Assembly: GCF_001701045.1 (NCBI RefSeq)
Contig: NZ_CP016757.1
Location: forward strand, 2,506,219 to 2,570,218
Length of the DNA: 64,000 nt
Reading direction: 5' to 3'
From: Cloacibacillus porcorum
Lineage (GTDB): Bacteria; Synergistota; Synergistia; Synergistales; Synergistaceae
The position numbers were made by a program, and so were the translations under genes. Below are positions 1-64,000 of this stretch, in pieces. The notes beneath the pieces are model-generated. The model had not been told where the DNA came from. It did not search any database and saw only the letters and a list, made by a program, of their open reading frames with translations. Position 1 is the first letter of the stretch. Every line of letters begins with the position of its first letter.

Positions 1-2
1 CG

Positions 3-767
3 GTGACGCTGCCGGGGGCAATGGCGGGAATAGAGTTTTATCTGAAACCAGATTTTTCCAAGGTGACCTCCGAAACATGGCTCGCGGCTCTGGGACAGGG
101 CTTTTTCTCGCTCTCGCTCGGCGCGGGCGCTATCATGATCTACGGCAGCTATCTGCCTAAGACAGAGAATATCGTCTCTTCAGTGAAGCAGATCTGCTTC
201 ATCGATACGGCGGTCGCCTTTCTCGCTGGGCTGATGATCTTCCCCGCCGTATTCGCCTTCGGCGCGGAGCCCGCGGCGGGTCCTGGGCTAACTTTCATCA
301 CCGTTCCCACGCTCTTCGCGAAGATGAGCGGCGGCGTTGTCTTCGCGGTGATCTTCTTCCTGCTCTTCTTCGTCGCGGCGCTGACGTCTTCAATATCGCT
401 GCTTGAGTGCTCTACGGGATATTTCGTCGATCACGGCATGGACAGGAAGCTGGCGACGCTGATAACGGCGGCGCTGATATTCCTCACCGGCATTCCCTCC
501 GCCTATTCGCTATCCGGCGGTCTCAAGATCGGCAGCCGCGATTTCATTGACGCCGCCGGTTATCTGACTGACAGCATCATGATGCCACTCTGCTCGATGT
601 TCTGTTGTATCTTCGTCGGCTGGATCCTTAACAGGGAACTCGTGAAACGCGAGGCGACAAGCGACGGAAAGATCGGCTTCGGCTCTTTCAATATCTGGAT
701 GATGATGGTTAAGTTCGTCGCCCCCGCCGCGATCTTAGTGATCTTCTTTACGGGGCTTAAGTGGTAG
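3..767 (+). CDS. Sodium:neurotransmitter symporter (NSS/SNF) family transporter, C-terminal part
   Basis: The reading frame is open to the left window edge, so this is the C-terminal 254 residues of a longer gene; the GTG at base 3 is an internal codon. The segment GQGFFSLSLGAGAIMIYGSY matches the unwound TM6 region of Na+-coupled amino-acid transporters of the NSS family (LeuT/MhsT type). Further hydrophobic helices follow, including FAVIFFLLFFVAALTSSISL. Members import amino acids with Na+ across the inner membrane; the substrate cannot be read from the sequence. A strong rho-independent terminator follows the stop codon. Family assignment is firm, substrate unknown. Confidence 0.88.
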   Translation: MTLPGAMAGIEFYLKPDFSKVTSETWLAALGQGFFSLSLGAGAIMIYGSYLPKTENIVSSVKQICFIDTAVAFLAGLMIFPAVFAFGAEPAAGPGLTFITVPTLFAKMSGGVVFAVIFFLLFFVAALTSSISLLECSTGYFVDHGMDRKLATLITAALIFLTGIPSAYSLSGGLKIGSRDFIDAAGYLTDSIMMPLCSMFCCIFVGWILNRELVKREATSDGKIGFGSFNIWMMMVKFVAPAAILVIFFTGLKW

Positions 768-798
768 GGTAAAGCACGGATAGTATTCGGTAATGGTA

Positions 799-838
799 AA
801 GCGCGGCGTTTTTATGGAAGCGCCGCGCTTCATTTTTT
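799..838 (+). terminator. Rho-independent terminator of the NSS transporter gene
   Basis: A perfect 10-bp stem (AAGCGCGGCG at 799-808 and CGCCGCGCTT at 821-830) with a 12-nt loop is followed by CATTTTTTAT on the plus strand. The right arm touches the last base of the fic stop codon. No T-run follows on the minus strand, so it should act mainly on plus-strand transcripts. Confidence 0.85.
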
Positions 839-1735
839 ATAAGGTATTCGGAAGTAATCCAGCACTTCTTTGAAGCTGTCCTGCGCGGTCAGACAGGTAT
901 CCATCAGGTATCCACGTTCACAGTCCCATTCGCTCATCCCGCGGTAATAGAACATTTTAAGCTTTTCGTTTATGATAAACGGCACGATGTCATTTCTGAG
1001 ACATTCTTTGAAAAGAATGAGCCGCCCAACACGTCCGTTGCCGTCCTGAAACGGATGGATAGTTTCAAAGCGCACATGAAAGTCAATGAGCTCCGCCAAC
1101 GTTTTTTCCCCGGTGCTGCTGTAAGAGGCCAGCAGTTCACGCATCCGCCGGGGAACCTCTTCGGGAGCGGCTGTCCTGCGTCCTCCGACCTCGTTCGGCA
1201 TCCGCTTGTACTTTCCGACGGCGAACCAGCCCTTACGGCTGTCGCTGGTTCCATTTTTCAGCGCGGCATGAAGTTCGAGGATAAAATGCTCACTCAACGG
1301 ACGCGCCGCATTGTCGATTATCATATCGATGCAGCGGAAATGGTTGGCCGTCTCCAGCACGTCGTCCAAGTCCACGGCCTGATCCGAAACGCCAATAGTG
1401 TTGGTTTCAAAAATATATCGCGTCTGATCGTGAGTGAGCCGGCTGCCCTCGATATGATTGGAGTTATAGGTCAGGTCGATCTGCACCTTATGATAAATAC
1501 CCCCGGAAAGTCCGCCCTCTTTTTCACGCCGCAAATATTCCAGCAGAGTGGCAGGAGCCTTCCTCGCCCTGGGAATTCGGGAGGGCTTCTCCGCCGTCTC
1601 GGGAATGTTCCATGTCTTGCCGGTCAAAAAAGCATCGAGGATACGTCCCTGCGCGCAGTAGCCGCGTACGGCACGTTCGGAGATATTCCATTTTTTCGCT
1701 GTCTCGGCAGAAGAGAGGAATTTCATAACCGCCAC
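830..1735 (-). CDS. Fic family protein (AMPylation domain) with N-terminal HTH
   Basis: A 301-residue protein. Residues ~4-55 resemble a MerR/excisionase-like helix-turn-helix (SSAETAKKWNISERAVRGYC). Residues ~85-290 are the Fic domain, with the catalytic motif HPFQDGNGRVGR near residue 228. The segment NSNHIEGSR near residue 95 fits the inhibitory (S/T)xxxE(G/N) motif, so this is a class II, N-terminally autoinhibited Fic enzyme. Fic proteins usually transfer AMP from ATP to hydroxyl side chains of target proteins. The gene stands alone. Two dyad-symmetric sites just upstream suggest autoregulation by its own HTH (inference). The target is unknown. Confidence 0.9.
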   Translation of the reverse strand: MAVMKFLSSAETAKKWNISERAVRGYCAQGRILDAFLTGKTWNIPETAEKPSRIPRARKAPATLLEYLRREKEGGLSGGIYHKVQIDLTYNSNHIEGSRLTHDQTRYIFETNTIGVSDQAVDLDDVLETANHFRCIDMIIDNAARPLSEHFILELHAALKNGTSDSRKGWFAVGKYKRMPNEVGGRRTAAPEEVPRRMRELLASYSSTGEKTLAELIDFHVRFETIHPFQDGNGRVGRLILFKECLRNDIVPFIINEKLKMFYYRGMSEWDCERGYLMDTCLTAQDSFKEVLDYFRIPYKK

Positions 1736-1759
1736 CTCATTTCCTTCTCCCGTATTATA

Positions 1760-1837
1760 TGCCGTTATCGGAAATTTATCATCTAAATTAGCGCTAAAAG
1801 TTCACATATTTATTACCGATAACGGTACGGCGCCGTA
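1760..1837. promoter_or_regulatory. Paired operator-like dyads upstream of fic
   Basis: CCGTTATCGG at 1762-1771 and its exact inverse CCGATAACGG at 1816-1825 lie upstream of the fic start (1735). Each has internal dyad symmetry; the second reads TACCG-ATAA-CGGTA at 1814-1827. A 12-bp palindrome TACGGCGCCGTA (1826-1837) abuts the second site. Two like sites in inverted orientation 54 bp apart suggest cooperative repressor binding or looping; the HTH-Fic protein is the obvious candidate. Confidence 0.55.
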
Positions 1838-1912
1838 ACCACAAAAAAGCACGGCGTTACTGTAAAAGCTATCATGACCACAGGCAGAGAGGGCTTTGTT
1901 CACACAGTCTGG

Positions 1913-1956
1913 GAAAAAATAACATAGGCGGAGCTCTTGATCGGAGCGTCGCCTAT
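1913..1956 (-). terminator. Terminator downstream of the prepilin-like gene
   Basis: Read on the minus strand, ATAGGCG and CGCCTAT (plus-strand 1950-1956 and 1924-1930) enclose an inner GCTC/GAGC stem, and are followed by GTTATTTTTT. It lies 55 bp beyond the stop codon of the gene at 2012-2872. Confidence 0.6.
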
Positions 1957-2011
1957 ACAACATTAACATTTACTAATATGATGAAGATAGGCAATGACAA
2001 GAGTCTTGTTC

Positions 2012-2872
2012 TTACGGGACCGGCTGCCAACCGCCAACCTCATTTATATTGCCGTTTTTATCAAGAAGTTCTATTCTACTTAAAGCATCCACAGCTGAGC
2101 CGTCCTGAAAAATGGCCGACACTCCTACAGACACGACTTTACCATTCGCATCAACCTTTTGATACCACTGGCCCTTGTAGTAAATAGCTTTGGCGTTCCA
2201 GCCGGTGACAGCATTTTTATCGCTGTTGGCAAAATATATAACCTCGCCCTTGCCGTTTAAGAAATGCGGATGAACATAGAGGGAATCATCCTTTTCCCAT
2301 TTAGGCCAGCCCCCCATTTTTTCCAATAAAGCATCGCTTATGTTGGTATTTACGGAGCCGCCGATATTTACGCCATCGCCCAATAATTTGTTGATTGCAT
2401 CCTGTTTTGCGGAACCATCAAGCTTTAATATTCTATTTATAGCATCGGCAAAAACACGAAGCCTCGCCCAACCATAAAGGTCTTCCCCTTCATGCCCTTG
2501 TATGGTACACATTATTCCTAGTTTTCCGTCGCCTTCATCGCTTTCCGTAATGATATAGACGCCGCCTGCGTGGCATATTCCATCATATGTAGCCATCACA
2601 TCGTCGGAGGTCAGTACATGTCCTTTGGTAAACTGCCTCATCGCTCTTTCCAGGGCGACTCCAAAAGAGCTTCCATTTTCCGCGCGCTCAACATAATAGG
2701 CACTCTTTATCGTACGCCGGTCACCCAAGCAGGCCGTTCTCTCCGCCGTTTCCGTTGACGACCCGGCGCTCAGAGCCATAAGCCCAGCGAGTATCCCGAT
2801 TATGATTACGACGATCAATATCTCAACAAGGGTAAACGCTTTACATTTCTCATATCTTTTTCTGTTTTCCAT
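2012..2872 (-). CDS. Prepilin-type N-terminal cleavage/methylation domain protein
   Basis: The ATG at 2872 is preferred over an upstream GTG at 2884 because AGGTGA sits 8 bases before it. The protein of 286 residues begins MENRKRYEKCKA then FTLVEILIVVIIIGILAGL, the signature of type IV pilins and type II secretion pseudopilins; cleavage by prepilin peptidase is expected between Ala12 and Phe13. The usual Gly at -1 is Ala here. The rest is a soluble domain with no motif I recognise. No pilus assembly, ATPase or peptidase genes are nearby, so it is an orphan minor pilin or pseudopilin. Its own terminator follows. Confidence 0.8.
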   Translation of the reverse strand: MENRKRYEKCKAFTLVEILIVVIIIGILAGLMALSAGSSTETAERTACLGDRRTIKSAYYVERAENGSSFGVALERAMRQFTKGHVLTSDDVMATYDGICHAGGVYIITESDEGDGKLGIMCTIQGHEGEDLYGWARLRVFADAINRILKLDGSAKQDAINKLLGDGVNIGGSVNTNISDALLEKMGGWPKWEKDDSLYVHPHFLNGKGEVIYFANSDKNAVTGWNAKAIYYKGQWYQKVDANGKVVSVGVSAIFQDGSAVDALSRIELLDKNGNINEVGGWQPVP

Positions 2873-3009
2873 AACGATAATCACCTGCTTCTCGTCCGCG
2901 TATTATATCAGAAATTTTACCCCGTATGAAAATACAATCGCAGCTGAGAGCATTTTAAATTTATTATGCCATTCAGCAACACTGAAAATTTCAGCGTTTC
3001 ATCAATACG

Positions 3010-5811
3010 TTATCTTTGGCCGCCTTTGAAAAACTTTCCCAGTATCCCGTAAAGGACCGATATATCTATCGGCTTTACCACATGGGCGTTCATTCCAGCC
3101 GCGCGCGCCTTTGAGGCGTCTTCGTCAAAGGCGTTGGCCGTCAGCGCGATGATCGGAACGGAGGCGGCGTCGGGACGCTCCATCTCCCTGATCGCGCGCG
3201 CCGCCTCGTATCCCGTCATAATGGGCATCTGGATATCCATGAGTATGGCGTCTATCTCTTTCGGAGCCGAGGCTGCGAAGATGTCGGCGCATATCCTGCC
3301 GTTTTCCGCCATCAGGCACTCTATTCCCCACTTCTCCAGCATTCGCCGCACGATGCTCGCGTTGATCGGGTGGTCTTCGGCGACGATGACCTTCCGCCCC
3401 TTATAGGCGTCCTCGGCGAGAAGCCCGTCCCGCGAAGTTTCGGCGGCGGGCAGCGCGCGCTCCAGCCTCAGGTCAAACCAGAAGCGGCTGCCTCTGTCGG
3501 GCTCGCTCTCAACATGTATCCAGCTGCCCAGCATCGCGGCAATCTTTGAAGCAATCGCCAGCCCCAGCCCCGTGCCTTTGACGGCGCCGCCGCTGCGCCC
3601 CTCCTGCTCGAATTCGGTGAATATCGCGTCGAGGTTCTCTTTTTTTATGCCGATGCCCGTATCCTCCACGGACAGCCTCACAGAGAGCTCTTTTTCATCT
3701 GTGGAGAGCAGCTCAAGACGAAGCGCGACCTCTCCGCCGGGGCGGTTGTATTTTATTGCGTTTGAGATAAGGTTTATCAATATCTGTCTGATACGCAGCT
3801 CATCGGCGCTTACAAACAGCTCCCCCTCCGGCGACTCCAGCCGGAAGGCAAGCCCCTGCCGCGAAGCAACGGCGGCGTAGATCACCCCGACGGCGCGCAC
3901 CGTCTCCGCAAGGTCAAATGAATCTTTGCGCAGCTCCATTTTGCCCTCGTTTATCTTACTCATGTCAAGCACGTCGTTTATCAGGGAAAGAAGGTGCTCC
4001 GAAGCCTTCTTGATCTTTTCGCTCGCAGTCTTTATCTCTTCGGTGGGCGATGACTCGGCGATCTCGTCGTTGATGCCGATTATCGTAGTGAGCGGCGTGC
4101 GGATCTCGTGGCTCATGGAGGCGAGGAATTTGCTCTTCGCTTCATTCGCCCGCTCAAGCTCTAGATTCTTTTCTTTCTTTATCCTGTACATACGCCAGAG
4201 CAGGACCAGCGCCGCCAGGGTGGTGGCAAAGAGACCGGCCAGCGCGGCCGCCTTTTCCGGATCGGTGTAGATTATGTCGCTCCATCTGGGCTGATAGTAT
4301 TTTTCCGTGTTCCGGCGCACGATATCGCGGATATCGCTCGCGGGGAGGCTTTCAAGCGTCTTGGATATTATGGAGAAAAGCAGCGGGTCCGCCCCCGCCG
4401 AGACTCCGAGAGAGAGGCTCTGCGTCTCTCCCGAGACTCCTTCGTAGTAGAGATTACGGTATTTGGCAAAGGATGAATAGTAACCTGCCTCGTAGGCGTT
4501 GATGAAGGTACAGCCGACATCTCCCCTCTTGACCGCCTTGATACAGTCAAGGGTCGAGGAATAGGAGACATATTTCATGCCGGGGGCAAATTTACGCACG
4601 TTGGAGGCGATATAGTTGCGGTTGAGCACCGCCACGCTGTCGACCGGCGCGGCACGGCTCTTTTTCACACAGACAATCGCGGCTTGGGTGAATAGCGGCG
4701 TGACATTCGCCCCGTTTTTCGTGGCCCATATATAGTCATAGGTCATAGAGCTGACGATGTTTTTTTCGCTTTTCATCTTGCCCGACAGCGCCGGAGCGGG
4801 CGCGTTGATCCCCTCGGGGGTGAACTTAAGCCCTGATTTCTCGGATATCAGTGCGAGGATCTCCGGGACGATGCCGAAAAACTTTTTCTCTTTGGCGTCG
4901 TAGTATTCCATCGGATACCATGTATCATCATATAGTATTACGACATGCGGGGCGCTTTTGATATAATCCCGCTCAGCGCGAGTGAATACGACGGCGGTCT
5001 CGCGCTCCGTGCCGTAATATTTATTGTAAAGGTCGGAGTTAAAGCTGGGGTAGAAGAAGTTAAGTTCGTTGAGCGCCTGGTTAAGTTTCTCCCAAAGGAC
5101 AGTGTTGTCTTTATTCACCGCAAAATAAAAGCTTTCTGGGGCAAAACGCGCAACGATCTTGAGTCCCCTGCCAAGACGGAAGTTATCCGAAAAAAGGATG
5201 TCAGCTCTTCCATCCGTCAGCGCACCAACTGCCTCCTTGTAACTGGGATAGAAGGTGTTATGGGTGGAAAACCCTTTGGCGCGGCAGTAATTAAGATATT
5301 TTTTATTATCGGGGCTACCCATGACAAGCGCGGCGCGCGCGCCGTTAAAGGAGGAGAAATCTTCGTAGGCGAAACGCCCATCGTCGTTCCTCACCACGAT
5401 GCACTGAGTGCTGCGTCCGGTAGAGAGTGGGGAAAAGGCTAACCGATTTCCGCGGTACTGGTCTTTGCGCAGATAGCCGACGACGTCGACCTCACCGCGC
5501 TCAAGCCGCTCTATGGTCTCCGCGAGGGTGCCGCCGATAAATTCGTACTTCCAGCCTGTAAACTGCGCCAGCGCCAGAAGATACTCGTAAATATAACCGT
5601 TGCTGCCCTCAGGCATATCGGGACCGCCGTCCATAAATCCGCCCACACGCACGGTTGCGCCTCTGCCGTACGGCTCCGGCGGCAGGGCACAGCTCTTTCC
5701 CGCCGCCAAAGAGAGGATAATTACCGATAGGAGAATACACAAGACAAAAGGCTTCCATAAAGATGATGCGCCTTTTTTATTCTTTGACGGCAGATCAAGT
5801 ACTCCAAACAT
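3010..5811 (-). CDS. BvgS-like hybrid sensor histidine kinase with two periplasmic solute-binding domains
   Basis: The start at 5811 is chosen because AGGGAG precedes it; an ATG nine codons upstream lacks a good ribosome site. Order in the 933 residues: signal anchor (~18-40), two SBP_bac_3-type domains (~50-270 and ~280-505), a membrane helix (~520-543), a HisKA domain with SHEIRTP and phospho-acceptor His at ~568, a HATPase with DTGIGI and GTGLGLAI, and a C-terminal receiver with DIQMP (acceptor Asp ~859). It should sense a small molecule in the periplasm and phosphorylate its own receiver. It lacks an HPt domain; a free HPt protein is encoded at 9637-9996. No output regulator adjoins it. 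Confidence 0.92.
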   Translation of the reverse strand: MFGVLDLPSKNKKGASSLWKPFVLCILLSVIILSLAAGKSCALPPEPYGRGATVRVGGFMDGGPDMPEGSNGYIYEYLLALAQFTGWKYEFIGGTLAETIERLERGEVDVVGYLRKDQYRGNRLAFSPLSTGRSTQCIVVRNDDGRFAYEDFSSFNGARAALVMGSPDNKKYLNYCRAKGFSTHNTFYPSYKEAVGALTDGRADILFSDNFRLGRGLKIVARFAPESFYFAVNKDNTVLWEKLNQALNELNFFYPSFNSDLYNKYYGTERETAVVFTRAERDYIKSAPHVVILYDDTWYPMEYYDAKEKKFFGIVPEILALISEKSGLKFTPEGINAPAPALSGKMKSEKNIVSSMTYDYIWATKNGANVTPLFTQAAIVCVKKSRAAPVDSVAVLNRNYIASNVRKFAPGMKYVSYSSTLDCIKAVKRGDVGCTFINAYEAGYYSSFAKYRNLYYEGVSGETQSLSLGVSAGADPLLFSIISKTLESLPASDIRDIVRRNTEKYYQPRWSDIIYTDPEKAAALAGLFATTLAALVLLWRMYRIKKEKNLELERANEAKSKFLASMSHEIRTPLTTIIGINDEIAESSPTEEIKTASEKIKKASEHLLSLINDVLDMSKINEGKMELRKDSFDLAETVRAVGVIYAAVASRQGLAFRLESPEGELFVSADELRIRQILINLISNAIKYNRPGGEVALRLELLSTDEKELSVRLSVEDTGIGIKKENLDAIFTEFEQEGRSGGAVKGTGLGLAIASKIAAMLGSWIHVESEPDRGSRFWFDLRLERALPAAETSRDGLLAEDAYKGRKVIVAEDHPINASIVRRMLEKWGIECLMAENGRICADIFAASAPKEIDAILMDIQMPIMTGYEAARAIREMERPDAASVPIIALTANAFDEDASKARAAGMNAHVVKPIDISVLYGILGKFFKGGQR

Positions 5812-5893
5812 TAACGCCAGCTCCCTGCTTAGGGGCATATCTAAAATCGAAGCTTTCTTCAGCTCCGCGAAGATATTCCATCTTCATATGTTG

Positions 5894-5902
5894 ATTATAG
5901 CA
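5894..5902 (-). promoter_or_regulatory. Extended -10 promoter element for the hybrid kinase gene
   Basis: On the minus strand TGCTATAAT is a perfect extended -10 (TGnTATAAT) about 85 bases upstream of the preferred start at 5811. No convincing -35 is present, as is usual for extended -10 promoters. Confidence 0.5.
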
Positions 5903-6003
5903 TTTTTCGATAATATAAAGCGGACCGACACCTCCATTTACATTGCCAAAGCAAAAAATCAGTTTAACCTAGTTCCCCTAAAACTTTTGACAAACGGAAA
6001 GAA

Positions 6004-7350
6004 TCAGCCGCCCAGCACGGAGGCAACCGCCTCTTCGCAGAGTTTCACCGCGCGCGCCGCCGCCTCCGCGCCAATCGTCAGCGGCGGATTGAAATAGATG
6101 ACGTCGCCGAGCGGACGCAGTATAAGCCCCAGTTCGAGAGCCTTTTTGTATATCCGGTAGCCGGTGCGCTCCCGCGCGGGAAAGGGTTCCTTCGTCTTTA
6201 CGTCACGCACAAGCTCAATGGCGTTGATCAGTCCGATATGGCGGATCTCTCCCACGTTATGGTGTCCGGCAAAGTGCTCCTCCAGCATGGCGTGGAGTTC
6301 AACGGCACGCGCCGCGGCGCCCTCCAGCACGCGATCTTCCCGCAGCACGCGCTGCACGGCGAGCGCCGCGGCGCAGCCCAGCGGGTTGCCGCTGTAGGTG
6401 TGGCTGTGCATGAAGGCGCGCCCCTTATTGTAGTCGTCGTAGAAGGCGTCGTATATCGTGTCGGTGACGACGGTGACCGCCATCGGCAGATAGCCGCCGG
6501 TAAGTCCCTTGGAGATGCACATGATGTCGGGGCTCACACCCGCGTGGTCAAAGGCAAACATCTTCCCCGTGCGGCCAAAGCCTGTGGCGATCTCGTCGGC
6601 GATGAGAAGCACATTATAACGGTCGCAGAGCGCTCGGAGTTTTTTCAGATAGAGCGGCGGGTATATTCTCATCCCCGCGCTGCCCTGCAGCAGCGGCTCC
6701 ACGATGATCGCGCAGCATTCGCGCGCGTGGCGGGCAAATTTTTCCTCCGCATCGGCAAAGCATTCGCATGAGCAGCTATCGCGTCTTTGCCCATATTTGC
6801 AGCGGTAGCAGTCTGGAGCCTCGACCCGCACCGTCTCCATGAGCATCGGCTTGTATATTTTCGCGTAGAGATCCATCGCGCCGACGGAAAGCGCGCCGAT
6901 CGTCTCTCCGTGGTAACCCTCGGAGAGACAGAGAAAACGCCTCTTTTCAGGATGTCCGCTCTGGTGCTGATACTGGAAGCTCATTTTTAGCGCGCACTCC
7001 ACGGAGGCGGAGCCGTTGTCCGAGAAATTGAACTTAGAAAGCCCCGGCGGCATGATCTCCGCAAGCTCCTCGCAGAGCCGAACCGCCGGTTCATGCGTAA
7101 AGTTCGCGAAGATGACGTGTTCGAGGCGGTCTATCTGCTCCTTCACCGCCGCGTTTACCGCCGGGTGGCAGTGCCCCAGAAGGTTGCACCACCAAGAGCT
7201 GACTATATCGATGTATTCCTTGCCGTCATACCCGTAGAGATATACGCCGCGCCCCTCCCTGATCGGAATCGGCGGCAGCTCCTCGTAATCCTTCATCTGC
7301 GAACAGGGATGCCAGATATGTTTCAGGTCACGCGCCGCGAGAGCATTCAT
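6004..7350 (-). CDS. bioA: Adenosylmethionine-8-amino-7-oxononanoate aminotransferase
   Basis: This 448-residue class III PLP aminotransferase converts 8-amino-7-oxononanoate (KAPA) to 7,8-diaminopelargonate using S-adenosylmethionine, the antepenultimate step of biotin synthesis. Seen: WHPCSQMKDY near the N terminus, the substrate-pocket segment SSWWCNLLGHCHP, LIADEIATGFGRTGKMFA, and the PLP-lysine segment SKGLTGGYLPM. The length is normal for BioA. Its ATG overlaps the bioD stop by 4 bases and is preceded by GGAGGAGA, so it is the last, translationally coupled gene of bioYBDA. Confidence 0.96.
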   Translation of the reverse strand: MNALAARDLKHIWHPCSQMKDYEELPPIPIREGRGVYLYGYDGKEYIDIVSSWWCNLLGHCHPAVNAAVKEQIDRLEHVIFANFTHEPAVRLCEELAEIMPPGLSKFNFSDNGSASVECALKMSFQYQHQSGHPEKRRFLCLSEGYHGETIGALSVGAMDLYAKIYKPMLMETVRVEAPDCYRCKYGQRRDSCSCECFADAEEKFARHARECCAIIVEPLLQGSAGMRIYPPLYLKKLRALCDRYNVLLIADEIATGFGRTGKMFAFDHAGVSPDIMCISKGLTGGYLPMAVTVVTDTIYDAFYDDYNKGRAFMHSHTYSGNPLGCAAALAVQRVLREDRVLEGAAARAVELHAMLEEHFAGHHNVGEIRHIGLINAIELVRDVKTKEPFPARERTGYRIYKKALELGLILRPLGDVIYFNPPLTIGAEAAARAVKLCEEAVASVLGG

Positions 7351-8042
7351 CTTATCTCTCCTCCATAAAGTTTCAGAAGTTCCGCCGCCCCGATTCCGAT
7401 ATCATCCGCACCGCGCTCGACAGCCGCGGCGACGGGAAGGCCGGTAAGCTCTTCGATCATCATTCTGTTGTCCTCCTCAATAATGCCGCCGGGAACCCAG
7501 CCGTTCATGATCACGGCGCGCGGCTCCATGCCGTGCGCCCGCATGTAGCCGACGGTAAGTACGGCGGCGTTTATCGCCCCCAGCCCCGAGCCGGAGACAA
7601 CGACGGCGGGAAGCCCGAGTCCGCGGACGATGTCCGCAAGCATCAGCCGCTCCCCCTCGCCGAAGGATATCGGACAGACGATGCCTCCGCTGCCCTCAAC
7701 GGTCAGCGGGTCGTATCTCTCCGACAGGCGGCGGAAATCTTCCCTGACGGTCTCCATCCGCAGCGGCCCGCCCTCTATCTTTGCGGCAAGGTGCGGCGAA
7801 TAGGCGTGTTCGTAGATGCGGGAGACAGACTCCAACGGATCGCCCGCGATGCCGGCGGCACGGCGGACAAATTCCGCGTCGCCTGGGACCAGGCGGCCGT
7901 CCACGCGCTCAGCGCCGCTGAGGGCCGCCTTGTAATAACCGGCGTTCAGCCCCGCCTCCCGCAGCTTCTTCACGATCAAAGCGGTGACGTAGGTCTTCCC
8001 GACGTCGGTGCCGGTGCCGGTGACAAACAGCCCCTTAGCCAT
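7347..8042 (-). CDS. bioD: Dethiobiotin synthetase
   Basis: A 231-residue ATP-dependent carboxylase that closes the ureido ring, making dethiobiotin from 7,8-diaminopelargonate, CO2 and ATP. The N terminus has the BioD P-loop GTGTDVGKTYV. Further BioD features are YKAALSG (the usual KP replaced by KA), VEGSGGIVCPI and the P-loop-fold segment VVVSGSGLGAINAAVLT. The gene overlaps the end of bioB by 8 bases and the start of bioA by 4, so it is tightly coupled in the biotin operon. Confidence 0.95.
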   Translation of the reverse strand: MAKGLFVTGTGTDVGKTYVTALIVKKLREAGLNAGYYKAALSGAERVDGRLVPGDAEFVRRAAGIAGDPLESVSRIYEHAYSPHLAAKIEGGPLRMETVREDFRRLSERYDPLTVEGSGGIVCPISFGEGERLMLADIVRGLGLPAVVVSGSGLGAINAAVLTVGYMRAHGMEPRAVIMNGWVPGGIIEEDNRMMIEELTGLPVAAAVERGADDIGIGAAELLKLYGGEIR

Positions 8043-9003
8043 CTTTTCTCACCTCGAAGCCCAGCGAGGCGATCATCTCGCGGTCTTTTTGCGGCGATAT
8101 TCCCGCCGTCGTCAGCATATCACCCGTAATCGCGGCGTTCGCCCCGTACTTGAAGCATGAATAGCCCCTGTCGGAGAGCAGTCCCCTGCCGCCCGCGAGA
8201 CGTATCGCGGCCTCAGGCAGGATAAAGCGGTATATCGCTACGGTGCGCAGTATCTCTTCGTCCGTCAGAGGCCTGTTTTTCGCGAAGGGCGTGCCCGCGA
8301 TCGGATTGAGAATGTTCAGCGGCACAGACCTTATCCCCAAAGCGCGCAGCTCGAAGGCCATATCTATGCGGTCTTCCATCGTCTCGCCGAGGCCGATGAT
8401 ACCGCCGCTGCATACGGAGAGCCCCGTGGAGCGCGCCGCCGCGATCGCCGCCGTTTTTTCCCGCCAGCTGTGGGTCGTGCAGATGTTGGGAAAAAACTTT
8501 TCCGAGCTCTCAAGGTTGTTGTGTATGCGCTCCACCCCGGCCTCCCTGAGCGCCGCGAACTGCGGCGCGGCGAGCAGGCCGAGTGAGGCGCAGACGGAGA
8601 GCCCCGTCTCGCTTTTTATCCTCGCAGCGCAGCGGCAGACCGACGCAAGTTCTTCATCCGATAGTCTGCCGCCGGAGGTGACGAGCGAAAAGCGCAGCGC
8701 GCCGCCCGCCTCCGCCGCGTGGGCCGCCGCGACTACCGCCTCCTCCGACAGCAGCGGGTATTCGCTGATATCGGCCGTACAGCGGCCCGACTGCGCGCAA
8801 AATTTGCAGTCCTCAGAGCAGCGTCCGCTCTTCGCGTTCACGATTGCGCAGAGGTCAAAGCCGCTGCCACAGCGTTTTTCGCGTATCTCGGCGGCGGCGG
8901 CGCACAAAGACGCAAGCGGAACGCGACAGAGACACGCCGCCTCCCCTGCTGATATCAGGCCGCCCCGCAGAACACGTTTTTTCAGATCTTCAAGAGCGCA
9001 CAT
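8035..9003 (-). CDS. bioB: Biotin synthase (radical SAM)
   Basis: Inserts sulfur into dethiobiotin to give biotin. The cluster motif CSEDCKFC (CX3CX2C) lies near residue 55 of the 322-residue product and fits BioB exactly. Also typical are NLESSEKFFPNICTTHSW and NILNPIAGTPFA. The frame extends upstream to 9114, but those 37 residues overlap bioY, look unlike protein and lack homology to BioB; the ATG at 9003 has GGAGAGGAG upstream and gives the family length. It overlaps the 3' end of bioY by 14 bases. Confidence 0.96.
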   Translation of the reverse strand: MCALEDLKKRVLRGGLISAGEAACLCRVPLASLCAAAAEIREKRCGSGFDLCAIVNAKSGRCSEDCKFCAQSGRCTADISEYPLLSEEAVVAAAHAAEAGGALRFSLVTSGGRLSDEELASVCRCAARIKSETGLSVCASLGLLAAPQFAALREAGVERIHNNLESSEKFFPNICTTHSWREKTAAIAAARSTGLSVCSGGIIGLGETMEDRIDMAFELRALGIRSVPLNILNPIAGTPFAKNRPLTDEEILRTVAIYRFILPEAAIRLAGGRGLLSDRGYSCFKYGANAAITGDMLTTAGISPQKDREMIASLGFEVRKDG

Positions 9004-9556
9004 AGCTAAGCGGACTCCTCTCCGCGAGACGTACCGCGAGCAGCGCCCCGACAAAGCAGAGCAGGATGTCGCCGGGGACGGCGAGCAGAAAACAGTAGAT
9101 GAAAAGCGCCTCAAAGCTCAGAGGCTGCGCCAGGACAAAGTTTGAGATGAGATAACAGTAGGCCATACCGCATATATAGACGACAGCAAGGCCGCACGCC
9201 GAGGCCGCGGCGGCCCTTTTTAAACTGAGAGGCCGCGTGCGGGAGGCTATTATCCCCGTTGACCAGGCGCCAAGCATAAACCCGATCAGGTAGCCGAAGG
9301 AGGGTTTCAGCAGATAGGCGGGACCGCCGCCTTCGGTGAATACGGGTGCGCCAGCAAGGCCAAGGATGAGGTAGACGGCCACTGATAACGCGCCGAGCCT
9401 GCCGCCGAGCAAAAGCCCCGCAAGGGTGGTGAAAAGAAATTGAAGCGTGAACGGAACTACCGGCAAAGGCACCTTTATCTGCGCTCCCACCGCGATCAGC
9501 GCGGTAAAGAGGGCGCATAACGTCATCTGCCGGGTATCAAGTCTGCCACTTAACAT
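8990..9556 (-). CDS. bioY: Biotin transporter BioY (ECF S component)
   Basis: A 188-residue membrane protein with about six helices; it binds and imports biotin, alone or with the ECF module. Typical are MTLCALFTALIAVGAQIKVP, the stretch VPFTLQFLFTTLAGLLLG and GYLIGFMLGAW. The ATG at 9556 is chosen over a TTG at 9571 because GGGAGGA lies between them at the correct distance. It is the first gene of bioYBDA and lies directly downstream of a BirA operator, so both import and synthesis should be repressed by biotin. Confidence 0.95.
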   Translation of the reverse strand: MLSGRLDTRQMTLCALFTALIAVGAQIKVPLPVVPFTLQFLFTTLAGLLLGGRLGALSVAVYLILGLAGAPVFTEGGGPAYLLKPSFGYLIGFMLGAWSTGIIASRTRPLSLKRAAAASACGLAVVYICGMAYCYLISNFVLAQPLSFEALFIYCFLLAVPGDILLCFVGALLAVRLAERSPLSYVRS

Positions 9557-9592
9557 AACAAATCCTCCCAAAAGAAAGTTTTCTTCCAGGAG

Positions 9593-9648
9593 AATTTACC
9601 ATGCCGCTTAAAGTTATGTCAACCTATTAATTTACATTAGTTGACATA
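9593..9648 (-). promoter_or_regulatory. BirA operator and promoter of the biotin operon
   Basis: TATGTCAAC (9615-9623) and GTTGACATA (9640-9648) form a perfect 9-bp inverted repeat with a 16-bp spacer, the architecture of BirA boxes (consensus-like TTGTnAACC-N15/16-GGTTnACAA). The inner arm supplies a minus-strand -35 TTGACA (9617-9622). After 18 bp comes TAAATT (9593-9598) preceded by TGG, a plausible extended -10. The operator overlaps the stop codon of the HPt gene. Biotin-loaded BirA would cover the -35. Confidence 0.85.
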
Positions 9649-9996
9649 TTTCCTTATCGTCTTTTCCAGCCGCTCGCGTGCGGCGAGCAGCTTTTCATAT
9701 TCTTCCATTACGCCTTCGGCGCTCTTCGCGCGAAGCGGCTCCACAATACGTACGACGATATCGTAGATCGGGGTCAGGCCAAGGTTGGCAAGCACGCCCT
9801 TCAGCGTATGGGCGCAGTCGAAGGCCCTCTCATTGTCGCCGGCGCGCAGCGCGTCTCCGAGAGAAAAGAAGGTCTCGTCATGAGCAATGCTCTGCAGACA
9901 GGCCAGGTAAAGCTCATCGTCGTTAATCACCCTTTCCAAGGCGCCGTCAACATCGCAGCCCCAACCTCTAAGCTCACCATATAATTTGTTCATCAT
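9637..9996 (-). CDS. HPt domain phosphotransfer protein
   Basis: A 119-residue helical protein with AHTLKGVLANLGL, the HPt signature; the phospho-accepting histidine is His63. Such proteins shuttle phosphate between receiver domains. It lies 82 bp downstream of the REC-EAL gene on the same strand. The hybrid kinase at 3010-5811 lacks an HPt of its own, so a relay kinase receiver to this HPt to the REC of the EAL protein is plausible (inference). Its last codons overlap the BirA box. Confidence 0.88.
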   Translation of the reverse strand: MMNKLYGELRGWGCDVDGALERVINDDELYLACLQSIAHDETFFSLGDALRAGDNERAFDCAHTLKGVLANLGLTPIYDIVVRIVEPLRAKSAEGVMEEYEKLLAARERLEKTIRKYVN

Positions 9997-10078
9997 CCGG
10001 CTCTTCCTTTCTCAAAAAACTCCCGTCTCTATCGGACAGGCCGTCTGTCTTTTGGTATGGGCTCGCTAACCATGCCGT

Positions 10079-12226
10079 CTATTTATCTTCTTTTCCCATT
10101 TCTCCGTTCAGCCGCATAGAGTCCATGTCCAACTCACGCTGAATGGTAATATCGGTCAGTACGCCGACTAAAATGCAGCGCGCGCCGATCTTGCTGATAT
10201 ACTTCAGCCTGATCCGCAGCCACTTAGACTTTCCGTCGCTCGTCCGGCGCAGATATTCGCACTCCTCTTCCTCACGCGTTTCCGCCACTCTTCGAAAGGT
10301 ATCTATTATACTATCATGATACTTGGGGTCGATAAGGTCAAGCGGCGTTCCGCCCGTTATCGAGCCGTCGTCATAGCCGAGAAGTTCAAAGAAGGGCGTA
10401 TTGACACGTACCGCCTCTACTTTATCATTTTCAAATTCATATATCGCCACCGGCTGCAGCATATCGGCGAAGAGCTCCTCCAACCGATTGTCTGATATAC
10501 ACATCTGGCTGCCGTTGAATTCAAAGCTGGCGCCAACCGGCTGTGAGAGCCCGCCGTTCTTCTCTACCAGGTCGGCATACGCCTCGACCGGCATCGGCTT
10601 CGCGAAGTAAAAACCCTGCACATATTCGCAGCCGATACTGCGCAGGAATTCCACCTGATCTTTCGTCTCGACTCCCTCGGCGATAACTGGGATGTGGAGC
10701 CATTTAGCCATGCGTACGACGGAGGCGATGATGTTTTCTCCCCTACCGGGGATCTTTGTCTTTGATAGGAAGCGCATATCTATCTTAAGGACGTCGACGC
10801 TGATGTCTTTCAATATATTGAGAGAGGAATATCCGGAGCCAAAATCGTCCATCATGATCGTGAAACCCTTAGACTGGAGCTTCGCCATCGTCTCGCTCAT
10901 CGCCACAGGGTTGTCGGTATAGGCGCTCTCCGTCAGCTCGAGGTTAAGAAGCTCGGACGGCAGATCATATTTTTCCGTGAGCTCGATGACCATTTCAGCA
11001 AGTCTCGGATTATAGAGATCGACGCGCGAGATGTTAACCGAGATGGGATAAAGTTCCCGCCCCTCGTCGGCCCATTTGCGTAAGAGTCTGCAGACCTCTT
11101 CCCAGACATAATAGTCGAGTTTCGGTATAAAGCCGTTTCGCTCAAAGACAGGGACGAAGTCTCCAGGCGGAATGAGTCCCTTCTGTGGGTGAAACCAGCG
11201 GACCAGCGCCTCCGCGCCGACGGGCAGGTTGGAGGCGATATGGTATTTCGGCTGCAGGTATATCTGGAACTGCCCAGTGGCAAGGGCGGAGGACATTTCA
11301 TTCGTAATTTCCTGCTCGCGCACGATCTGCGCGCTCATGCTGCCGTCGTATACGGCGTAGAAATTAACATAGTTGCCCTTGCACCGCTTCGCGGCAAGGG
11401 TCGCGCGGTCATACATTATCTCGATCGGCATTCCGCGGTCCGTTATATAGTAGATGCCGCAGGAGGGTACGATATCGTAGTTGAGGTTGTATGAGGCCAC
11501 GAGGTCGCGTATCTTTGACATCGACGTCTCAATATCCGCCATGTAGGAGGAGGGGAAACAGAGACAGAATACATCGGCCTCTATGCGGCCATAGGCCGAG
11601 GGCTGTTTATCCGAGACATACCCGCTCAGCATTTTGGCGATATATTTAAGAAGCCGGTCTCCCTCCTGAGTGCCGAAAAATGAATTTATCAGCTGGAAGC
11701 GATCCACGTCAAAGCGGATCAGGACAAAGTCCGCCCCCGGATTGGCAAGCAGCATCTCGCGCGTCGATTTATAAAACTTATTTTTGTTGTATATGCCGGT
11801 AAGTTCGTCAAATTCCGCAAGGTAGCGAAGCTGTTGGAGCGTATAAAGCTGGCTCCGCTCGATAGCGTTTTTGATACGGAACTTTATTATCTCACCGTTG
11901 TACGGCTTGGAGACAAAATCCCACGCGCCAAGACGCAGCGCCTTTATTTCGCTCTCATTGTCGCTCTTTTCCGTTGCAATTATGATGGGGATATTCTTAA
12001 ACCGCTCGTCGTCTGCGACACGCTCAAGCACCAAATAGCCGTCCATCACAGGCATGACTATGTCAAGGATGATCGCCACAATCTCACTATATTGACGGCG
12101 CAGGATCTCAATAGCCATTTCCCCGTTTTCCGCCTCAATTACCGAGTACTCACCGGAGATAATTTTTGAAAGTATTTTCCTGTTGACCAGGCTATCATCC
12201 ACGGCCAGAATATATTTCCCCGGCAT
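10079..12226 (-). CDS. Response regulator with REC, degenerate GGDEF, EAL and PAS domains (c-di-GMP phosphodiesterase)
   Basis: 715 residues. REC at ~4-120 has acceptor Asp55 (ILDIVMP) and Lys107. A GGDEF-type domain at ~140-290 has EADVF (216-220) in place of GGDEF, so it should not make c-di-GMP. The EAL domain at ~305-560 keeps EAL (339-341), the DDFGSGYSS metal/loop motif and QGFYFAKPMP, so it is probably an active phosphodiesterase. A PAS-like domain at ~590-705 follows. It should lower c-di-GMP in response to phosphorylation. It shares a strand and probably a transcript with the HPt gene. Confidence 0.9.
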   Translation of the reverse strand: MPGKYILAVDDSLVNRKILSKIISGEYSVIEAENGEMAIEILRRQYSEIVAIILDIVMPVMDGYLVLERVADDERFKNIPIIIATEKSDNESEIKALRLGAWDFVSKPYNGEIIKFRIKNAIERSQLYTLQQLRYLAEFDELTGIYNKNKFYKSTREMLLANPGADFVLIRFDVDRFQLINSFFGTQEGDRLLKYIAKMLSGYVSDKQPSAYGRIEADVFCLCFPSSYMADIETSMSKIRDLVASYNLNYDIVPSCGIYYITDRGMPIEIMYDRATLAAKRCKGNYVNFYAVYDGSMSAQIVREQEITNEMSSALATGQFQIYLQPKYHIASNLPVGAEALVRWFHPQKGLIPPGDFVPVFERNGFIPKLDYYVWEEVCRLLRKWADEGRELYPISVNISRVDLYNPRLAEMVIELTEKYDLPSELLNLELTESAYTDNPVAMSETMAKLQSKGFTIMMDDFGSGYSSLNILKDISVDVLKIDMRFLSKTKIPGRGENIIASVVRMAKWLHIPVIAEGVETKDQVEFLRSIGCEYVQGFYFAKPMPVEAYADLVEKNGGLSQPVGASFEFNGSQMCISDNRLEELFADMLQPVAIYEFENDKVEAVRVNTPFFELLGYDDGSITGGTPLDLIDPKYHDSIIDTFRRVAETREEEECEYLRRTSDGKSKWLRIRLKYISKIGARCILVGVLTDITIQRELDMDSMRLNGEMGKEDK

Positions 12227-12791
12227 CGCATAAATCCCTCCATGTCCGACAACCGACCGATCCCTGTCGCTGTGAGGGATAACAGTTAAACATTCTCAGT
12301 CGATACCGGTAATCATAATTATACGTTATTTTTTCTTTTCAGTACAATATTTATTTATATTTTAAAAGATTAAGTAATAAAATTTCATAAATAAACAATA
12401 TGCGATTTAACGGCGGACTTTCAGGCAAGGCTATCATTTTTATCCAAATTCAAATATAAATTGGCAGGATGCGGCATAATCAAAGCGAGCAGCTGAGAGG
12501 CTGACGAAGGGAATATATGAAAGGAGAGGTAAAAATTCAGAGGTCACCGCCGCGTGGGCAATAAAGGGGATATCGTGACCGCGTTCCGGCTAAGGCATAC
12601 GGGCAATCATGATACGGCATGATGGATGTACGCGGCCCTGCCCTGCCGATAAACCGCAGGAACCATGACGGGTAATTTGCGCGTTATAATATTTTTTAAA
12701 AGCTGTAAAATATATCTTGTCTATCGGCCATTTAGAGTTATACTTCTACAGTAAATTCGTAGAGGTATCATTAAGAAAGAAGGTATAGATC
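12227..12791. other. 565-bp intergenic region between divergent genes
   Basis: No convincing gene. The left half (to ~12480) is A+T-rich and should hold the promoter of the REC-EAL gene. The middle (12481-12670) is G+C-richer with short inverted repeats: GGTCAC/GTGACC at 12542-12547/12575-12580 and ATCATG/CATGAT around 12610. A 15-codon ORF with a GAAGGGA ribosome site starts at about 12518, but its reality is doubtful. The right end holds the aminotransferase promoter. Confidence 0.5.
12717..12744 (+). promoter_or_regulatory. Promoter of the class IV aminotransferase gene
   Basis: TTGTCT at 12717-12722 and TATACT at 12739-12744, 16 bp apart, lie about 48 bases upstream of the TTG start codon. 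Confidence 0.5.
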
Positions 12792-13631
12792 TTGGTACTT
12801 TGTTATTACAACGGAAGATTCTCCCCCGTTTCAGAGTGCGCCCTGCCGCTGACTGACATGGCGATCCAGCGAGGCGTAGGAGCGTTCGAGTCGATCAGGA
12901 TATATGATGGGACCCCCTTCGCGATGAAGCAGCACCTCGAGAGGCTCGCGGGAAGCGCCGCGGGCTCCGGCATCATGGCGGAAGAGATAATCGAAAAGCT
13001 CCCCGGGCTGATCCGCGAGGGGCTCGCGCTGCCTGACAACAAAAACTTCGACGGCCTCGTAAAACCCTATATCACCGGCGGAGATGTAAACAACAAGGGA
13101 AGTTTCCCCAATCCGCGGTTTTTCATAATCTTTGACGAGGTGCACAAACCGACGGACGAGGAAAAGAAAAACGGCATCGCTCTTGAGCCGAACCGCGTCG
13201 CGCGCCCCTTCCCGCTCATTAAAAGCACAAATTACCTCTTCGGCCTCATCCCGCTCTCAAAGACCCAGAGGGTAAATTTTGAGACCCTCTATATCACCCC
13301 GGAGGGCGAGATCACCGAGGCGATGAGCAGCAACTTCTTCCTCTGCAAGGACGGAAAGATTATCACCGCCCCCGTCGGAAAGGTCCTCAAAGGCGTAACC
13401 CGCGACATCATCATCACCCTCGCGAGGGAGAACGGCTTCACCGTTGAGGAGCGCTGCCCGCTGGAGAGCGAGCTCGCCAGCGCCGACGAGGCTTTCATCA
13501 CCGGCACGGTCAAGGAGATACTCCCCGTCGTGCGCGTCGGCGCGCAGCAGATCGGCAGCGGCCGCCCCGGCCCCGTGGCGCAGAACCTCCAGCATATCTT
13601 CCTGAAAAACCAGCAGCGCTGGATGGACTGA
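12792..13631 (+). CDS. Aminotransferase class IV (branched-chain/D-amino-acid aminotransferase family)
   Basis: 279 residues of the fold-type IV PLP family (IlvE, D-alanine aminotransferase, PabC). The PLP lysine is probably Lys144 (PLIKSTNYLFGL), and EITEAMSSNFF near 177 is the conserved family motif with its Glu. TRDIIITLARENG and EAFITGTVKEILPV are also typical. The start is TTG at 12792, with GAAGG 8 bases upstream; no ATG is suitably placed. The substrate cannot be settled from sequence: branched-chain 2-oxo acids are most likely, D-amino acids possible. The gene stands alone with its own promoter. Confidence 0.88.
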   Translation: MVLCYYNGRFSPVSECALPLTDMAIQRGVGAFESIRIYDGTPFAMKQHLERLAGSAAGSGIMAEEIIEKLPGLIREGLALPDNKNFDGLVKPYITGGDVNNKGSFPNPRFFIIFDEVHKPTDEEKKNGIALEPNRVARPFPLIKSTNYLFGLIPLSKTQRVNFETLYITPEGEITEAMSSNFFLCKDGKIITAPVGKVLKGVTRDIIITLARENGFTVEERCPLESELASADEAFITGTVKEILPVVRVGAQQIGSGRPGPVAQNLQHIFLKNQQRWMD

Positions 13632-13649
13632 CAGAAAAATTAAAAACGC

Positions 13650-13681
13650 GGGCGGAACGGAGTAAAAACTCTGTCCCGCCC
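13650..13681 (+). terminator. Stem-loop after the aminotransferase gene
   Basis: GGGCGGAACGGAGT and ACTCTGTCCCGCCC pair with one mismatch and one wobble around an AAAA-type loop. No T-run follows, so it may be an attenuator, a processing hairpin or a weak terminator between this gene and the small membrane protein gene. Confidence 0.45.
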
Positions 13682-13692
13682 ATTCGCATATC

Positions 13693-14040
13693 ATGAAAAA
13701 ATTTCTGCGCCTCTCCTTCTTCATCCCCGTCGCCTATTCTCTATTAAGCGCCGCGCTGACGCTGTTGTTCGCCGCCGCCATTGCCTCCCTGTATACGGAG
13801 TTGGCGTGGACGGGAGCCTTTTTCTACCATTGGGGTTACCACATCCTTGCCGCTTTCAGCACGGCGGCGATGGCCAGCCCGCTGAGCTTGGTTATCTGCC
13901 TGCTGATCTCGTGGCATCACCGGCGAAAAGAAACGGCGGCGGGACGTTTTTACCGGGAGGCGCCGCTGTTCTTAAGCATTGTCACGCAGGGAATATTGCT
14001 TGCGGCGCTGCTCTTTTTCCTTCTCGTAAATCTATTCTGA
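13693..14040 (+). CDS. Small membrane protein of unknown function
   Basis: 115 residues, not recognised. Three hydrophobic stretches suggest three membrane helices: ~8-33 (FFIPVAYSLLSAALTLLFAA), ~43-73 (AAMASPLSLVICLLIS) and ~91-114 (LSIVTQGILLAALLFFLL), with a basic HHRRKE loop after the second. It follows the aminotransferase gene by 61 bp but is separated from it by a stem-loop. Its last 9 bases overlap the end of the convergent GntR gene. Coding status rests on a clean frame and membrane character. Confidence 0.6.
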   Translation: MKKFLRLSFFIPVAYSLLSAALTLLFAAAIASLYTELAWTGAFFYHWGYHILAAFSTAAMASPLSLVICLLISWHHRRKETAAGRFYREAPLFLSIVTQGILLAALLFFLLVNLF

Positions 14041-15501
14041 TCCAGCCGCCCTGGATGCGGGGACCTTTATCTTTCTCACCTCTGGCATACCCGCGGAGGC
14101 GGCGAATTTTTTCATGCGCAGGAGCACGTGGATAAAGATTTCGTTCAGCAGCCCGGCGAAGCTCACGTTATCTCCCCTGTCTAACGCCGACATCGCTTGA
14201 CGGCAGAGTCTGGCGAGGGCGGCGATACGGTCGGACGCTCCGGGCTGGTACATGAGATGCTCCCCCCAGAGGAGCAGTCCGTTTATCTCTTTGAAGATGG
14301 TGCGCAGGGTCTCCGACGGAAGAGCCTCGAATACACATTCCACAAAACTCCTGATCACGGCCACCCCATTTTTGTCGAGGCTTTCGCGCAGATACAGCCG
14401 CTGTTCCTCCGTAAAGCGATCTGCCGCGAGACGCGCCGCGTGGGGGAAAAGTACGGTCATCAGCTGGAGCGCGTGGAGGTAGACCCAGATGTCCCGCTTC
14501 TGCTCCGGCTCCGAAAAACGTCTGATGTCCGCGCCCACCGACGCGAGGGAGACCTGTGCCCGGCGGCCGTTGCGTATAACAATGAATCCGCGTCCCTCAA
14601 GCATCTTCAGCGCCTGGCGCACCACGTAAAGGGAGACGCCGTAATGCGCGGCAAGCTCCTTCGAGGCTGGCAGAAAGCAGCCGTCACGCCAGCGGCCGAG
14701 AGATATTTCGTGCGTGATATCCCGCACGATCTCCGCATAGAGATATACCTTACCCTTCGCGGCATCCCAGTGGAATTTTTCCTGCTCCGGCGGGCAAATG
14801 GCACGGCCGTCCTCAGCCAGAAGCTGGAGATAGCCCTCCACATATGACCTAACGGAGCTGTACATCGAGCGGAGACGCCTGTCGGCCTCATGATAATTAC
14901 GCCGCACCAGAGGCTCGATCCGCCAGCGGAAGTTATGTTCAGCCTCATCCGCGGCGATCTCGAAGGGATGGCGGTACCCCTCAAAAAACGGGATCTTGGC
15001 GTAAAGCTCCAAACTTGAATAGAGATCATTGAAGAGCGGATTATCCGCCTTTTTAAGGATCGTATGCAGCAGCTGCGACGAGAGACGCCACCGCTCAATC
15101 CAGGAAAGACGCGCCATTTTTTTAGCACCGGCGTCAACGGCAAGCAGCTCGTCGTCGCCGCACTGCTGCGCGCAGAAGATGAGGAGCGGCGTCATCAGCA
15201 GTTCCATAGCGTCATAGACCTCCGACATGCAGTTTCTCCGCGCCAGCGTCTCTCTCAGGTTCGCCTCGTTCCCGGCGTCCTCTGTCCCATGGATGACGGT
15301 CGCACGGCGCCTCTCTTCGGTGCGGATATAACCGTCGTCGCGCAGCGCCTTCAGCACGTCCCGCGCGGTGCGTATCCCAACGTTATATATCCGGCACAGC
15401 TCTGCGGCGGAGGGCAGGGAAGAACCGTAAATATACCGGCCCGCCCTTATCTGCGAAAGAATTCCGTTGTATAGATATTGAAACATACTGCTCTTTTCCA
15501 T
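14032..15501 (-). CDS. GntR-type transcriptional regulator with two winged-helix domains
   Basis: 489 residues. Residues ~8-72 form one GntR winged helix (SLPSAAELCRIYNVGIRTAR then DVLKALRDDGYIRTEE). A second lies at ~260-325 (FLPASKELAAHYGVSLYVVR then QALKMLEGRGFIVIR). Each is followed by a helical region of the kind that binds effectors, so the gene looks like an internal duplication. The ligand is unknown. A dyad TGTATA/TATACA upstream is a candidate operator for autoregulation and for control of the divergent EAL gene. Confidence 0.85.
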   Translation of the reverse strand: MEKSSMFQYLYNGILSQIRAGRYIYGSSLPSAAELCRIYNVGIRTARDVLKALRDDGYIRTEERRRATVIHGTEDAGNEANLRETLARRNCMSEVYDAMELLMTPLLIFCAQQCGDDELLAVDAGAKKMARLSWIERWRLSSQLLHTILKKADNPLFNDLYSSLELYAKIPFFEGYRHPFEIAADEAEHNFRWRIEPLVRRNYHEADRRLRSMYSSVRSYVEGYLQLLAEDGRAICPPEQEKFHWDAAKGKVYLYAEIVRDITHEISLGRWRDGCFLPASKELAAHYGVSLYVVRQALKMLEGRGFIVIRNGRRAQVSLASVGADIRRFSEPEQKRDIWVYLHALQLMTVLFPHAARLAADRFTEEQRLYLRESLDKNGVAVIRSFVECVFEALPSETLRTIFKEINGLLLWGEHLMYQPGASDRIAALARLCRQAMSALDRGDNVSFAGLLNEIFIHVLLRMKKFAASAGMPEVRKIKVPASRAAGSE

Positions 15502-15538
15502 GTAGCATCTCCCCGCGTAATTCTATCACAGAAATTTT

Positions 15539-15564
15539 TGTATAGCTATATGGATACGTATACA
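15539..15564. promoter_or_regulatory. GntR-type operator candidate between divergent genes
   Basis: TGTATA (15539-15544) and TATACA (15559-15564) form a 6-bp inverted repeat with a 14-bp spacer, 38 bp upstream of the GntR gene and about 100 bp upstream of the divergent EAL gene. The half-sites resemble GTATAC-type GntR operators. Confidence 0.4.
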
Positions 15565-15619
15565 GATAATCTCTTGCAGGATATCTTAACTTATTTATAA
15601 TCGTTATGAAAATTTATAA

Positions 15620-15641
15620 TTGTGCATACATAAATGCACAA
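15620..15641 (+). promoter_or_regulatory. Perfect inverted repeat in the leader of the EAL gene
   Basis: TTGTGCAT and ATGCACAA flank a 6-bp spacer, 24 bases before the chosen start at 15666. It may be an operator or an RNA hairpin controlling ribosome access. Confidence 0.4.
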
Positions 15642-15665
15642 TTCTTTTATATAGAGGTGCTGACA

Positions 15666-17900
15666 ATGCCGTTGATATTCAGGAAAATGTTTCAGTATAA
15701 AACCACCCTCCTTTTGTCGATTGGCGCCCTCATCTTCCTGCTGGCGCTCTCCGGCGTGATATTATGGAACGCCGTTGAGCTGCACAGGGCGGTCAACAAA
15801 CTGACCGAGGACTATCTGGAGGATGTAGCGGCGGAATCGGCGAAATCTGTCGACACAAAGTTCCACGAGATCTTCAAATCTCTGAATGTGATCGCCGATT
15901 CCGTCTCACAGATGCAGCCTGCGGAAATCAACCGCTTTATCGCCAGAAAAACCGCGGTATCGAATTTCATCGACCTGGCGGTCGCCGGTGAGGACGGCGT
16001 AGCCCATTTCGCCTTTGGCGGCTCTCGCAATATAGAAAAATTTTTCCCCTTCTCAGCCGCTCTGAAGGGAGAGTTCAGCGCGGGTACTGACGGAAAACAT
16101 ATTTTTTACGCCGTCCCCATCCCGGGGAACGACCGCAAAAGGCGCGTACTCATAGGCGTAAAGTCAAAACAGAATATGCAGTATCTCATCAGCGGTGATT
16201 TTTTCAGCGGCGAGGGAAGCAGCGCGATCCTGAATCAAAAGGGCGAGATAATCGTACCGCCGGTAAAGAAAAAGCACACCGCGCTCATCAGGGAGACGAA
16301 ATACCTCAAAACAGAGGAATGGGCGATAAAGATGCTGGACGATCTTGGCAAAAACTTGCCGGGACGTTTCATCCTCCCCACCCTCAGCGGCAGGGATATC
16401 TTCGTTGACTACCGGCCATTGTCGGTTAACGGCTGGTTTCTCACCGTGACGGTGCCCACCGATATCCTTACCACGCACGCGGACGTATTCATCTCCCGTA
16501 CCTTCTACGGCACTTTGGCAATGGCGGCGGCTTTTCTCATTATTACGCTGCTCATTATCTGTATCCAAAACCATTACCGCGTAAAGATCGAGAATATCTC
16601 GTTTTACGATCCCGTGACAGACGGTATCAGCAACATCTGCTTCCTCATGCGGACTCAGGAGTTTCTCGACGGAAGCAGCAGCAAAGATTATGCCGTGGTA
16701 TCGGTTAACCTGCGAAACCTCGGGCTGATCAACGAATACGAGGGACGCAGTCAGGGCGATAAGATCCTGCGCCATGTATATAACATTCTCGCCGATGAAA
16801 TGAAAAAAGATAACGGAGAGCTGGTTACACGCGGCAACGCGGGGACTTTTTATATTTTTATGCAAAAAGGCGCAAAAGACGAATTCATGAAGCGGCTCAA
16901 TGAAATGGCGGAAAAAATCGCCGGTATCGGCAACAAGAGCGGCCCTATCCGTATCGACACCGGTATATTCTGTCTCTCTGATAAGGCTTCGTTCAAGATT
17001 GCCGAAGCCGAGGTCTACGCCGATACGGCGCGAAAAAGTGCAGAGCGCTCTTACTTAAGCACCTTCACCTTCTATGACGAAAAATTTAAGAAGCGGCAGC
17101 TTGAAGAGGTTAATATGCTGAACGATATCGAGAGGGCAATCGAGGAGAGGAAGTTCACAATCCACCTCCAGCCTAAGGTATGCGCGCAAACAGGGCTGAT
17201 AGCCGGCGCCGAGGCGCTTGTGCGCTGGAAACATCCGAAACTCGGCTTCGTCAGCCCCGCGGCATTTATTCCCGTATGCGAGAAGAACGGCATCATCTCC
17301 CGCCTGGACCAGCTGGTATTCGAGGAGGTATGCCGTACGCTCGCCGAATGGAAGGAATCAGGGATACCGCTCCTCCCCATCTCCGTGAATATCTCACGAC
17401 AGCAGCTGAAAAACCCCTCCTTTTTCAACGATTATAGGAAGATCGCGGAAGAGGCCGGCGTCGCCAGGGGACTCATTGAATTTGAACTGACAGAATCGCT
17501 GATGCTTGTCGGCAATGATTTCAAAAACGCGCGCGAGGTTATCGAAGAGATACACTCAGCCGGTTTTACCTGTTCGCTGGACGACTTCGGCTCCGGCTAC
17601 TCTTCGCTCGGACTGCTGAAGGACCTCAAGATAGACTGTCTCAAACTCGACCGGATGTTTTTCGCCAACCGTTTTGAGACGCCGGAGACGCGGGCGATCA
17701 TCGAGAGTATCATCATCCTTGCCAAGAAGCTCAACATCGCTACGGTGGCGGAGGGCGTGGAATATAAAGAGCAGGTTGAGCTGCTGCGCACCATCGGCTG
17801 CGACCTGATCCAGGGCTTTTACTTTTTCCGCCCAGTGCCGGTAAGGGAATTTGAACGTATAGTTCTTGAAGAGGCGGGAAAGCCTCCGACAACAGATTAG
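15666..17900 (+). CDS. Membrane-bound sensor with Cache-like domain, degenerate GGDEF and EAL
   Basis: 744 residues. The ATG at 15666 with AGAGGTG before it is preferred to one 20 codons upstream. A first membrane helix (~14-37), a periplasmic Cache-like domain (~45-275), a second helix (~290-315), a GGDEF-type domain in which NAGTF replaces GGDEF, and an EAL domain with EALVRW, DDFGSGYSSL and QGFYFFRPVP follow in order. It should therefore degrade, not make, c-di-GMP, under control of a periplasmic signal. It is closely similar in its EAL half to the protein at 10079-12226 and is divergent from the double GntR gene. Confidence 0.9.
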   Translation: MPLIFRKMFQYKTTLLLSIGALIFLLALSGVILWNAVELHRAVNKLTEDYLEDVAAESAKSVDTKFHEIFKSLNVIADSVSQMQPAEINRFIARKTAVSNFIDLAVAGEDGVAHFAFGGSRNIEKFFPFSAALKGEFSAGTDGKHIFYAVPIPGNDRKRRVLIGVKSKQNMQYLISGDFFSGEGSSAILNQKGEIIVPPVKKKHTALIRETKYLKTEEWAIKMLDDLGKNLPGRFILPTLSGRDIFVDYRPLSVNGWFLTVTVPTDILTTHADVFISRTFYGTLAMAAAFLIITLLIICIQNHYRVKIENISFYDPVTDGISNICFLMRTQEFLDGSSSKDYAVVSVNLRNLGLINEYEGRSQGDKILRHVYNILADEMKKDNGELVTRGNAGTFYIFMQKGAKDEFMKRLNEMAEKIAGIGNKSGPIRIDTGIFCLSDKASFKIAEAEVYADTARKSAERSYLSTFTFYDEKFKKRQLEEVNMLNDIERAIEERKFTIHLQPKVCAQTGLIAGAEALVRWKHPKLGFVSPAAFIPVCEKNGIISRLDQLVFEEVCRTLAEWKESGIPLLPISVNISRQQLKNPSFFNDYRKIAEEAGVARGLIEFELTESLMLVGNDFKNAREVIEEIHSAGFTCSLDDFGSGYSSLGLLKDLKIDCLKLDRMFFANRFETPETRAIIESIIILAKKLNIATVAEGVEYKEQVELLRTIGCDLIQGFYFFRPVPVREFERIVLEEAGKPPTTD

Positions 17901-17928
17901 ACGCCTCGTCAGACCGCGGAAGAATACA

Positions 17929-17966
17929 AAAGAGCGTCCGCCCTTGGTAATGGACGGACGCTCTTT
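17929..17966. terminator. Bidirectional terminator between convergent EAL and ABC genes
   Basis: A perfect 12-bp stem (AAAGAGCGTCCG at 17929-17940 and CGGACGCTCTTT at 17955-17966) with a 14-nt loop. Read on the minus strand, TTTTGTATT closes it, so it is best suited to the ABC operon that ends at 17999. Confidence 0.75.
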
Positions 17967-17998
17967 AGCTGCTGCTGAATTATTTCATATTGCGGCGC

Positions 17999-19054
17999 TT
18001 ATTCGTACCATACGACACGTGGGAAGGCCACCGAACAGGACTGTCCCACCTCGAAGCGCGGTTCGCGGCGTCCCTTCTGCACACGTACCTCCTGGGAACC
18101 GATCTTTACGATGTAGTCGACGATTTCGCCAAGGTAGGCCATACGGTCGATGACGCCTCTGACGCCCCTGCCCTCGGGAACAAAATCGACCTCGGAGGGA
18201 CGGCAGGCAAGCGTCGCCTTTGCCGCTCCCGCAAATTCCTGCGGGATATCGCTCTCCAGCACGCCGGCCTCGGGAGCGCTCTCAATGACGGCGCGTCCGT
18301 CCGTAAGCTTCACGCTGATAAAGTTCGACAGGCCGATGAAGCTGAAGACGAACTGGTTTTTCGGCTTGGCGTAGATGTTGAGCGGCGAGTCGATCTGCAT
18401 CGTCTTTCCGTCCCTCATGACCATGATGCGGTTTGAAAGCGCCATCGCCTCGGACTGATCGTGCGTGACGAAGATGATCGAGAAATCATACTTGCGCTGC
18501 AGGTCCTTTATCTCAAAGCGCATCTCCTCGCGGAGGTGCGGGTCGAGGTTCGAGAGAGGCTCGTCGAGGAGCAGCAGTCCCGGATTTATCGACAGCGCGC
18601 GCGCAAGCGCGATGCGCTGCTTTTCACCGCCGGAAAGGTCGTTGGGATAGAGCTGCGCCTGCTTGGTGAGGTTCGTATTCTCAAGCGCCTGTTTGGTACG
18701 GGACTCTATCTCCGCGCGCGGCAGGTTCTTTATCTTGAGCGGGAAGGCGACATTGTCGTAGACCGTCATATGCGGCCAGACGGCAAAGGCCTGGAAGACC
18801 ATCCCAAAGCCGCGGTGTTCCGGCGGGACGTAGAAGTTCTTCGCCTTAGAGGAGATCAGCTTGCCGCCGACCTCTATCTCACCCTCGTCGAGGTCCTCGA
18901 AGCCCGCGACCATCCGCAGCGTCGTCGTCTTGCCGCAGCCGGAGGGGCCGAGGAATGAGAAGCATTCGCCCTTTTCGATAGACAGGTTCAGCTTATCGAC
19001 GGCACGCACCGTTCCGAAGAGTTTAGTCACATCTCTGAGTTCTACATAAGCCAT
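17999..19054 (-). CDS. ABC transporter ATP-binding protein (iron/spermidine/putrescine type), second ATPase
   Basis: 351 residues with Walker A GPSGCGKTTTLRMVAGFE, signature LSGGEKQRIALARAL, Walker B LLLDEPLSNLD and H-loop VTHDQ. The C-terminal ~110 residues form a TOBE-type domain, as in FbpC/PotA. It is the last gene of the importer operon, 2 bases after the permease stop. It is only moderately similar to the ATPase at 20756-21856, so the importer may use a heterodimeric nucleotide-binding pair, or one may serve another system. Confidence 0.9.
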   Translation of the reverse strand: MAYVELRDVTKLFGTVRAVDKLNLSIEKGECFSFLGPSGCGKTTTLRMVAGFEDLDEGEIEVGGKLISSKAKNFYVPPEHRGFGMVFQAFAVWPHMTVYDNVAFPLKIKNLPRAEIESRTKQALENTNLTKQAQLYPNDLSGGEKQRIALARALSINPGLLLLDEPLSNLDPHLREEMRFEIKDLQRKYDFSIIFVTHDQSEAMALSNRIMVMRDGKTMQIDSPLNIYAKPKNQFVFSFIGLSNFISVKLTDGRAVIESAPEAGVLESDIPQEFAGAAKATLACRPSEVDFVPEGRGVRGVIDRMAYLGEIVDYIVKIGSQEVRVQKGRREPRFEVGQSCSVAFPRVVWYE

Positions 19055-19056
19055 CT

Positions 19057-20763
19057 TTAAGCACCTCCGTTATCGGCGCGGCGTTTCTTTTCAAAGAAGC
19101 GCTTGATGAGTATTTCGCCGCCAACGATGAGAAGCAGCGCGATGCCGGCGAGCGCGCAGGCGTAGACCGTTTCTCCGTCTTCGTTAAGTGTGTAGATAGC
19201 GACGCCTATCGTCCTCGTCGTCGGTCCGTAGAGCAGGACGGAGGTCGTCAGCTCGCGGAGCGCGGGGAGGAAGATGAGGAAGAAGGCCGCGACCATGCCG
19301 GGGCGAATGAGCGGGATGACGATATCACGCAGCGACTGCCACGGGGTGGCGCCGCTCGCGCGGCTCGCCTCAACCAGTGAGTCGTGCACCTGTTCCAGTG
19401 CGGCGCTGTTGGACTTTAGCGAGAAGGCCATGTAGCGCGCGATGTAGGCGACAAAGATTATCCACGCGGTGTTATAGAGGTTGATGCCGAAACGCCCGCT
19501 CCAGGTGAGGATGACGCCAAGGGCGATGACCGTACCGGGAAGCGAGAAGGGCAGCATACCGAGGAATTCGAGGAACCATTTGCCGCGCACCTTCAGCTTG
19601 ACGAGGACGTAAGAGATGATGCCGCCCGCGATCATCGTTACAAAGGCCGCCGAAAGCGAGAGGTAGGCGGAGTTCCAGATCGCGTCCTTCGTAAGCTTCC
19701 ACTCAAATAGGACGTAGCGGTAGTTTTCCCACGACATATTCTCCAGCGCCAGCGGCAGGCCGTAGGTGTTAAGGAAACCGACGAGGAAGATCGTCACCGT
19801 CGGCATCACAACCGTAATGAGCAGGTAGACGCAGCAGAAGATGAAGAGCGGCGTACGGAGGCCGCGGAGTTTCAGCACTGTGGGGCGCACGCTCTTGCCC
19901 GCGATTATCTGGAAGCGCCCCGACTTGATGACCTTGTTCTGCGCGTAGAGTATCACAGCGGCGGAGAGAACGAGAACGACCGAGAGCACCGTCGCGGCGC
20001 GAATGGCGGTAAAGCTGCCCGCGCTCTGGTGGATGAGCTCGTAGATCATCGTCGGGATCGTGTAGATACCGACCTCGGTGCCGAGTATGGCGGGCGTTCC
20101 GAAGTGCGAGAGCGAGTAGAGGCAGACCAGCAGCGCTCCCGCGACGACGGCGGGCATGATCAGCGGTATCGTGATCTTGCGCGTGATCGTAAAGAGCCCA
20201 GCGCCGGAGATGCGCGCCGATTCCTCAAGGGTCGGGTCCATACGCTCAAGCGCGCCGCTCACCTGGATGAAAACGAAGGGGAAGAGGTACATCGTCTCAA
20301 TAATGACGATCCCCCAGAATCCATAAATGTTAAAGAGCGCGTGGCGCGTCCCCGTTATCGCCATCCACAGCTGGTTTATATATCCCGCGCGCGGCGAAAG
20401 GAGCATCTTCCAGGCCAGCGCTCCGATGAAGGCCGGCAGCATGAAAGGAACGGTAAAGAGGACCTTCATCGTCTCTTTGAAGGGAAGATCCGTTCTCGTC
20501 ACGAGCCAGGCAAAGAGCGTGCCCACGAATGTACAGGTGACGGTGACGCAGGCGGCGATCATGATCGACATTTTGAGAGCCTGGAAGGTCTCCTCCTGCA
20601 TGATGGTGTCCATGACGGCCTTCATGTTGAGATGTCCGTCAACGATGAATGACGTCCAGAAGATGAGGACGACCGGAAGGGCCACGATAACGACAAGTAT
20701 CAGGACGGAGAGGAGAAATATAAATTCCGCCATTCCGAACTTTTTTGTTCCGGCGCTAGGCAT
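19057..20763 (-). CDS. Iron-type ABC transporter permease (fused double permease)
   Basis: 568 residues with about twelve membrane helices in two homologous halves, the fused FbpB/AfuB arrangement. Each half has an EAA-like cytoplasmic loop: EESARISGAGLFTITRKITI and VEASRASGATPWQSLRDIVI. It forms the membrane channel of the importer with the two ATPases. It overlaps the upstream ATPase gene by 8 bases. Ferric iron is the best-known substrate of this subfamily, but 2-aminoethylphosphonate and other ligands also occur. Confidence 0.9.
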   Translation of the reverse strand: MPSAGTKKFGMAEFIFLLSVLILVVIVALPVVLIFWTSFIVDGHLNMKAVMDTIMQEETFQALKMSIMIAACVTVTCTFVGTLFAWLVTRTDLPFKETMKVLFTVPFMLPAFIGALAWKMLLSPRAGYINQLWMAITGTRHALFNIYGFWGIVIIETMYLFPFVFIQVSGALERMDPTLEESARISGAGLFTITRKITIPLIMPAVVAGALLVCLYSLSHFGTPAILGTEVGIYTIPTMIYELIHQSAGSFTAIRAATVLSVVLVLSAAVILYAQNKVIKSGRFQIIAGKSVRPTVLKLRGLRTPLFIFCCVYLLITVVMPTVTIFLVGFLNTYGLPLALENMSWENYRYVLFEWKLTKDAIWNSAYLSLSAAFVTMIAGGIISYVLVKLKVRGKWFLEFLGMLPFSLPGTVIALGVILTWSGRFGINLYNTAWIIFVAYIARYMAFSLKSNSAALEQVHDSLVEASRASGATPWQSLRDIVIPLIRPGMVAAFFLIFLPALRELTTSVLLYGPTTRTIGVAIYTLNEDGETVYACALAGIALLLIVGGEILIKRFFEKKRRADNGGA

Positions 20764-21856
20764 CCTCTATCACTCCTTCCATAGTTCTTGAATCAAAGAG
20801 CAGCTGGTTAGCTAGCCTGATGCCGACGCGGTCGCCCTCGTTGAAGATTAGATTGCCGTCGACCGCCTTATGGGTATCGATCTGGGAGCGGAGCTCCATG
20901 CCAGCGAATTCAAGGCGCTGGTCGACGATGGGACCGAGCAGGTTGACGCGTTTCACGACTGCGGTAGGCACTCCCGGCTGCGGTTCACGTAAGAGGTCGA
21001 TATCCGAGGGGCGGCAGCCTAGAACGGGATTCTCCGGAACCTCGCCCTTCACCTCTTCGGAGAGAAGTTCGTCCGTCCCTTTCGCGTATAGTTTGCCGCC
21101 GCGCACTTCGACGGGAATCATGTTCGATATGCCCATGAAACGGAAGACAAAGGCGTTGACGGGGTTTTCAAAGACGTCCACCGGCGTGCCGATCTGGCAG
21201 ATGTTGCCATGCTGGTCGAGCACCGCGAGGCGGTCAGAGATGGCGAGCGCGATCTCCTGGTCGTGGGTGACGTAGAGCACGGTGACGCCCGTCCTCTTCT
21301 GCAGGGCCCTGATCTCGAAGCGCATCTCCTCGCGCAGGTTCGCGTCAAGGTTCGTGAGCGGTTCGTCAAGAAGCATGATCTTCGGCTCGGCGACAAGCGC
21401 CCTTGCGAGAGCGACGCGCTGCTGCTGTCCGCCGGAGAGCTGCGAGGGCAGCCTGTCCTCCAGCCCCGTGAGGTTGACGTTCTTGATGGCCTCCTGCGTC
21501 CTCCTCTCTGCCTCTCCCTTCTCCACCTTCTGCATCTTGAGCGGATAAATGACATTTTCTTTGACCGTCATGTGGGGCCAAACGGCGTAATCCTGGAAGA
21601 CGACGCCAAGCGAGCGCTCGTCGGGCGGAACCATTATCTTATCCGCCGGCGAGGACTGCATGACGCCGCCGATCTTTATCGTTCCCGCGTCGGGCGACTC
21701 AAAACCGGCGATCATGCGGAGCATGACTGTCTTACCACAGCCGGAGGGGCCGAGCAGCGTAAAGCACTCGCCGTCGTTTATCGTCAGATTCAAATCTTTG
21801 TAGACGACCTTCTGCCCGTAGGCTTTGCGTACATGTTCGATTTTTACCTCTGCCAA
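20756..21856 (-). CDS. ABC transporter ATP-binding protein (iron/spermidine/putrescine type), first ATPase
   Basis: 366 residues: Walker A GPSGCGKTVMLRMIAGFE, signature LSGGQQQRVALARAL, Walker B IMLLDEPLTNLD, H-loop VTHDQ, then a TOBE-like C-terminal region. It lies between the binding-protein gene and the permease gene and overlaps the latter by 8 bases. A GC-rich stem-loop separates it from the binding-protein gene, consistent with higher expression of the latter. Confidence 0.92.
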   Translation of the reverse strand: MAEVKIEHVRKAYGQKVVYKDLNLTINDGECFTLLGPSGCGKTVMLRMIAGFESPDAGTIKIGGVMQSSPADKIMVPPDERSLGVVFQDYAVWPHMTVKENVIYPLKMQKVEKGEAERRTQEAIKNVNLTGLEDRLPSQLSGGQQQRVALARALVAEPKIMLLDEPLTNLDANLREEMRFEIRALQKRTGVTVLYVTHDQEIALAISDRLAVLDQHGNICQIGTPVDVFENPVNAFVFRFMGISNMIPVEVRGGKLYAKGTDELLSEEVKGEVPENPVLGCRPSDIDLLREPQPGVPTAVVKRVNLLGPIVDQRLEFAGMELRSQIDTHKAVDGNLIFNEGDRVGIRLANQLLFDSRTMEGVIEDA

Positions 21857-21937
21857 TCAAGACAACTCCTTTCGTCATAAGATAGGGGAAGGTCTGTCGC
21901 CAGCCCTTCCCCGGGAATCAAAGTAAATACTTGCGAA

Positions 21938-21958
21938 GCCGCGGCCTAAGACCGCGGC
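21938..21958 (-). terminator. Attenuator-like stem-loop between binding-protein and ATPase genes
   Basis: GCCGCGG and CCGCGGC (21938-21944 and 21952-21958) form a G+C-only stem with a 7-nt loop. No T-run follows. Such hairpins after the first gene of importer operons usually stabilise the upstream mRNA segment or partly terminate. Confidence 0.5.
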
Positions 21959-21971
21959 CTCCGGGCGCTCT

Positions 21972-22961
21972 TTACTTGCCGGGGCGCATTGTTTCTTTGA
22001 ACTTCTTTATCGTGCCTTCCTTCTCGGAGCTCATGTTCTGGAAGTCAAGCTTGATCGCGTTGACGACCGCTTCATGCGGCTTCGGAAGGGGGCTGTCCTT
22101 GGGCATTACGACGTCGTTCCTGACGGGCAGCGTGTAGTTGTTGGCAATGATCTGCTGGCCTTCCTTCGAGAGGAGGAAGTCGATGAATTTCTGCGCCGCG
22201 GAGAGGTTTTTCGTACCCTTGATGATCGCTACGGGGCTCGGAAGCACGATCGTCTCTTTCGGATAGGCCATCGCGAGCGTCGCGCCCTTCTTTATCTTCG
22301 CCATCGTAATATAGTCGACGCCAATGCAGGCCACGAGGTCGCCCATCGCCGTGTCGTCGATGACCTGACCCGAGCCCTTGCCGAGGATGCCGCCGTTCTT
22401 CTGGACATCTTCAAAATACTTCCAGCCATAGAGCTTCACGAGCGCCGCTACGCTTCCGTAGGCGGTGCCGGAAAGGGCTGGGTCGGCTACGCCGAAGGCA
22501 TCCTGATAATCCTTGCCAAGGACGTCTTTCCAGTTTTTGGGAGCCGTTTTGATGAAACGTGTGTTATAGACTATGCCGAGTGTTCCGTTGCGGACGGGGG
22601 TGAAATATCCTTCTGGTTCTTTGACGGGGCTTTCGACATACTTGAGGTTGGGCGACTTATAGGGCTGAAGCACACCCTCCTTCTTGAGCTGGTAGAAGTC
22701 GGGGACTTCGCTGTGCCAGAGGACGTCGACGACGAGCTTGCCTGATTCTCGCTCGGCGGCGATCTTGGCCATCAGCTTGCCGGCGCCCGCGACATAGGCG
22801 TCGAACTCTATATCGGGGTTCTTTTTAAGGAATTCATCCTTCAAAGCTCCGATGAGGGAGTCCTTCATCGACGTGTAGACGGTGAGCTTTTCTCCAGCCA
22901 TTGCCGCGCTTGAAACAAAAATCATAGAGACCAGAAGTGCTGCCGCAAAAAATTTTTTCAC
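21972..22961 (-). CDS. ABC transporter periplasmic substrate-binding protein (FbpA/AfuA-like)
   Basis: 329 residues with a clear signal peptide (MKKFFAAALLVSMIFVSSAA, cleavage after AMA) and a periplasmic binding fold starting LTVYTSMKDSLIGAL. The family (COG1840 type) binds ferric iron, thiamine-like or phosphonate ligands. The start is GTG with AAGGAGG 8 bases before it. I do not see the paired tyrosines of ferric-binding proteins clearly, so iron is not proven. First gene of a four-gene importer operon. Confidence 0.9.
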   Translation of the reverse strand: MKKFFAAALLVSMIFVSSAAMAGEKLTVYTSMKDSLIGALKDEFLKKNPDIEFDAYVAGAGKLMAKIAAERESGKLVVDVLWHSEVPDFYQLKKEGVLQPYKSPNLKYVESPVKEPEGYFTPVRNGTLGIVYNTRFIKTAPKNWKDVLGKDYQDAFGVADPALSGTAYGSVAALVKLYGWKYFEDVQKNGGILGKGSGQVIDDTAMGDLVACIGVDYITMAKIKKGATLAMAYPKETIVLPSPVAIIKGTKNLSAAQKFIDFLLSKEGQQIIANNYTLPVRNDVVMPKDSPLPKPHEAVVNAIKLDFQNMSSEKEGTIKKFKETMRPGK

Positions 22962-23339
22962 GATGTTACCTCCTTGAATTTGTCCGGAGGATCCCTCCTC
23001 CGTATTTCTTAAATTCCGCCCGCCGCATCCGTTGACGGGACGAGGCGGACAGAAATTAATTCTTTATTGATATGAAGATATAACATAAACACATAATGTA
23101 ACGTACCAAAGCTAAAGACGAATCGTTACATAATTAACTTGCTTTTTTCAGATGTAAATTATATACCTAGAAAGGGAAAAATAAAAATAGAAAGATTTTA
23201 ATATTTTACAATTGCCGAATAGTTAAATGTAAAATTATTATTCAAATGATATCCAATTCATGAATAAACTTACGTAATATAAAGCGGAAGGAGCTTTCTT
23301 AAGATTTCCTTAACACTCTCTTCCGCCATGTTTTCACCG
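22962..23339. other. Intergenic region with importer promoter, inverted repeat and folD terminator
   Basis: 378 bp, A+T-rich, no gene seen. ATGTAACG (23096-23103) and CGTTACAT (23124-23131) form a perfect 8-bp inverted repeat with a 20-bp spacer, 135 bp upstream of the binding-protein start, a candidate operator. Near the right end GCGGAAG (23284-23290) and CTTCCGC (23320-23326) followed on the minus strand by TTTAT may be the folD terminator. Confidence 0.5.
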
Positions 23340-24209
23340 TTACCGTTTATTTTTAAGTTTGTCCAGGCTCAGCTGGCAGGCTTCGACGACATGCTTCGCC
23401 AGCACCGCCGTGGTGACGCGGCCGATCCCTCCCGGCACCGGGGTGATCGCCTTCACACGGCCCTCCGCGGCGCCGTAGTCCACATCGCCGCAGAGGTTTC
23501 CCTCTTCGTCAAGGTTGATCCCGATGTCCACAATCACCTGTTTCGGCGAGAGGTAATCCGCGCCGAGCAGCTTCGCCTTTCCGATGGCGACGACGAGGAT
23601 GTCTGCCTCGCGGCAGATCTTCGCAAGCTCTGTCGTCCGCGTGTGACAGGTAGTGACCGTCGCGTTGCGCCGCAGCAGCATCATCGCGACCGGCTTGCCG
23701 ACGACGAAGCTGCGACCGACGACGACGGCGCGCCTGCCCTCGATCTGGATGTTATAGTGGTCGAGCATGTCGATGCAGGCCTCCGCCGTACAGGGGGCAA
23801 AGCCGATCTTTTTATCGGAGTAGAGCCCGGCCATCGAATATTCCGTGATGCCGTCGATGTCCTTCTCGGGCGCGAGGGCGCGGCAGACGGCGCGGTCGTC
23901 TATGTGCGCGGGCAGCGGGCGCAGGATCAACACGCCGTGAACGGAGATATCGGCGTTTATCGAATGAACCAGCCCTATGATCTTCTCCTGTGTGACCGAC
24001 TCTTCAAAATGAAATTTCTTTACGCCGACCCCCGCCGCCTCGCAGCACTTGACGGCGCTGCGCTCGTAGGTGATGTCGTCATTGTTCTCTCCCACCCTGA
24101 TTATCGCGAGCGTCGGCTCCGCGCCCAGCGCGCGCAGCTCTTCGCTCCTGCTTTTCAAATGAAGGTTCAGAGAGTCCACAACAGGCTTTCCCTTTAGAAT
24201 ATCTGTCAT
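23340..24209 (-). CDS. folD: Bifunctional methylenetetrahydrofolate dehydrogenase/methenyltetrahydrofolate cyclohydrolase
   Basis: 289 residues, the usual FolD length. It interconverts 5,10-methylene-, 5,10-methenyl- and 10-formyl-tetrahydrofolate with NADP(H). Seen: VGENNDDITYERSAVKCCEA with the Tyr and catalytic Lys, the substrate segment VLILRPLP, VVGRSFVVGKPVAMML (Rossmann loop) and the C-terminal TPVPGGIGRVTTAVL. It may supply one-carbon units for purine synthesis or amino-acid fermentation. The gene is separated from the SulP gene upstream by 64 bp. Confidence 0.96.
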   Translation of the reverse strand: MTDILKGKPVVDSLNLHLKSRSEELRALGAEPTLAIIRVGENNDDITYERSAVKCCEAAGVGVKKFHFEESVTQEKIIGLVHSINADISVHGVLILRPLPAHIDDRAVCRALAPEKDIDGITEYSMAGLYSDKKIGFAPCTAEACIDMLDHYNIQIEGRRAVVVGRSFVVGKPVAMMLLRRNATVTTCHTRTTELAKICREADILVVAIGKAKLLGADYLSPKQVIVDIGINLDEEGNLCGDVDYGAAEGRVKAITPVPGGIGRVTTAVLAKHVVEACQLSLDKLKNKR

Positions 24210-24273
24210 TTACCTATTCCCATCTTTCATTAAAGTAAAACAATAATATGCGTCATATTTTAACATATAGCCT

Positions 24274-25899
24274 CTAATCTTCGCCAAATAGCGCCGTATC
24301 CACACTGACGCGAAAATTCTCGCCAGGCAGCACATCATGGATATTACAGCGTTTCAGCGTCTCCATCACCTTCGGATGGACTCCGCAGACAATCACAGAG
24401 GTCCCGGCAAGCTGCCGTTCCCTGATGATGCCGATCAGCGTCGACGCACCGACAAAGTCTATCAGCGGCACGCCGCGCAGCGATATTATCACCTTGTCGC
24501 AGTGCGGCAGCTCACGAAAACTCTTCACAAGCTTGTCGTCGTTGGAGAAAAAGACGACACCGGTGACATAGGCAATATAGGCGACTCCGTGCATCGCCTC
24601 CACATCTTCGTCGCGTCCGTGCAGTTTGCTGTTGAGAACTTTCGAGAAATATATGTTTATCTCCGCCGCCTTGAGGATGAAAACGATCATCGCGAACTCT
24701 ATCCCGATCACGATCGCCACCGTGAGGTCAAAGACCACCGTACATACCATCGTGATAAGAAACTGCATGACCGCGCTCTTGAAACCGCTGGAGAATATCC
24801 TTCTTATCGCGTGCCATTCGTTCATGCGCCAGGCCGTCACCATCAGTACTCCAGAGAGCGCCGACAGCGGCAGCGCCGACATCACGGGGCTGAGAAAGAA
24901 CATCGAAGCAAGTAGCCCCACCCCGTGAAATATCCCCGTGAGCCTCGTCTGGCAGCCTGACTTTATCGCAACGCTGGTACGCGCGATCGCCGCCGTCGCC
25001 GGTACTCCTCCCAGCAGAGGGATGATCATGTTGCCGATACCCTGCGATATGAGCTCCTGGTTGGCGTCAAATTTGCCGCCCGTTATCTGCTGGCCGCTCG
25101 CGCCGCACAGCAGGCTCTCGATCATCCCCAGCGCGGCAATCGTAATTGCCGGAGAGATCATCGCAGGAAGCCGGAAAAAATCTATGCCCGAAAATGACAG
25201 ACGCGCGTCGGAGACAAGCGAACGCGGAATGGCCCCGACGGTGGGAACATCGAAACCACACACTGCGCTGATAATCGCAGCTATCGCAATGGCGGCAAGC
25301 GAGGAGGGGAGCTTTTCCGCAAGCTTTTTGGGCCAGAAGACCATCACCCCAATGACGATAAACGCTATGAGGAGCGCGGCGTAATTTATCTCGAAACCAA
25401 GCGTGTAGTAGGAGACAAGGCGCTCCAGCGCCGTCTCACCCCTCGACACTGTGCCGAACATGTTATCTATCTGCCCCAGCGCAATTATCACGGCGATTCC
25501 GGATGTAAATCCAGTGATTACAGGCGCAGGGATCAGAGAGATGAATTTTCCCAGCTTAAAGATGCCAAGCAGCAAAAGGATGAGGCCGGCCATAAAGCTG
25601 ACGGCAAAAAGACCGTCTATGCCATAGCGCGCGACGACGATGGCAAGCACCGCCGACATCGCACCAGTAGGACCGGATATCTGGAAGGAGGCTCCGGAAA
25701 AGAGGCTCATCACCATCCCACCGATTATCGCGGTGATGAGCCCCGCCGCGGCATCCGCGCCGCTCCCCACGCCAAAGGCCAGCGCCAGCGGCAGCGCGAC
25801 GGCGGCGACCGTCATTCCCGCACTGAAGTCTTTGGCTAATCTGTCGGCGTTGTAGCCACGAAACTCATTCCGAAGTATCTGAACGTAATTATCAAACAT
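24274..25899 (-). CDS. SulP family anion transporter with STAS domain
   Basis: 541 residues. The ATG at 25899 (AGGAGG upstream) is preferred to an upstream start at 25926. Residues ~20-400 hold about twelve membrane segments with SulP features (AGMTVAAVALPLALAFGVGS, QISGPTGAMSAVLA). Residues ~430-535 form the cytoplasmic STAS domain (VIISLRGVPLIDFVGASTL). Members carry sulfate, bicarbonate, dicarboxylates or other anions; which one cannot be told here. Confidence 0.92.
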   Translation of the reverse strand: MFDNYVQILRNEFRGYNADRLAKDFSAGMTVAAVALPLALAFGVGSGADAAAGLITAIIGGMVMSLFSGASFQISGPTGAMSAVLAIVVARYGIDGLFAVSFMAGLILLLLGIFKLGKFISLIPAPVITGFTSGIAVIIALGQIDNMFGTVSRGETALERLVSYYTLGFEINYAALLIAFIVIGVMVFWPKKLAEKLPSSLAAIAIAAIISAVCGFDVPTVGAIPRSLVSDARLSFSGIDFFRLPAMISPAITIAALGMIESLLCGASGQQITGGKFDANQELISQGIGNMIIPLLGGVPATAAIARTSVAIKSGCQTRLTGIFHGVGLLASMFFLSPVMSALPLSALSGVLMVTAWRMNEWHAIRRIFSSGFKSAVMQFLITMVCTVVFDLTVAIVIGIEFAMIVFILKAAEINIYFSKVLNSKLHGRDEDVEAMHGVAYIAYVTGVVFFSNDDKLVKSFRELPHCDKVIISLRGVPLIDFVGASTLIGIIRERQLAGTSVIVCGVHPKVMETLKRCNIHDVLPGENFRVSVDTALFGED

Positions 25900-26111
25900 A
25901 AAATACCGTCCTCCTGCAAGTAGCATCTTATAAAAAACACATTTGTCTATGATACGGAAAAGTATTCATTTTATCAATATTTTAATAAATTAAAGAAAAA
26001 TATAACTATGGCCAGCGGCGGTTCCGTCAGAAACGGTAAAACCCTCCGTTCACCATCACAGGCGGTAAGAGGTATAATTTATCAGGAAAATCAAGTGCAG
26101 GAGGTTTTTTT

Positions 26112-27440
26112 ATGGCACATAACCACACTCATGGGTCGCCCTACTCCCGCCTCGCGGAGAGGCTCAACCGATTCCCGCAGGGCGCGCCGGAATCGAAGCT
26201 GCTTTTTGATATATTGAAAATTCTGATGACGGAGAGGGAGGCGGGGCTGATGGCCCAGCTTCCGATAAAGCCCTTCAGCGCCCATCAGGCGGCGGAGATA
26301 TGGAAACTTTCGGACTGCGAGGCGCAGAAAGCGCTTGACGAACTGGCCCGCCGCGCCATCATCGTCGACATCGAACAGGACGGCAGGCAGGTCTACGCCG
26401 TGCCGCCGCCGATGGCCGGATTCTTTGAGTTCTCTCTGATGCGCGTGCGCGATGATATCGACCAGAAGACCCTCAGCGAACTTTTTTACCAATACATCAC
26501 CGTCGAGGAGGACTTCATGCGCGACCTCGTCTGCGGCGGCGACATCCAGATGGGGCGTATCTTCCCGCAGGAGCCGCAGATACCCGACGAGTACGCGCTG
26601 CACGTGCTCGATTACGAACGCGCGACAAATGTCATCGACACCGCCTCGCACATCGGCATCAGCATGTGCTACTGCCGCCATAAGGCGCTGCACGCCGGCA
26701 CGGTCTGCGACGCGCCGATGGACATTTGCATGACCTTCAACACCACGGCGGCGACGCTGATCAAGCACGGCCACGCGCGCCAGGTGGAGGCCGCGGAGTG
26801 CCGCGACCTGCTCGCGCAGGCCTACGACCACAACCTCGTGCAGTTCGGGGAGAATGTGCGCCGCCGTGTCAACTTCATCTGCAACTGCTGCTCCTGCTGC
26901 TGCGAGGCGCTGCTCGCGATCAAGCGTTTCGGCGTCGCGCAGACGATCTGCTCGAATTACATCTCCAGAATCGAAGAGTCCAAATGCGTCGGCTGCGGCA
27001 AATGTGAAAAAATATGCCCCGTCAACGCCATTGAGATGACGGAGGATAAAAACGCCGCCTGTTCGTCCTCCGAGGGGGCGGCGCGCGAAAACGGCGTGAA
27101 AAGGGCGCGCGTCATCCCCGAACGCTGTATCGGCTGCGGCGTCTGCATCAAGCACTGCCCGACGAAGGCGCTACAGCTCGAACCGCGTCCCAACCGCATG
27201 ATAACGCCGCTCGACACGACCCACAAAGTCGTCGCGATGGCGACGGAACGCGGCAAGCTGCAGGAGCTGATCTTCGACAACAAGGTCCTTTTCAGCCACC
27301 GTCTGCTCGGCGGCGTCCTCGGCGCGATCCTCAAACTGCCCGGTCTCCAGCGCTCCTTCGCGCAGGCCCAGCTCAAGTCCAGATACCTTGAGACGCTGAT
27401 CTCGCGGGCAGCTGGTGAAGAGCCCCCCTCCGACAGATAG
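26112..27440 (+). CDS. 4Fe-4S dicluster-binding protein with N-terminal winged-helix-like region
   Basis: 442 residues. A His-rich start (HNHTHG) and a region ~50-100 like a winged helix (SAHQAAEIWKLSDCEAQKAL) precede a Cys-rich middle (CYCRHK, CNCCSCCCEA). Two ferredoxin clusters follow: CVGCGKCEKICP and CIGCGVCIKHCP at ~295-350. It is probably a soluble electron-transfer or redox-responsive protein. RBS AGGAGG precedes the ATG. It is the first gene of an operon with a MerR regulator (6-bp gap) and a chromate transporter pair. Specific function unknown. Confidence 0.85.
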   Translation: MAHNHTHGSPYSRLAERLNRFPQGAPESKLLFDILKILMTEREAGLMAQLPIKPFSAHQAAEIWKLSDCEAQKALDELARRAIIVDIEQDGRQVYAVPPPMAGFFEFSLMRVRDDIDQKTLSELFYQYITVEEDFMRDLVCGGDIQMGRIFPQEPQIPDEYALHVLDYERATNVIDTASHIGISMCYCRHKALHAGTVCDAPMDICMTFNTTAATLIKHGHARQVEAAECRDLLAQAYDHNLVQFGENVRRRVNFICNCCSCCCEALLAIKRFGVAQTICSNYISRIEESKCVGCGKCEKICPVNAIEMTEDKNAACSSSEGAARENGVKRARVIPERCIGCGVCIKHCPTKALQLEPRPNRMITPLDTTHKVVAMATERGKLQELIFDNKVLFSHRLLGGVLGAILKLPGLQRSFAQAQLKSRYLETLISRAAGEEPPSDR

Positions 27441-27446
27441 CGCGTA

Positions 27447-28262
27447 ATGAAATACCGTATCGGGCAGATATCAAAGCTCCTCGGACTCTCCGCCGAGGGT
27501 ATCCGCATGTACGAACGGGACGGGATCTTAAAATCCCATCGCGAGGGTACGGGCGGATACCGTTATTACGAACGGCCGGATATCGTCTCCCTGATACTGG
27601 CGAAGGACTATCGCGGATATGGGTTTTCCGTTTCGGAGGCGGAAAGCCTGATCAACACCGACGACCTTGATTTTGTGAAGAAAAGCTTTGCGAGGCGCGG
27701 GGCTGAGCTTCGCAAAGAGATCCTTCATAAGAGGCAAATACTGACATGTCTGCATGAAAGGGAGGCCTTGCTGAAAAAGGAGACGCGGCGGCTGGGGCTG
27801 GTGCGCCTGGCGGAGAGGCCGGCCTTTTACCTGCTGGAGTATATGCTGGACGACGAGCTGATACTGCGCCCAGAGCAATATGAGACCTTCCGGCGCTGGA
27901 TTGCCATGACGCCATTCGTCTTTCCCTCCCTGCGCTGCGACTGGACGGCCCTGTCGCGGGGAGAAAAAACTTTCACCGCCGCTCTGGGGCTCATGGAACG
28001 GGATATAAAACGCCTCGGAGCGGAGGAGCTGGCGGCGGCGGGGCGCTATTACCCCCCGGCTCCCTGTCTCTGCACCGTGGTCCGCGCAGTCGGCCACCGC
28101 TCCTCCGGTGACGATTATTTCGCGCATCTGCGCGGCTATGTAATGAAAAAGGCGCTCCGCGTGGCAGGCGACCCGGTCTCCCGCACCATCCTCTCCATGA
28201 ACAGACAGGCGGAGAATATCAGGTACAGGCAGATATGGCTGCCGGTCCGCGCCGCCGCTTGA
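27447..28262 (+). CDS. MerR family transcriptional regulator
   Basis: 271 residues. Residues 1-70 are a MerR winged helix (YRIGQISKLLGLSAEGIRMY then GGYRYYERPDI), followed by a coiled-coil linker and a ~150-residue C-terminal domain without metal-binding cysteine patterns that I recognise, more like the BmrR/drug-responsive type. It sits 6 bp after the Fe-S protein and 47 bp before the chromate transporter genes, so it probably controls this operon. Confidence 0.9.
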   Translation: MKYRIGQISKLLGLSAEGIRMYERDGILKSHREGTGGYRYYERPDIVSLILAKDYRGYGFSVSEAESLINTDDLDFVKKSFARRGAELRKEILHKRQILTCLHEREALLKKETRRLGLVRLAERPAFYLLEYMLDDELILRPEQYETFRRWIAMTPFVFPSLRCDWTALSRGEKTFTAALGLMERDIKRLGAEELAAAGRYYPPAPCLCTVVRAVGHRSSGDDYFAHLRGYVMKKALRVAGDPVSRTILSMNRQAENIRYRQIWLPVRAAA

Positions 28263-28309
28263 CCTTACAGCACGTGTAGGGTTTAACCTCGTGTAAAAGG
28301 GGGCGTACG

Positions 28310-28882
28310 ATGGAACGCTGCGGAACTGTCGCCGGGCTCTTCGTCCGGTTTATGAAATTAGGCTGTTTCACCTTCGGCGGCGGACTGAGCATCGTCGCGC
28401 AGATGCACAGGCTCTTTGTTGAAGAGGAGGAGAGAATCTCCAGCGAGGAGCTTCTGGACATTACCGGCGTCGCGCGCAGCCTGCCGGGCGCCTTCGTGGG
28501 AAATGTGGCCTTTCTCTACGGCTACCGCGAGGCCGGTATTCCCGGCGGGGTCGCCTCGCTGCTGGGAATGGTGATACCGCCGCTGCTCCTGCTTGCCGTG
28601 ATCACGCATTTCCACTCCGCCTTTAAAAACAGCCGGCTGGTGACCGCCGCCATGACCGGCATCCGCGCCGCCGTCGTCCCCATTATCGCCGTCGGCGCGC
28701 TCAATTTGACGCGCGGCGCCTTTCCCCGCCCTCTCTGCTTCGCGCTGGCGGGCGCCGCCTTTCTGCTTTATTTCGTCTTTAACGTAAGCTGCGTCTGGAT
28801 CGTCATTCTCGGCGCCGCGGCCGGCATCGCCATCGGAGTATGTTCTGAAAAGAGTGGAGGCGGCGCGCGTGGTGCTGATTGA
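28310..28882 (+). CDS. Chromate transporter family protein, first half-size subunit
   Basis: 190 residues, one CHR domain. The typical start is LFVRFMKLGCFTFGGGLSIV, with the family motif ARSLPGAFVGNVAFLYGYR and five to six helices. Half-size CHR proteins work as pairs with opposite membrane topology; the partner is the next gene. The family exports chromate or imports other oxyanions such as sulfate. RBS AAAGGGGG precedes the ATG. Confidence 0.92.
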   Translation: MERCGTVAGLFVRFMKLGCFTFGGGLSIVAQMHRLFVEEEERISSEELLDITGVARSLPGAFVGNVAFLYGYREAGIPGGVASLLGMVIPPLLLLAVITHFHSAFKNSRLVTAAMTGIRAAVVPIIAVGALNLTRGAFPRPLCFALAGAAFLLYFVFNVSCVWIVILGAAAGIAIGVCSEKSGGGARGAD

Positions 28883-29405
28883 GCTCTTCTGGAGCTTTGT
28901 AAAGATCGGCTTCACCAGCTTCGGCGGGCTCTCCATGATCCCTTTGATCAACGCGGAGATGATCTCACACGGATGGATGACAGCGGGCGAGGTCTCGGAC
29001 ATCATCGCGATCGCCGAAATGACTCCGGGCCCGCTCGGCCCCAACTGCGCGACCTTCGCCGGCATCAAGGCTGCCGGTATCGCCGGCGCGGTGGCAGCCA
29101 ACCTCGGCGTTCTCTCGCCGACGCTGACGCTCACCGCCGCCGCGGCCCTCTTTTTCGACCGCGTCAAGCAAAACCGCCGCATGACGCAGATAATGACCGG
29201 CGTCCGTCCGGCCTGCGTCGGTATGATCGCGGGGGTGACGCTGTCGCTCGGCATAACAAATTATGCCGCCGATAATTTTGTGGACCTGCCGCTGGTCGCA
29301 ATCGGCCTGCTGGATCTGGTACTGCTGCTCAGGTGGCGCGTCAGCGTGCCGAAGGTGATCGTCCTCAGCGCGGCGCTGGGGCTGCTCTGCTTCGGGATAC
29401 AATGA
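28869..29405 (+). CDS. Chromate transporter family protein, second half-size subunit
   Basis: 178 residues, one CHR domain: LFWSFVKIGFTSFGGLSMIP and AEMTPGPLGPNCATFAGIKA. The GTG at 28869 is chosen because GGAGG lies 8 bases upstream; a GTG at 28854 in the same frame would add five residues. It overlaps the end of the first subunit gene by 14 bases, so the two are translationally coupled. A hairpin terminator overlaps its stop. Confidence 0.9.
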   Translation: MVLIELFWSFVKIGFTSFGGLSMIPLINAEMISHGWMTAGEVSDIIAIAEMTPGPLGPNCATFAGIKAAGIAGAVAANLGVLSPTLTLTAAAALFFDRVKQNRRMTQIMTGVRPACVGMIAGVTLSLGITNYAADNFVDLPLVAIGLLDLVLLLRWRVSVPKVIVLSAALGLLCFGIQ

Positions 29406-29443
29406 TGCCGGCCTCCGCGCCTTAAGCGGAATAGGCCGGCATC
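29404..29443 (+). terminator. Stem-loop terminator after the chromate transporter operon
   Basis: GATGCCGGCCT (29404-29414) and AGGCCGGCATC (29433-29443) form a perfect 11-bp stem, with an inner CCGC/GCGG stem. GGTTTTACTCTTTC follows shortly on the plus strand. It lies between convergent operons. Confidence 0.65.
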
Positions 29444-29479
29444 CAGCGGTTTTACTCTTTCAGTTTTTACAGACGGCTT

Positions 29480-31000
29480 TCAGTCGTTGGCGATCTGAGC
29501 CAGTTTTTCCCATACCGGCGGCATAGTCTGCGCCACCTCTTTGTAAATAGCGAACAGCTGGTCGTATTTGGCGTGATTGCCCGGATCGGGCTTGTATGTC
29601 CGCTTCATGCGGATACATCTCCCGGCGGCCTCCAGCTCGTTCGCGAAGGCTCCGACGCCGACGCCCGCCAGCAGCGCGCCGCCGAAGGAAGATTCGGCGT
29701 TCGCGGGCTGTTTGACCTCCAGGCCGAATACGTCGCAGACGATCTGGCTCCAAAGCGGGCTCTTAGCCCCTCCGCCGATCACGACGATATCCTCCATCTT
29801 GTCAGTGAAGTCTTTCAAAACCTGCAGGCAGTCATAGAGGCTGAAGGCCACGCCCTCAAGCAGCGCGCGCGCAAAGTGGCCCTTGTTATGCACCATGCTG
29901 ACGCCGAAGAAATCCCCGCGCGCGTTGGGATTGAAGTAGGGACAGCGCTCTCCGAGAAGATAGGGGTGGAAGATCAGCCCGCGCGCGCCAAGCTCCGCGC
30001 CTGCGGCCTGTTCGTCCATGAGAAGGTAGACGTCCCGGCCTTCCCGTTCGCAGAGCTCCTTTTCCGCGGGATATAGCGCGTCGCGCATCCAGCGGTAGGC
30101 GGAGGCGCAGCTGTTGGTCGCCGTGACCGTATACCATTTACCCTCCACCGAGTAGGGATAGGTGAATGATTTTTCGTGGGGAACGGCCTTGTCGGTGATT
30201 AGGTTGACGTTGCCCGCGGTGGCGAGTTTGACGACGATCTGACCGGCCGTTACGGCGCCGGCGCTGAAATCCTCGGCCGCCGTATCGGAGCATCCGGCGA
30301 TAACGGGCAGCCCCTCCGGCAGTCCGGTAAGCGCGGCGATTTCGGCGCGTACCCTGCCGACGACCTCCTTGGAGCGGCGCACGTCGGGCAGCACCGCCAG
30401 CGGCAGGTCGATCATCCGGCATATTTCGGGGGACCAGCAGTTCTTCCTCGCGTCGAAGAGCAGGCTTCCCTGAGCGTCGACCACGTCGGTGCAGAAATCA
30501 CCCGTTATATATGAGCGGATATAGTCTTTGGTAAACATCAGGCGATCGATCTTAGCGTAGTTTTCCGGTTCGTGCTCTTTTAGCCACATCAGCTGCGGCA
30601 GCGTCCAGGTGGGCGTCGGCATCTGCATGCCTATGCGGAATATATCGTCGCCGTAATTTTCATTCAGGCGGCGGCACTGGTCTCCGCTCCGCTGGTCGTT
30701 CCACATGATGCAGGGACGGATCACGCGCGAGTCTTTGTCAAGCAGCACCGCGTTGTGCGTCGAGGCCGTCACCGCGAGAGCGAGCACGCCTCCAAAGCCG
30801 TCCTTCATCTGCTCCCCGCAGGAGCGCACCGTTTTCACGAAGGCGTCGAGCCACATCGCGGGCTCCTGCTCTGACCATCCCGGTTTCAGATGCTGCGACG
30901 GATATTCTTCAAAGGCCGAGGCACAGATATTGCCGTCGAGATCAATGACCATCGCCTTGCAGCCGCCGGTGCCAAAGTCCACGCCAAAAAGCTTTTCCAT
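29480..31000 (-). CDS. FGGY family carbohydrate kinase (xylulokinase-like)
   Basis: 506 residues with the two-lobed FGGY fold: N-terminal phosphate loop VDFGTGGCKAMVIDL, MWNDQRSGDQC, GCSDTAAEDFSAG and the C-terminal FGGY signature region (VVIGGGAKSPLWSQIVCDVF). It phosphorylates a polyol or ketose with ATP; xylulokinase is the nearest general relative. It is the last gene of the TRAP-GrdEB operon, 67 bp after the RpiR gene, so its substrate is probably part of, or derived from, the compound that operon handles (inference). Confidence 0.88.
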   Translation of the reverse strand: MEKLFGVDFGTGGCKAMVIDLDGNICASAFEEYPSQHLKPGWSEQEPAMWLDAFVKTVRSCGEQMKDGFGGVLALAVTASTHNAVLLDKDSRVIRPCIMWNDQRSGDQCRRLNENYGDDIFRIGMQMPTPTWTLPQLMWLKEHEPENYAKIDRLMFTKDYIRSYITGDFCTDVVDAQGSLLFDARKNCWSPEICRMIDLPLAVLPDVRRSKEVVGRVRAEIAALTGLPEGLPVIAGCSDTAAEDFSAGAVTAGQIVVKLATAGNVNLITDKAVPHEKSFTYPYSVEGKWYTVTATNSCASAYRWMRDALYPAEKELCEREGRDVYLLMDEQAAGAELGARGLIFHPYLLGERCPYFNPNARGDFFGVSMVHNKGHFARALLEGVAFSLYDCLQVLKDFTDKMEDIVVIGGGAKSPLWSQIVCDVFGLEVKQPANAESSFGGALLAGVGVGAFANELEAAGRCIRMKRTYKPDPGNHAKYDQLFAIYKEVAQTMPPVWEKLAQIAND

Positions 31001-31067
31001 TATAAGGGTCCCTCCATTTTAGGCGCACTGCCCTGCTATGCGCGCCGGAGGGCGGCAGAGCCGTACG

Positions 31068-31928
31068 CTAATACTTTTTTACTACAAGCGCCTTTTCCAG
31101 CGCCTCAAAATTCTGGATCGCGCTCTCTCCCAGCTTCAGCGAAACGCCGGTATAGAGAGTATCGATGATCGTGAGTTCCGCCATCCGCGACGCTATCGCG
31201 TAGGTCCGGTATCTCGTCTCCTGCGAGTGGGTATAGAGACGGATGTCGGCCAGCTTCGAAACCGGCGATATCCCATTGCTCGTGAGCGATATGACTGTCG
31301 CCCCGTTTTCTTTCACAAACCGGATCGCGTCGGCCACGTCACGGGAGCTGCCGGAATGGGAGATCGCCATCACGACATCCTCTTTACCCAGGGAGGCCAT
31401 AGCGATCATCTGCATATGGTCGTCGGTGTAGGCGCTCACGTTGAGGCCGATCCGCAAAAACTTATGCTGCGCGTCCATCGCGATCGCGCCGGAGTTGCCG
31501 TTGCCGATGACGACTATCCGCCGCGCGCGGCAAAGCACCTCTATGCACCTCGCCACCGCGGAAGCGTCCAGCGCCCTCTGCGTCATCGTCATCGTCTGGA
31601 TGGCGCTGGAAAATATCTTGTCGATGATCACCTCCGCCGAGGAGTCGGCGTTCAGGTCCTCGTGGATCTTTTCCTGCGGCGAGACCAGCTCGCGCGCGAC
31701 TCCCACCTTCAGGGCCTGAAACCCCGAATATCCCAGCTTCGTACATACCCTGGTGACGGTGGCCTCGCTGGTCCCCGCCAGCTCCGCCAGCTCGGTGATC
31801 GAGGCGTAGATTAGTTTTTCCTGGTTGTCCGCCATGTACTCGACCGTCTTCCGCTCTTTTTTGGAAAGGGAATCCAGCTTTTCCTGTACCCGGCTGTAAA
31901 AAGCGCCGCTAGTAGATTTTTCTCTCAT
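31068..31928 (-). CDS. MurR/RpiR family transcriptional regulator
   Basis: 286 residues. Residues ~1-77 are the RpiR helix-turn-helix (LAELAGTSEATVTRVCTKLG). Residues ~110-250 form a SIS sugar-phosphate-binding domain (RRIVVIGNGNSGAIAMDAQ and AISHSGSSRDVADA). The ligand is usually a phosphorylated sugar or polyol, which fits the kinase next to it. It lies inside the operon it probably regulates; a perfect TGAAAAT-T-ATTTTCA palindrome upstream of the first gene is a good candidate operator. Confidence 0.93.
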   Translation of the reverse strand: MREKSTSGAFYSRVQEKLDSLSKKERKTVEYMADNQEKLIYASITELAELAGTSEATVTRVCTKLGYSGFQALKVGVARELVSPQEKIHEDLNADSSAEVIIDKIFSSAIQTMTMTQRALDASAVARCIEVLCRARRIVVIGNGNSGAIAMDAQHKFLRIGLNVSAYTDDHMQMIAMASLGKEDVVMAISHSGSSRDVADAIRFVKENGATVISLTSNGISPVSKLADIRLYTHSQETRYRTYAIASRMAELTIIDTLYTGVSLKLGESAIQNFEALEKALVVKKY

Positions 31929-32035
31929 GTCCGTTAGCTCCGTTTTCTATGCTATGTATTTATCGTCCGTTATCCCAATTTTACATATTTGAAGATTCAG
32001 GAGCAAACTAAATTTACCTCGGCGCGGCATTAAAT

Positions 32036-33346
32036 CTATAAAAGATCCTCCACATGCCCGGGCTGGCCGGGAATTGTGAGCATTTCCAGCGCCTTTTCCA
32101 CATAGCGGCGGCGGCAGGCCTTTTCGTCCGCCGGGCTGAGATTGGGGTTGCCGACGGGGCAGGTGATGGCAAAACCGCGCAGTATACGCGAAGCGCCCAC
32201 AGAACCGGCGATATCGACCACGGCGCAGATCTGCGTCACCGGGATGCCAACACGCTCTATCTCTTTGACAATCGTTGACCCGCAACGAGTGCTCGTGCCT
32301 CAGGTGGAGGTGAGGATAGCGGCGTTGACACCCTTATTCAGCAGCTCGGCGGCGATCTGCCGCCCAATATCCTGCGAGGCGGCTACCGAGGCGCAGTTTC
32401 CCGTCGCCACGCAGACCTCCGGCTCCAGCGCTCCGAGCCTTCCCGCCGAGACCTCTTCGCGCAGCACGTCCACGGGAAAGAGACGGCAGGGATCTTCGAG
32501 CACCCAGGTGCCGTCATAGCCGCTGTGGATGACGAAATGCGGCTCCGCCACGAGCCTGTCCCAGTCGTAATGGCCCCAGGTGGTGCTGCCGTTGGGTTTC
32601 AGCTTGTCGGGATTTTGTTCGGGGATAAGGCCTCCGTCGGAGACAAGGGCCAATTTGACCCCGCTCAGATCGGTTACCGGCGGCGCCGGCTCCACGTTAT
32701 CGAAATTCGGAGGCAGCAGCTCGCTGACAAAGGGCTCCCCTTTTATCTTTTTCATCAGCATATCGATGGCGCGCACGGCGGCATTGTCCGGCTGTTCCTC
32801 GTTGAGGATCACGTCGCGGATCATATACCCCTCGGCGGCGGCGCTGCCGATATGCTCCCCCGTCAGCAGCCGCAGCCCGATACCGGCCATCACGGGGGCG
32901 ACATTGCGCAGCTGCGAGGACATTATGCCGGTCTTTACGATGTAGGTATCCTTGCGGTAAAGCTCGACGGCGGGGTTCTCCGGGAACATGCCGGTGACCG
33001 TGGGGATATGAAGCTCGCGGGCCACCGCCGAAGCCATGCAGCCGCAGCTGATGCCGTAACGCCCGGCGTTAAAGGCGGGCCCCGCGATAAACAGGTCCGG
33101 CTTCAGCGCGCGTACCAGCGCCAGCCCCTCGGCCGCGCCGCGCTCCGTGTCCTCCGCAAAATAGTTGTCGCCGCAGATTACCGTTCCCACCACCTCGCAG
33201 CGCTCCCGCAAAAGTTCCTGGAAGAGTCTCGCGGGGCCGACGGCCTCATGCTTGACGCTGAAACCGACGTGGGCCATCTCTTCGCCGCCGATCTGTCCGA
33301 AGAATTGATTTATGTAGCAGACTACCCGCCATTTTTTTTGTTCCAT
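32036..33346 (-). CDS. Glycine/betaine/sarcosine reductase component B selenoprotein subunit (GrdB-like), in-frame UGA
   Basis: The frame runs 348 codons, meets UGA at 32300-32302 and continues in the same frame for 87 codons to a UAA-type end at 32036. The total of 436 residues equals that of GrdB/GrdF/GrdH. The joint reads ILTST-U-GTSTRCGSTIVKEIERVG, matching the family motif STUGTxTRCG, so Sec349 is the catalytic selenocysteine. The sequence before (GFSVKHEAVGPARLFQEL, FNAGRYGISCGC) and after (GNPNLSPADEKACRRR) is family-typical. A Ser follows where many GrdB proteins have Cys (UGTC). It begins 15 bases after the GrdE-like gene. Automatic callers would split or truncate it. The substrate is unknown. 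Confidence 0.93.
32282..32302 (-). promoter_or_regulatory. Possible SECIS-type hairpin directly after the UGA codon
   Basis: Starting two bases after the UGA, the mRNA reads GCACGAGCACUCGUUGC, which folds as GCA-CGA / UCG-(U)-UGC around a GCAC loop. Bacterial SECIS elements lie in this position, but their primary sequence is not conserved, so this is suggestive only. Confidence 0.35.
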
Positions 33347-33361
33347 AACGCAGCGCCTCCT

Positions 33362-34666
33362 CTAGTAATCCACAGCCATCCCGTAGGAAAAACCTACCTG
33401 GCTCATCAGCCCCACCTGTTTCATATAGGTTGAGCGGACCCGCCCCTTCGCTGGGTCCCCGGTCGCTATCTTGTGACCGCCGATGACGCCGTCGTCGCCG
33501 CTCAGATAAAGAGCATCTTCCGGGCCGCCCAGCAAAGTCTCGACCGCAGGCAGTGAGAAGTTGTGATAATAGGTGCCGGAACATACGATCGAATTGACGT
33601 TATGGTCGCTGATCATACATTCGACGCCGAGATTGCTCTTCCCGTTGAGTATCTGAATGATGGGAACGGCCTTGATGCCGAGCTTTTCCGCTTCGCTAGC
33701 GATCGCCCCCACGCACAGGGTCGAGGCGCCGCCGACCCCCTTGGTGATGATGGCACCGTCTGCGTGAAATACCTCTTTGAGCAGGCTGGCCGCCATCTTT
33801 GAGACCAGATTGCGGTGCTTGGCCTCCACCGATGTGACGGTGATCACCACGCCCGCGAAATTCAGCTCTTTGCCGTGACGCCGCATCAGCTCGATGATGA
33901 CTGGATGGTTCTGTATCTCATAGGTCGTGACGCAGCGGAAACCGCCGCAGGGTGAGATCGCCCCGTCAAGCACCTCCGTGGGCTGCATGATCAGCGGCAG
34001 CGTATCAGGAACTGCGTTGCCGTAGAGCATCGGCTCCCGGTAATTTTGCGTATCGTACTGCTTTGAATAGATCTGATAGACATAGGCGACATTGGGCAGC
34101 CCCGGATGCCGCTCACTGTTGTCGAAGGTCTCGCTGCTGTCGGCGGCCCGTTCGTGCGTCGCCTTCGCGAGCATTACGCTCGTTTTGAAACCAACGCGGC
34201 GCAGCGCCTCGCGGTACTCGCGGAAATCGGCGTCAGCCGGCGTCAGCGGTTCAATGACGAGCATGGGCATCTTCGCGTAGGGATTTATCTCCGCGCATTC
34301 GCCGCTCATATCGAACGATCCCCATTTTCTTGACCAGTACGTGTCGTTCTGGCAGAGGACGATGCCCATTCCCTCAACGGCGCGCGTCACACCGCCGCCC
34401 GCTATCTCATAGTCGTCCGTCAGTACGCCCGGCCAGTCGATATTATCCGACATCTTGCAGCGGGGCTGTACAACATCCACGACGTTGATGATACGCGTTG
34501 AGTCGCCGGGGCGGGCAATGTCGATCTTCAGGGTGTCAAAGCAGGGCTCGCCCGCGGCGAACGCCAGGATATCCTCTTTGCTGACGTAGAGCACGCCGTC
34601 GCGCAGAGAGGTAGACTCGCCGAATTGCAGATCTTTAATGTGAACCGTTTCAACCGTTAATTTCAT
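33362..34666 (-). CDS. Glycine/betaine/sarcosine reductase component B proprotein (GrdE-like, pyruvoyl)
   Basis: 434 residues of the GrdE/GrdG/GrdI/PrdA-related family. These precursors are cleaved at an internal cysteine, which becomes the pyruvoyl group that binds the substrate amine. Here Cys240 (AISPCGGF) or Cys245 (RCVTTYEIQN) lies in the expected place; Cys245 is the likelier. Other family segments: VKDLQFGE-like KDLQFGESTSL and GVGGASTLCVGAIASEAEKL. Together with the GrdB-like selenoprotein it forms the substrate-specific component B. It is placed directly after the TRAP genes (21-bp gap). Confidence 0.9.
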   Translation of the reverse strand: MKLTVETVHIKDLQFGESTSLRDGVLYVSKEDILAFAAGEPCFDTLKIDIARPGDSTRIINVVDVVQPRCKMSDNIDWPGVLTDDYEIAGGGVTRAVEGMGIVLCQNDTYWSRKWGSFDMSGECAEINPYAKMPMLVIEPLTPADADFREYREALRRVGFKTSVMLAKATHERAADSSETFDNSERHPGLPNVAYVYQIYSKQYDTQNYREPMLYGNAVPDTLPLIMQPTEVLDGAISPCGGFRCVTTYEIQNHPVIIELMRRHGKELNFAGVVITVTSVEAKHRNLVSKMAASLLKEVFHADGAIITKGVGGASTLCVGAIASEAEKLGIKAVPIIQILNGKSNLGVECMISDHNVNSIVCSGTYYHNFSLPAVETLLGGPEDALYLSGDDGVIGGHKIATGDPAKGRVRSTYMKQVGLMSQVGFSYGMAVDY

Positions 34667-34687
34667 CTGTATGAATCTCCTTTTATA

Positions 34688-35971
34688 TTAAGCGCCCATC
34701 AGCAGATTAGGCACGAAGGTGACTATCGGCGGGAAGAACCACATCAGCAGCATTACGGTGAGGATGATGAGGACGACGGGTACCGTATAGCTGATCGCCT
34801 GCCGGAATGTCGCGCCGGCGATATTCATCGACAGGAAGAGATATAGTCCCACCGGCGGCGTCAGCGCGCCCACGACCGTGGAGATTGAGAAGAGCACGCC
34901 GAAGAGCAGCGGATCGACGCCCAGGTGCATCACGATCGGGTAGACCGTGGGCAGAATGACCGCCGTGGCCGCGAGCGTCTCCATGAAGCAGCCGATTATC
35001 AGCATCATGACGATGATGATAAACACCAGGACTGCGGGGTTGTGCGTGATCGAAAGCAGGAAATTCTCGACCATCGGAGTGACGTTCTCGCGCGCGAATA
35101 TGTAGGAGTAGATGTTCGAAATACCCATGATCATCATCAGCATCGCCGACGATGAGGAGGCCCTTTTGAATATCCCCAGCATATCTTTCAGTTTCAGCGT
35201 GCGGTAGATGAAGAAGCCGCAGATCAGCGCGTAGACACAGGCTACGATGCTGGATTCCGTCGCCGTGAAGAAGCCGGTGACCACTCCCGCGAGAATGATG
35301 ACCGGAGTTATCAGCGCGAAGAAGGACTTCAAAAAGGCCCGCCACACAGATCCGAGGCTGAAACGCCCGCTGCCCTGGTCGACATTGTACTTCGTCGCGT
35401 ACCAGTAGCACATCACCATCAGGCAGACGCCGATCAGGATGCCGGGCATCAGGCCGCCGATAAAGAGCCTGCCCACGGAGAATCCCGTCAGCGAGGCGTA
35501 GACGATCATATTGGTGCTTGGCGGGATGATCGGCGCCAGCGCTCCGGAACCCGCGATCATCGAGGCGATGAACCCCCTGTCGTACCCCTCTTTGTTAAGC
35601 TCAGGCACCGTCAGAGTGCTGATCGCGCTCATCGTCGCCGCGCCGGATCCGGATATGCCGGCGAAGATCATATTCGCCAACACGGAGACCATCCCCATAC
35701 CGCCGCGTATCTGGGCGACGCAGGCCCGGCAGAAATCAAGGATACGCGTGGAGAGGTTGGCGGCTCCCATGATCTCACCCGCCAGGATAAAGAGCGGCCC
35801 GGCCATCAGCGAAAAGGAATTCATGCCGCGAATGGCCTGCTGCACAGCCATAAAGGCGGGAATCTCGCTGCCGAACATGATCGCCAAAAGCCCGGAGAGG
35901 CCGATCGCGAAACATACCGGCACGCCCAGCACCAGAAAAATCAGCAGAGTTATCAGCGCAATGGCAATCAT
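34688..35971 (-). CDS. TRAP transporter large permease (DctM)
   Basis: 427 residues with about twelve membrane helices. Family features are GLSGLLAIMFGSEIPAFMAV, ANMIFAGISGSGAATMSAIS (conserved GxSGS), and GALAPIIPPSTNMIVYAS. It forms the ion-coupled channel of a tripartite importer with the genes upstream. The start codon directly follows the DctQ stop. The substrate is probably an organic acid or amine used by the adjoining reductase (inference). Confidence 0.95.
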   Translation of the reverse strand: MIAIALITLLIFLVLGVPVCFAIGLSGLLAIMFGSEIPAFMAVQQAIRGMNSFSLMAGPLFILAGEIMGAANLSTRILDFCRACVAQIRGGMGMVSVLANMIFAGISGSGAATMSAISTLTVPELNKEGYDRGFIASMIAGSGALAPIIPPSTNMIVYASLTGFSVGRLFIGGLMPGILIGVCLMVMCYWYATKYNVDQGSGRFSLGSVWRAFLKSFFALITPVIILAGVVTGFFTATESSIVACVYALICGFFIYRTLKLKDMLGIFKRASSSSAMLMMIMGISNIYSYIFARENVTPMVENFLLSITHNPAVLVFIIIVMMLIIGCFMETLAATAVILPTVYPIVMHLGVDPLLFGVLFSISTVVGALTPPVGLYLFLSMNIAGATFRQAISYTVPVVLIILTVMLLMWFFPPIVTFVPNLLMGA

Positions 35972-36463
35972 CTATCTTTCCCCTTCCCTGTATTGTCTTG
36001 CCAGCTTGGGAATGGCGCTGGCGTAAGAGCAGAGCATCATGACGATTCCCAGAGGAACCGCCGCGTATATGTAGGCGTAGGGAATGCGGATGGCGGCTCC
36101 CAGCGAATTGAAGCTCTTCGAGACCAGAACGATCGATCCCGGAAAAAACATAATCAGGAAGACGACGCAGATCAGCCTGCCGATGATAAACAGCACCGCG
36201 CGCGCCTTATTGTTTTTCATAAAGCTGATGACGATATCAACCGACACATGGGCGTCCGCCCTCACAGTAAGGGCCGAGCCGATAAACGTCAGGTAGATGC
36301 CGCAAAAGCGCATGGCCTCTTCGGTCCACGGCGGCGACGAATGAAGGATAAAACGGCCAAAAACCTGCAGACTGCCGAAAACCAAAATCAGGACGAACAT
36401 CAGCGCGCAGAACCAGACCTGGATATTTTCGATTACTCTGTCTATTTTTATCAATGTTTTCAT
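35972..36463 (-). CDS. TRAP transporter small permease (DctQ)
   Basis: 163 residues with four membrane helices; FGRFILHSSPPWTEEAMRFC is the family motif around the EE pair. The ATG at 36463 (GAGG upstream) is preferred to an ORF start at 36523 whose extra residues are basic and unlike the family. It bridges DctP and DctM in the membrane. Adjacent to DctM without a gap. Confidence 0.9.
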   Translation of the reverse strand: MKTLIKIDRVIENIQVWFCALMFVLILVFGSLQVFGRFILHSSPPWTEEAMRFCGIYLTFIGSALTVRADAHVSVDIVISFMKNNKARAVLFIIGRLICVVFLIMFFPGSIVLVSKSFNSLGAAIRIPYAYIYAAVPLGIVMMLCSYASAIPKLARQYREGER

Positions 36464-36572
36464 CTTTATTGACCTCATGCTCCGGTAAGGGCGCCCCCGC
36501 GCGGCAAACGCGCGCGGAGGCATTCCGTCTTGATCGATATGTTAATTCTTCTGCTGTAACATAAGGGGGAGG

Positions 36573-37571
36573 TTAACTGTTCAGCGACAGCATCTTCTTG
36601 ATGAGGCCGCCCAGCTTGTAATTTTTCTCATATTTGTCGTATATCGGCTGACAGGCGTTCTTCATCCTGTCACGTTCCTTCTGCGATATATCGTTGATCT
36701 TCACTCCGGCCGCCGCCATCGCCTTTTCCGCGGCGTTATCGGAGGCCTGGCGGTTCTGCAGCTGCTTCTTCTGGCTCTCAAGCGCGCTCTTCTGGATTAT
36801 ATCCTGCAGGTCTTTGGGGATGGAGTCCCATTTGTCCTTATTGATAAAGACACAGTATATGGCGCCCAGGTGGCCGATCTTGGAGAGGTATTTCGCCTGT
36901 TCCTGAAGGTTCTGATTTACCAGCCCCGTGACGTCGGCTTCGACGGCGTCGGCCACGCCCTGCTGCAGGAGCGTATAGGCCTCGCTCCACGCGGAGGTGA
37001 CGGTGCTCGCTCCGAGGCAGTTCCAGATATCGACGTAAAGCGGCGTTTCGGCGGTACGCATCTTAACGCCCTTAATATCCTCAAGGCGGGTTATCGGCTT
37101 CGTCTTGAGCAGGGGCTGGCGGATGCCGTTGGAATAGGTCATCAGCAGGCGGACATTGGAGTCCTTAAGCATCTTCGGAACCTCCTGCGCCACTATGCCG
37201 TCTATGAGCTTGGCCTGTGTGGCAAGGTCCTTGGTGAGGAAGGGCATATTAAATACGGCGAGCTGGGGGATGTTCAGCGCCGCGGCCCAGTCGGCGGTGT
37301 CGCAGCAGGTCATGTCAAGAGTTCCCATCGTCACCTGCTCCATCATTTCACGCGCGGAACCGAGCTGGCTGGAGGGATAAATATTGACCTTGACCTGACC
37401 GTTGGAGCGTTTCTCCACCATCGCTTTGAACTCTTCCGGGGCGATAGCCAGCGCATGGCCGGGGTTCTGGATGTGCCCGAACTCAAGGGTGACCTTCGCC
37501 TTCGCTTCGCTGACGGAGGCCAGCATACCGACAAGTAACAGAACTGACAGGACGAGAGACAGCTTCTTCAT
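36573..37571 (-). CDS. TRAP transporter periplasmic substrate-binding protein (DctP)
   Basis: 332 residues with signal peptide MKKLSLVLSVLLLVGMLASV. DctP features: NIYPSSQLGSAREMMEQVTM, and RTAETPLYVDIWNCLGAS, where the Arg binds a ligand carboxylate in most family members. The ATG at 37571 has GAGGAGG 8 bases before it; the frame-open ATG at 37589 overlaps that site. It overlaps nothing but begins 14 bases after the dehydrogenase stop. An acidic (carboxylate) ligand is therefore expected. Confidence 0.94.
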   Translation of the reverse strand: MKKLSLVLSVLLLVGMLASVSEAKAKVTLEFGHIQNPGHALAIAPEEFKAMVEKRSNGQVKVNIYPSSQLGSAREMMEQVTMGTLDMTCCDTADWAAALNIPQLAVFNMPFLTKDLATQAKLIDGIVAQEVPKMLKDSNVRLLMTYSNGIRQPLLKTKPITRLEDIKGVKMRTAETPLYVDIWNCLGASTVTSAWSEAYTLLQQGVADAVEADVTGLVNQNLQEQAKYLSKIGHLGAIYCVFINKDKWDSIPKDLQDIIQKSALESQKKQLQNRQASDNAAEKAMAAAGVKINDISQKERDRMKNACQPIYDKYEKNYKLGGLIKKMLSLNS

Positions 37572-37585
37572 GAAAAAATTCCTCC

Positions 37586-38701
37586 TCATTTATTTGTTGC
37601 TGCTTTTGCTTTGTACTTTTTACCTAAAGCGTCGGCGGCCAAGATAGCCGCGTATACCCGTTCGGAGTTCACCAGAAATGGTTCCTGATGGACAAGGGGG
37701 CCGTTCGCCGTCTTCTCCGCGATCGCCGTGATCTTTTCCGGCGTCGCTTCGACGCCGAGGTCCGCCAGCGTCATGGGCAGGCCGATGGCGGCCATAAAGT
37801 TCATGACCTTATCCACGACGGAGGCATCGCTGTTTTCCAGCACAAGCTGGCAGACGATGCCAAAGGCCACCTTCTCACCGTGCAGGTACTTGTGGGTCTC
37901 AGGCAGGGCCGTGAGGCCGGAATGGATGCCGTGAGCGGTGGCAAGGCCGGTATTGAGAAAGCCGAGACCGCTGAGCAGGGTGTTCGCTTCGATGACATTT
38001 TCCAGAGCTTCGGTTACGACGCCAAGCTCAAGCGCCGCCAGCGCGTTAAGCCCGTCAGCGAAGAGGATATCCCAGCTCGCCCTGGCAATGGCCATGCCCG
38101 CCTTGCTGCGGCGATAGCCCGCACCGATATAATTGGGAGAATCCGAGCCGTCGACGGCCTGAGCTTCGAGCCAGGTTGCCAGCGCGTCGCCCATACCGGC
38201 GATAAAAAGACGGCGGGGAGATTTAGCGATTATTTCACTGTCCACAAGCACAAGGTCCGCGTTCTTTTTCACCTTGCGCGAGCCGATATATTCCCCGTCT
38301 GGGGTATAGATGACCGCGATCTCGCTCACCGGCGCATCCGTTGAGGCGGAAGAGGGCACGATGATCAGCGGCATATTCATGGCGTCGGCGCATAATTTCG
38401 CCGTATCCAAAGTCTTTCCGCCGCCGACGCCGACAAAGACACAGCCATTCTGCTCCCTGGCGATGGCGCCGATCCTGCCGATCTCCTCGTCGCAGCACTC
38501 TCCCTGGAACTTTATTGAGGTAAATTCGCCGCCGTCATAGGCTTTTTCCAGCCGCGCGTTCAGCTCCGGATACAGAAAGCCGTCGATAAGAACGCAGGCC
38601 TTTCCGTAAGGCGCGGTATACTGCGGCAGCCGGCTGAACTCGCCCGGCCCCTGCACATAACGCAAAGGACTTCCAAAGGCTCTTGTGGTGGAACTTAGCA
38701 T
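37586..38701 (-). CDS. Iron-containing alcohol dehydrogenase family, glycerol dehydrogenase-like
   Basis: 371 residues with the GldA fold: NAD-binding GVGGGKTLDTAK and PSSASTDAPVS, then the metal ligands Asp172 (MGDALATW), His257 (AHGIHSG) and His274 (HGEKVAFG). It oxidises glycerol or a related hydroxy compound with NAD+, or reduces the ketone. It is the first gene of the TRAP-GrdEB-RpiR-kinase operon, so the real substrate is probably not free glycerol. The ribosome site before the ATG is weak. Confidence 0.88.
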   Translation of the reverse strand: MLSSTTRAFGSPLRYVQGPGEFSRLPQYTAPYGKACVLIDGFLYPELNARLEKAYDGGEFTSIKFQGECCDEEIGRIGAIAREQNGCVFVGVGGGKTLDTAKLCADAMNMPLIIVPSSASTDAPVSEIAVIYTPDGEYIGSRKVKKNADLVLVDSEIIAKSPRRLFIAGMGDALATWLEAQAVDGSDSPNYIGAGYRRSKAGMAIARASWDILFADGLNALAALELGVVTEALENVIEANTLLSGLGFLNTGLATAHGIHSGLTALPETHKYLHGEKVAFGIVCQLVLENSDASVVDKVMNFMAAIGLPMTLADLGVEATPEKITAIAEKTANGPLVHQEPFLVNSERVYAAILAADALGKKYKAKAATNK

Positions 38702-38954
38702 AATCTTCGAGTAGGCCGCATAGGCAAACTCTTGCCCCCTTCATTATTTAGTTTTGAGATGGGATCGATATTTCTAAATCAAAACGACGTTTTTAAAAAT
38801 AATTTTCTATAATTCAAAGGTGCTTTGACAGCATAAAACATACCATAAGCATATAAAATACATACTTATCGTCCCTTTTATTTATACACAACCCTCTTAA
38901 TATAAAATATTTTCAAAAAGCATTAAACATTCACTAGTTTGATTATATTATATA

Positions 38955-38969
38955 TGAAAATTATTTTCA
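38955..38969. promoter_or_regulatory. RpiR-type operator candidate
   Basis: A perfect 15-bp palindrome, TGAAAAT-T-ATTTTCA. MurR/RpiR regulators commonly bind TGAAA-N5-TTTCA-like sites, and an RpiR gene is part of the operon starting at 38701, 254 bp downstream. Confidence 0.55.
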
Positions 38970-39049
38970 ATATATTTTTACGATATATTCACACATTCTT
39001 TGCCACTTTCTGTTACGCCTGTATAAAAAGGCGGAGGGCTGGCATGAAA

Positions 39050-39180
39050 AGCGTCAGGCGTCGCCGACGCTCAGTTATTGCACAAGGATAAAATATGTTT
39101 CGCCGGAGAGGGGCGCAGGCAGCCGCGTCCGTTATTGACGGCAAGAACCGGAAACCAGAGAACATGCCGGCGGACGCGGC
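39050..39180 (-). ncRNA. Candidate structured RNA in the gltS-dehydrogenase intergenic region
   Basis: GCCGCGTCCG (39122-39131) and CGGACGCGGC (39171-39180) form a perfect 10-bp stem around a 39-nt interior with smaller complementary segments (CCGG/CCGG, CCGT/ACGG). On the minus strand a second hairpin, AGCGTC-GGC-GAC-GCC-(T)-GACGCT at 39050-39071, is followed by TTTTC, as in a terminator. The strand is inferred from this T-run. It matches no RNA family I know; it could also be a leader of the downstream operon or a palindromic repeat. Confidence 0.3.
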
Positions 39181-39257
39181 AAAGAAAAGGGTGAAGGATT
39201 TAACAGATGGGAGCTGACGTCTCTGCAAGTACGGCGGACTACAGTACACTGAGGGAG

Positions 39258-39291
39258 ACCGCCGCCAAGCTAGGGCGGGGCGGCGGTCTTA
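39258..39291. repeat. GC-rich inverted repeat upstream of the gltS terminator
   Basis: GACCGCCGCC and GGCGGCGGTC, about 11 bases apart, make a 10-bp stem near 39260-39291, just beyond the gltS terminator. It could be a second terminator for transcripts from either side. Confidence 0.4.
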
Positions 39292-39311
39292 AGGATAAAA
39301 GAGCGTCATAT

Positions 39312-39345
39312 AAAAGAGAGGGGCGGCCCGTCAGCCACCCCCTCC
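39312..39345 (-). terminator. Rho-independent terminator of the glutamate symporter operon
   Basis: On the minus strand GAGGGGGTGGC pairs with GCCGCCCCTCTC around a short loop and is followed by TTTTATATG, immediately after the stop codon at 39348. Confidence 0.8.
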
Positions 39346-39347
39346 CA

Positions 39348-40565
39348 TCAGGCAAAGATCTTTATCAGTACGTTTATCACTATCACGTTCACAATGTCTA
39401 TGAAGAAGGCTCCAACCGCCGCTACGGCGAAGAATGCGTCGGGGGCTATTCCGTACTTGGCGCAGACGGCCTCCATGTTGGCGATCGCGTTCGGCGTGGC
39501 TCCGAGACCAAAGCCCGTATGACCCGCCGTGATAACGGCGGCCTGATAGTCGCCGCCGGTAAGGCGAAACGTCACGTAGTAGGCGAAGAGGATCATCAGC
39601 ACGACCTGGAAGGCAAGGATAGAGAACAGAGGCGCCGCCAGGCCGCTCAGGGCCGTAAGGTCCACGGACATCAGCGCGAAGGCGAGAAAGAAGGAGAGGC
39701 AGGCGCCGCTGATGTGGTTCACGATCCTAGGATTGACGCGAAGCAGCCTCACGTGGTCCCCGGTGTTGCGGATCACCATTCCGGCAACGAGGGCGAGCGC
39801 GTAGGCAGGCAGCAGGATGCCGCGCGCGCCGAGCCATTCGCTGAACCACATGCCTAGCCCGACTGCGAAAGTTATCTGGAAAACGGTCATCAAAATCGAA
39901 TGGGTGTTTATCTCCTCGCCGGTGTCACCAAAGCTGAAGACATCAGGAATCATCTCTTTACGATAACTTTCACCGTTGACCTCTTTCGCCAGCGAATGTC
40001 CCTTGATGAGGCGTTCGGCGATCGGCCCGCCGAGCAGCGACCCCGCGAGTACGCCGAAGGTGGCGCAGGCGATCGCCGTAGCCTGCGCGCCCTGAAGGCC
40101 GAAAACCCGTTCAAGCTCGTCGGCAAAGACGAGCCCGGTCCCATGGCCGCCGGTCATCGTCGCGGAACCGGCAAGTACGGAGAGCATCGGATGAAGGCCG
40201 GAGAATTTCCCGATCACGATCGCCGCGGCGTTCTGCAGTATCAGCAGAAGGCAAGCCGCCAAAAGCAGTTTGAAGGCCGCCGAACCGCCCTTTTTTAGCA
40301 GCGCGACGCTCGCGCCGAGGCCGATCGTGGTAAAGAAGGCGATCATAAAGGGTTCCATAAGGGTCAGGTCGAACTCAAAACCGACCCTGGATGTCAGCAG
40401 AAGCCTGAGTACGGCAAAGAGCAGTCCGCCGACTACCGCGGGCGGGATGTTGTAGCGTATGAGAAACTTTACGCGGCGGCAGAGCGTCACGCCCAGCCAG
40501 TAAAGTATCGAGGCGAAGGCCATCGTTTGAATGAAGTCCATCTTTACCATAAAAATATCCGCCAT
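39348..40565 (-). CDS. Sodium/glutamate symporter (GltS family), copy 1
   Basis: 405 residues with about ten membrane helices in two inverted halves. GltS signatures: GGHGTGLVFADELERVFG and GHTGFGLGATPNAIANMEAV. It imports glutamate or a close analogue with Na+. The gene follows a paralogue by 14 bp and shares most of its motifs; a gene duplication with divergence in the middle cytoplasmic loop is evident. Last gene of a five-gene operon. Confidence 0.93.
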   Translation of the reverse strand: MADIFMVKMDFIQTMAFASILYWLGVTLCRRVKFLIRYNIPPAVVGGLLFAVLRLLLTSRVGFEFDLTLMEPFMIAFFTTIGLGASVALLKKGGSAAFKLLLAACLLLILQNAAAIVIGKFSGLHPMLSVLAGSATMTGGHGTGLVFADELERVFGLQGAQATAIACATFGVLAGSLLGGPIAERLIKGHSLAKEVNGESYRKEMIPDVFSFGDTGEEINTHSILMTVFQITFAVGLGMWFSEWLGARGILLPAYALALVAGMVIRNTGDHVRLLRVNPRIVNHISGACLSFFLAFALMSVDLTALSGLAAPLFSILAFQVVLMILFAYYVTFRLTGGDYQAAVITAGHTGFGLGATPNAIANMEAVCAKYGIAPDAFFAVAAVGAFFIDIVNVIVINVLIKIFA

Positions 40566-40579
40566 CTCTTATCCCTCCC

Positions 40580-41785
40580 TTAAAAAAATGCCACGAAGCT
40601 CTGTATGACTATGGCGTTAACAATGTCGATGAAAAAGGCCCCGACAATAGATACGACAAAGAAGGCGCGCGGCGCGGGGCCGTAGTTGCTCGTGATCGCG
40701 TCCATATTGGCGATGGCGTTCGGCGTGGCGCCGAGACCGAAGCCGCAGTGCCCGCCTGAAATGACGGCGGCGGTATAGTCGCGTCTCATCACGTTGAAGG
40801 TGACAAAGTAGGCGTAGAATCCCATCAGCAGCGTCTCTCCGAGCAGGATCAGCGCCATCGGCCCGGCAAGATCGGCAAGCTGCCAGAGCTTAAGCGACAT
40901 CAGCGATAGTGCGAGGAAGAGCGAGAGGGCGACGGCGCCGATCGTGTCGGCGAGCCTCAGGTGTACCTTATACAACCCGCTCATGTCGCTCAAATTACGG
41001 ATAAAGATACCGACGAAGAGGGCGCAGAGATAGGTCGGAAGCTGTATTCCCACCTTTACAAGCTCCTCATATATAAAGGCGCCAACGCTCATTGCGATCG
41101 TAATCTGCATCAGCGTCGTCATCAGCACCGAGGCCGACACGGGGCCGTCGGAGGCGGGGTCGAGCGTTTCGTCCACCGTCTCATAGGTCATTTCGTCGGG
41201 ATTGAGATGCGATTTAGAGAGACGGTTGCGCTCTATCAGGCGGCGCGCCACCGGGCCGCCGAGGATCGACCCCATCACGAGGCCGAAGGTGGCGGCGGCC
41301 ATCGCAAGCTCCATACCGCCGGCAAGGCCGTACTGTTTCTCAAAAAGGGCAGCGTAGACCGCTCCGGTACCGTGGCCGCCGGACATCGTAATGGACCCGG
41401 CCAGCATCCCGAGCAGCGGATGTATCCCCGTGGCGTATGAGAGGGCGACGGCGATCACGTTCTGGAGAAGCACCAGCACGGAGGCGACAATCAAAAAGAT
41501 AAAAACCTGAGGTCCGCCCTGCTTCAGCATCTTGAAGCTCGCGGCAAGGCCAATACTGGTAAAGAATGTTATCATCAGGGGATCTTTGACGACCATGTCA
41601 AAGTTGAAAGAAAAGCTGTCTTTGAACGCCCAGCTCGCAAGCGCGAAGATCACGCCGCCGATCACCGGCGCGGGAATATTGTACTTGCTGAGGAAGAAAA
41701 TCCTCTTCCGGAGAAACATGCCAAGCCAGAGAATGGCTGTGGCGAAGGCCACGGTCTCGACAAGGTTAAAGTTGAGCTCTGTCAT
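40580..41785 (-). CDS. Sodium/glutamate symporter (GltS family), copy 2
   Basis: 401 residues, the same architecture as the next gene: GGHGTGAVYAALFEKQYG and GHCGFGLGATPNAIANMDAI. Its ATG overlaps the stop of the ROK gene by 4 bases, so it is translationally coupled to the upstream catabolic genes. Two adjacent, diverged copies suggest different ligands, for example L- and D-glutamate or different glutamate conjugates (inference). Confidence 0.93.
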   Translation of the reverse strand: MTELNFNLVETVAFATAILWLGMFLRKRIFFLSKYNIPAPVIGGVIFALASWAFKDSFSFNFDMVVKDPLMITFFTSIGLAASFKMLKQGGPQVFIFLIVASVLVLLQNVIAVALSYATGIHPLLGMLAGSITMSGGHGTGAVYAALFEKQYGLAGGMELAMAAATFGLVMGSILGGPVARRLIERNRLSKSHLNPDEMTYETVDETLDPASDGPVSASVLMTTLMQITIAMSVGAFIYEELVKVGIQLPTYLCALFVGIFIRNLSDMSGLYKVHLRLADTIGAVALSLFLALSLMSLKLWQLADLAGPMALILLGETLLMGFYAYFVTFNVMRRDYTAAVISGGHCGFGLGATPNAIANMDAITSNYGPAPRAFFVVSIVGAFFIDIVNAIVIQSFVAFF

Positions 41786-42705
41786 CGTTTACACATCTCC
41801 TGTCCGAGGGAGGCGGCGCCGATCACCGCGGCGGAACCTCCGATTTCTGAATTTTTTAGAATAAAGACAGCTCTGAAGGGAACGGGAAGATATTTTTCTA
41901 TCCTCCCCCGCAGCTCGTCCGCAAGTCCGGCGGCGTGGCTCATGCCGCCGCTGAGGATCACCGCCTCAGGGTCGAGCGTCACCGCCAGCGATGATATTCC
42001 CCGCGCCAGCGCCTCAAGCGCGGGCCCAAGCAGCGCGGCGGCCTCCGTATTGGTATGGCGCATCTCCCATACCTCGCGGAATATGGGAGGCAGTCCGACG
42101 GCGCCTGCGCGCCGCTCTATCCAGTCGGCGGAGGCCAACTCTTCAAGATGCCCCCAGCCGCCGCAGCCGCAGCGGCAGAGCAGCGGATCGCCGCTCACCG
42201 CCATGTGGCCGCACTCCGCCGCCATCCCGTGCGCGCCGGTCAGCAGTCTGCCGTTCGCGACAATGCCCGCGCCAATTCCGGTGCCGAGCGTGAGCACCAC
42301 ATAATCGCGCATTCCGCGCGCCGCTCCGGCGAGTCCCTCTCCAAGCGCCGCGCAGTTCGCGTCATTCTCCAGGCGAACGTCGACTCTTACCCCGCGCGCC
42401 TTGAGGTTCGCCGAGATTATTTTGCCCAGGACGACGCCGTCACAGTCCGAAAAATTGGTCAGCCGAAGTATCCGACGCCGTTCACTGTCGACGAAACCGG
42501 GAATGCCGATCCCGACAAAGCACTCGTCGCCGGGGGCGGCCCAGAGCAATATAAGCTCCTCCAGCGCGTGGATGACGCTCAGGAGGTCTCTGTTTTCAGG
42601 TGTAGGAACGGTCACCGCGGACAAGACCTGCGGCGCCGCTCCGGAAAAATCGACGGAACCGGCCGCTATCGTATGTCCTCCGAGGTCTATTCCTATCTTC
42701 TTCAT
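41782..42705 (-). CDS. ROK family protein (sugar kinase type)
   Basis: 307 residues. The ATG at 42705 overlaps the upstream stop (ATGA) and gives the normal N terminus IGIDLGGHTIAAG with the phosphate loop. The ROK zinc motif reads CRCGCGGWGHLEE near residue 175, and VLTLGTGIGAGIVANG is the second phosphate loop. No HTH is present, so it is a kinase, not a repressor. Members phosphorylate glucose, N-acetylglucosamine, N-acetylmannosamine and similar sugars. The operon context (D-aminopeptidase, glutamate symporters) hints at amino-sugar or muropeptide salvage. Confidence 0.9.
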   Translation of the reverse strand: MKKIGIDLGGHTIAAGSVDFSGAAPQVLSAVTVPTPENRDLLSVIHALEELILLWAAPGDECFVGIGIPGFVDSERRRILRLTNFSDCDGVVLGKIISANLKARGVRVDVRLENDANCAALGEGLAGAARGMRDYVVLTLGTGIGAGIVANGRLLTGAHGMAAECGHMAVSGDPLLCRCGCGGWGHLEELASADWIERRAGAVGLPPIFREVWEMRHTNTEAAALLGPALEALARGISSLAVTLDPEAVILSGGMSHAAGLADELRGRIEKYLPVPFRAVFILKNSEIGGSAAVIGAASLGQEMCKR

Positions 42706-43541
42706 CAAAAGCCGCTGAGCGTCGCCGAGGCGCACTCCATCACGGAGTAGAGGAAGCGGCGCAGTTCAAGCGCCTCTTCCGTCTCAAAACGCAGGGTACG
42801 CGCCGCCGTCCTCATCGCGCCTGGAACCAGCGAGGCGGCGTCGGTCTGCAGGGTGTTCATCAGCGTCACCTCAAGCAGATAGGGAGCTTCCAGCGCAAAG
42901 GGGCGGCATTCGCCTTTTTTCAGCCGTGCCAGCGCCTTTTTCACTCCGGAATATATCAGTTCGGCCGTGCTTTCCGGCGTCAGGCAAAGCGCGGCGCCCC
43001 GTCCCAGCCCCTCTTTGACGGAGCAGGTCACAAGCTCCGGCCCCAGAAGGCTTCCCGCCTCCATGCAGAGGGCGTCGTCGCCGCTGACCATGATGACCGG
43101 CACGCCGAGCGCACCGCAGAGAAGAGCGTTGACGCCGGTCTCCCCCATTTTGCGTCCGTTCACGCTGAGACTGTAGATAGTATACTGGTCAAAGGTGTGG
43201 TCAAGCACCGCCTTTTCCGTACCGGCCATCGCGTGGTATCCCAGGAATATCGCGGCGTCACAGCCACGCGCGCCCTCGACCATGCCAAGCAGCTTCGGCG
43301 TTCCCGTTATCAGCTGCACCTCGCCGCCAAATTTTGCGATATCGAGATTAGTCATCGTGCAGTGCGAATCGTTTATAACGACGCCCTCGGCTCCTGCTTC
43401 CAGCGCGGCCCTCACAGCGGCCTCAACATCGGCGGCCTGCATCGCCCGGCCAAAGAGGTACTGCGGCTTCGTACAGTCCACCTGCGCGGCGCTGACCACC
43501 CCCGTAGAACCCTCCATGTCCGAGCTTATGTATATCTTCAT
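42705..43541 (-). CDS. M55 family metallopeptidase (D-aminopeptidase DppA-like)
   Basis: 278 residues. The ATG at 43541 (GGAGGG upstream) overlaps the previous stop. Zinc-site features of DppA: SSDMEGSTGV with Asp8 and Glu10, NDSHCTMTN with His, and GYHAMAG. The self-compartmentalising DppA of Bacillus releases D-amino acids, chiefly D-Ala, from peptides. Here it is sandwiched between an oxidoreductase and a ROK kinase in a coupled operon, which fits peptidoglycan-fragment use (inference). Confidence 0.92.
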   Translation of the reverse strand: MKIYISSDMEGSTGVVSAAQVDCTKPQYLFGRAMQAADVEAAVRAALEAGAEGVVINDSHCTMTNLDIAKFGGEVQLITGTPKLLGMVEGARGCDAAIFLGYHAMAGTEKAVLDHTFDQYTIYSLSVNGRKMGETGVNALLCGALGVPVIMVSGDDALCMEAGSLLGPELVTCSVKEGLGRGAALCLTPESTAELIYSGVKKALARLKKGECRPFALEAPYLLEVTLMNTLQTDAASLVPGAMRTAARTLRFETEEALELRRFLYSVMECASATLSGF

Positions 43542-44557
43542 ATGACGTCCCTCCACTTATCAAGAAAACCGGCGTCTGCCACGAGCGGCCTGCCGACGCC
43601 GATAAGGTCACAGCACCCGTCCCCAAGCAGCTTCTCCGCGCTTTTGATGCCGCGGATACCGCCCGTGCACTCCACGGGGACCTTTCCGCCCACCGCCTCA
43701 CGTATAGCCGCGGCGTAGGGGGCGAAGTAGGAGCCGTTCGTCCTATCCATTCCATAGCCGCAGAGGTTGCCTGATACGCTGATCAGATCAACGCCAAGCG
43801 CCGCGAGCTCGCGGGCAACGGGGACGGTATCTTCCACGGCGAGGCCGTGCGGTTTTTCGTCGGGCAGGGTATCCGCCGCACCAAGACGCACTGAGACGAC
43901 CGCATCGGGCAGCGTGCGGCGCACTGCGTCGGTTATCTCGTAAAGGAAACGGGCGCGCCTGTATTCAGTGCCGCCATAAGCGTCGTCACGGAGATTAGTC
44001 AGCGGGCTCAGAAACTGTCCCGCGAGGTAGCCGTGCGCGGCGTGTATCATTACGCCGTCATATCCCGCCGTCCGTACTAGCCTTTCGGCGGCGGCGGCAA
44101 AGTCTTCAACAATTTTTTTTATTTCAGGCAGGGAAAGTTTTTCCGGTTCCGCCGAGAGCTTCTCCCAAACCTTCCCCACCCTCACGCCGGAGGGCGAAAG
44201 ACAGCGGAATCCCTCAAGCCCGAATATGCCGTCGCTTGATATATTCGCCCCGCCGTGACTTATCTGAGCGACGGAGATCTTGCCGCCATTTTTGATCAGC
44301 CCTGCGATCTTCGCATGAGCCGCGGCAGCCTCGCCGCTGTCGGCGAGAAATTGTTCAGGCCGCACGCGCCCTGTGGAGTTCACCGCATGGTGCTCCACAT
44401 TGACGAGAGCAACGCCTGAGGCGGCGATTTTTCCATAAACTTCGAGCGACCGTTCCGTCGGCAGTCCGTCGGCGCTGCCGGAAAGCGAGGCCAGCGGGGC
44501 GGCACAGAGACGGTTTTGAAGCCGCTTTTCCCTAATTTCAAAGATGTCAAAAAGCAT
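43538..44557 (-). CDS. NADH:flavin oxidoreductase, old yellow enzyme family
   Basis: 339 residues of FMN-binding TIM barrel: LRNRLCAAPLA-like N terminus, AQISHGGANIS, GYDGVMIHAAHGYLAGQFLS with the catalytic-site HAAHGYL motif, and the C-terminal GVGRPLVADAGF phosphate-binding region. It lacks the long Fe-S/FAD C-terminal half of 2,4-dienoyl-CoA reductase. These enzymes reduce activated C=C bonds or demethylate/dehydrogenate amines; the substrate is unknown. First gene of the operon ending with the two GltS genes. Confidence 0.9.
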   Translation of the reverse strand: MLFDIFEIREKRLQNRLCAAPLASLSGSADGLPTERSLEVYGKIAASGVALVNVEHHAVNSTGRVRPEQFLADSGEAAAAHAKIAGLIKNGGKISVAQISHGGANISSDGIFGLEGFRCLSPSGVRVGKVWEKLSAEPEKLSLPEIKKIVEDFAAAAERLVRTAGYDGVMIHAAHGYLAGQFLSPLTNLRDDAYGGTEYRRARFLYEITDAVRRTLPDAVVSVRLGAADTLPDEKPHGLAVEDTVPVARELAALGVDLISVSGNLCGYGMDRTNGSYFAPYAAAIREAVGGKVPVECTGGIRGIKSAEKLLGDGCCDLIGVGRPLVADAGFLDKWRDVI

Positions 44558-44589
44558 CCGTCATCACCTCTCCTGATCTGCAAAACCGT

Positions 44590-44619
44590 TACAGGCCGCC
44601 GCGGACGCGGCGGCCTGTA
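44590..44619 (-). terminator. Strong hairpin terminator after ychF
   Basis: A perfect 14-bp inverted repeat, TACAGGCCGCCGCG at 44590-44603 and its complement at 44606-44619, separated by two bases. ACGGTTTTGC follows on the minus strand. It lies just beyond the ychF stop codon. Confidence 0.75.
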
Positions 44620-44621
44620 TG

Positions 44622-45716
44622 CTAAACGTTGAAACGTATTTCTATCATATCCCCGTCTTTTACGATGTATTCCTTGCCCTCGAGGCGGAGCACGCCTGCT
44701 TTGCGGCACTCGTCAAAGGAGCTGTTATATTTCATGTAATCGTCGAAGGATACCACCTGCGCGCGGATAAAGCCGCGGGCGAGGTCGGAATGTATCGTCC
44801 CCGCCGCGTCGACCGCCGTTTCGCCGTCATGCAGCGTCCAGGCCCGCACTTCGTCGGGGCCGGAGGTGAAGAAGCTGATGAGGCCGAGTACGCGGTAGGC
44901 CTCCTCGATGAGACGCTCGCGTCCAGGTTCGGTTATGTTGAGCCCCTCGGTGAACTCCGCCGCCTCTTCGGGAGAAAGGTCCATTATATCCATCTCGAGG
45001 CTGCCGTAGAGCGTGCAGAGCTTCGCGCCGTGCTCTTCGGCCCGCTTTTTAAGCGCCTCCCATTTCGGGATCTTGGATTCTTCGTTTTGGCTTTCGTCGA
45101 GGTTGAGCAGAATTATCTGGGGCTTCAGGGTGACGAAGGAGAAACCGCGAAGCTGCCGCCACTCCTCCGGCTTCAGCTCGATGGAGGAAAGCGGCCGCTC
45201 CTCCATGAGGCAGTCATAGCACTTTTCAAGCAGCGCCTTTTCCTTATCTTCGTCGGAGGTCAGTTTTTTCTTCGCCCGAAGTTTGCCGAGGCGGTTCTCG
45301 ATGACGGCAAGGTCGCGGAAGATGAGTTCGTTGTCCAGAATATCCCAGTCGCGCACGGGATCAACCGAGCCCTCCGGATGTTCCACGCCGGGGTTGCTGA
45401 AGCAGCGTATCACCTGAATGAGGGCGTCGGCGTCGGCGACGAAAGAGAGGAATGCGTTGCCGAGCCCCTCGCCCTTTCCCGCGCCGCGCGAAAGCCCCGC
45501 AAGGTCCACAAACTCCACCTGCGCGGGCGTCTCTTTGCGCGGCGAGTTGATCCTTACAAGTTCGTCAAAGCGTTTGTCGGGAACGGAGACAACGGCCTTA
45601 TTTGGGTCGGTCTTCCCTCCCGCGTAAGGTTTTACCTCCGCTCCGGCCCTTGTTATCACGTTAAATACTGTAGACTTTCCGCTCAGCGGCAGTCCAACAA
45701 TCCCACAATGCAGCAT
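44622..45716 (-). CDS. ychF: Redox-regulated ATPase YchF (Obg family)
   Basis: 364 residues, the family length. Residues ~1-275 are an Obg-like P-loop domain (GLPLSGKSTVFNVIT; FVDLAGLSRGAGKGEGLGN), with NLDE in place of the NKxD guanine-specificity motif, which explains its preference for ATP. The C-terminal TGS domain has the helix AWTLHDGETAVDAAGTIHSD. It binds ribosomes and takes part in stress responses. A single gene with its own terminator. Confidence 0.96.
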   Translation of the reverse strand: MLHCGIVGLPLSGKSTVFNVITRAGAEVKPYAGGKTDPNKAVVSVPDKRFDELVRINSPRKETPAQVEFVDLAGLSRGAGKGEGLGNAFLSFVADADALIQVIRCFSNPGVEHPEGSVDPVRDWDILDNELIFRDLAVIENRLGKLRAKKKLTSDEDKEKALLEKCYDCLMEERPLSSIELKPEEWRQLRGFSFVTLKPQIILLNLDESQNEESKIPKWEALKKRAEEHGAKLCTLYGSLEMDIMDLSPEEAAEFTEGLNITEPGRERLIEEAYRVLGLISFFTSGPDEVRAWTLHDGETAVDAAGTIHSDLARGFIRAQVVSFDDYMKYNSSFDECRKAGVLRLEGKEYIVKDGDMIEIRFNV

Positions 45717-45882
45717 CTATACCAACTCCATATTTTTTATTATTATACTTCTTTGCAAGAGTTTACTATAATTGAGTGGCGGGGGCAATTGACGGTGGTT
45801 TTTTATTTTATATACAAACCGTAAATTGACCGATTTTATATTTACTTCCCTTAATTAGGATAAGGGTCCGGAGGAGATATCT

Positions 45883-47514
45883 TTGACCAAACGTCGGCTG
45901 TTCAAAATGACTGTCATCTGCTTTTTATTAGTCTTTGCCATGGCTATCGCTTCACCGATCGAACTCCGGGCTGCGGAAAAGGTCCGCGTCGGCTTTTTCC
46001 CGTTGGGGAAGTTCCAGTATATCGACGAAAACGGCGCCGCCGCGGGATACAATATCGATTATCTTTCCAAGATAACCGATATCACAGGCTGGGAGTATGA
46101 GTTCGTCCCCTGCGGAAACTGGGTGGAGGCCACCGCGCTGCTGGAGGGCGGGAAGATCGATCTGCTCGCTCCGGCGCAGAAGATCCCCGAACTTAAAGAA
46201 AAATTCGCCTACGCCGCCTATCCGATGGGAATGGAGCTCGCAGCCATTTATGCTCTCAAACAACGTGACGATCTGATATACGAAGATATAGATACCCTAG
46301 CCAAGCTGAGATACGGCGCGGCCAGGAACTCCACATTCACCACAAAATTCATCGAGCACGCGAAGGAATATAATATCTCGCCGGACATTACATATTACAA
46401 CAATACGACGGAGCTCTTCGACGCCCTTCATGCGAAGAGGGTAGACGCTATCGTCAGTAATATCATGTTCTATGACGACAGCCTGAAGATACTGGGGCGC
46501 TTCGCGCCGCTGGCAGTATATTACATCACCGCCAAAGACAACAGCGCGCTGCTGAATAAACTTGACAACGCGATATACCGCATGGAGGTAAACGACCCGA
46601 CATTTGACAGCGGGCTTCTAAAGAAGTATTTTCCTCATTATAAGAACACTATCTTCAACTACGACGAGTATCTCTTCATAAAAAACGCTCCGCCGATCAG
46701 GATCGCCTACGAGACCGACAGAGCTCCGCTTTCCTTTACGGGCAGCGACGGAGAATTCCATGGCGTTCAGCGGGATATTCTTGATGAAATATCGCGAATC
46801 AGCGGTCTTAAATTCGACTATGTGCCCTGCAGACGGGAGCAGACGGAGCTTACGTATCTGGAAGAGAACAAGCTGCGCGTCATAAGCGGAGTCCGTTACT
46901 GCCGGTTCAGCGCGCAGGCAAAGAGGCTGCGCTTCAGCATCCCCTATCTCTACTCGGGCAATATCATCGCGGGAACAGACCCGCTGAAGTACACGGGACA
47001 GGAAGAGCTGCGCCTTGCGATGGTAGAGGGCGCCGCCTCCCTCAAAGAGCGCGTGGCGGCTAAGTACCCGAAGTTCAAGATACAGACCTACGAAAATACG
47101 GAGCAGGCATTTAACGCCGCCGTCAGCGGCGAGGCAGATTTCGTCATCGAAAACCGCTACGTCGCCGAACCATATTTCGTTAAGCCAAAATTCCGCAGCC
47201 TGAAGATACTCTCTTTGACAAGGATCGAAGAGCCCTATACCCTCGCTACGCTCGTCTATTACGTGCCCGCGAACGATGAAAAAGACTGGAACTCCGAGAC
47301 CTTCATCTCCATAATAAACAAGTCGATCGAACAGCTGGACCCGCAAAAAATAAGCGCCTCCGTAATCAACAGAAGCGCCGAAAACATATACAAATACACA
47401 CTGGGCGATTTCATCTACCAATACCGCGGCCAGTTCGTAATTCTGCTCGCAGCCGCTGGGGCCGCCATCGCCTTCCTTCTGGCACGCCGCTTAAAAAGAG
47501 GACGGTTTATTTAG
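45883..47514 (+). CDS. Membrane-anchored protein with two periplasmic solute-binding domains (kinase-less sensor-like)
   Basis: 543 residues. TTG start at 45883 with GGAGGAG upstream. A signal/anchor helix (~8-27), two SBP_bac_3-type domains (~30-260 and ~275-500) and one membrane helix (VILLAAAGAAIAFLLARRL) ending in RRLKRGRFI. The order and spacing copy the sensor half of the hybrid kinase at 3010-5811, but the protein stops right after the helix. It may be a truncated sensor kinase or a co-receptor. The end overlaps the convergent BMP gene by 8 bases, and no kinase remnant follows. Confidence 0.82.
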   Translation: MTKRRLFKMTVICFLLVFAMAIASPIELRAAEKVRVGFFPLGKFQYIDENGAAAGYNIDYLSKITDITGWEYEFVPCGNWVEATALLEGGKIDLLAPAQKIPELKEKFAYAAYPMGMELAAIYALKQRDDLIYEDIDTLAKLRYGAARNSTFTTKFIEHAKEYNISPDITYYNNTTELFDALHAKRVDAIVSNIMFYDDSLKILGRFAPLAVYYITAKDNSALLNKLDNAIYRMEVNDPTFDSGLLKKYFPHYKNTIFNYDEYLFIKNAPPIRIAYETDRAPLSFTGSDGEFHGVQRDILDEISRISGLKFDYVPCRREQTELTYLEENKLRVISGVRYCRFSAQAKRLRFSIPYLYSGNIIAGTDPLKYTGQEELRLAMVEGAASLKERVAAKYPKFKIQTYENTEQAFNAAVSGEADFVIENRYVAEPYFVKPKFRSLKILSLTRIEEPYTLATLVYYVPANDEKDWNSETFISIINKSIEQLDPQKISASVINRSAENIYKYTLGDFIYQYRGQFVILLAAAGAAIAFLLARRLKRGRFI

Positions 47515-48532
47515 AGAATATCCCCTGATAATCCGTCTTTTTTATTTTGATGAGGCCGCTGGAAACCTTATCCTCAAGCTCGTCTATACGTTTGCGTACA
47601 TCAAGGGGAACGTTTTGCTTCGTCTCGCGCGTCCACGTCGAAATATCTATGCAGTCATCCTTTAGCCCAAGTGAAAAACGATCTTTAGGAAGGTTGTCCT
47701 GCAAAAAATTTTCTATTACCTTATAAATCACATGGCCGCTGCGTTTAACGACGCTGGTCAGCACCATCTCGGGAAAATCGCTCTCAAGCTCCGTGTCGAC
47801 GCCGATCGTCCAGTAGCCGCCCTCTTTGGCCCTCTCTATCGCACCGATGCCGGCGGCGCCGTTGACACAGAATATTATGTCCGCGCCGAGGCGTTTGAGC
47901 TTCATCGCCGCCTCCGCGGCCTTCGCCCGGTCATTGAAATCATTCGTATATTCGCAGAGCACCTCGATATCTGGATTTATATACCATGCGCCCGCAATGT
48001 ATCCACGCCTGAACCGCTCTACCGGGGGAACTTTTTCCCCAAGGATGATACCGATCTTCTTTTCATCGTTGATACGCTCCACATCTTCACGCGTGGTCAT
48101 TATAGCGGCCAGGGCCCCGGCGAGAAAACCGCCCTCCTCCTCGCGGAAGACGATCTCCGTAACGCCGTCCAAATTATTCGTATCAAAGGTGAGGAACGAA
48201 CAGGCCGGATATTCCCTCATCACCTCCGGCAGATATTTAATGTAGGCTACGGAGGTGATGATGACCAGATCCGACGCGGCGGCGGCCTCTTTGAGGAGCG
48301 GCAGCAGCTTCGTATTATCGTCAAGGGCGTTATAGTATTTGGTGGAGAGCTTTTTGTTCCCAAAGCGCACCTGGGCGTTTCGCATCCCCTCAAGGCAGAG
48401 CCAGTTAAAGCCCGAGGCGGAGGCTGTGTTCGATCCCTCCAGCATCAATGATATCCGTTTCGGCGCCGCAAAGGCGGCGCATTCCATAATCATCATCAGG
48501 ATAAACGCAGCCGGCAATATAAATTTTTTCAT
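47507..48532 (-). CDS. BMP family ABC transporter substrate-binding protein
   Basis: 341 residues with a signal peptide (KKFILPAAFILMMIMECAAF). The fold is that of the basic membrane protein/PnrA nucleoside-binding family: FNWLCLEGMRNAQVRFG, FREEEGGFLAGALAA, GADIIFCVNGAAGIGAIERA and WTIGVDTELESDFPEMVLTS. There is no lipobox cysteine in the usual place. No permease or ATPase gene adjoins it, so it may act as an orphan receptor, perhaps for the facing membrane protein (inference). ATG at 48532 follows AAGGA at a rather long distance. Confidence 0.82.
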   Translation of the reverse strand: MKKFILPAAFILMMIMECAAFAAPKRISLMLEGSNTASASGFNWLCLEGMRNAQVRFGNKKLSTKYYNALDDNTKLLPLLKEAAAASDLVIITSVAYIKYLPEVMREYPACSFLTFDTNNLDGVTEIVFREEEGGFLAGALAAIMTTREDVERINDEKKIGIILGEKVPPVERFRRGYIAGAWYINPDIEVLCEYTNDFNDRAKAAEAAMKLKRLGADIIFCVNGAAGIGAIERAKEGGYWTIGVDTELESDFPEMVLTSVVKRSGHVIYKVIENFLQDNLPKDRFSLGLKDDCIDISTWTRETKQNVPLDVRKRIDELEDKVSSGLIKIKKTDYQGIFSK

Positions 48533-48703
48533 CAACAAACACATCCTTTCATAAAACCAAAAGAATATCTTTTTTACAAATTATCGCTATAATTATACCT
48601 TAGAAAGTGGGCAGCCTGCGAGCCGGCTTGAGAATTTAAGAGCGGCTGCGCGGGTATACGTCAATTAGCTATAGTTAACATATTCGTGGAGTTGAGCCTA
48701 TAG

Positions 48704-48934
48704 ATGAATCTTGTAGAGATGAAGAGCGGAGATCGGGCTGTGATAAAGATGCTGCCGGAGGGAGAGGCTGCGCAGCGACTTGAGGCACTAGGCTTACGGA
48801 GCGGCAAGGAGATAGAAAAAATTTCCTGCATGCCATTCGGCGGGCCGGTAACGGTGATGCTGGAGGGACGTCATTTCGCCGTGTCGCACAGCATCGCGGA
48901 GCATATCGAAATAGAAAAGGCCGATTCCCTGTAG
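48704..48934 (+). CDS. feoA: Ferrous iron transport protein A
   Basis: 76 residues of SH3-like beta fold: LVEMKSGDRAVIKMLPEGEA, then RLEALGLRSGKEIEKI and GGPVTVMLEGRHFAVSHSIA. FeoA supports FeoB-mediated Fe2+ uptake. It starts an operon with feoB (24-bp gap). The 170-bp leader has a GCAGCC/GGCTGC stem but I see no Fur box. Confidence 0.92.
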   Translation: MNLVEMKSGDRAVIKMLPEGEAAQRLEALGLRSGKEIEKISCMPFGGPVTVMLEGRHFAVSHSIAEHIEIEKADSL

Positions 48935-48958
48935 CATGGGAACCGGCAGGGGGAATAG

Positions 48959-50812
48959 ATGAGCTGTAAAGATTGTAAACTATGTTTTGATAAAAAAGAG
49001 ACTAAGCGGGACGAGGTGCACCGAAATTCATCCGCCCCGGAGGAGACAAAGAATTCCCCCGCGGGGCAGGCCGACGAATGCAGCGGCCGTAAGCGTATGC
49101 GCATCCTTCTGATGGGAAACCCCAACGTCGGAAAGAGCGTATTTTTTTCGCGCCTCACCGGGGTGCACGCGCTCTCCTCGAACTACCCGGGGACGACCGT
49201 CGGCTTCACGCAGGGGCTCATAAAACACAAAGACATCTGCGCCGACCTGATCGACGTTCCTGGCGCCTATACCCTCGACCCGACGAACGAGGCTGAGGAG
49301 ATCGCGCGCCGTATCATCGAGGAGGGAGCGGACAAGGTCATACTCGTCATCGACGCGACGGCGCTCGAACGCAACCTCGTAATGTCGCTGCAGGTGCTTT
49401 CCTATCACATACCGGTGATCGTCGCGCTCAACATGACCGACGAGGCCCGCCACAAGGGAATACTGCTCAACGTGGAGAGACTTGAAGAAGAGCTCGGAGT
49501 CCCTATCTACCAGACAGTCGCCACGACGGGAAGAGGCATCAGCGACCTTGTCGACAACCTTGACCGGGCACGGATCAGCCCGATCGAAGCGATGACGAAG
49601 GAAGAACGCTGGCAGAAGATCGGCAAGATCATTGCCGGCGTGCAGACGGTGACGCACCGCCACCACACGCTGCTCGACCGTATCGAGGACATTTCGGCCC
49701 ACCCCGTAATCGGCGTGCTGCTTGGCTTTTTCGTGCTCGCGCTGAGCTTCACGCTTATCCGCTTCGTCGGCGAGGGACTTATAAACTACATCTTTGACCC
49801 TATCTTTGAAAACCTCTGGCTGCCGTTTCTTGAAAAACTCAGCGGCATCTTCGGCGACGGGTACCTGCGCACGCTGCTGATAGGAAAACTCTTCGACGGC
49901 TCCATCGACCTCGAACAGAGCATGGGGGTTCTGTCGACCGGCTTCTACGTCGAGTTCGGCATGGTCTTGCCTTACATCATCGCCTTTTACGCGGTGCTCT
50001 CCTTTTTGGAGGACTTTGGCTATCTGCCGCGCCTCGCCGTCGTCTTCGACGCGCTGCTCCACCGCTTCGGCATCCATGGATACGCCATCATCCCCACACT
50101 GCTTGGCTTCGGCTGCAATGTGCCGGGGATACTGGCGACGCGCGTTCTTGAGTCGGAGCGCGAACGCTTTATCGCGGCGACACTCATCTCCGTCGGCGTT
50201 CCCTGCGTGTCGATACAGGCAATGCTCGCCTCGACGCTCGGTGGCTTCGGCATGTGGTATGTCGGCGCCGTCTATTTCATTCTCTTTATCGTCTGGCTCA
50301 TACTCGGACGCCTCATGCACCTGACGCTCTCCGGCTACAGCCCGGAGCTGATCGTGGAGATACCACCCTACCGCCTGCCCTCATTCAAGGCCTGGATGAA
50401 CAAGCTCTGGTTCCGCATCAAGGATTTCTTCTTTGAGGCGACGCCTCTCGTGCTCGGCGGTATTCTGCTAGTCAACATACTCGACACCATCGGCCTGCTG
50501 GAGTGGATCGGCAATATTCTCGCGCCCTTCTTCCAGACGGTGCTGGGACTGCCGGCAGCCACCGCCGTACCGGTAGTAATGGGACTCTTCCGCAAAGATA
50601 TCGCGATGGGGCTGCTCATTCCGCTTGACCTTACGGCACAGCAGATGCTCGTCGCCGTCATCGTCCTCTCCATGACCTTCCCCTGCATCGCGACGTTCGT
50701 CGTCATGTGGAAGGAGCTGGGAGTCCGGCGCATGCTTCAAAGCAGCGCGCTTATGCTCTCCGCCGCGCTGATAACAGGCGCGGTGCTGAACCTCATCCTG
50801 AACGTGCTGTAG
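48959..50812 (+). CDS. feoB: Ferrous iron transporter FeoB
   Basis: 617 residues. A Cys-rich, hydrophilic extension (MSCKDCKLCF, ~1-45) precedes the G domain with G1 GNPNVGKS, G3 DVPGAYTL and G4 NMTD. A helical spacer and about eight membrane helices with two Gate-type segments follow (GMVLPYIIAFYAVLSFLEDF; LGFGCNVPGILATR; MTFPCIATFVVMWKELG). It imports Fe2+. The protein is shorter than many FeoB proteins (700-770 residues) but the core is complete. Coupled to feoA and followed after 10 bases by a peptidase gene. Confidence 0.95.
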   Translation: MSCKDCKLCFDKKETKRDEVHRNSSAPEETKNSPAGQADECSGRKRMRILLMGNPNVGKSVFFSRLTGVHALSSNYPGTTVGFTQGLIKHKDICADLIDVPGAYTLDPTNEAEEIARRIIEEGADKVILVIDATALERNLVMSLQVLSYHIPVIVALNMTDEARHKGILLNVERLEEELGVPIYQTVATTGRGISDLVDNLDRARISPIEAMTKEERWQKIGKIIAGVQTVTHRHHTLLDRIEDISAHPVIGVLLGFFVLALSFTLIRFVGEGLINYIFDPIFENLWLPFLEKLSGIFGDGYLRTLLIGKLFDGSIDLEQSMGVLSTGFYVEFGMVLPYIIAFYAVLSFLEDFGYLPRLAVVFDALLHRFGIHGYAIIPTLLGFGCNVPGILATRVLESERERFIAATLISVGVPCVSIQAMLASTLGGFGMWYVGAVYFILFIVWLILGRLMHLTLSGYSPELIVEIPPYRLPSFKAWMNKLWFRIKDFFFEATPLVLGGILLVNILDTIGLLEWIGNILAPFFQTVLGLPAATAVPVVMGLFRKDIAMGLLIPLDLTAQQMLVAVIVLSMTFPCIATFVVMWKELGVRRMLQSSALMLSAALITGAVLNLILNVL

Positions 50813-50822
50813 AGGGGGAAAA

Positions 50823-51701
50823 ATGACATTCACACGCATCATCCGCGGTACGCTAATAACGGCAGCCATTCTGATAACGGCAGTTTCACAGGCGGCAGCG
50901 GACGTGGTAGTCGGCGCACCGGCTACGGCGGAGATCGGCCAGCCATTTGTAGTAACGATAGAGGTCTCCGGCGAAAATATAACCGACGTCAGGCTTTCGT
51001 GGCAGAGACATGAATCCTTGCTAGCCCCGGAAGATACCGGGAGCGGGCAAAGATTTTCCGTGCTGACCGGCACCGATCTTAAGAACGCCAAGCCGGGGGC
51101 CAGCCCGCTTTTCGTCACCTTCACCGCCGGCGGCAAAAGAGAAAAGATCGAACATTCAATAAAGCTCTCCGCACGTAAATATCCCGTGGAAAAACTGTCC
51201 GTCGCCCCCTCAAAGGTTACGCCGCCAAAGGAGCTCTCCGAGCGTATCGCGCACGAGGCCAGGCTCGGGCGCGCCGCGATGCAGAGCGACAGCGCGGGAC
51301 AGGCGCCGAAACTGCCGCTCGTACGCCCCGTGCCCGGCAGCTACAGCTCCGTCTATGGCAAGAGCCGTTACTTCAACGGCGAATTCCGCGGCCGCCACGG
51401 CGGCGTCGACATGCGCGCAAAGGAGGGGACGCCGGTCAAGGCGGCGGCGGACGGTACCGTCGTACTGGCGGGAAACAACTTCTGGTTCGCTGGAAACTGC
51501 GTCTATATCGACCACGGCGCTGGATTCGTCACCTTTTACGGACACATGTCAAAGATAAATGTAAAAAAGGGCGACATGGTAAAGGCCGGAGACATACTCG
51601 GCCTCTCAGGCAAGACGGGGCGCGTCACCGGCCCCCACCTCCACTTCAGCACCGCCTGGCGCGGGGAGTTCTTCGACCCGGCAGAGCTGATGGAGAAATG
51701 A
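50823..51701 (+). CDS. M23 family metallopeptidase (LytM-type endopeptidase)
   Basis: 292 residues with a signal peptide (~1-27, RIIRGTLITAAILITAVSQA). A beta-rich middle part is followed by the M23 domain at ~165-285 with zinc ligands HGGVD (His and Asp), and HLHF. It should cut peptidoglycan cross-links in the periplasm or bind denatured peptidoglycan. All metal ligands are present, so it is probably active. It begins 10 bases after feoB, an unusual neighbour for iron transport. Confidence 0.93.
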   Translation: MTFTRIIRGTLITAAILITAVSQAAADVVVGAPATAEIGQPFVVTIEVSGENITDVRLSWQRHESLLAPEDTGSGQRFSVLTGTDLKNAKPGASPLFVTFTAGGKREKIEHSIKLSARKYPVEKLSVAPSKVTPPKELSERIAHEARLGRAAMQSDSAGQAPKLPLVRPVPGSYSSVYGKSRYFNGEFRGRHGGVDMRAKEGTPVKAAADGTVVLAGNNFWFAGNCVYIDHGAGFVTFYGHMSKINVKKGDMVKAGDILGLSGKTGRVTGPHLHFSTAWRGEFFDPAELMEK

Positions 51702-51741
51702 AGCGAAAAGCGTTTTCTAATTATTAAACAAAGGCTGCCGT

Positions 51742-52821
51742 CTAATCATGCGAGGTAATTGGCGTGATAAGGCTTACAGTGGTTCCCTTCTGCGGCGTAG
51801 ATACGATCTTTACCTTCCCGCCGACCGACCTCAACCGCTCTTTTATACTGAACAGTCCCATGCCGCTGTTGGATTTTTTGGTATTTGCCAGAATAAAACC
51901 GTTACCGTCATCTTCGACAATGATCTGAATATTTTTCATGCCCCAGCGAATTATGACCAATACGCAAGAGGCTTCGGCGTGCTTTATCACATTTACCAGA
52001 AGTTCGTGTACCATCTGATAGAGTAATATCTTTTTATCCTCGCCTATATCAGATTCCTCTCCCTCTGACTTGAACGTACATTTTATACCGTGGGTCGCCT
52101 GCAAATGTTCGCACCTGGCCTCGATCGCAGCGGAAAGTCCCACCTCGTAGAGAATCGGAGGGCTGATATCGAATGTAAAGGAGCGGGTCTCATGCAATAA
52201 TTTTTCCATCTCCTCCACGGCGGCAAAGACCTTGTTTTTATTTTCCGCCTCCGCCTGCGTTTCGCAGAGACCACGCAGAGAGTGCAGCATCGATACCATT
52301 GAATATCCGATGCTGTCATGGAGCTTCGTGGCAATCGCCCGGCGGGTCTTTTCCTCCGCCAGCGTAAGATTAGCCGTAAGTTTGCGCAGCAGTCGCTCCT
52401 TCTTCTTAAGCTGCAGTGCAATTTTATGCCAGCTGCTCATATCTCTGAATATCAGCACCACCCAGTCGGGAATAGGAGAAAATATAAAGAGCTGATAAAA
52501 TCCAGGGGCGACACAGCTTTCCGCTTCAAAAAAACCTGATTTCACATCGTTGCCGTATTCCGTCCCGAAACCGGTGCTGCCGGTTTCTGCGACACGTATC
52601 ATAACACCACGCCAGTCCTCAAGATCGTCTTTCCATACGGAGCTATAGAGCTTACCGATCAGATCATCTCTCTTCATATTATTGATCTTTTCGTAAGCGT
52701 CATTGACCCTTACGTACACAAGATCCTTTCCTTTACCATTTGCACCGTCAACGATCCGACAGATAGCCAAAGGATCAACGATATTCTGAAATATGGCCTC
52801 CAGTATTTGATCTCGATGCAT
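51742..52821 (-). CDS. PAS-domain sensor histidine kinase (NarL-system type, HisKA_3)
   Basis: 359 residues. ATG at 52821 lies one base after the regulator stop; a TTG frame start at 52833 would overlap it. No membrane helix is visible, so it is cytoplasmic. A PAS domain at ~1-125 (FQNIVDPLAICRIVDGAN; VRVNDAYEKINNMKRDDLIG) precedes a dimerisation helix with TKLHDSIGYSMVSMLH, which carries the phospho-His, and a HATPase with MVHELLVNVIKHAEA and GMGLFSIKERL. It pairs with the LuxR-type regulator upstream. Confidence 0.92.
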   Translation of the reverse strand: MHRDQILEAIFQNIVDPLAICRIVDGANGKGKDLVYVRVNDAYEKINNMKRDDLIGKLYSSVWKDDLEDWRGVMIRVAETGSTGFGTEYGNDVKSGFFEAESCVAPGFYQLFIFSPIPDWVVLIFRDMSSWHKIALQLKKKERLLRKLTANLTLAEEKTRRAIATKLHDSIGYSMVSMLHSLRGLCETQAEAENKNKVFAAVEEMEKLLHETRSFTFDISPPILYEVGLSAAIEARCEHLQATHGIKCTFKSEGEESDIGEDKKILLYQMVHELLVNVIKHAEASCVLVIIRWGMKNIQIIVEDDGNGFILANTKKSNSGMGLFSIKERLRSVGGKVKIVSTPQKGTTVSLITPITSHD

Positions 52822-52822
52822 G

Positions 52823-53479
52823 TCAGTTATCAAAATTCATCAGTCCCTCCCGCATGGCATAACGCGTGAGTTCATTCAAATTTTCACAGCCCAGTTTCTG
52901 CATTAAGTTGCGGCGGTGGACGTCCACCGTGTTTCGGCTGATACATAGCTCCGAGCTGATGCTTTTCGCGCTCTTTCCCTCGGAGATGAGAGCCAGGACC
53001 TCTTTTTCGCGAGTGGAAAGTACTTCCAGCTTTTCCGGCGCGTCTGGTATACTCAGTCGCTGAATATAATCGCGGATCAGGATGGTGACGACGTTGGGGC
53101 TAAGATACATTAAGCCTGAGAGGACGACGTCTATTGCCATAACCAACTCTTCCGGCTCGGATTCCTTCAAAGCATAACCATCGGCGCCAGCTTTCAATAC
53201 CTCGATTATCATCCGCCGGTCAAGGTGCATAGAAAGTATTAATATCTTAATATTGGGAAATTCCCGTTTAACTGCGCGAGTAATCTCGATACCGTTCATC
53301 TCCGGCATCGTAATATCCAGCACGACAAGATCTGGGTTGGTGGCACGGATCATCTCCAGGCCGCTCTTCCCAGTGTGAGCCCTACCTGCAACCTCAATAT
53401 GCGCAATGCCAGATAATATCCCTGTTATTCCCTCCAAAAATAATTTATGGTCATCTACCAGCATGATTTTCTTTTTCAT
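52823..53479 (-). CDS. NarL/FixJ-type response regulator
   Basis: 218 residues. Receiver ~1-120 with acceptor Asp in LVVLDITMPEMNG (about residue 55), then a LuxR-type HTH (LSTREKEVLALISEGKSAKS; LCISRNTVDVHRRNLMQKLG). It is activated by the PAS kinase encoded just downstream. The pair is divergent from the isomerase-TRAP operon at 53795-57816, which is the likeliest target (inference). Confidence 0.94.
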   Translation of the reverse strand: MKKKIMLVDDHKLFLEGITGILSGIAHIEVAGRAHTGKSGLEMIRATNPDLVVLDITMPEMNGIEITRAVKREFPNIKILILSMHLDRRMIIEVLKAGADGYALKESEPEELVMAIDVVLSGLMYLSPNVVTILIRDYIQRLSIPDAPEKLEVLSTREKEVLALISEGKSAKSISSELCISRNTVDVHRRNLMQKLGCENLNELTRYAMREGLMNFDN

Positions 53480-53794
53480 ATTATCGGACCACCCTTAAAA
53501 TGCCTGCGATAATGAACAATGATCAGCATGGCATAACAATTACATTATAAAAACAGGGAGGCGCAGAATAGACATAACGACACAATAAAAACAGACTGAG
53601 ACCGTTATAGTTAATCTTTAGCTGCGCTATTGAATGATAACGATATCGGTTAATTTATGTTAAGGATTATACCATAAAAAAATAATTTTTTATTGAATAT
53701 CCAAAAAGTATTTTATTCTTTATAATTTTATTCATAAGAATTATCAGTCATTAAATACACTAACATTCATTTCAAATATCAGGAGGGAGATATT
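53480..53794. other. Divergent promoter region, A+T-rich
   Basis: 315 bp without a gene. A TATAAT at 53721-53726 may be the -10 of the isomerase-TRAP operon, with only a weak -35 before it. A palindrome CGATATCG lies near 53640-53650. Ribosome site AGGAGGGAG precedes the start at 53795. Confidence 0.5.
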
Positions 53795-54712
53795 ATGCGC
53801 AAAATGAGATTGGGCATGCACAGCTACACACTGCATCTTTGGGGACTCGGTCAAAACTGGGGCATCCACGCCGCCCCTTATCCAAAGTCCATCGACCTTA
53901 TGAAGCTGATGGATATGGCGGAAGAATGGGGCCTTGACGGCCTCCACATAACGGGTGCCGACCTTGAGACGAAGGATGATATACGCCTTGCTGAGGTAGC
54001 CGCCGCCGCGAAGACTCACGGCCTTTATCTTGAGTATAATTGCTCTCTCAATGAGGAATTTGACCAGCGTCTCAACGAAAGCTTCGAGAGCGCAGTCACA
54101 GTGGCCTCAAAAATTGGAGCCGAGCTTGTAAAGTTCAGCCTTGACATACGCCGTGAGCGTCCACTATACGGCAGCTGCTTCCAACCTGCTGTAATGAAAC
54201 AGCTGGCAGATATTCATGACCAGATCAAACGGGCCATCCCGACAATCGAGAAATACGGTATTCCAATCGCGATCGAAAATCACACTGAGACCTATGCCGA
54301 CGAAATATTGTGGCTCGTCGACAGCGTAAACCATCCGCTAGTTCAGGTGTGCGTCGATACGGTAAATTCTTTTGGTGTACTTGAGGGGCCGGAGATCGCG
54401 GTGGAAAAGCTGGCCAGCCGTGCGATATGCAATCATTTCTGCGACCATAAACTTTCCAGAGACCAGTATGGCGCCAGATTTCACGGCGTCGCAATCGGCG
54501 ACGGTGACATCGACGTACAGAGGGTTATCGACCTCATCCGCCGTGTATCTCCCACGGACAAGATCACCTTTGAGATCGAGTGGGATATGGAGAATGATTC
54601 CATTGAAGATGCTAAAGCCAAACAGATGGATGCTTGTATCCGTAGCATCCGCTATCTGCGCGACGTATTAAATGTTGGCCGCGAAGAAGAGTTGGTTGAT
54701 TTATACCATTAA
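53795..54712 (+). CDS. Sugar phosphate isomerase/epimerase (xylose isomerase-like TIM barrel)
   Basis: 305 residues. Features: MRLGMHSYTLHLWGLGQNWG start, LMDMAEEWGLDGLHITGADL, IPIAIENHTETYADEILWLV with the metal-binding Glu, VCVDTVNSF with Asp, and the late glutamate in ITFEIEWDME. This COG1082-type fold includes isomerases, epimerases and endonuclease IV-like enzymes acting on sugars, inositols or hydroxy acids. It is the first gene of an operon with a TRAP importer, so it probably acts on the imported compound. Confidence 0.88.
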   Translation: MRKMRLGMHSYTLHLWGLGQNWGIHAAPYPKSIDLMKLMDMAEEWGLDGLHITGADLETKDDIRLAEVAAAAKTHGLYLEYNCSLNEEFDQRLNESFESAVTVASKIGAELVKFSLDIRRERPLYGSCFQPAVMKQLADIHDQIKRAIPTIEKYGIPIAIENHTETYADEILWLVDSVNHPLVQVCVDTVNSFGVLEGPEIAVEKLASRAICNHFCDHKLSRDQYGARFHGVAIGDGDIDVQRVIDLIRRVSPTDKITFEIEWDMENDSIEDAKAKQMDACIRSIRYLRDVLNVGREEELVDLYH

Positions 54713-54823
54713 AAACAGCTATTGCCGTTGAAAAAGAAAATCTTACTCCTATTAGGTATTTGCGGTACAAAATATCCAATTATTAGGACCATACTATTAA
54801 CATATACGACAGGAGGGGCTTTT

Positions 54824-55846
54824 ATGAAAAAATATTTATCATTGTTAGTCGCAGCAATATTAATTCTTTCGTCGTCAACGTTACTCATGGGCACTGCGGA
54901 AGCGGCAAAATACCGTCTGGCTTCAATGTATGCAACAGATAACTACGTAGTCCGCGCTCTCACAAGGATGGCAGACAGAGTCAGGGAACAGACGAATGGC
55001 GAGGTTGATATCGTTATTTACCCCTCAGACCAGTTGGGCAACTACGAAAACTGTTATCAGGAGGTTATGCGCGGTACAATCGATATGATAGGCAACTATC
55101 CGTCGTCAAGATTTAATAAAAAATTTGAACTTGGTTCTGTTCCAGGCCTAACTCTCAGCGATGAGCAGGCGAAGAAACTTTTGTCAAAAGGCTCCCCGAT
55201 GCATAAGTTCCTTGAAAAATGTTATGATGAGAACGGCGTCGTTTACATCGGATCATATCTCGATGCCATCATGTATTGCAATATCGGTAAGGAAAGAAAA
55301 ATCAGAGATCCATTCGCAGTTGGAGATAAAAAAGGGCTGACCGTCCGCGTCGTTCCAGTCGCCGCGTGGAGAGCTTTCTATACAAATATGGGTTACTCGG
55401 TAGCGACGATTCCCTGGGCGGAAATTTTCTCGTCACTCCAGACAGGCATTATCGACGCTGACACAGGAATGAACACGGAGCAGGCGGTCGCCTCATTGGG
55501 TGAAATTCTTGGTGCACACGTACAGTACCAAGGAGCATCTGTCGTTGTCGTAAATGATCTTTGCATCAGCAAAAAAACCTGGAACAAATTTGACGACAAG
55601 ACAAAACAGATCATCGTAGACGCATTTGAGGCTGAACGTGAACAGGAATGGCAGGACGCCATCGGCGCCTACTACCGTGATCTGGAAACAATGAAAACAA
55701 AATTAGGCATGACGATTTACACCCCCACACCGGAACAGGTCAAGGCTATTCACGAAGTCGCAGTTAAATACTGCTGGCCGGAGGCAGAAAAGGTCGTCGG
55801 CAAAGATATCTTTAACGACATCAATGCGTTTTTGGGTAATGACTAA
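54824..55846 (+). CDS. TRAP transporter periplasmic substrate-binding protein (DctP)
   Basis: 340 residues with signal peptide MKKYLSLLVAAILILSSSTL, cleaved near GTAEA. DctP features: YPSDQLGNYENCYQEVMRGT and LTVRVVPVAAWRAFYTNMGY with the carboxylate-binding Arg. The ATG at 54824 with GGAGGGG upstream is chosen; the frame is open 102 bases further without a ribosome site. The gene is A+T-richer than most of the window. Confidence 0.93.
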   Translation: MKKYLSLLVAAILILSSSTLLMGTAEAAKYRLASMYATDNYVVRALTRMADRVREQTNGEVDIVIYPSDQLGNYENCYQEVMRGTIDMIGNYPSSRFNKKFELGSVPGLTLSDEQAKKLLSKGSPMHKFLEKCYDENGVVYIGSYLDAIMYCNIGKERKIRDPFAVGDKKGLTVRVVPVAAWRAFYTNMGYSVATIPWAEIFSSLQTGIIDADTGMNTEQAVASLGEILGAHVQYQGASVVVVNDLCISKKTWNKFDDKTKQIIVDAFEAEREQEWQDAIGAYYRDLETMKTKLGMTIYTPTPEQVKAIHEVAVKYCWPEAEKVVGKDIFNDINAFLGND

Positions 55847-55953
55847 CTAAAAGCTTTTACGGGAGTTCTGGATAAAGATAGATTTTGTACAGAACTCCCT
55901 TTATCTCCGTAAGCTCAACGAGAGACTTTCACACAGGGGAGAGGAGTGATTCC

Positions 55954-56463
55954 ATGTATTTGGAAGACAGGATACAAAGGACTTGGGCCTGGGGGGCATT
56001 GCTGAAAATCCAGCGGTTTCTGGCCGCCCTGTCAACGGTAATCGTTGTCTTTGAATTAGGTATCGTCGTCGTTTGCCGTTATATTTTTGAGATAAACGTT
56101 TTAGGTTACGACGAAATTATCCTCATAGGGGCATATTGGATGTATTTTATCGGAAGTTCTTACGCAACCTGGGAAGAATCACATGTTTCAGCAGACGTAC
56201 TTTCTATCTTTGTATCGGAGAGAACCCGGCAGAAACTTTCTCTATTCTCAAAATGCGTGCAGGTAGCGGTGGGGATTCCGATGGTCATTCTTTCATTTGA
56301 TTTAGTCCACTGGGATATATTGATAGATCCGAGAACTATAGACTGGGGAATTCCATATCTCATTCCACACATGGGCATCTTTGTGGGATTCATTATGATG
56401 TTGTTCTATAACTGTGTTTACCTGCTCAGAGATTATCACCGTGTGAAAGATTTTAAAGGCTAA
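55954..56463 (+). CDS. TRAP transporter small permease (DctQ)
   Basis: 169 residues, four membrane helices. YIFEINVLGYDEIILIGAYW is the typical region between helices one and two. The ATG at 55954 with GAGGAG before it is chosen; the open frame upstream has no ribosome site. Located 107 bp after dctP and 48 bp before dctM. Confidence 0.88.
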   Translation: MYLEDRIQRTWAWGALLKIQRFLAALSTVIVVFELGIVVVCRYIFEINVLGYDEIILIGAYWMYFIGSSYATWEESHVSADVLSIFVSERTRQKLSLFSKCVQVAVGIPMVILSFDLVHWDILIDPRTIDWGIPYLIPHMGIFVGFIMMLFYNCVYLLRDYHRVKDFKG

Positions 56464-56511
56464 GTTCTGCCTTTTACGCACCTACTCTATTAGGGATTGG
56501 AGTGAAAAAGA

Positions 56512-57816
56512 ATGACAGCAATTGGAATAGCAATGGTGCTGGTAATTATTTTAATTATAACTGGTGTGCCGATCATGTACGCTTTTATGGCCGCGGCACT
56601 TGGCTTAGTGGTATTCTTAGGTCTAGATCCGAGCTTCATAATCTCCTATGGATATGACAGTACAAACGCGGTCGTCCTCTTGTGCGTTCCTCTTTACGTA
56701 TGTGTTGGTACCATAATGGCAAAAAGCAATATAGGCGCTGCGCTGATCAACTTTGTCGACCTGTTTGTTGGACGCATCAAAGGCGGTTTGGGAATTGCAG
56801 GCGTATTCGCTTCCGCTATTTTCGGAGCTATTTCCGGCAGCACAACAGCGACATTGACCTGCATCGGACCAATCGTCATCCCTAAGATGATCGAAGACGG
56901 CTACCCTCGCGGTCACGCCGCGGCCTTGATTACAAACGCCTGCCCGTTGGGATACTTCATTCCTCCAAGTGCGTTGATGATTATCTTCGCATGGTCTGCC
57001 CGTCAGTCCATATTAGCCTGCTTTCTGGCTACGGTAATACCAGGCATCATCCTTGCCACGTTGCTCTCTGTGACAAATGTCGTGATGCTCAGAAATGTTA
57101 AAAATCTAAAAAGCGAAGAGAAAATTCCGTCATCGGAGATAGTAAAAGAAGTTTGCAGTAGGGTCAAGTGGAGCGTTCCGGCAATTCTAATGCCAGTCAT
57201 AATCTTGGGCGGCACCTATTCCGGTGTCTTCACGCCCACAGAATCAGCCGCCATAGCAATATTCTACGCCGTGCCAGTTGGTATGTTCATCTATAAGAGG
57301 CTGACATGGAAAGTTCTCTACGAAACGCTAGCAGACTCAGCAACCACGACAGGCGTTATAATGGTGATGATTTTCTGCGTTATGGTTCTTTCCCGTATTA
57401 TGGTGATGCAGGATCTTCCCACCGTTATCACTGAATTCCTGCGGTCAATCTCCGACAGTAAGTATCTTATCCTCTTGTTTATCAATGTCGTTTTGATAAT
57501 ACTGGGAATGATCATGGACGACACGAGTTCAATGCTTTTGGCAGTCCCCATCCTGATGCCGATCGCGAAAAGTTTTGGAGTGGAACCCATTCAACTCGCG
57601 GCAATTATGGGTATGAACCTTGGGCTTGGCCTCATAACCCCGCCATGCGCGATGATGCTTTATTTTGGCTCACGCGTTTCAAAGGTGCCGGTCGCGGAAA
57701 TGATGAAGCCAACGTTGATATTTATCGCTTTTGCCTGGATACCGACGCTTTTGTGTACGACATATATACCAGAGCTCTCCCTCTGGCTTCCCAGGCTGGT
57801 TTTAGGAAAAATTTAA
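56512..57816 (+). CDS. TRAP transporter large permease (DctM)
   Basis: 434 residues with about twelve membrane helices. ASAIFGAISGSTTATLTCIG (conserved GxSGS), CPLGYFIPPSALMIIFAW and MNLGLGLITPPCAMMLYFGS are family segments. It completes the second TRAP importer of the window. The first 60 bases from 56521 contain 21 G/C, far below the surroundings. A long inverted repeat follows the stop. Confidence 0.94.
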   Translation: MTAIGIAMVLVIILIITGVPIMYAFMAAALGLVVFLGLDPSFIISYGYDSTNAVVLLCVPLYVCVGTIMAKSNIGAALINFVDLFVGRIKGGLGIAGVFASAIFGAISGSTTATLTCIGPIVIPKMIEDGYPRGHAAALITNACPLGYFIPPSALMIIFAWSARQSILACFLATVIPGIILATLLSVTNVVMLRNVKNLKSEEKIPSSEIVKEVCSRVKWSVPAILMPVIILGGTYSGVFTPTESAAIAIFYAVPVGMFIYKRLTWKVLYETLADSATTTGVIMVMIFCVMVLSRIMVMQDLPTVITEFLRSISDSKYLILLFINVVLIILGMIMDDTSSMLLAVPILMPIAKSFGVEPIQLAAIMGMNLGLGLITPPCAMMLYFGSRVSKVPVAEMMKPTLIFIAFAWIPTLLCTTYIPELSLWLPRLVLGKI

Positions 57817-57865
57817 GGATACGTCGGATTCTATACAAAAACCGAACAAAAATGCCTCTCCCCGT

Positions 57866-57955
57866 GAGCCTTCTTTAAAACGATGTGAAGCCCATAGTCA
57901 ATGTAGCCATGCCATGAAAAGACAATACATTGATACATATTTTTAAAGAAGGCTC
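57866..57955. repeat. 90-bp nested inverted repeat between convergent genes
   Basis: The outer arms GAGCCTTCTTTAAAA (57866-57880) and TTTTAAAGAAGGCTC (57941-57955) match perfectly over 15 bp. Inside, TCAATGTA (57898-57905) and TACATTGA (57926-57933) form a second stem. TTTATTAAG follows. It may be a bidirectional terminator or a small palindromic element; no target-site duplication is visible. Confidence 0.65.
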
Positions 57956-57999
57956 TTTATTAAGTATTGACTTGACCGAAAAATTACTATTAAGCAGTA

Positions 58000-59256
58000 T
58001 TAGAATTTTTTCAGTGTCTCCATTTTAGGAATAGATATGTACAGATGGATCACGGCGGCTATGTTCATGATCAGGATCAGCCCCAAGCCTAACATATACC
58101 CGCCATGAGCGAAATGTCCATCAACAACAGGATAGAAGTCCAAGATGATTCCAACCAGCCACTGCACGACAAACGAGGCCAGAAAGATAATAAAATTCAA
58201 CAGAGAGAAAATACGTCCCGTCTCATCGGCATCGAATAACCTGCCAATAATTGGAAAAGAGATCATCGTCATTGTGGAAAGAAACATCACGAGGGCCCAC
58301 AAAGGCGCAGTCGTAGGACCACCGCAGAAGGTTAGCACGGCAAAGGTAACAGTAAAGAGGATCCCCGAATAGAGATAAAGTTTCTCCCAGGTAAGCCAGT
58401 TCATGCGCGCAAAAAAGTCGGCGAGCACGCCGTTTAGAAAATATCCAGCGGCTATACCACTTGAGCTGAAGAGCATCATCAATCCGACAGACCGCTCATC
58501 AAGCATCGCAACATCTCTCAGCCAGGGACCGACCCACAGGTATGAAAACGAGAATAGCACTGCCTCAGTCGCCGTAACGACGGGAGCGACATATATAAAC
58601 CGCCTGTCTCCGGCAAATCTCATCATCCCCTTGAATACGTCAAAAAAAGATTCTCCGCTCTCATTCCTGACGGGTATGTCATCCGGCACAACGGTCATTA
58701 CCAGAAGCGCAGAGACAAGGACGGCGCCCGCACATAACATTATAAAGACGCGCCAGGGGATATACTCCAGCGCGATAGAGACCGGTCGTGTCGCAAGCAT
58801 GAAGCCAAGCCCGCCAATAAGGCTTTGGATGCTGAAAACCAGCGCCAGCCTCTTTCTCGGAAGCCAATAGGTGAAAGCTTTGAAGGCAGCCATCAGAGAA
58901 CCGGAAAAGCCAATCCCCATAAGGGCTCTCGCGGTCAGCAACGAGAGGTAGTTTTTCGCCGCGGCAAATAGCACTACACCGGCGACGGCAATCATGAGCA
59001 TACCGCTGAGCGTCTTTTTCGCCCCGTAGCGGTCGAGAAAAACGCCTAGCGGCAGCTGCGCCAGGCCGAAGGCTATCAAGTTAACGGATGAAATGAATCC
59101 AAGATCCGCAGGGGAGAGCTCAAATGCCAAAACAATTATTGGCGCGATTATAGAATTGATACTCCCCATAAACATTCCCAGAAAAAACGCCAGACCAAAG
59201 GGAATTAACAGGCGAAAGAATAACGGGGAAATAAGCCTCTGTTCCATACTTGTCAT
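58000..59256 (-). CDS. Major facilitator superfamily transporter
   Basis: 418 residues with twelve membrane helices. MFS loop motif between helices 2 and 3: GVFLDRYGAKKTLSG. LLTARALMGIGFSGSLMAAF is typical of helix 4. Substrate unknown. It begins 18 bp after the CoA ligase stop on the same strand, so it is probably the last gene of the radical SAM/methyltransferase operon and may move its substrate or product. Confidence 0.9.
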   Translation of the reverse strand: MTSMEQRLISPLFFRLLIPFGLAFFLGMFMGSINSIIAPIIVLAFELSPADLGFISSVNLIAFGLAQLPLGVFLDRYGAKKTLSGMLMIAVAGVVLFAAAKNYLSLLTARALMGIGFSGSLMAAFKAFTYWLPRKRLALVFSIQSLIGGLGFMLATRPVSIALEYIPWRVFIMLCAGAVLVSALLVMTVVPDDIPVRNESGESFFDVFKGMMRFAGDRRFIYVAPVVTATEAVLFSFSYLWVGPWLRDVAMLDERSVGLMMLFSSSGIAAGYFLNGVLADFFARMNWLTWEKLYLYSGILFTVTFAVLTFCGGPTTAPLWALVMFLSTMTMISFPIIGRLFDADETGRIFSLLNFIIFLASFVVQWLVGIILDFYPVVDGHFAHGGYMLGLGLILIMNIAAVIHLYISIPKMETLKKF

Positions 59257-59274
59257 CTTATCAGCTCCATATTC

Positions 59275-60528
59275 TTATCTTACCGCAATCCGCCTTTTAC
59301 AGAAGGGCAGCGTCAGTGGATCGGCAAATGTGATTTTTACCTCTAAAGCGGGAGGCAGCAAGGACGCAAGCTCTGTGTACAGATCAGAAATTTTTAGACT
59401 ATCGTCACCTTGAACTTTTATCAGTAGCTCCTTGTTGTCACCGCCCCCAATGATTTCAGTCTCATACCGCCACAGGCCGGGGTTATTATATAAGACGTCG
59501 TCGAGAGCCTCTATACAGAACTGGAAACCATCAATCTCCATCCGATTTTTTAATCGTCCCCTGACGCGGCCAAGCCGCGGCAGCGAGCTGCCGCATTCAC
59601 ACCGCACCGTGCTTAATGATGCTATATCCCCTGTGCGATAGCGAAAGAGAGGCATCGCTTCGTTGGCAAAGGCGGTAACAACGACCTCTCCCTCTCTGCC
59701 AAAATCAAGCTGACGGCCCGACGCGGGATCGACGATCTCAATCAGCAGCGAATCATGACGCAGATGCTGCGCACCGCTTTCGCGGCACTGAACTGCACAG
59801 CCGAAACACGTTTCCGTCATTCCATAGTGGGTATATACACGGCATCGCCACAATTTTCTGATCGCATGTGCCGCAGGCGCGGGCACATAATCAGCACTAA
59901 GCAGCACACTCTCGGGACGTAGCCACGGATACTTGCGGCATAGGTGGATGATCTGCGCGGGGATACCGACGATGGTGTCTCCCCGGCACACCGCTCCGGC
60001 AGCATTGTCAATATCCCGAATGTTGCCATAAATGACCGTCGGTACGCCGCTTCTCTCCACGCCTTCTTTCAGCAGGCTGGCAATACTTCCTGGCGAAGCG
60101 TCGGACATCATGACAAGGCACCTCTTGCCATACGTACCGATTATCGGCGCCATTCCCATCTCGAAGAGACGCACGGTGCGCTGGAGATCACGCTCCGTAA
60201 AATATATTCTTTTCGGCGCGCCCAGACTGCCTGAGGTCCTCAGAGAGGTGATACGTGCGATGTTTCTTCCCGCCTCACAGTTGAAGACCTCCGGCTCAGC
60301 TGCGATTTCCTCCGGGTAGGTAAAGGGGATCAGCCTCAGCGCCTCGTACGAGTCAATTGCGGAGATATCCACAGCGGCAAAACGCTTGGCATAGGCGGTA
60401 TTTTTCTCCGCCGCCCGCCGCATCGCAGCTCTTATCTGCGAGAGCTGCCATCTCAGCATCACTTTATCGTCTATCGGAGTACTAAATCCTGTGATTTCAG
60501 CGGTCAAACTTTCAAGAGCCGATATCAT
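59275..60528 (-). CDS. AMP-forming CoA ligase, phenylacetate-CoA ligase-like (DVU_1553-like family)
   Basis: 417 residues. The ATG at 60528 overlaps the methyltransferase stop (ATGA). Adenylate-forming features: TSGSLGAPKRIYFTERD (P-loop, Leu replacing Thr), HYGMTETCFGCAVQC, and YRTGDIASL with the ribose-binding Asp, followed by a small C-terminal domain. Two extra cysteines lie in the A5 region (ETCFGCAVQC). It activates a carboxylate as acyl-AMP, perhaps to acyl-CoA. I place it with the DVU_1553 family from its gene neighbours and from memory; the substrate is unknown. Confidence 0.82.
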   Translation of the reverse strand: MISALESLTAEITGFSTPIDDKVMLRWQLSQIRAAMRRAAEKNTAYAKRFAAVDISAIDSYEALRLIPFTYPEEIAAEPEVFNCEAGRNIARITSLRTSGSLGAPKRIYFTERDLQRTVRLFEMGMAPIIGTYGKRCLVMMSDASPGSIASLLKEGVERSGVPTVIYGNIRDIDNAAGAVCRGDTIVGIPAQIIHLCRKYPWLRPESVLLSADYVPAPAAHAIRKLWRCRVYTHYGMTETCFGCAVQCRESGAQHLRHDSLLIEIVDPASGRQLDFGREGEVVVTAFANEAMPLFRYRTGDIASLSTVRCECGSSLPRLGRVRGRLKNRMEIDGFQFCIEALDDVLYNNPGLWRYETEIIGGGDNKELLIKVQGDDSLKISDLYTELASLLPPALEVKITFADPLTLPFCKRRIAVR

Positions 60529-61160
60529 TTTCGCCACGGTCTTTCCGCGATAAATAGCCCGTAACCGCACCTGGCAGCCGTGATCTTTCCACATCCGCCG
60601 AGCAATTCGTCAAGGACCTCCGTTCCGTAATCAAAGATCAGCTGTCCCCAAAACTCACGCAGGCCATGAGTATAGTCTTCAAAAAGAAGCGGCGTAAATC
60701 CCGCAGCACTAAACCTGGCGGAAATCTTTTCCTGGCGCTCAACACGTCCCATGAGACCGGAGAAATTCGCCTCCGACTCTAAGGCATAAAAATCGGCAAC
60801 GACGAGTCGTCCCTTGACTTTAAGCACACGAAAAGCCTCGCGAAGCGCTGACTCAGGCTCCGAAAGTTTTGAGAAGCTGCACTTAAAGAAGATCCCGTCA
60901 AACGTACACGCGGCAAATGGCAGCGCGGCCGCGTCGCCGCAGAGGCAGCAGTCACCAGTGACAGCCTCTGCTATGGCCGGATCTTTATCTATACCGGTCA
61001 TCGTAAATTCGGTGCACTCATTTACATAACGGACGCTTTCGCCGGCACCGCAGCCTATATCTGCCAGCTTAGCCCCGGAGGGAAAACGGCATAGTTCCAG
61101 CGCATGCTTAGTAAGCGCGATTCCACCTGGTGAAGGCAGGCTGCAGCGGCATGTCTTCAT
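60525..61160 (-). CDS. SAM-dependent methyltransferase (TrsM/DVU_1556-like)
   Basis: 211 residues of class I methyltransferase fold: motif I LADIGCGAGESVRYV, TGIDKDPAIAEAV, and CTFDGIFFKCSFSKL. The Cys-rich start (MKTCRCSLPSPGGIALTKHA, with PGGxxLT) is a feature of the DVU_1556 group. It overlaps the radical SAM gene by 4 bases at its start and the CoA ligase by 4 at its end. Substrate unknown; co-translation with a radical SAM enzyme and CoA ligase suggests work on one small molecule or cofactor. Confidence 0.82.
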   Translation of the reverse strand: MKTCRCSLPSPGGIALTKHALELCRFPSGAKLADIGCGAGESVRYVNECTEFTMTGIDKDPAIAEAVTGDCCLCGDAAALPFAACTFDGIFFKCSFSKLSEPESALREAFRVLKVKGRLVVADFYALESEANFSGLMGRVERQEKISARFSAAGFTPLLFEDYTHGLREFWGQLIFDYGTEVLDELLGGCGKITAARCGYGLFIAERPWRK

Positions 61161-62470
61161 TTGTCATTCCATAACGTGAGATAATTTACGCAGAAGGGAA
61201 CCAGCTTTCCATTTTTTGCGACATGGAGGCTGCATAGGCGCAGGCGCTCCACATCAAGATTGCCTGCGTCCTGAAAGGCCATCGCGGTAACGGTGAAACC
61301 GTTGGTGGAAAGCCTAGAGAGAAAGTAGTCCAGATCCGACATATCTTCCACAACACTGGATGTGCCATAGCAGGAGTTATCATTCCGCTGCCACCTGCGC
61401 CCGACAAATTCGCGATTTTTATCCGCCGGGCTTTCCGCGCCGCAACAGCAGGAGGGGCCATCGCTTCGTTTTTTAGTCAGAGGATAAAGAGTACCGTCTC
61501 TTTTAACTATAAAATCGCCGTGAAAACCGCACAGTGGATGATCGCATTGTGAAGGCAGCAGGTTTTCTGCCTTTACGAGCCCATTCGTCTGCTCCTCTAT
61601 CGCGCAAAGCAGTTCGTCGAGAGTGAGACGCGAATCATCCCTTGGAACACCTGGGATGCGTCCCAAATGGGCTACTGGCTGAAAATGTACGCCGCGTACA
61701 GCGGGAGATTTACCTGCCGCGTACCTCAGAATATCACCCACCGCGCTGTCGTTCACGCCTGGCACCACTGTCGGCACGAGCGTTACGCCGAGGTTATATT
61801 TCGCGCAGTTGGCTAGGGCGCGTTCTTTCACGGCAAAGAGCGGCATGCCGCGCAATTTTTTATATATCCCGTCGTCGGTGCCGTCAAACTGCATAAAAAC
61901 GAATGAGAGACCCGCTTCGGCAAGTTTCTTTACATATGCCTCATCTTCGGCAAGCCGTAGACCGTTGCTGTTGAGCTGCACATACTTACAGCCAAGTCCT
62001 TTTGCGGACGCTACCAGCTCCGGCAGGTCATCGCGCAAAGTCGGTTCTCCCCCGCTCAGTTGGACCAGCGTCCGTCCCGGTACGACAAAACCGGCCATCT
62101 CCCGGCGAAGTTCTTCAAATAGAGTATCGGGACCGCCTTTTTTATCGGCAAAGCAGTAGCGGCAGTGCAGGGTACAACGCTCCGTCACCTCAAGAACGAC
62201 GCAGCAGGTGCCGTTTTTATGTTCAGAACAGAGCCCGCTTTCGGCGCACACCGCAGGACAATCGAAAGAACCGCCACCTTCCATCGGCGCAGTATCTCCA
62301 TACCAGGAAAGTATGCTTTTTTTATTTTTCCAGATAAGCACAGAGAAATCTCCATGCTCCGGACAGCTCTTATCCAGATAGGTGGCGCCATTTCTCACGG
62401 CTATTTCCGCCCGCAGCCTCCGTCCGCAGATAGGACATATGCTGCCCGTCTCCCTAATCATTTTTTCCAT
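61157..62470 (-). CDS. Radical SAM protein (TrsS-like)
   Basis: 437 residues. An N-terminal zinc-ribbon-like part (CPICGRRLR; KSCPEHG) precedes the radical SAM barrel, with the cluster motif CTLHCRYC (Cys99, Cys103, Cys106) and LSGGEPTLRDDLPEL. A Cys-rich C-terminal part follows (SQCDHPLCGF; SCCCGAE). The architecture resembles the Tes/MoaA-like group. Homologues named TrsS sometimes carry selenocysteine; here the corresponding positions appear to be Cys and no in-frame UGA is needed. It is coupled to the methyltransferase gene. Product unknown. Confidence 0.87.
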   Translation of the reverse strand: MEKMIRETGSICPICGRRLRAEIAVRNGATYLDKSCPEHGDFSVLIWKNKKSILSWYGDTAPMEGGGSFDCPAVCAESGLCSEHKNGTCCVVLEVTERCTLHCRYCFADKKGGPDTLFEELRREMAGFVVPGRTLVQLSGGEPTLRDDLPELVASAKGLGCKYVQLNSNGLRLAEDEAYVKKLAEAGLSFVFMQFDGTDDGIYKKLRGMPLFAVKERALANCAKYNLGVTLVPTVVPGVNDSAVGDILRYAAGKSPAVRGVHFQPVAHLGRIPGVPRDDSRLTLDELLCAIEEQTNGLVKAENLLPSQCDHPLCGFHGDFIVKRDGTLYPLTKKRSDGPSCCCGAESPADKNREFVGRRWQRNDNSCYGTSSVVEDMSDLDYFLSRLSTNGFTVTAMAFQDAGNLDVERLRLCSLHVAKNGKLVPFCVNYLTLWNDK

Positions 62471-62477
62471 TTGCGCC

Positions 62478-62672
62478 TCATTTATCTTCTATCGAGACTT
62501 CAACCTGCGCCATCTTTCCTTTGGCAAGGCTCTCGGGAATGAATACCTGCCCGCAGGAGGGACAGCGCATGACCTCGGTGTTGAAGGAATGGTCCAGGTA
62601 GCTGAAGTAGGCCTTGTGCATCTCCAGCGCCACGTTGCATCTGCTACAGATCAAGTTTTTGTTTTCTTCCAT
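62478..62672 (-). CDS. Small two-CxxC redox/zinc-ribbon protein (DVU_1557-like)
   Basis: 64 residues. Two CxxC pairs, CSRC (~9-12) and CPSC (~38-41), could bind zinc or iron as in rubredoxin-like proteins. The start overlaps the end of the Fe-S gene by 29 bases, with GAAGAGG as ribosome site, and it stops 7 bases before the radical SAM gene. Such a small protein in this position is part of the DVU_1553-1558-type clusters, where a redox role is assumed. Confidence 0.78.
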   Translation of the reverse strand: MEENKNLICSRCNVALEMHKAYFSYLDHSFNTEVMRCPSCGQVFIPESLAKGKMAQVEVSIEDK

Positions 62673-64000
62673 GCCACACCTCTTCCAGTTCTATCTTCAT
62701 CCTGTGCGAGTAAGCGTTATATACACGATAGCCATCGCCCTCGGGATGATATTCAACCCAACAGGTCATGTGGCCGATCTCGTGATAGCCCGTAAAATGC
62801 CCGTTCTTCGGATTGGACAGCTTCCTTCCCGTTTGTTCGCAGAAACTTATGACGGCGGCAAGGTCGTCTTCAAGGATCTTTTCCCTATGCAGCTTCGCTT
62901 CCAACTCTTGAGAGATCAGCAAAGTGATGTCCTTCTCCGGCGGCATTTCTTCGTTAAGCAGCTCTTTCATGAGACTCTCCTTTACCAGCTCCCGATTGCG
63001 CCGCCTTTTACTATAGGTCGGCGGCCTCTTATCCCAGCCTCCGAGGCCTAGGATCAGATCAAGGATATGCAGCACCGGCTTCCCCGCTTCGGCGAATATA
63101 TCGCGGCAGTTAGTACAGTATACTACATAGGGTACTGGCTTTTCCGATATCCTCTTATCAATGAGCCATCTCGCATAAGGGGGATTGGCGATCGATATCT
63201 GCCCTCCCCAGGAACAGCATTTAGCCCTCTCTCCTTCGTATTCCAGCGGTTTTAGCAGATACCCTGCCTCCGTCAGCATCATCCTTACCCTTTGCCGTGT
63301 TTCGGGATAATTTCGCGCGGAGCAAGGATCAAAGAGAGAAATTTCACCGCCACCGGCAGCGGTCTTCACGCCCAGTTCATAAAGGACATCGCTCACCATC
63401 GTTCCCTTAATCTGTGGCAGCGCCTCCCGTATCATTTCGCGGCAGGTCGGACAGCCAAAGATGATATCCGGCATTCCCAGCTGCCGCCATTTTTCCTCTA
63501 TCTCACGACAAATGCCGTCGTATATATTATCGTCGCCCGACCATAGAGCCGGAGCGCCGCAACAGGTGACAAAGATTGCCGTATCGGGCAGATGTTTCCT
63601 TAAAAGCCGGTATGTCTCCGTCACATACCGCGGGTCTGAGGCTCCCATCTGGCAACCGGGGAAGAAAAGATAGCGGCAAACGCATCCGTCGGTTTGCCCC
63701 CTATGGAAATCTTTAATGTCCGCTGACGCGGACGGGGGGCGGCTCTCGCGGCAAACGCATCCGTCGGTTTGCCCCCTATAGAAATCTTTAATGTCCGCTG
63801 ACGCGGACGGGGGGCGGTTCTCGCGGCTGGATTCTTCTCCAGATGGAACATAGAAAAAGGAGGCTCTTTCAGATCGGGAAAATGCCATGTCGTTGAGCCA
63901 GAACTCATGAAAGGCCCACGGCATCGCGTTTTTTTCACGCATTGCGCGGTGGCTCTCTCGCATAAACTTTCCAACGTCAATCTGTTCCGGGCAGACTTTG
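62644..64000 (-). CDS. CCG-domain (heterodisulfide reductase-like) Fe-S oxidoreductase, 5' end outside the window
   Basis: The frame stays open to the right edge; the upstream codons read KVCPEQIDVGKF, the end of a 4Fe-4S ferredoxin motif, so the ATG at 63963 is internal and the gene is partial. Two CCG domains follow: FFPGCQ, TCCGAP, CPTC, and then DPCSARNYP, CCSWGG, CTNC, the pattern of HdrB/HdrD/GlpC. The C-terminal ~110 residues are unique to this group (GYHEIGHMTCWVEYHPEGDG). A 25-residue tandem duplication lies between the ferredoxin and CCG parts. In related clusters a pyridine-nucleotide oxidoreductase part precedes this region; that would lie beyond the window. Confidence 0.82.
   Translation of the reverse strand, partial: KVCPEQIDVGKFMRESHRAMREKNAMPWAFHEFWLNDMAFSRSERASFFYVPSGEESSRENRPPSASADIKDFYRGQTDGCVCRESRPPSASADIKDFHRGQTDGCVCRYLFFPGCQMGASDPRYVTETYRLLRKHLPDTAIFVTCCGAPALWSGDDNIYDGICREIEEKWRQLGMPDIIFGCPTCREMIREALPQIKGTMVSDVLYELGVKTAAGGGEISLFDPCSARNYPETRQRVRMMLTEAGYLLKPLEYEGERAKCCSWGGQISIANPPYARWLIDKRISEKPVPYVVYCTNCRDIFAEAGKPVLHILDLILGLGGWDKRPPTYSKRRRNRELVKESLMKELLNEEMPPEKDITLLISQELEAKLHREKILEDDLAAVISFCEQTGRKLSNPKNGHFTGYHEIGHMTCWVEYHPEGDGYRVYNAYSHRMKIELEEVWHGRKQKLDL
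63673..63822 (-). repeat. 75-bp palindromic tandem repeat inside the Fe-S oxidoreductase gene
   Basis: Two direct copies (63673-63747 and 63748-63822) differ at two positions. Each contains two hairpins: GGCAAAC/GTTTGCC, and GTCCGC-TGAC-GCGGAC. The unit is 25 codons, so the reading frame is kept and encodes RPPSASADIKDF(Y/H)RGQTDG plus CVCR twice. It looks like a REP/BIME- or RPE-like palindromic element that has entered a coding region and then duplicated. Confidence 0.85.

Follow-up and report, generated by a model that had tools for sequence, protein, structure and literature searches.

Within a modular reductase that conserves energy, component B is the part that recognises the substrate, and to our knowledge few of its substrates have been assigned: glycine, sarcosine, betaine and fluoroacetate. 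In fluoroacetate reductase, the leaving group is fluoride. This last enzyme, FarEB, belongs to the farACEB operon of Cloacibacillus porcorum MFA1, and its FarE subunit is reported to lack the pyruvoyl cysteines, an absence that the same study relates to GrdI (PMC10838667). That this strain carries eight grdB genes is already known and their clusters have been mapped (Fig. 3c, PMC10838667), in a figure that may draw the cluster described here; in the literature searched, we found no paper describing the operon and no function assigned to this grdB.

Here we describe a Grd-type component B pair from C. porcorum that sits among polyol-type genes, in a window comprising the whole 64,000-nucleotide stretch analysed (contig NZ_CP016757.1, positions 2,506,219 to 2,570,218; coordinates below are those of the window unless marked C1). 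Like FarEB, the pair has a selenocysteine-containing GrdB in which the cysteine of UxxC is replaced (UGTS), an altered GrdE processing region and GrdA encoded in trans; but the GrdE subunits are only ~31% identical, FarE has no cysteine in the processing region whereas C240 and, in most members, C245 are present in this clade, and in place of TRAP, dehydrogenase, RpiR and kinase genes the Far system carries an MFS-type transporter gene and a radical SAM gene. With GrdFG and GrdEB it shares a two-subunit component B encoded by adjacent genes, a selenocysteine codon with a SECIS element, and GrdA and GrdCD in trans, yet it forms a separate clade on a long stem, carries UxxSxxC for UxxCxxC and a replaced processing motif, and lies in a polyol-type operon. 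D-proline reductase (PrdA/PrdB) is likewise a homologous selenocysteine reductase with its own substrate handling, but model scores here are marginal, prd accessory genes are absent and the subunits are of Grd-type size. TRAP and ABC operons for polyols and sugar acids also unite importer, dehydrogenase, FGGY kinase and SIS-domain regulator; here, in contrast, every carrier found has a selenium-dependent component B either adjoining the kinase or within one block of genes with it.

Gene content and selenocysteine decoding

Eight genes, all on the minus strand, occupy positions 29480–38701, where the original prediction had placed them, in the order gldA-dctP-dctQ-dctM-grdE-grdB-rpiR-FGGY kinase with intergenic gaps of −4, 49, 0, 21, 15, 107 and 67 nt. 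Position and HMM-based assignment of gene families both bore out this array, which, as predicted, contains no grdA, grdC, grdD or thioredoxin gene. Upstream of gldA lies a candidate sigma-70 promoter (TTGAAA-17-TATAAT; 38942–38970, minus strand) that agrees with 11 of 12 consensus positions, a call made by consensus match in a region where about six promoter-like sites are expected by chance.

The first gene (37586–38701) encodes a GldA-like iron/zinc-type polyol dehydrogenase of 371 aa (NF006941, 419 bits against a cut-off of 336), in which the motifs supplying an Asp and two His as metal ligands are conserved among orthologs; it falls short of the substrate-specific equivalogs NF047954 and NF053832. 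The TRAP importer comprises the solute-binding protein DctP (36573–37589; 338 aa; PF03480, TIGR00787), the small permease DctQ (35972–36523; 183 aa; PF04290) and the large permease DctM (34688–35971; 427 aa; PF06808, TIGR00786). DctP keeps both carboxylate arginines, R157 and R178, and has D97/D100 and A218 in place of the usual contact residues, the two Asp being invariant at ligand-contact positions in an alignment of ~25% identity. Assignment of its substrate by homology was abandoned: the closest solved structures, which include sugar-acid, ectoine and isethionate binders, are only ~23–26% identical with nearly tied Z-scores, and a profile search gave no match at 1e-50. The structural model of DctP is poor in the pocket.

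At the other end of the array lie an RpiR/MurR-family regulator with a SIS domain (31068–31928; 286 aa; PF01418 (HTH_6) and PF01380 (SIS)) and an XylB-like FGGY carbohydrate kinase (29480–31000; 506 aa; PF00370/PF02782). The kinase reaches 404 bits against the TIGR01312 cut-off of 380, whereas one ortholog scores only 374. It reads ASTHN where E. coli xylulokinase has GQMHG: within the Met-His motif, which we take to be the substrate-side motif of E. coli XylB, Met is replaced by Thr or Ala and His is kept in all nine orthologs compared. Other Synergistota kinases proved uninformative as to specificity, the next being 34% identical.

Between importer and regulator, 15 nt apart, lie genes for a GrdE-like component B alpha subunit (33362–34666; 434 aa; PF09338 (Gly_reductase), 259 bits) and a GrdB-like component B selenoprotein (32036–33346; 436 aa; PF07355 (GRDB), 400 bits). 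As a plain open reading frame GrdB would end at 32300, but the UGA there (32300–32302, codon 349) is a selenocysteine codon, and the gene reads through it to a TAG at 32036–32038. Directly 3′ of the UGA, inside grdB, lies a SECIS element (32262–32299, minus strand; Rfam RF01990 SECIS_4, 40.3 bits against a gathering score of 38, E 8e-6). A free fold of the 43-nt SECIS stretch did not exceed its shuffles in stability (z 0.5), and the assignment, predicted from sequence, rests on the covariance model together with the selenocysteine codon, which is conserved in ten orthologs within the motif UGTSTRCG. The UxxCxxC motif is absent from GrdB; all ten orthologs have UxxSxxC.

GrdB easily passes the general family HMM (TIGR01918, 443 bits against a cut-off of 65), and the pair falls short of each substrate-specific model. 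It scored 426 bits against the glycine reductase GrdB model TIGR01917 (cut-off 602, a strict one at which the host's own grdA-linked pair scores only 589), 178 and 459 bits against the sarcosine reductase GrdFG models NF040793/NF040794 (cut-offs 780/800), 387 bits against the betaine reductase GrdHI model NF040795 (cut-off 775), 190 bits against the fluoroacetate reductase FarE model NF053623 (cut-off 675; the host's own FarE scores 883), and 37.5 and 67.9 bits against the D-proline reductase models TIGR04480 (PrdA) and TIGR04483 (PrdB) (cut-offs 700/300). A sequence search of the PDB returned no relative of GrdE or GrdB, and a fold search with GrdE gave no convincing match (best E 0.018).

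Phylogeny, distribution and partners in trans

Nine other genomes carry an ortholog of GrdE at 71–88% identity, which brings the carriers to ten: five Synergistota and five Clostridia. In the GrdE tree these ten sequences form their own clade on a long stem (support 100/100), and in both GrdE and GrdB trees the clade falls into neither the glycine nor the sarcosine nor the betaine group, so that a check on whether the pair falls within a known sarcosine or betaine branch came out in favour of a distinct lineage. For the sarcosine group the anchor was the characterised GrdG of P. acidaminophilum; for the betaine-type group it was a BCCT-type neighbour together with related sequences, in place of a characterised GrdI. 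Fluoroacetate reductase is probably the sister group in both trees, in a join that unites two long branches.

GrdE, GrdB and kinase are linked in all ten carriers. Flavonifractor sp. An92, from another phylum, has the identical eight-gene order with 77–88% protein identity, a recurrence that argues against a chance array. Among 188 Synergistota searched, GrdE and kinase orthologs occur in exactly the same five genomes, and in a congener the entire block is missing from the corresponding site; on these two observations we reject a coincidental neighbourhood. Because gene order is kept in two phyla and GrdE and kinase are co-distributed, we conclude that GrdEB forms one system with the kinase, the dehydrogenase, the regulator and the importer. 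One carrier has a Liv-type (amino-acid-type) ABC importer in place of TRAP, and a PdxR/MocR-type regulator occurs in one tested carrier. The operon is a horizontally mobile catabolic cassette that has moved between Synergistota and gut Clostridia; among the plasmid records shown, the only GrdE relatives were ~27–30% identical, and viral contigs yielded none.

The host, a gut-type anaerobe of the Synergistota with a 3.59 Mb genome, encodes eight GrdE/GrdB pairs and a single grdA and a single grdD, both outside the window. A genome-wide search, as the original prediction had proposed, located all the partners elsewhere: grdA at C1:2452235 with a thioredoxin gene directly upstream, and grdD at C1:2731541 adjoining a GrdC-like ORF. 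GrdA (PF04723) and GrdD (NF040747) are encoded in all ten carrier genomes; every carrier has further component B genes that depend on GrdA/GrdCD, so their presence is no proof of use here. In Ohessyouella, 33 nt separate the end of a grdD gene from the first gene of the operon, which follows on the same strand; this adjacency was seen in one genome and at a contig edge.

Taken with these neighbours, the pair represents, with a probability of about 85%, a new substrate-specific component B lineage that works with them. The original prediction thus holds as to a distinct lineage, a linked kinase, dehydrogenase, regulator and importer, and GrdA and GrdD in trans, whereas its C-N cleavage and its substrate stay tentative.

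Candidate substrate and chemistry

Our preferred scheme, as a complete chain, is tentative and stands somewhat short of even odds. In its favour we count the separate clade, the GrdE-GrdB-kinase linkage, the GrdA and GrdD of every carrier, the grdD adjacency in Ohessyouella, the lost UxxC cysteine, the DctP contact residues, the Liv-type importer swap and the PdxR/MocR-type regulator; the replaced GrdE motif and the probable kinship with fluoroacetate reductase weigh against it. In the order that we infer, the TRAP system would import an anionic, probably zwitterionic, hydroxylated compound; the selenium of GrdB would attack the carbon adjoining the carboxylate and displace the hydroxylated portion, which most likely leaves as an amine; the genome's single GrdA would then accept the carboxymethyl group, and GrdC/GrdD would release it as acetyl phosphate; and GldA and/or an SDR dehydrogenase, with the FGGY kinase, would convert the hydroxylated portion to a phosphorylated intermediate that RpiR may sense. 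The best chemotype for the substrate would be an N-(polyhydroxyalkyl)glycine, for instance a glycine of Amadori type; our literature search found no paper linking glycine reductase to Amadori compounds. Degradation of carboxymethyllysine, an N-substituted glycine glycation product, has been reported for Cloacibacillus evryensis (PMC9501902), which makes dietary glycation products a sensible place to look. Nothing here ties the operon to carboxymethyllysine.

In the GrdE processing region, CGGFRCV stands where the canonical pyruvoyl motif GNCVSACDK would be, with C240 in ten of the ten orthologs aligned and C245 in nine; because the motif is replaced and one ortholog misses the second cysteine, it is uncertain whether an amine would react by Schiff-base chemistry, and since betaine GrdI and FarE lack the pyruvoyl cysteine, it is not required of every component B. 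Judged from the altered GrdE and GrdB motifs, a leaving group other than an amine is possible, whereby phosphate, sulfite, halide or a quaternary amine would be displaced in the manner of FarEB. That reading draws on the placement as probable sister of FarEB in the GrdE and GrdB trees, on the loss of both the UxxC cysteine and the canonical pyruvoyl motif in this lineage and in Far, and on a kinase linked as tightly as the reductase itself. We nevertheless consider it unlikely, given that the conserved processing-region cysteines set this clade apart from FarE, that neither a kinase nor a dehydrogenase accompanies FarEB, that the join with Far unites long branches, and that the DctP Asp pair, the Liv-type ABC swap and the PdxR/MocR-type regulator give independent, though indirect, support to an amine. 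A kinase-primed dehydroxylation, in which the FGGY kinase would make a hydroxyl into a phosphate leaving group for the GrdEB selenide to displace, is very improbable; if true, glycine reductase machinery would reduce a polyol or sugar-acid carbon with no C-N bond cut.

Quite unlikely, too, is a direct reductive deamination of an amino-polyol or amino-ketose, in which the dehydrogenase would form an alpha-amino ketone, GrdEB would remove the amine adjoining the ketone and the kinase would phosphorylate the deoxyketose so formed, with no acetyl phosphate made and GrdA serving only as reductant, or unused. It accounts for the linkage of dehydrogenase and kinase to the reductase and fits an XylB-like kinase and the oxidation of secondary alcohols by GldA-family enzymes and SDRs; but loss of the UxxC cysteine from GrdB, the resolving residue that a PrdB-like cycle needs, speaks against internal selenoether resolution as proposed for PrdB, grdD abuts the operon in Ohessyouella, and DctP keeps both carboxylate arginines. 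Most improbable of all is that this is an ordinary component B for glycine, sarcosine, betaine or D-proline, or that the two genes merely lie beside an unrelated polyol operon: the strong general family matches are offset by scores far below every substrate-specific cut-off and by a position outside the known clades, including that anchored by characterised GrdG, while the neighbours are conserved across phyla and co-distributed, and are missing as a block from the congener.

Under our preferred scheme, the cassette points to a hitherto unknown compound fermented by Stickland-type chemistry, and its coupling of component B to a kinase, dehydrogenase and importer of polyol type suggests that hydroxylated or glycated compounds lie within reach of Stickland-type reduction.

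Operon layout and the Grd complement of the host

Gene calls in the complete 3,585,187-base genome of Cloacibacillus porcorum (window C1:2506219-2570218 of the chromosome contig, C1) bore out the predicted eight-gene same-strand array containing grdE and grdB. The array runs on the minus strand from window position 38701 to 29480 in the order GldA-type dehydrogenase, DctP, DctQ, DctM, GrdE, GrdB, RpiR regulator and FGGY kinase, with intergenic gaps of -4 to 107 nt and, upstream, a single candidate promoter near consensus. Codon 349 of grdB is an in-frame UGA, an Rfam SECIS_4 element begins at the very next base and the frame past the UGA ends with TAG at 32036-32038; because the UGA must be read through, GrdB is a 436-residue selenoprotein rather than a plain 348-residue ORF. 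Just upstream on the same strand (39348-41785), two adjoining paralogous membrane proteins resemble sodium/glutamate symporters in sequence.

The genome-wide search for grdA, grdC, grdD and thioredoxin genes suggested by the original prediction located these partners in trans: one grdA adjoining a thioredoxin gene and one grdD adjoining a GrdC-like ORF. Component-B membership is in itself nothing unusual here, since the host has eight GrdE/GrdB pairs, in agreement with the eight Sec-containing grdB genes described in PMC10838667 as feeding a common GrdA/GrdC system in C. porcorum MFA1. The text of that paper lists systems of the glycine, proline, betaine, sarcosine and fluoroacetate types and assigns no function attributable to the grdEB cluster of the window.

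Among the other host pairs, two (extracted stretches L021:9187-11859, C1 near 3318 kb, and L023:9633-12284, C1 near 39 kb) form their own clade, one flanked by proline-racemase-like genes on one side and a symporter-like gene on the other, the second adjoining a symporter-like gene; both are Grd-type, not PrdA/PrdB, and may have a proline-related substrate. A further pair (L020:3622-9610, C1 near 2742-2748 kb) falls near the betaine group, at the end of a very long branch, and is close to TRAP-like genes resembling the TAXI type. After the fluoroacetate reductase (FarEB) pair (L022:9287-11867; FarE 883 bits against a cut-off of 675) comes an incomplete grdB-like copy that lacks the Sec region (C1:3480920-3481639).

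A separate lineage in a co-inherited cassette

Of 188 Synergistota genomes, five (the host among them) carry an ortholog of the window GrdE (71-88% identity), as do five genomes of Clostridia: Flavonifractor sp. An92, Ohessyouella blattaphilus and Lawsonibacter, Lachnospiraceae and Eubacteriales MAGs. The search that yielded the Clostridia returned eight loci, two repeating Synergistota carriers and two lying on contigs of a single MAG that overlap. No further carrier turned up among 394 genomes sampled from the order of An92 and 392 from that of Ohessyouella.

Trees of GrdE were built from component-B alpha subunits of eleven genomes, the second also including two Acetoanaerobium sequences and the sarcosine-type GrdG of Peptoclostridium acidaminophilum. 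The original prediction of a distinct component-B lineage held in these and in the GrdB tree: the ten GrdE sequences are monophyletic (support 100/100) on a stem of >2 changes per site and fall outside the glycine, sarcosine and betaine-type groups whether FarE sequences are included or left out, and GrdB is placed likewise (99/99). Window GrdE and GrdB missed every substrate-specific NCBIfam cut-off by wide margins; these cut-offs are strict, the host grdA-linked pair also falling below TIGR01917 (589 against 602 bits), so the trees carry the argument. Fluoroacetate reductase neighbours the clade in both trees (98/98 for GrdE with added sequences, 100/99 for GrdB), a provisional kinship that joins two long branches. 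The clade is marked by UGTSTRCG instead of UGTCTRCG in GrdB (10/10) and by CGGFRCV instead of GNCVSACDK in GrdE (C240 in 10/10, C245 in 9/10).

That the dehydrogenase, TRAP, regulator and kinase genes belong with grdEB, as predicted, is upheld by conserved order and co-distribution. An92 has the identical eight-gene order (protein identity 77-88%), and kinase orthologs (59-82% identity; next kinase 34%) occur in exactly the five Synergistota genomes that carry GrdE, a coincidence with a chance of 5e-10 if the 188 genomes were independent, which they are not fully, although the five carriers span five genera. The congener G137 has collinear flanking genes, with 2.2 kb and none of the cassette genes in place of the 11.9-kb stretch 27416-39349. 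The operon is a rare, mobile, co-inherited cassette.

GrdE, GrdB and the kinase are present in all ten carriers, together with a GldA dehydrogenase, an SDR or both. RpiR occurs in seven; L029 and L030 have a divergent regulator instead, of PdxR/MocR type in L029 (tested) and similar in sequence in L030. Window-type TRAP genes occur in eight, L074 having a Liv-type amino-acid ABC transporter and L031 a TRAP system of another kind, with GlcD-like, Fe-S and Etf-like genes immediately upstream of grdE. In L031 (814-7754; carrier G100) the latter, a GlcD-like oxidase among them, run straight into grdE, and a DeoR-like regulator lies upstream of them; 2-hydroxyacid oxidation may there be coupled to the GrdEB reductase of the cassette. 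In carrier G043, dctM is split into two ORFs (L030:8651-9934), perhaps by a frameshift or through faulty assembly.

Coupling to GrdA and the candidate substrate

All ten carriers encode GrdA and GrdD, a presence that does not alone show use by the cassette, since each also has other component-B genes. A stronger hint comes from Ohessyouella, where grdD ends 33 nt upstream of the operon-opening SDR on the same strand. This genome has several near-identical grdD copies, two broken at contig ends (L069:1-512 and L119:8189-8680), one of these two abutting the operon. By analogy with the PrdB scheme (PMC3091704), loss of the UxxC cysteine argues against internal resolution of a selenoether in GrdB; on this analogy and the Ohessyouella hint, we favour a route in which a carboxymethyl group would pass to GrdA and then be released as acetyl phosphate.

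DctP keeps both TRAP-family carboxylate arginines (R157 and R178, the counterparts of R152 and R173 in the 4P47 alignment), with Ala218 aligned to the supporting Asn213. Where the isethionate binder IseP has the ligand contacts S95 and N98, the aligned residues are D97 and D100, which do not vary among eight orthologs; such acidic residues would suit a cationic group beside the carboxylate. They favour an amine-bearing acid, in line with the importer swap to a Liv-type system and with the PdxR/MocR-type regulator; the altered GrdE motif and the FarEB kinship count against an amine. The kinase (XylB-like, but with ASTHN in place of GQMHG) points to a hydroxylated part, as do the GldA/SDR enzymes and the SIS-domain regulator. 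The chemotype that fits most of these clues is an N-(polyhydroxyalkyl)glycine, put forward as a candidate and not as an assigned substrate.

The original interpretation is correct in kind (a lineage and an operon of its own, with a shared GrdA), its chemistry unproven. The conserved pairing of a polyol-type kinase with component B would surprise a specialist and is directly testable.
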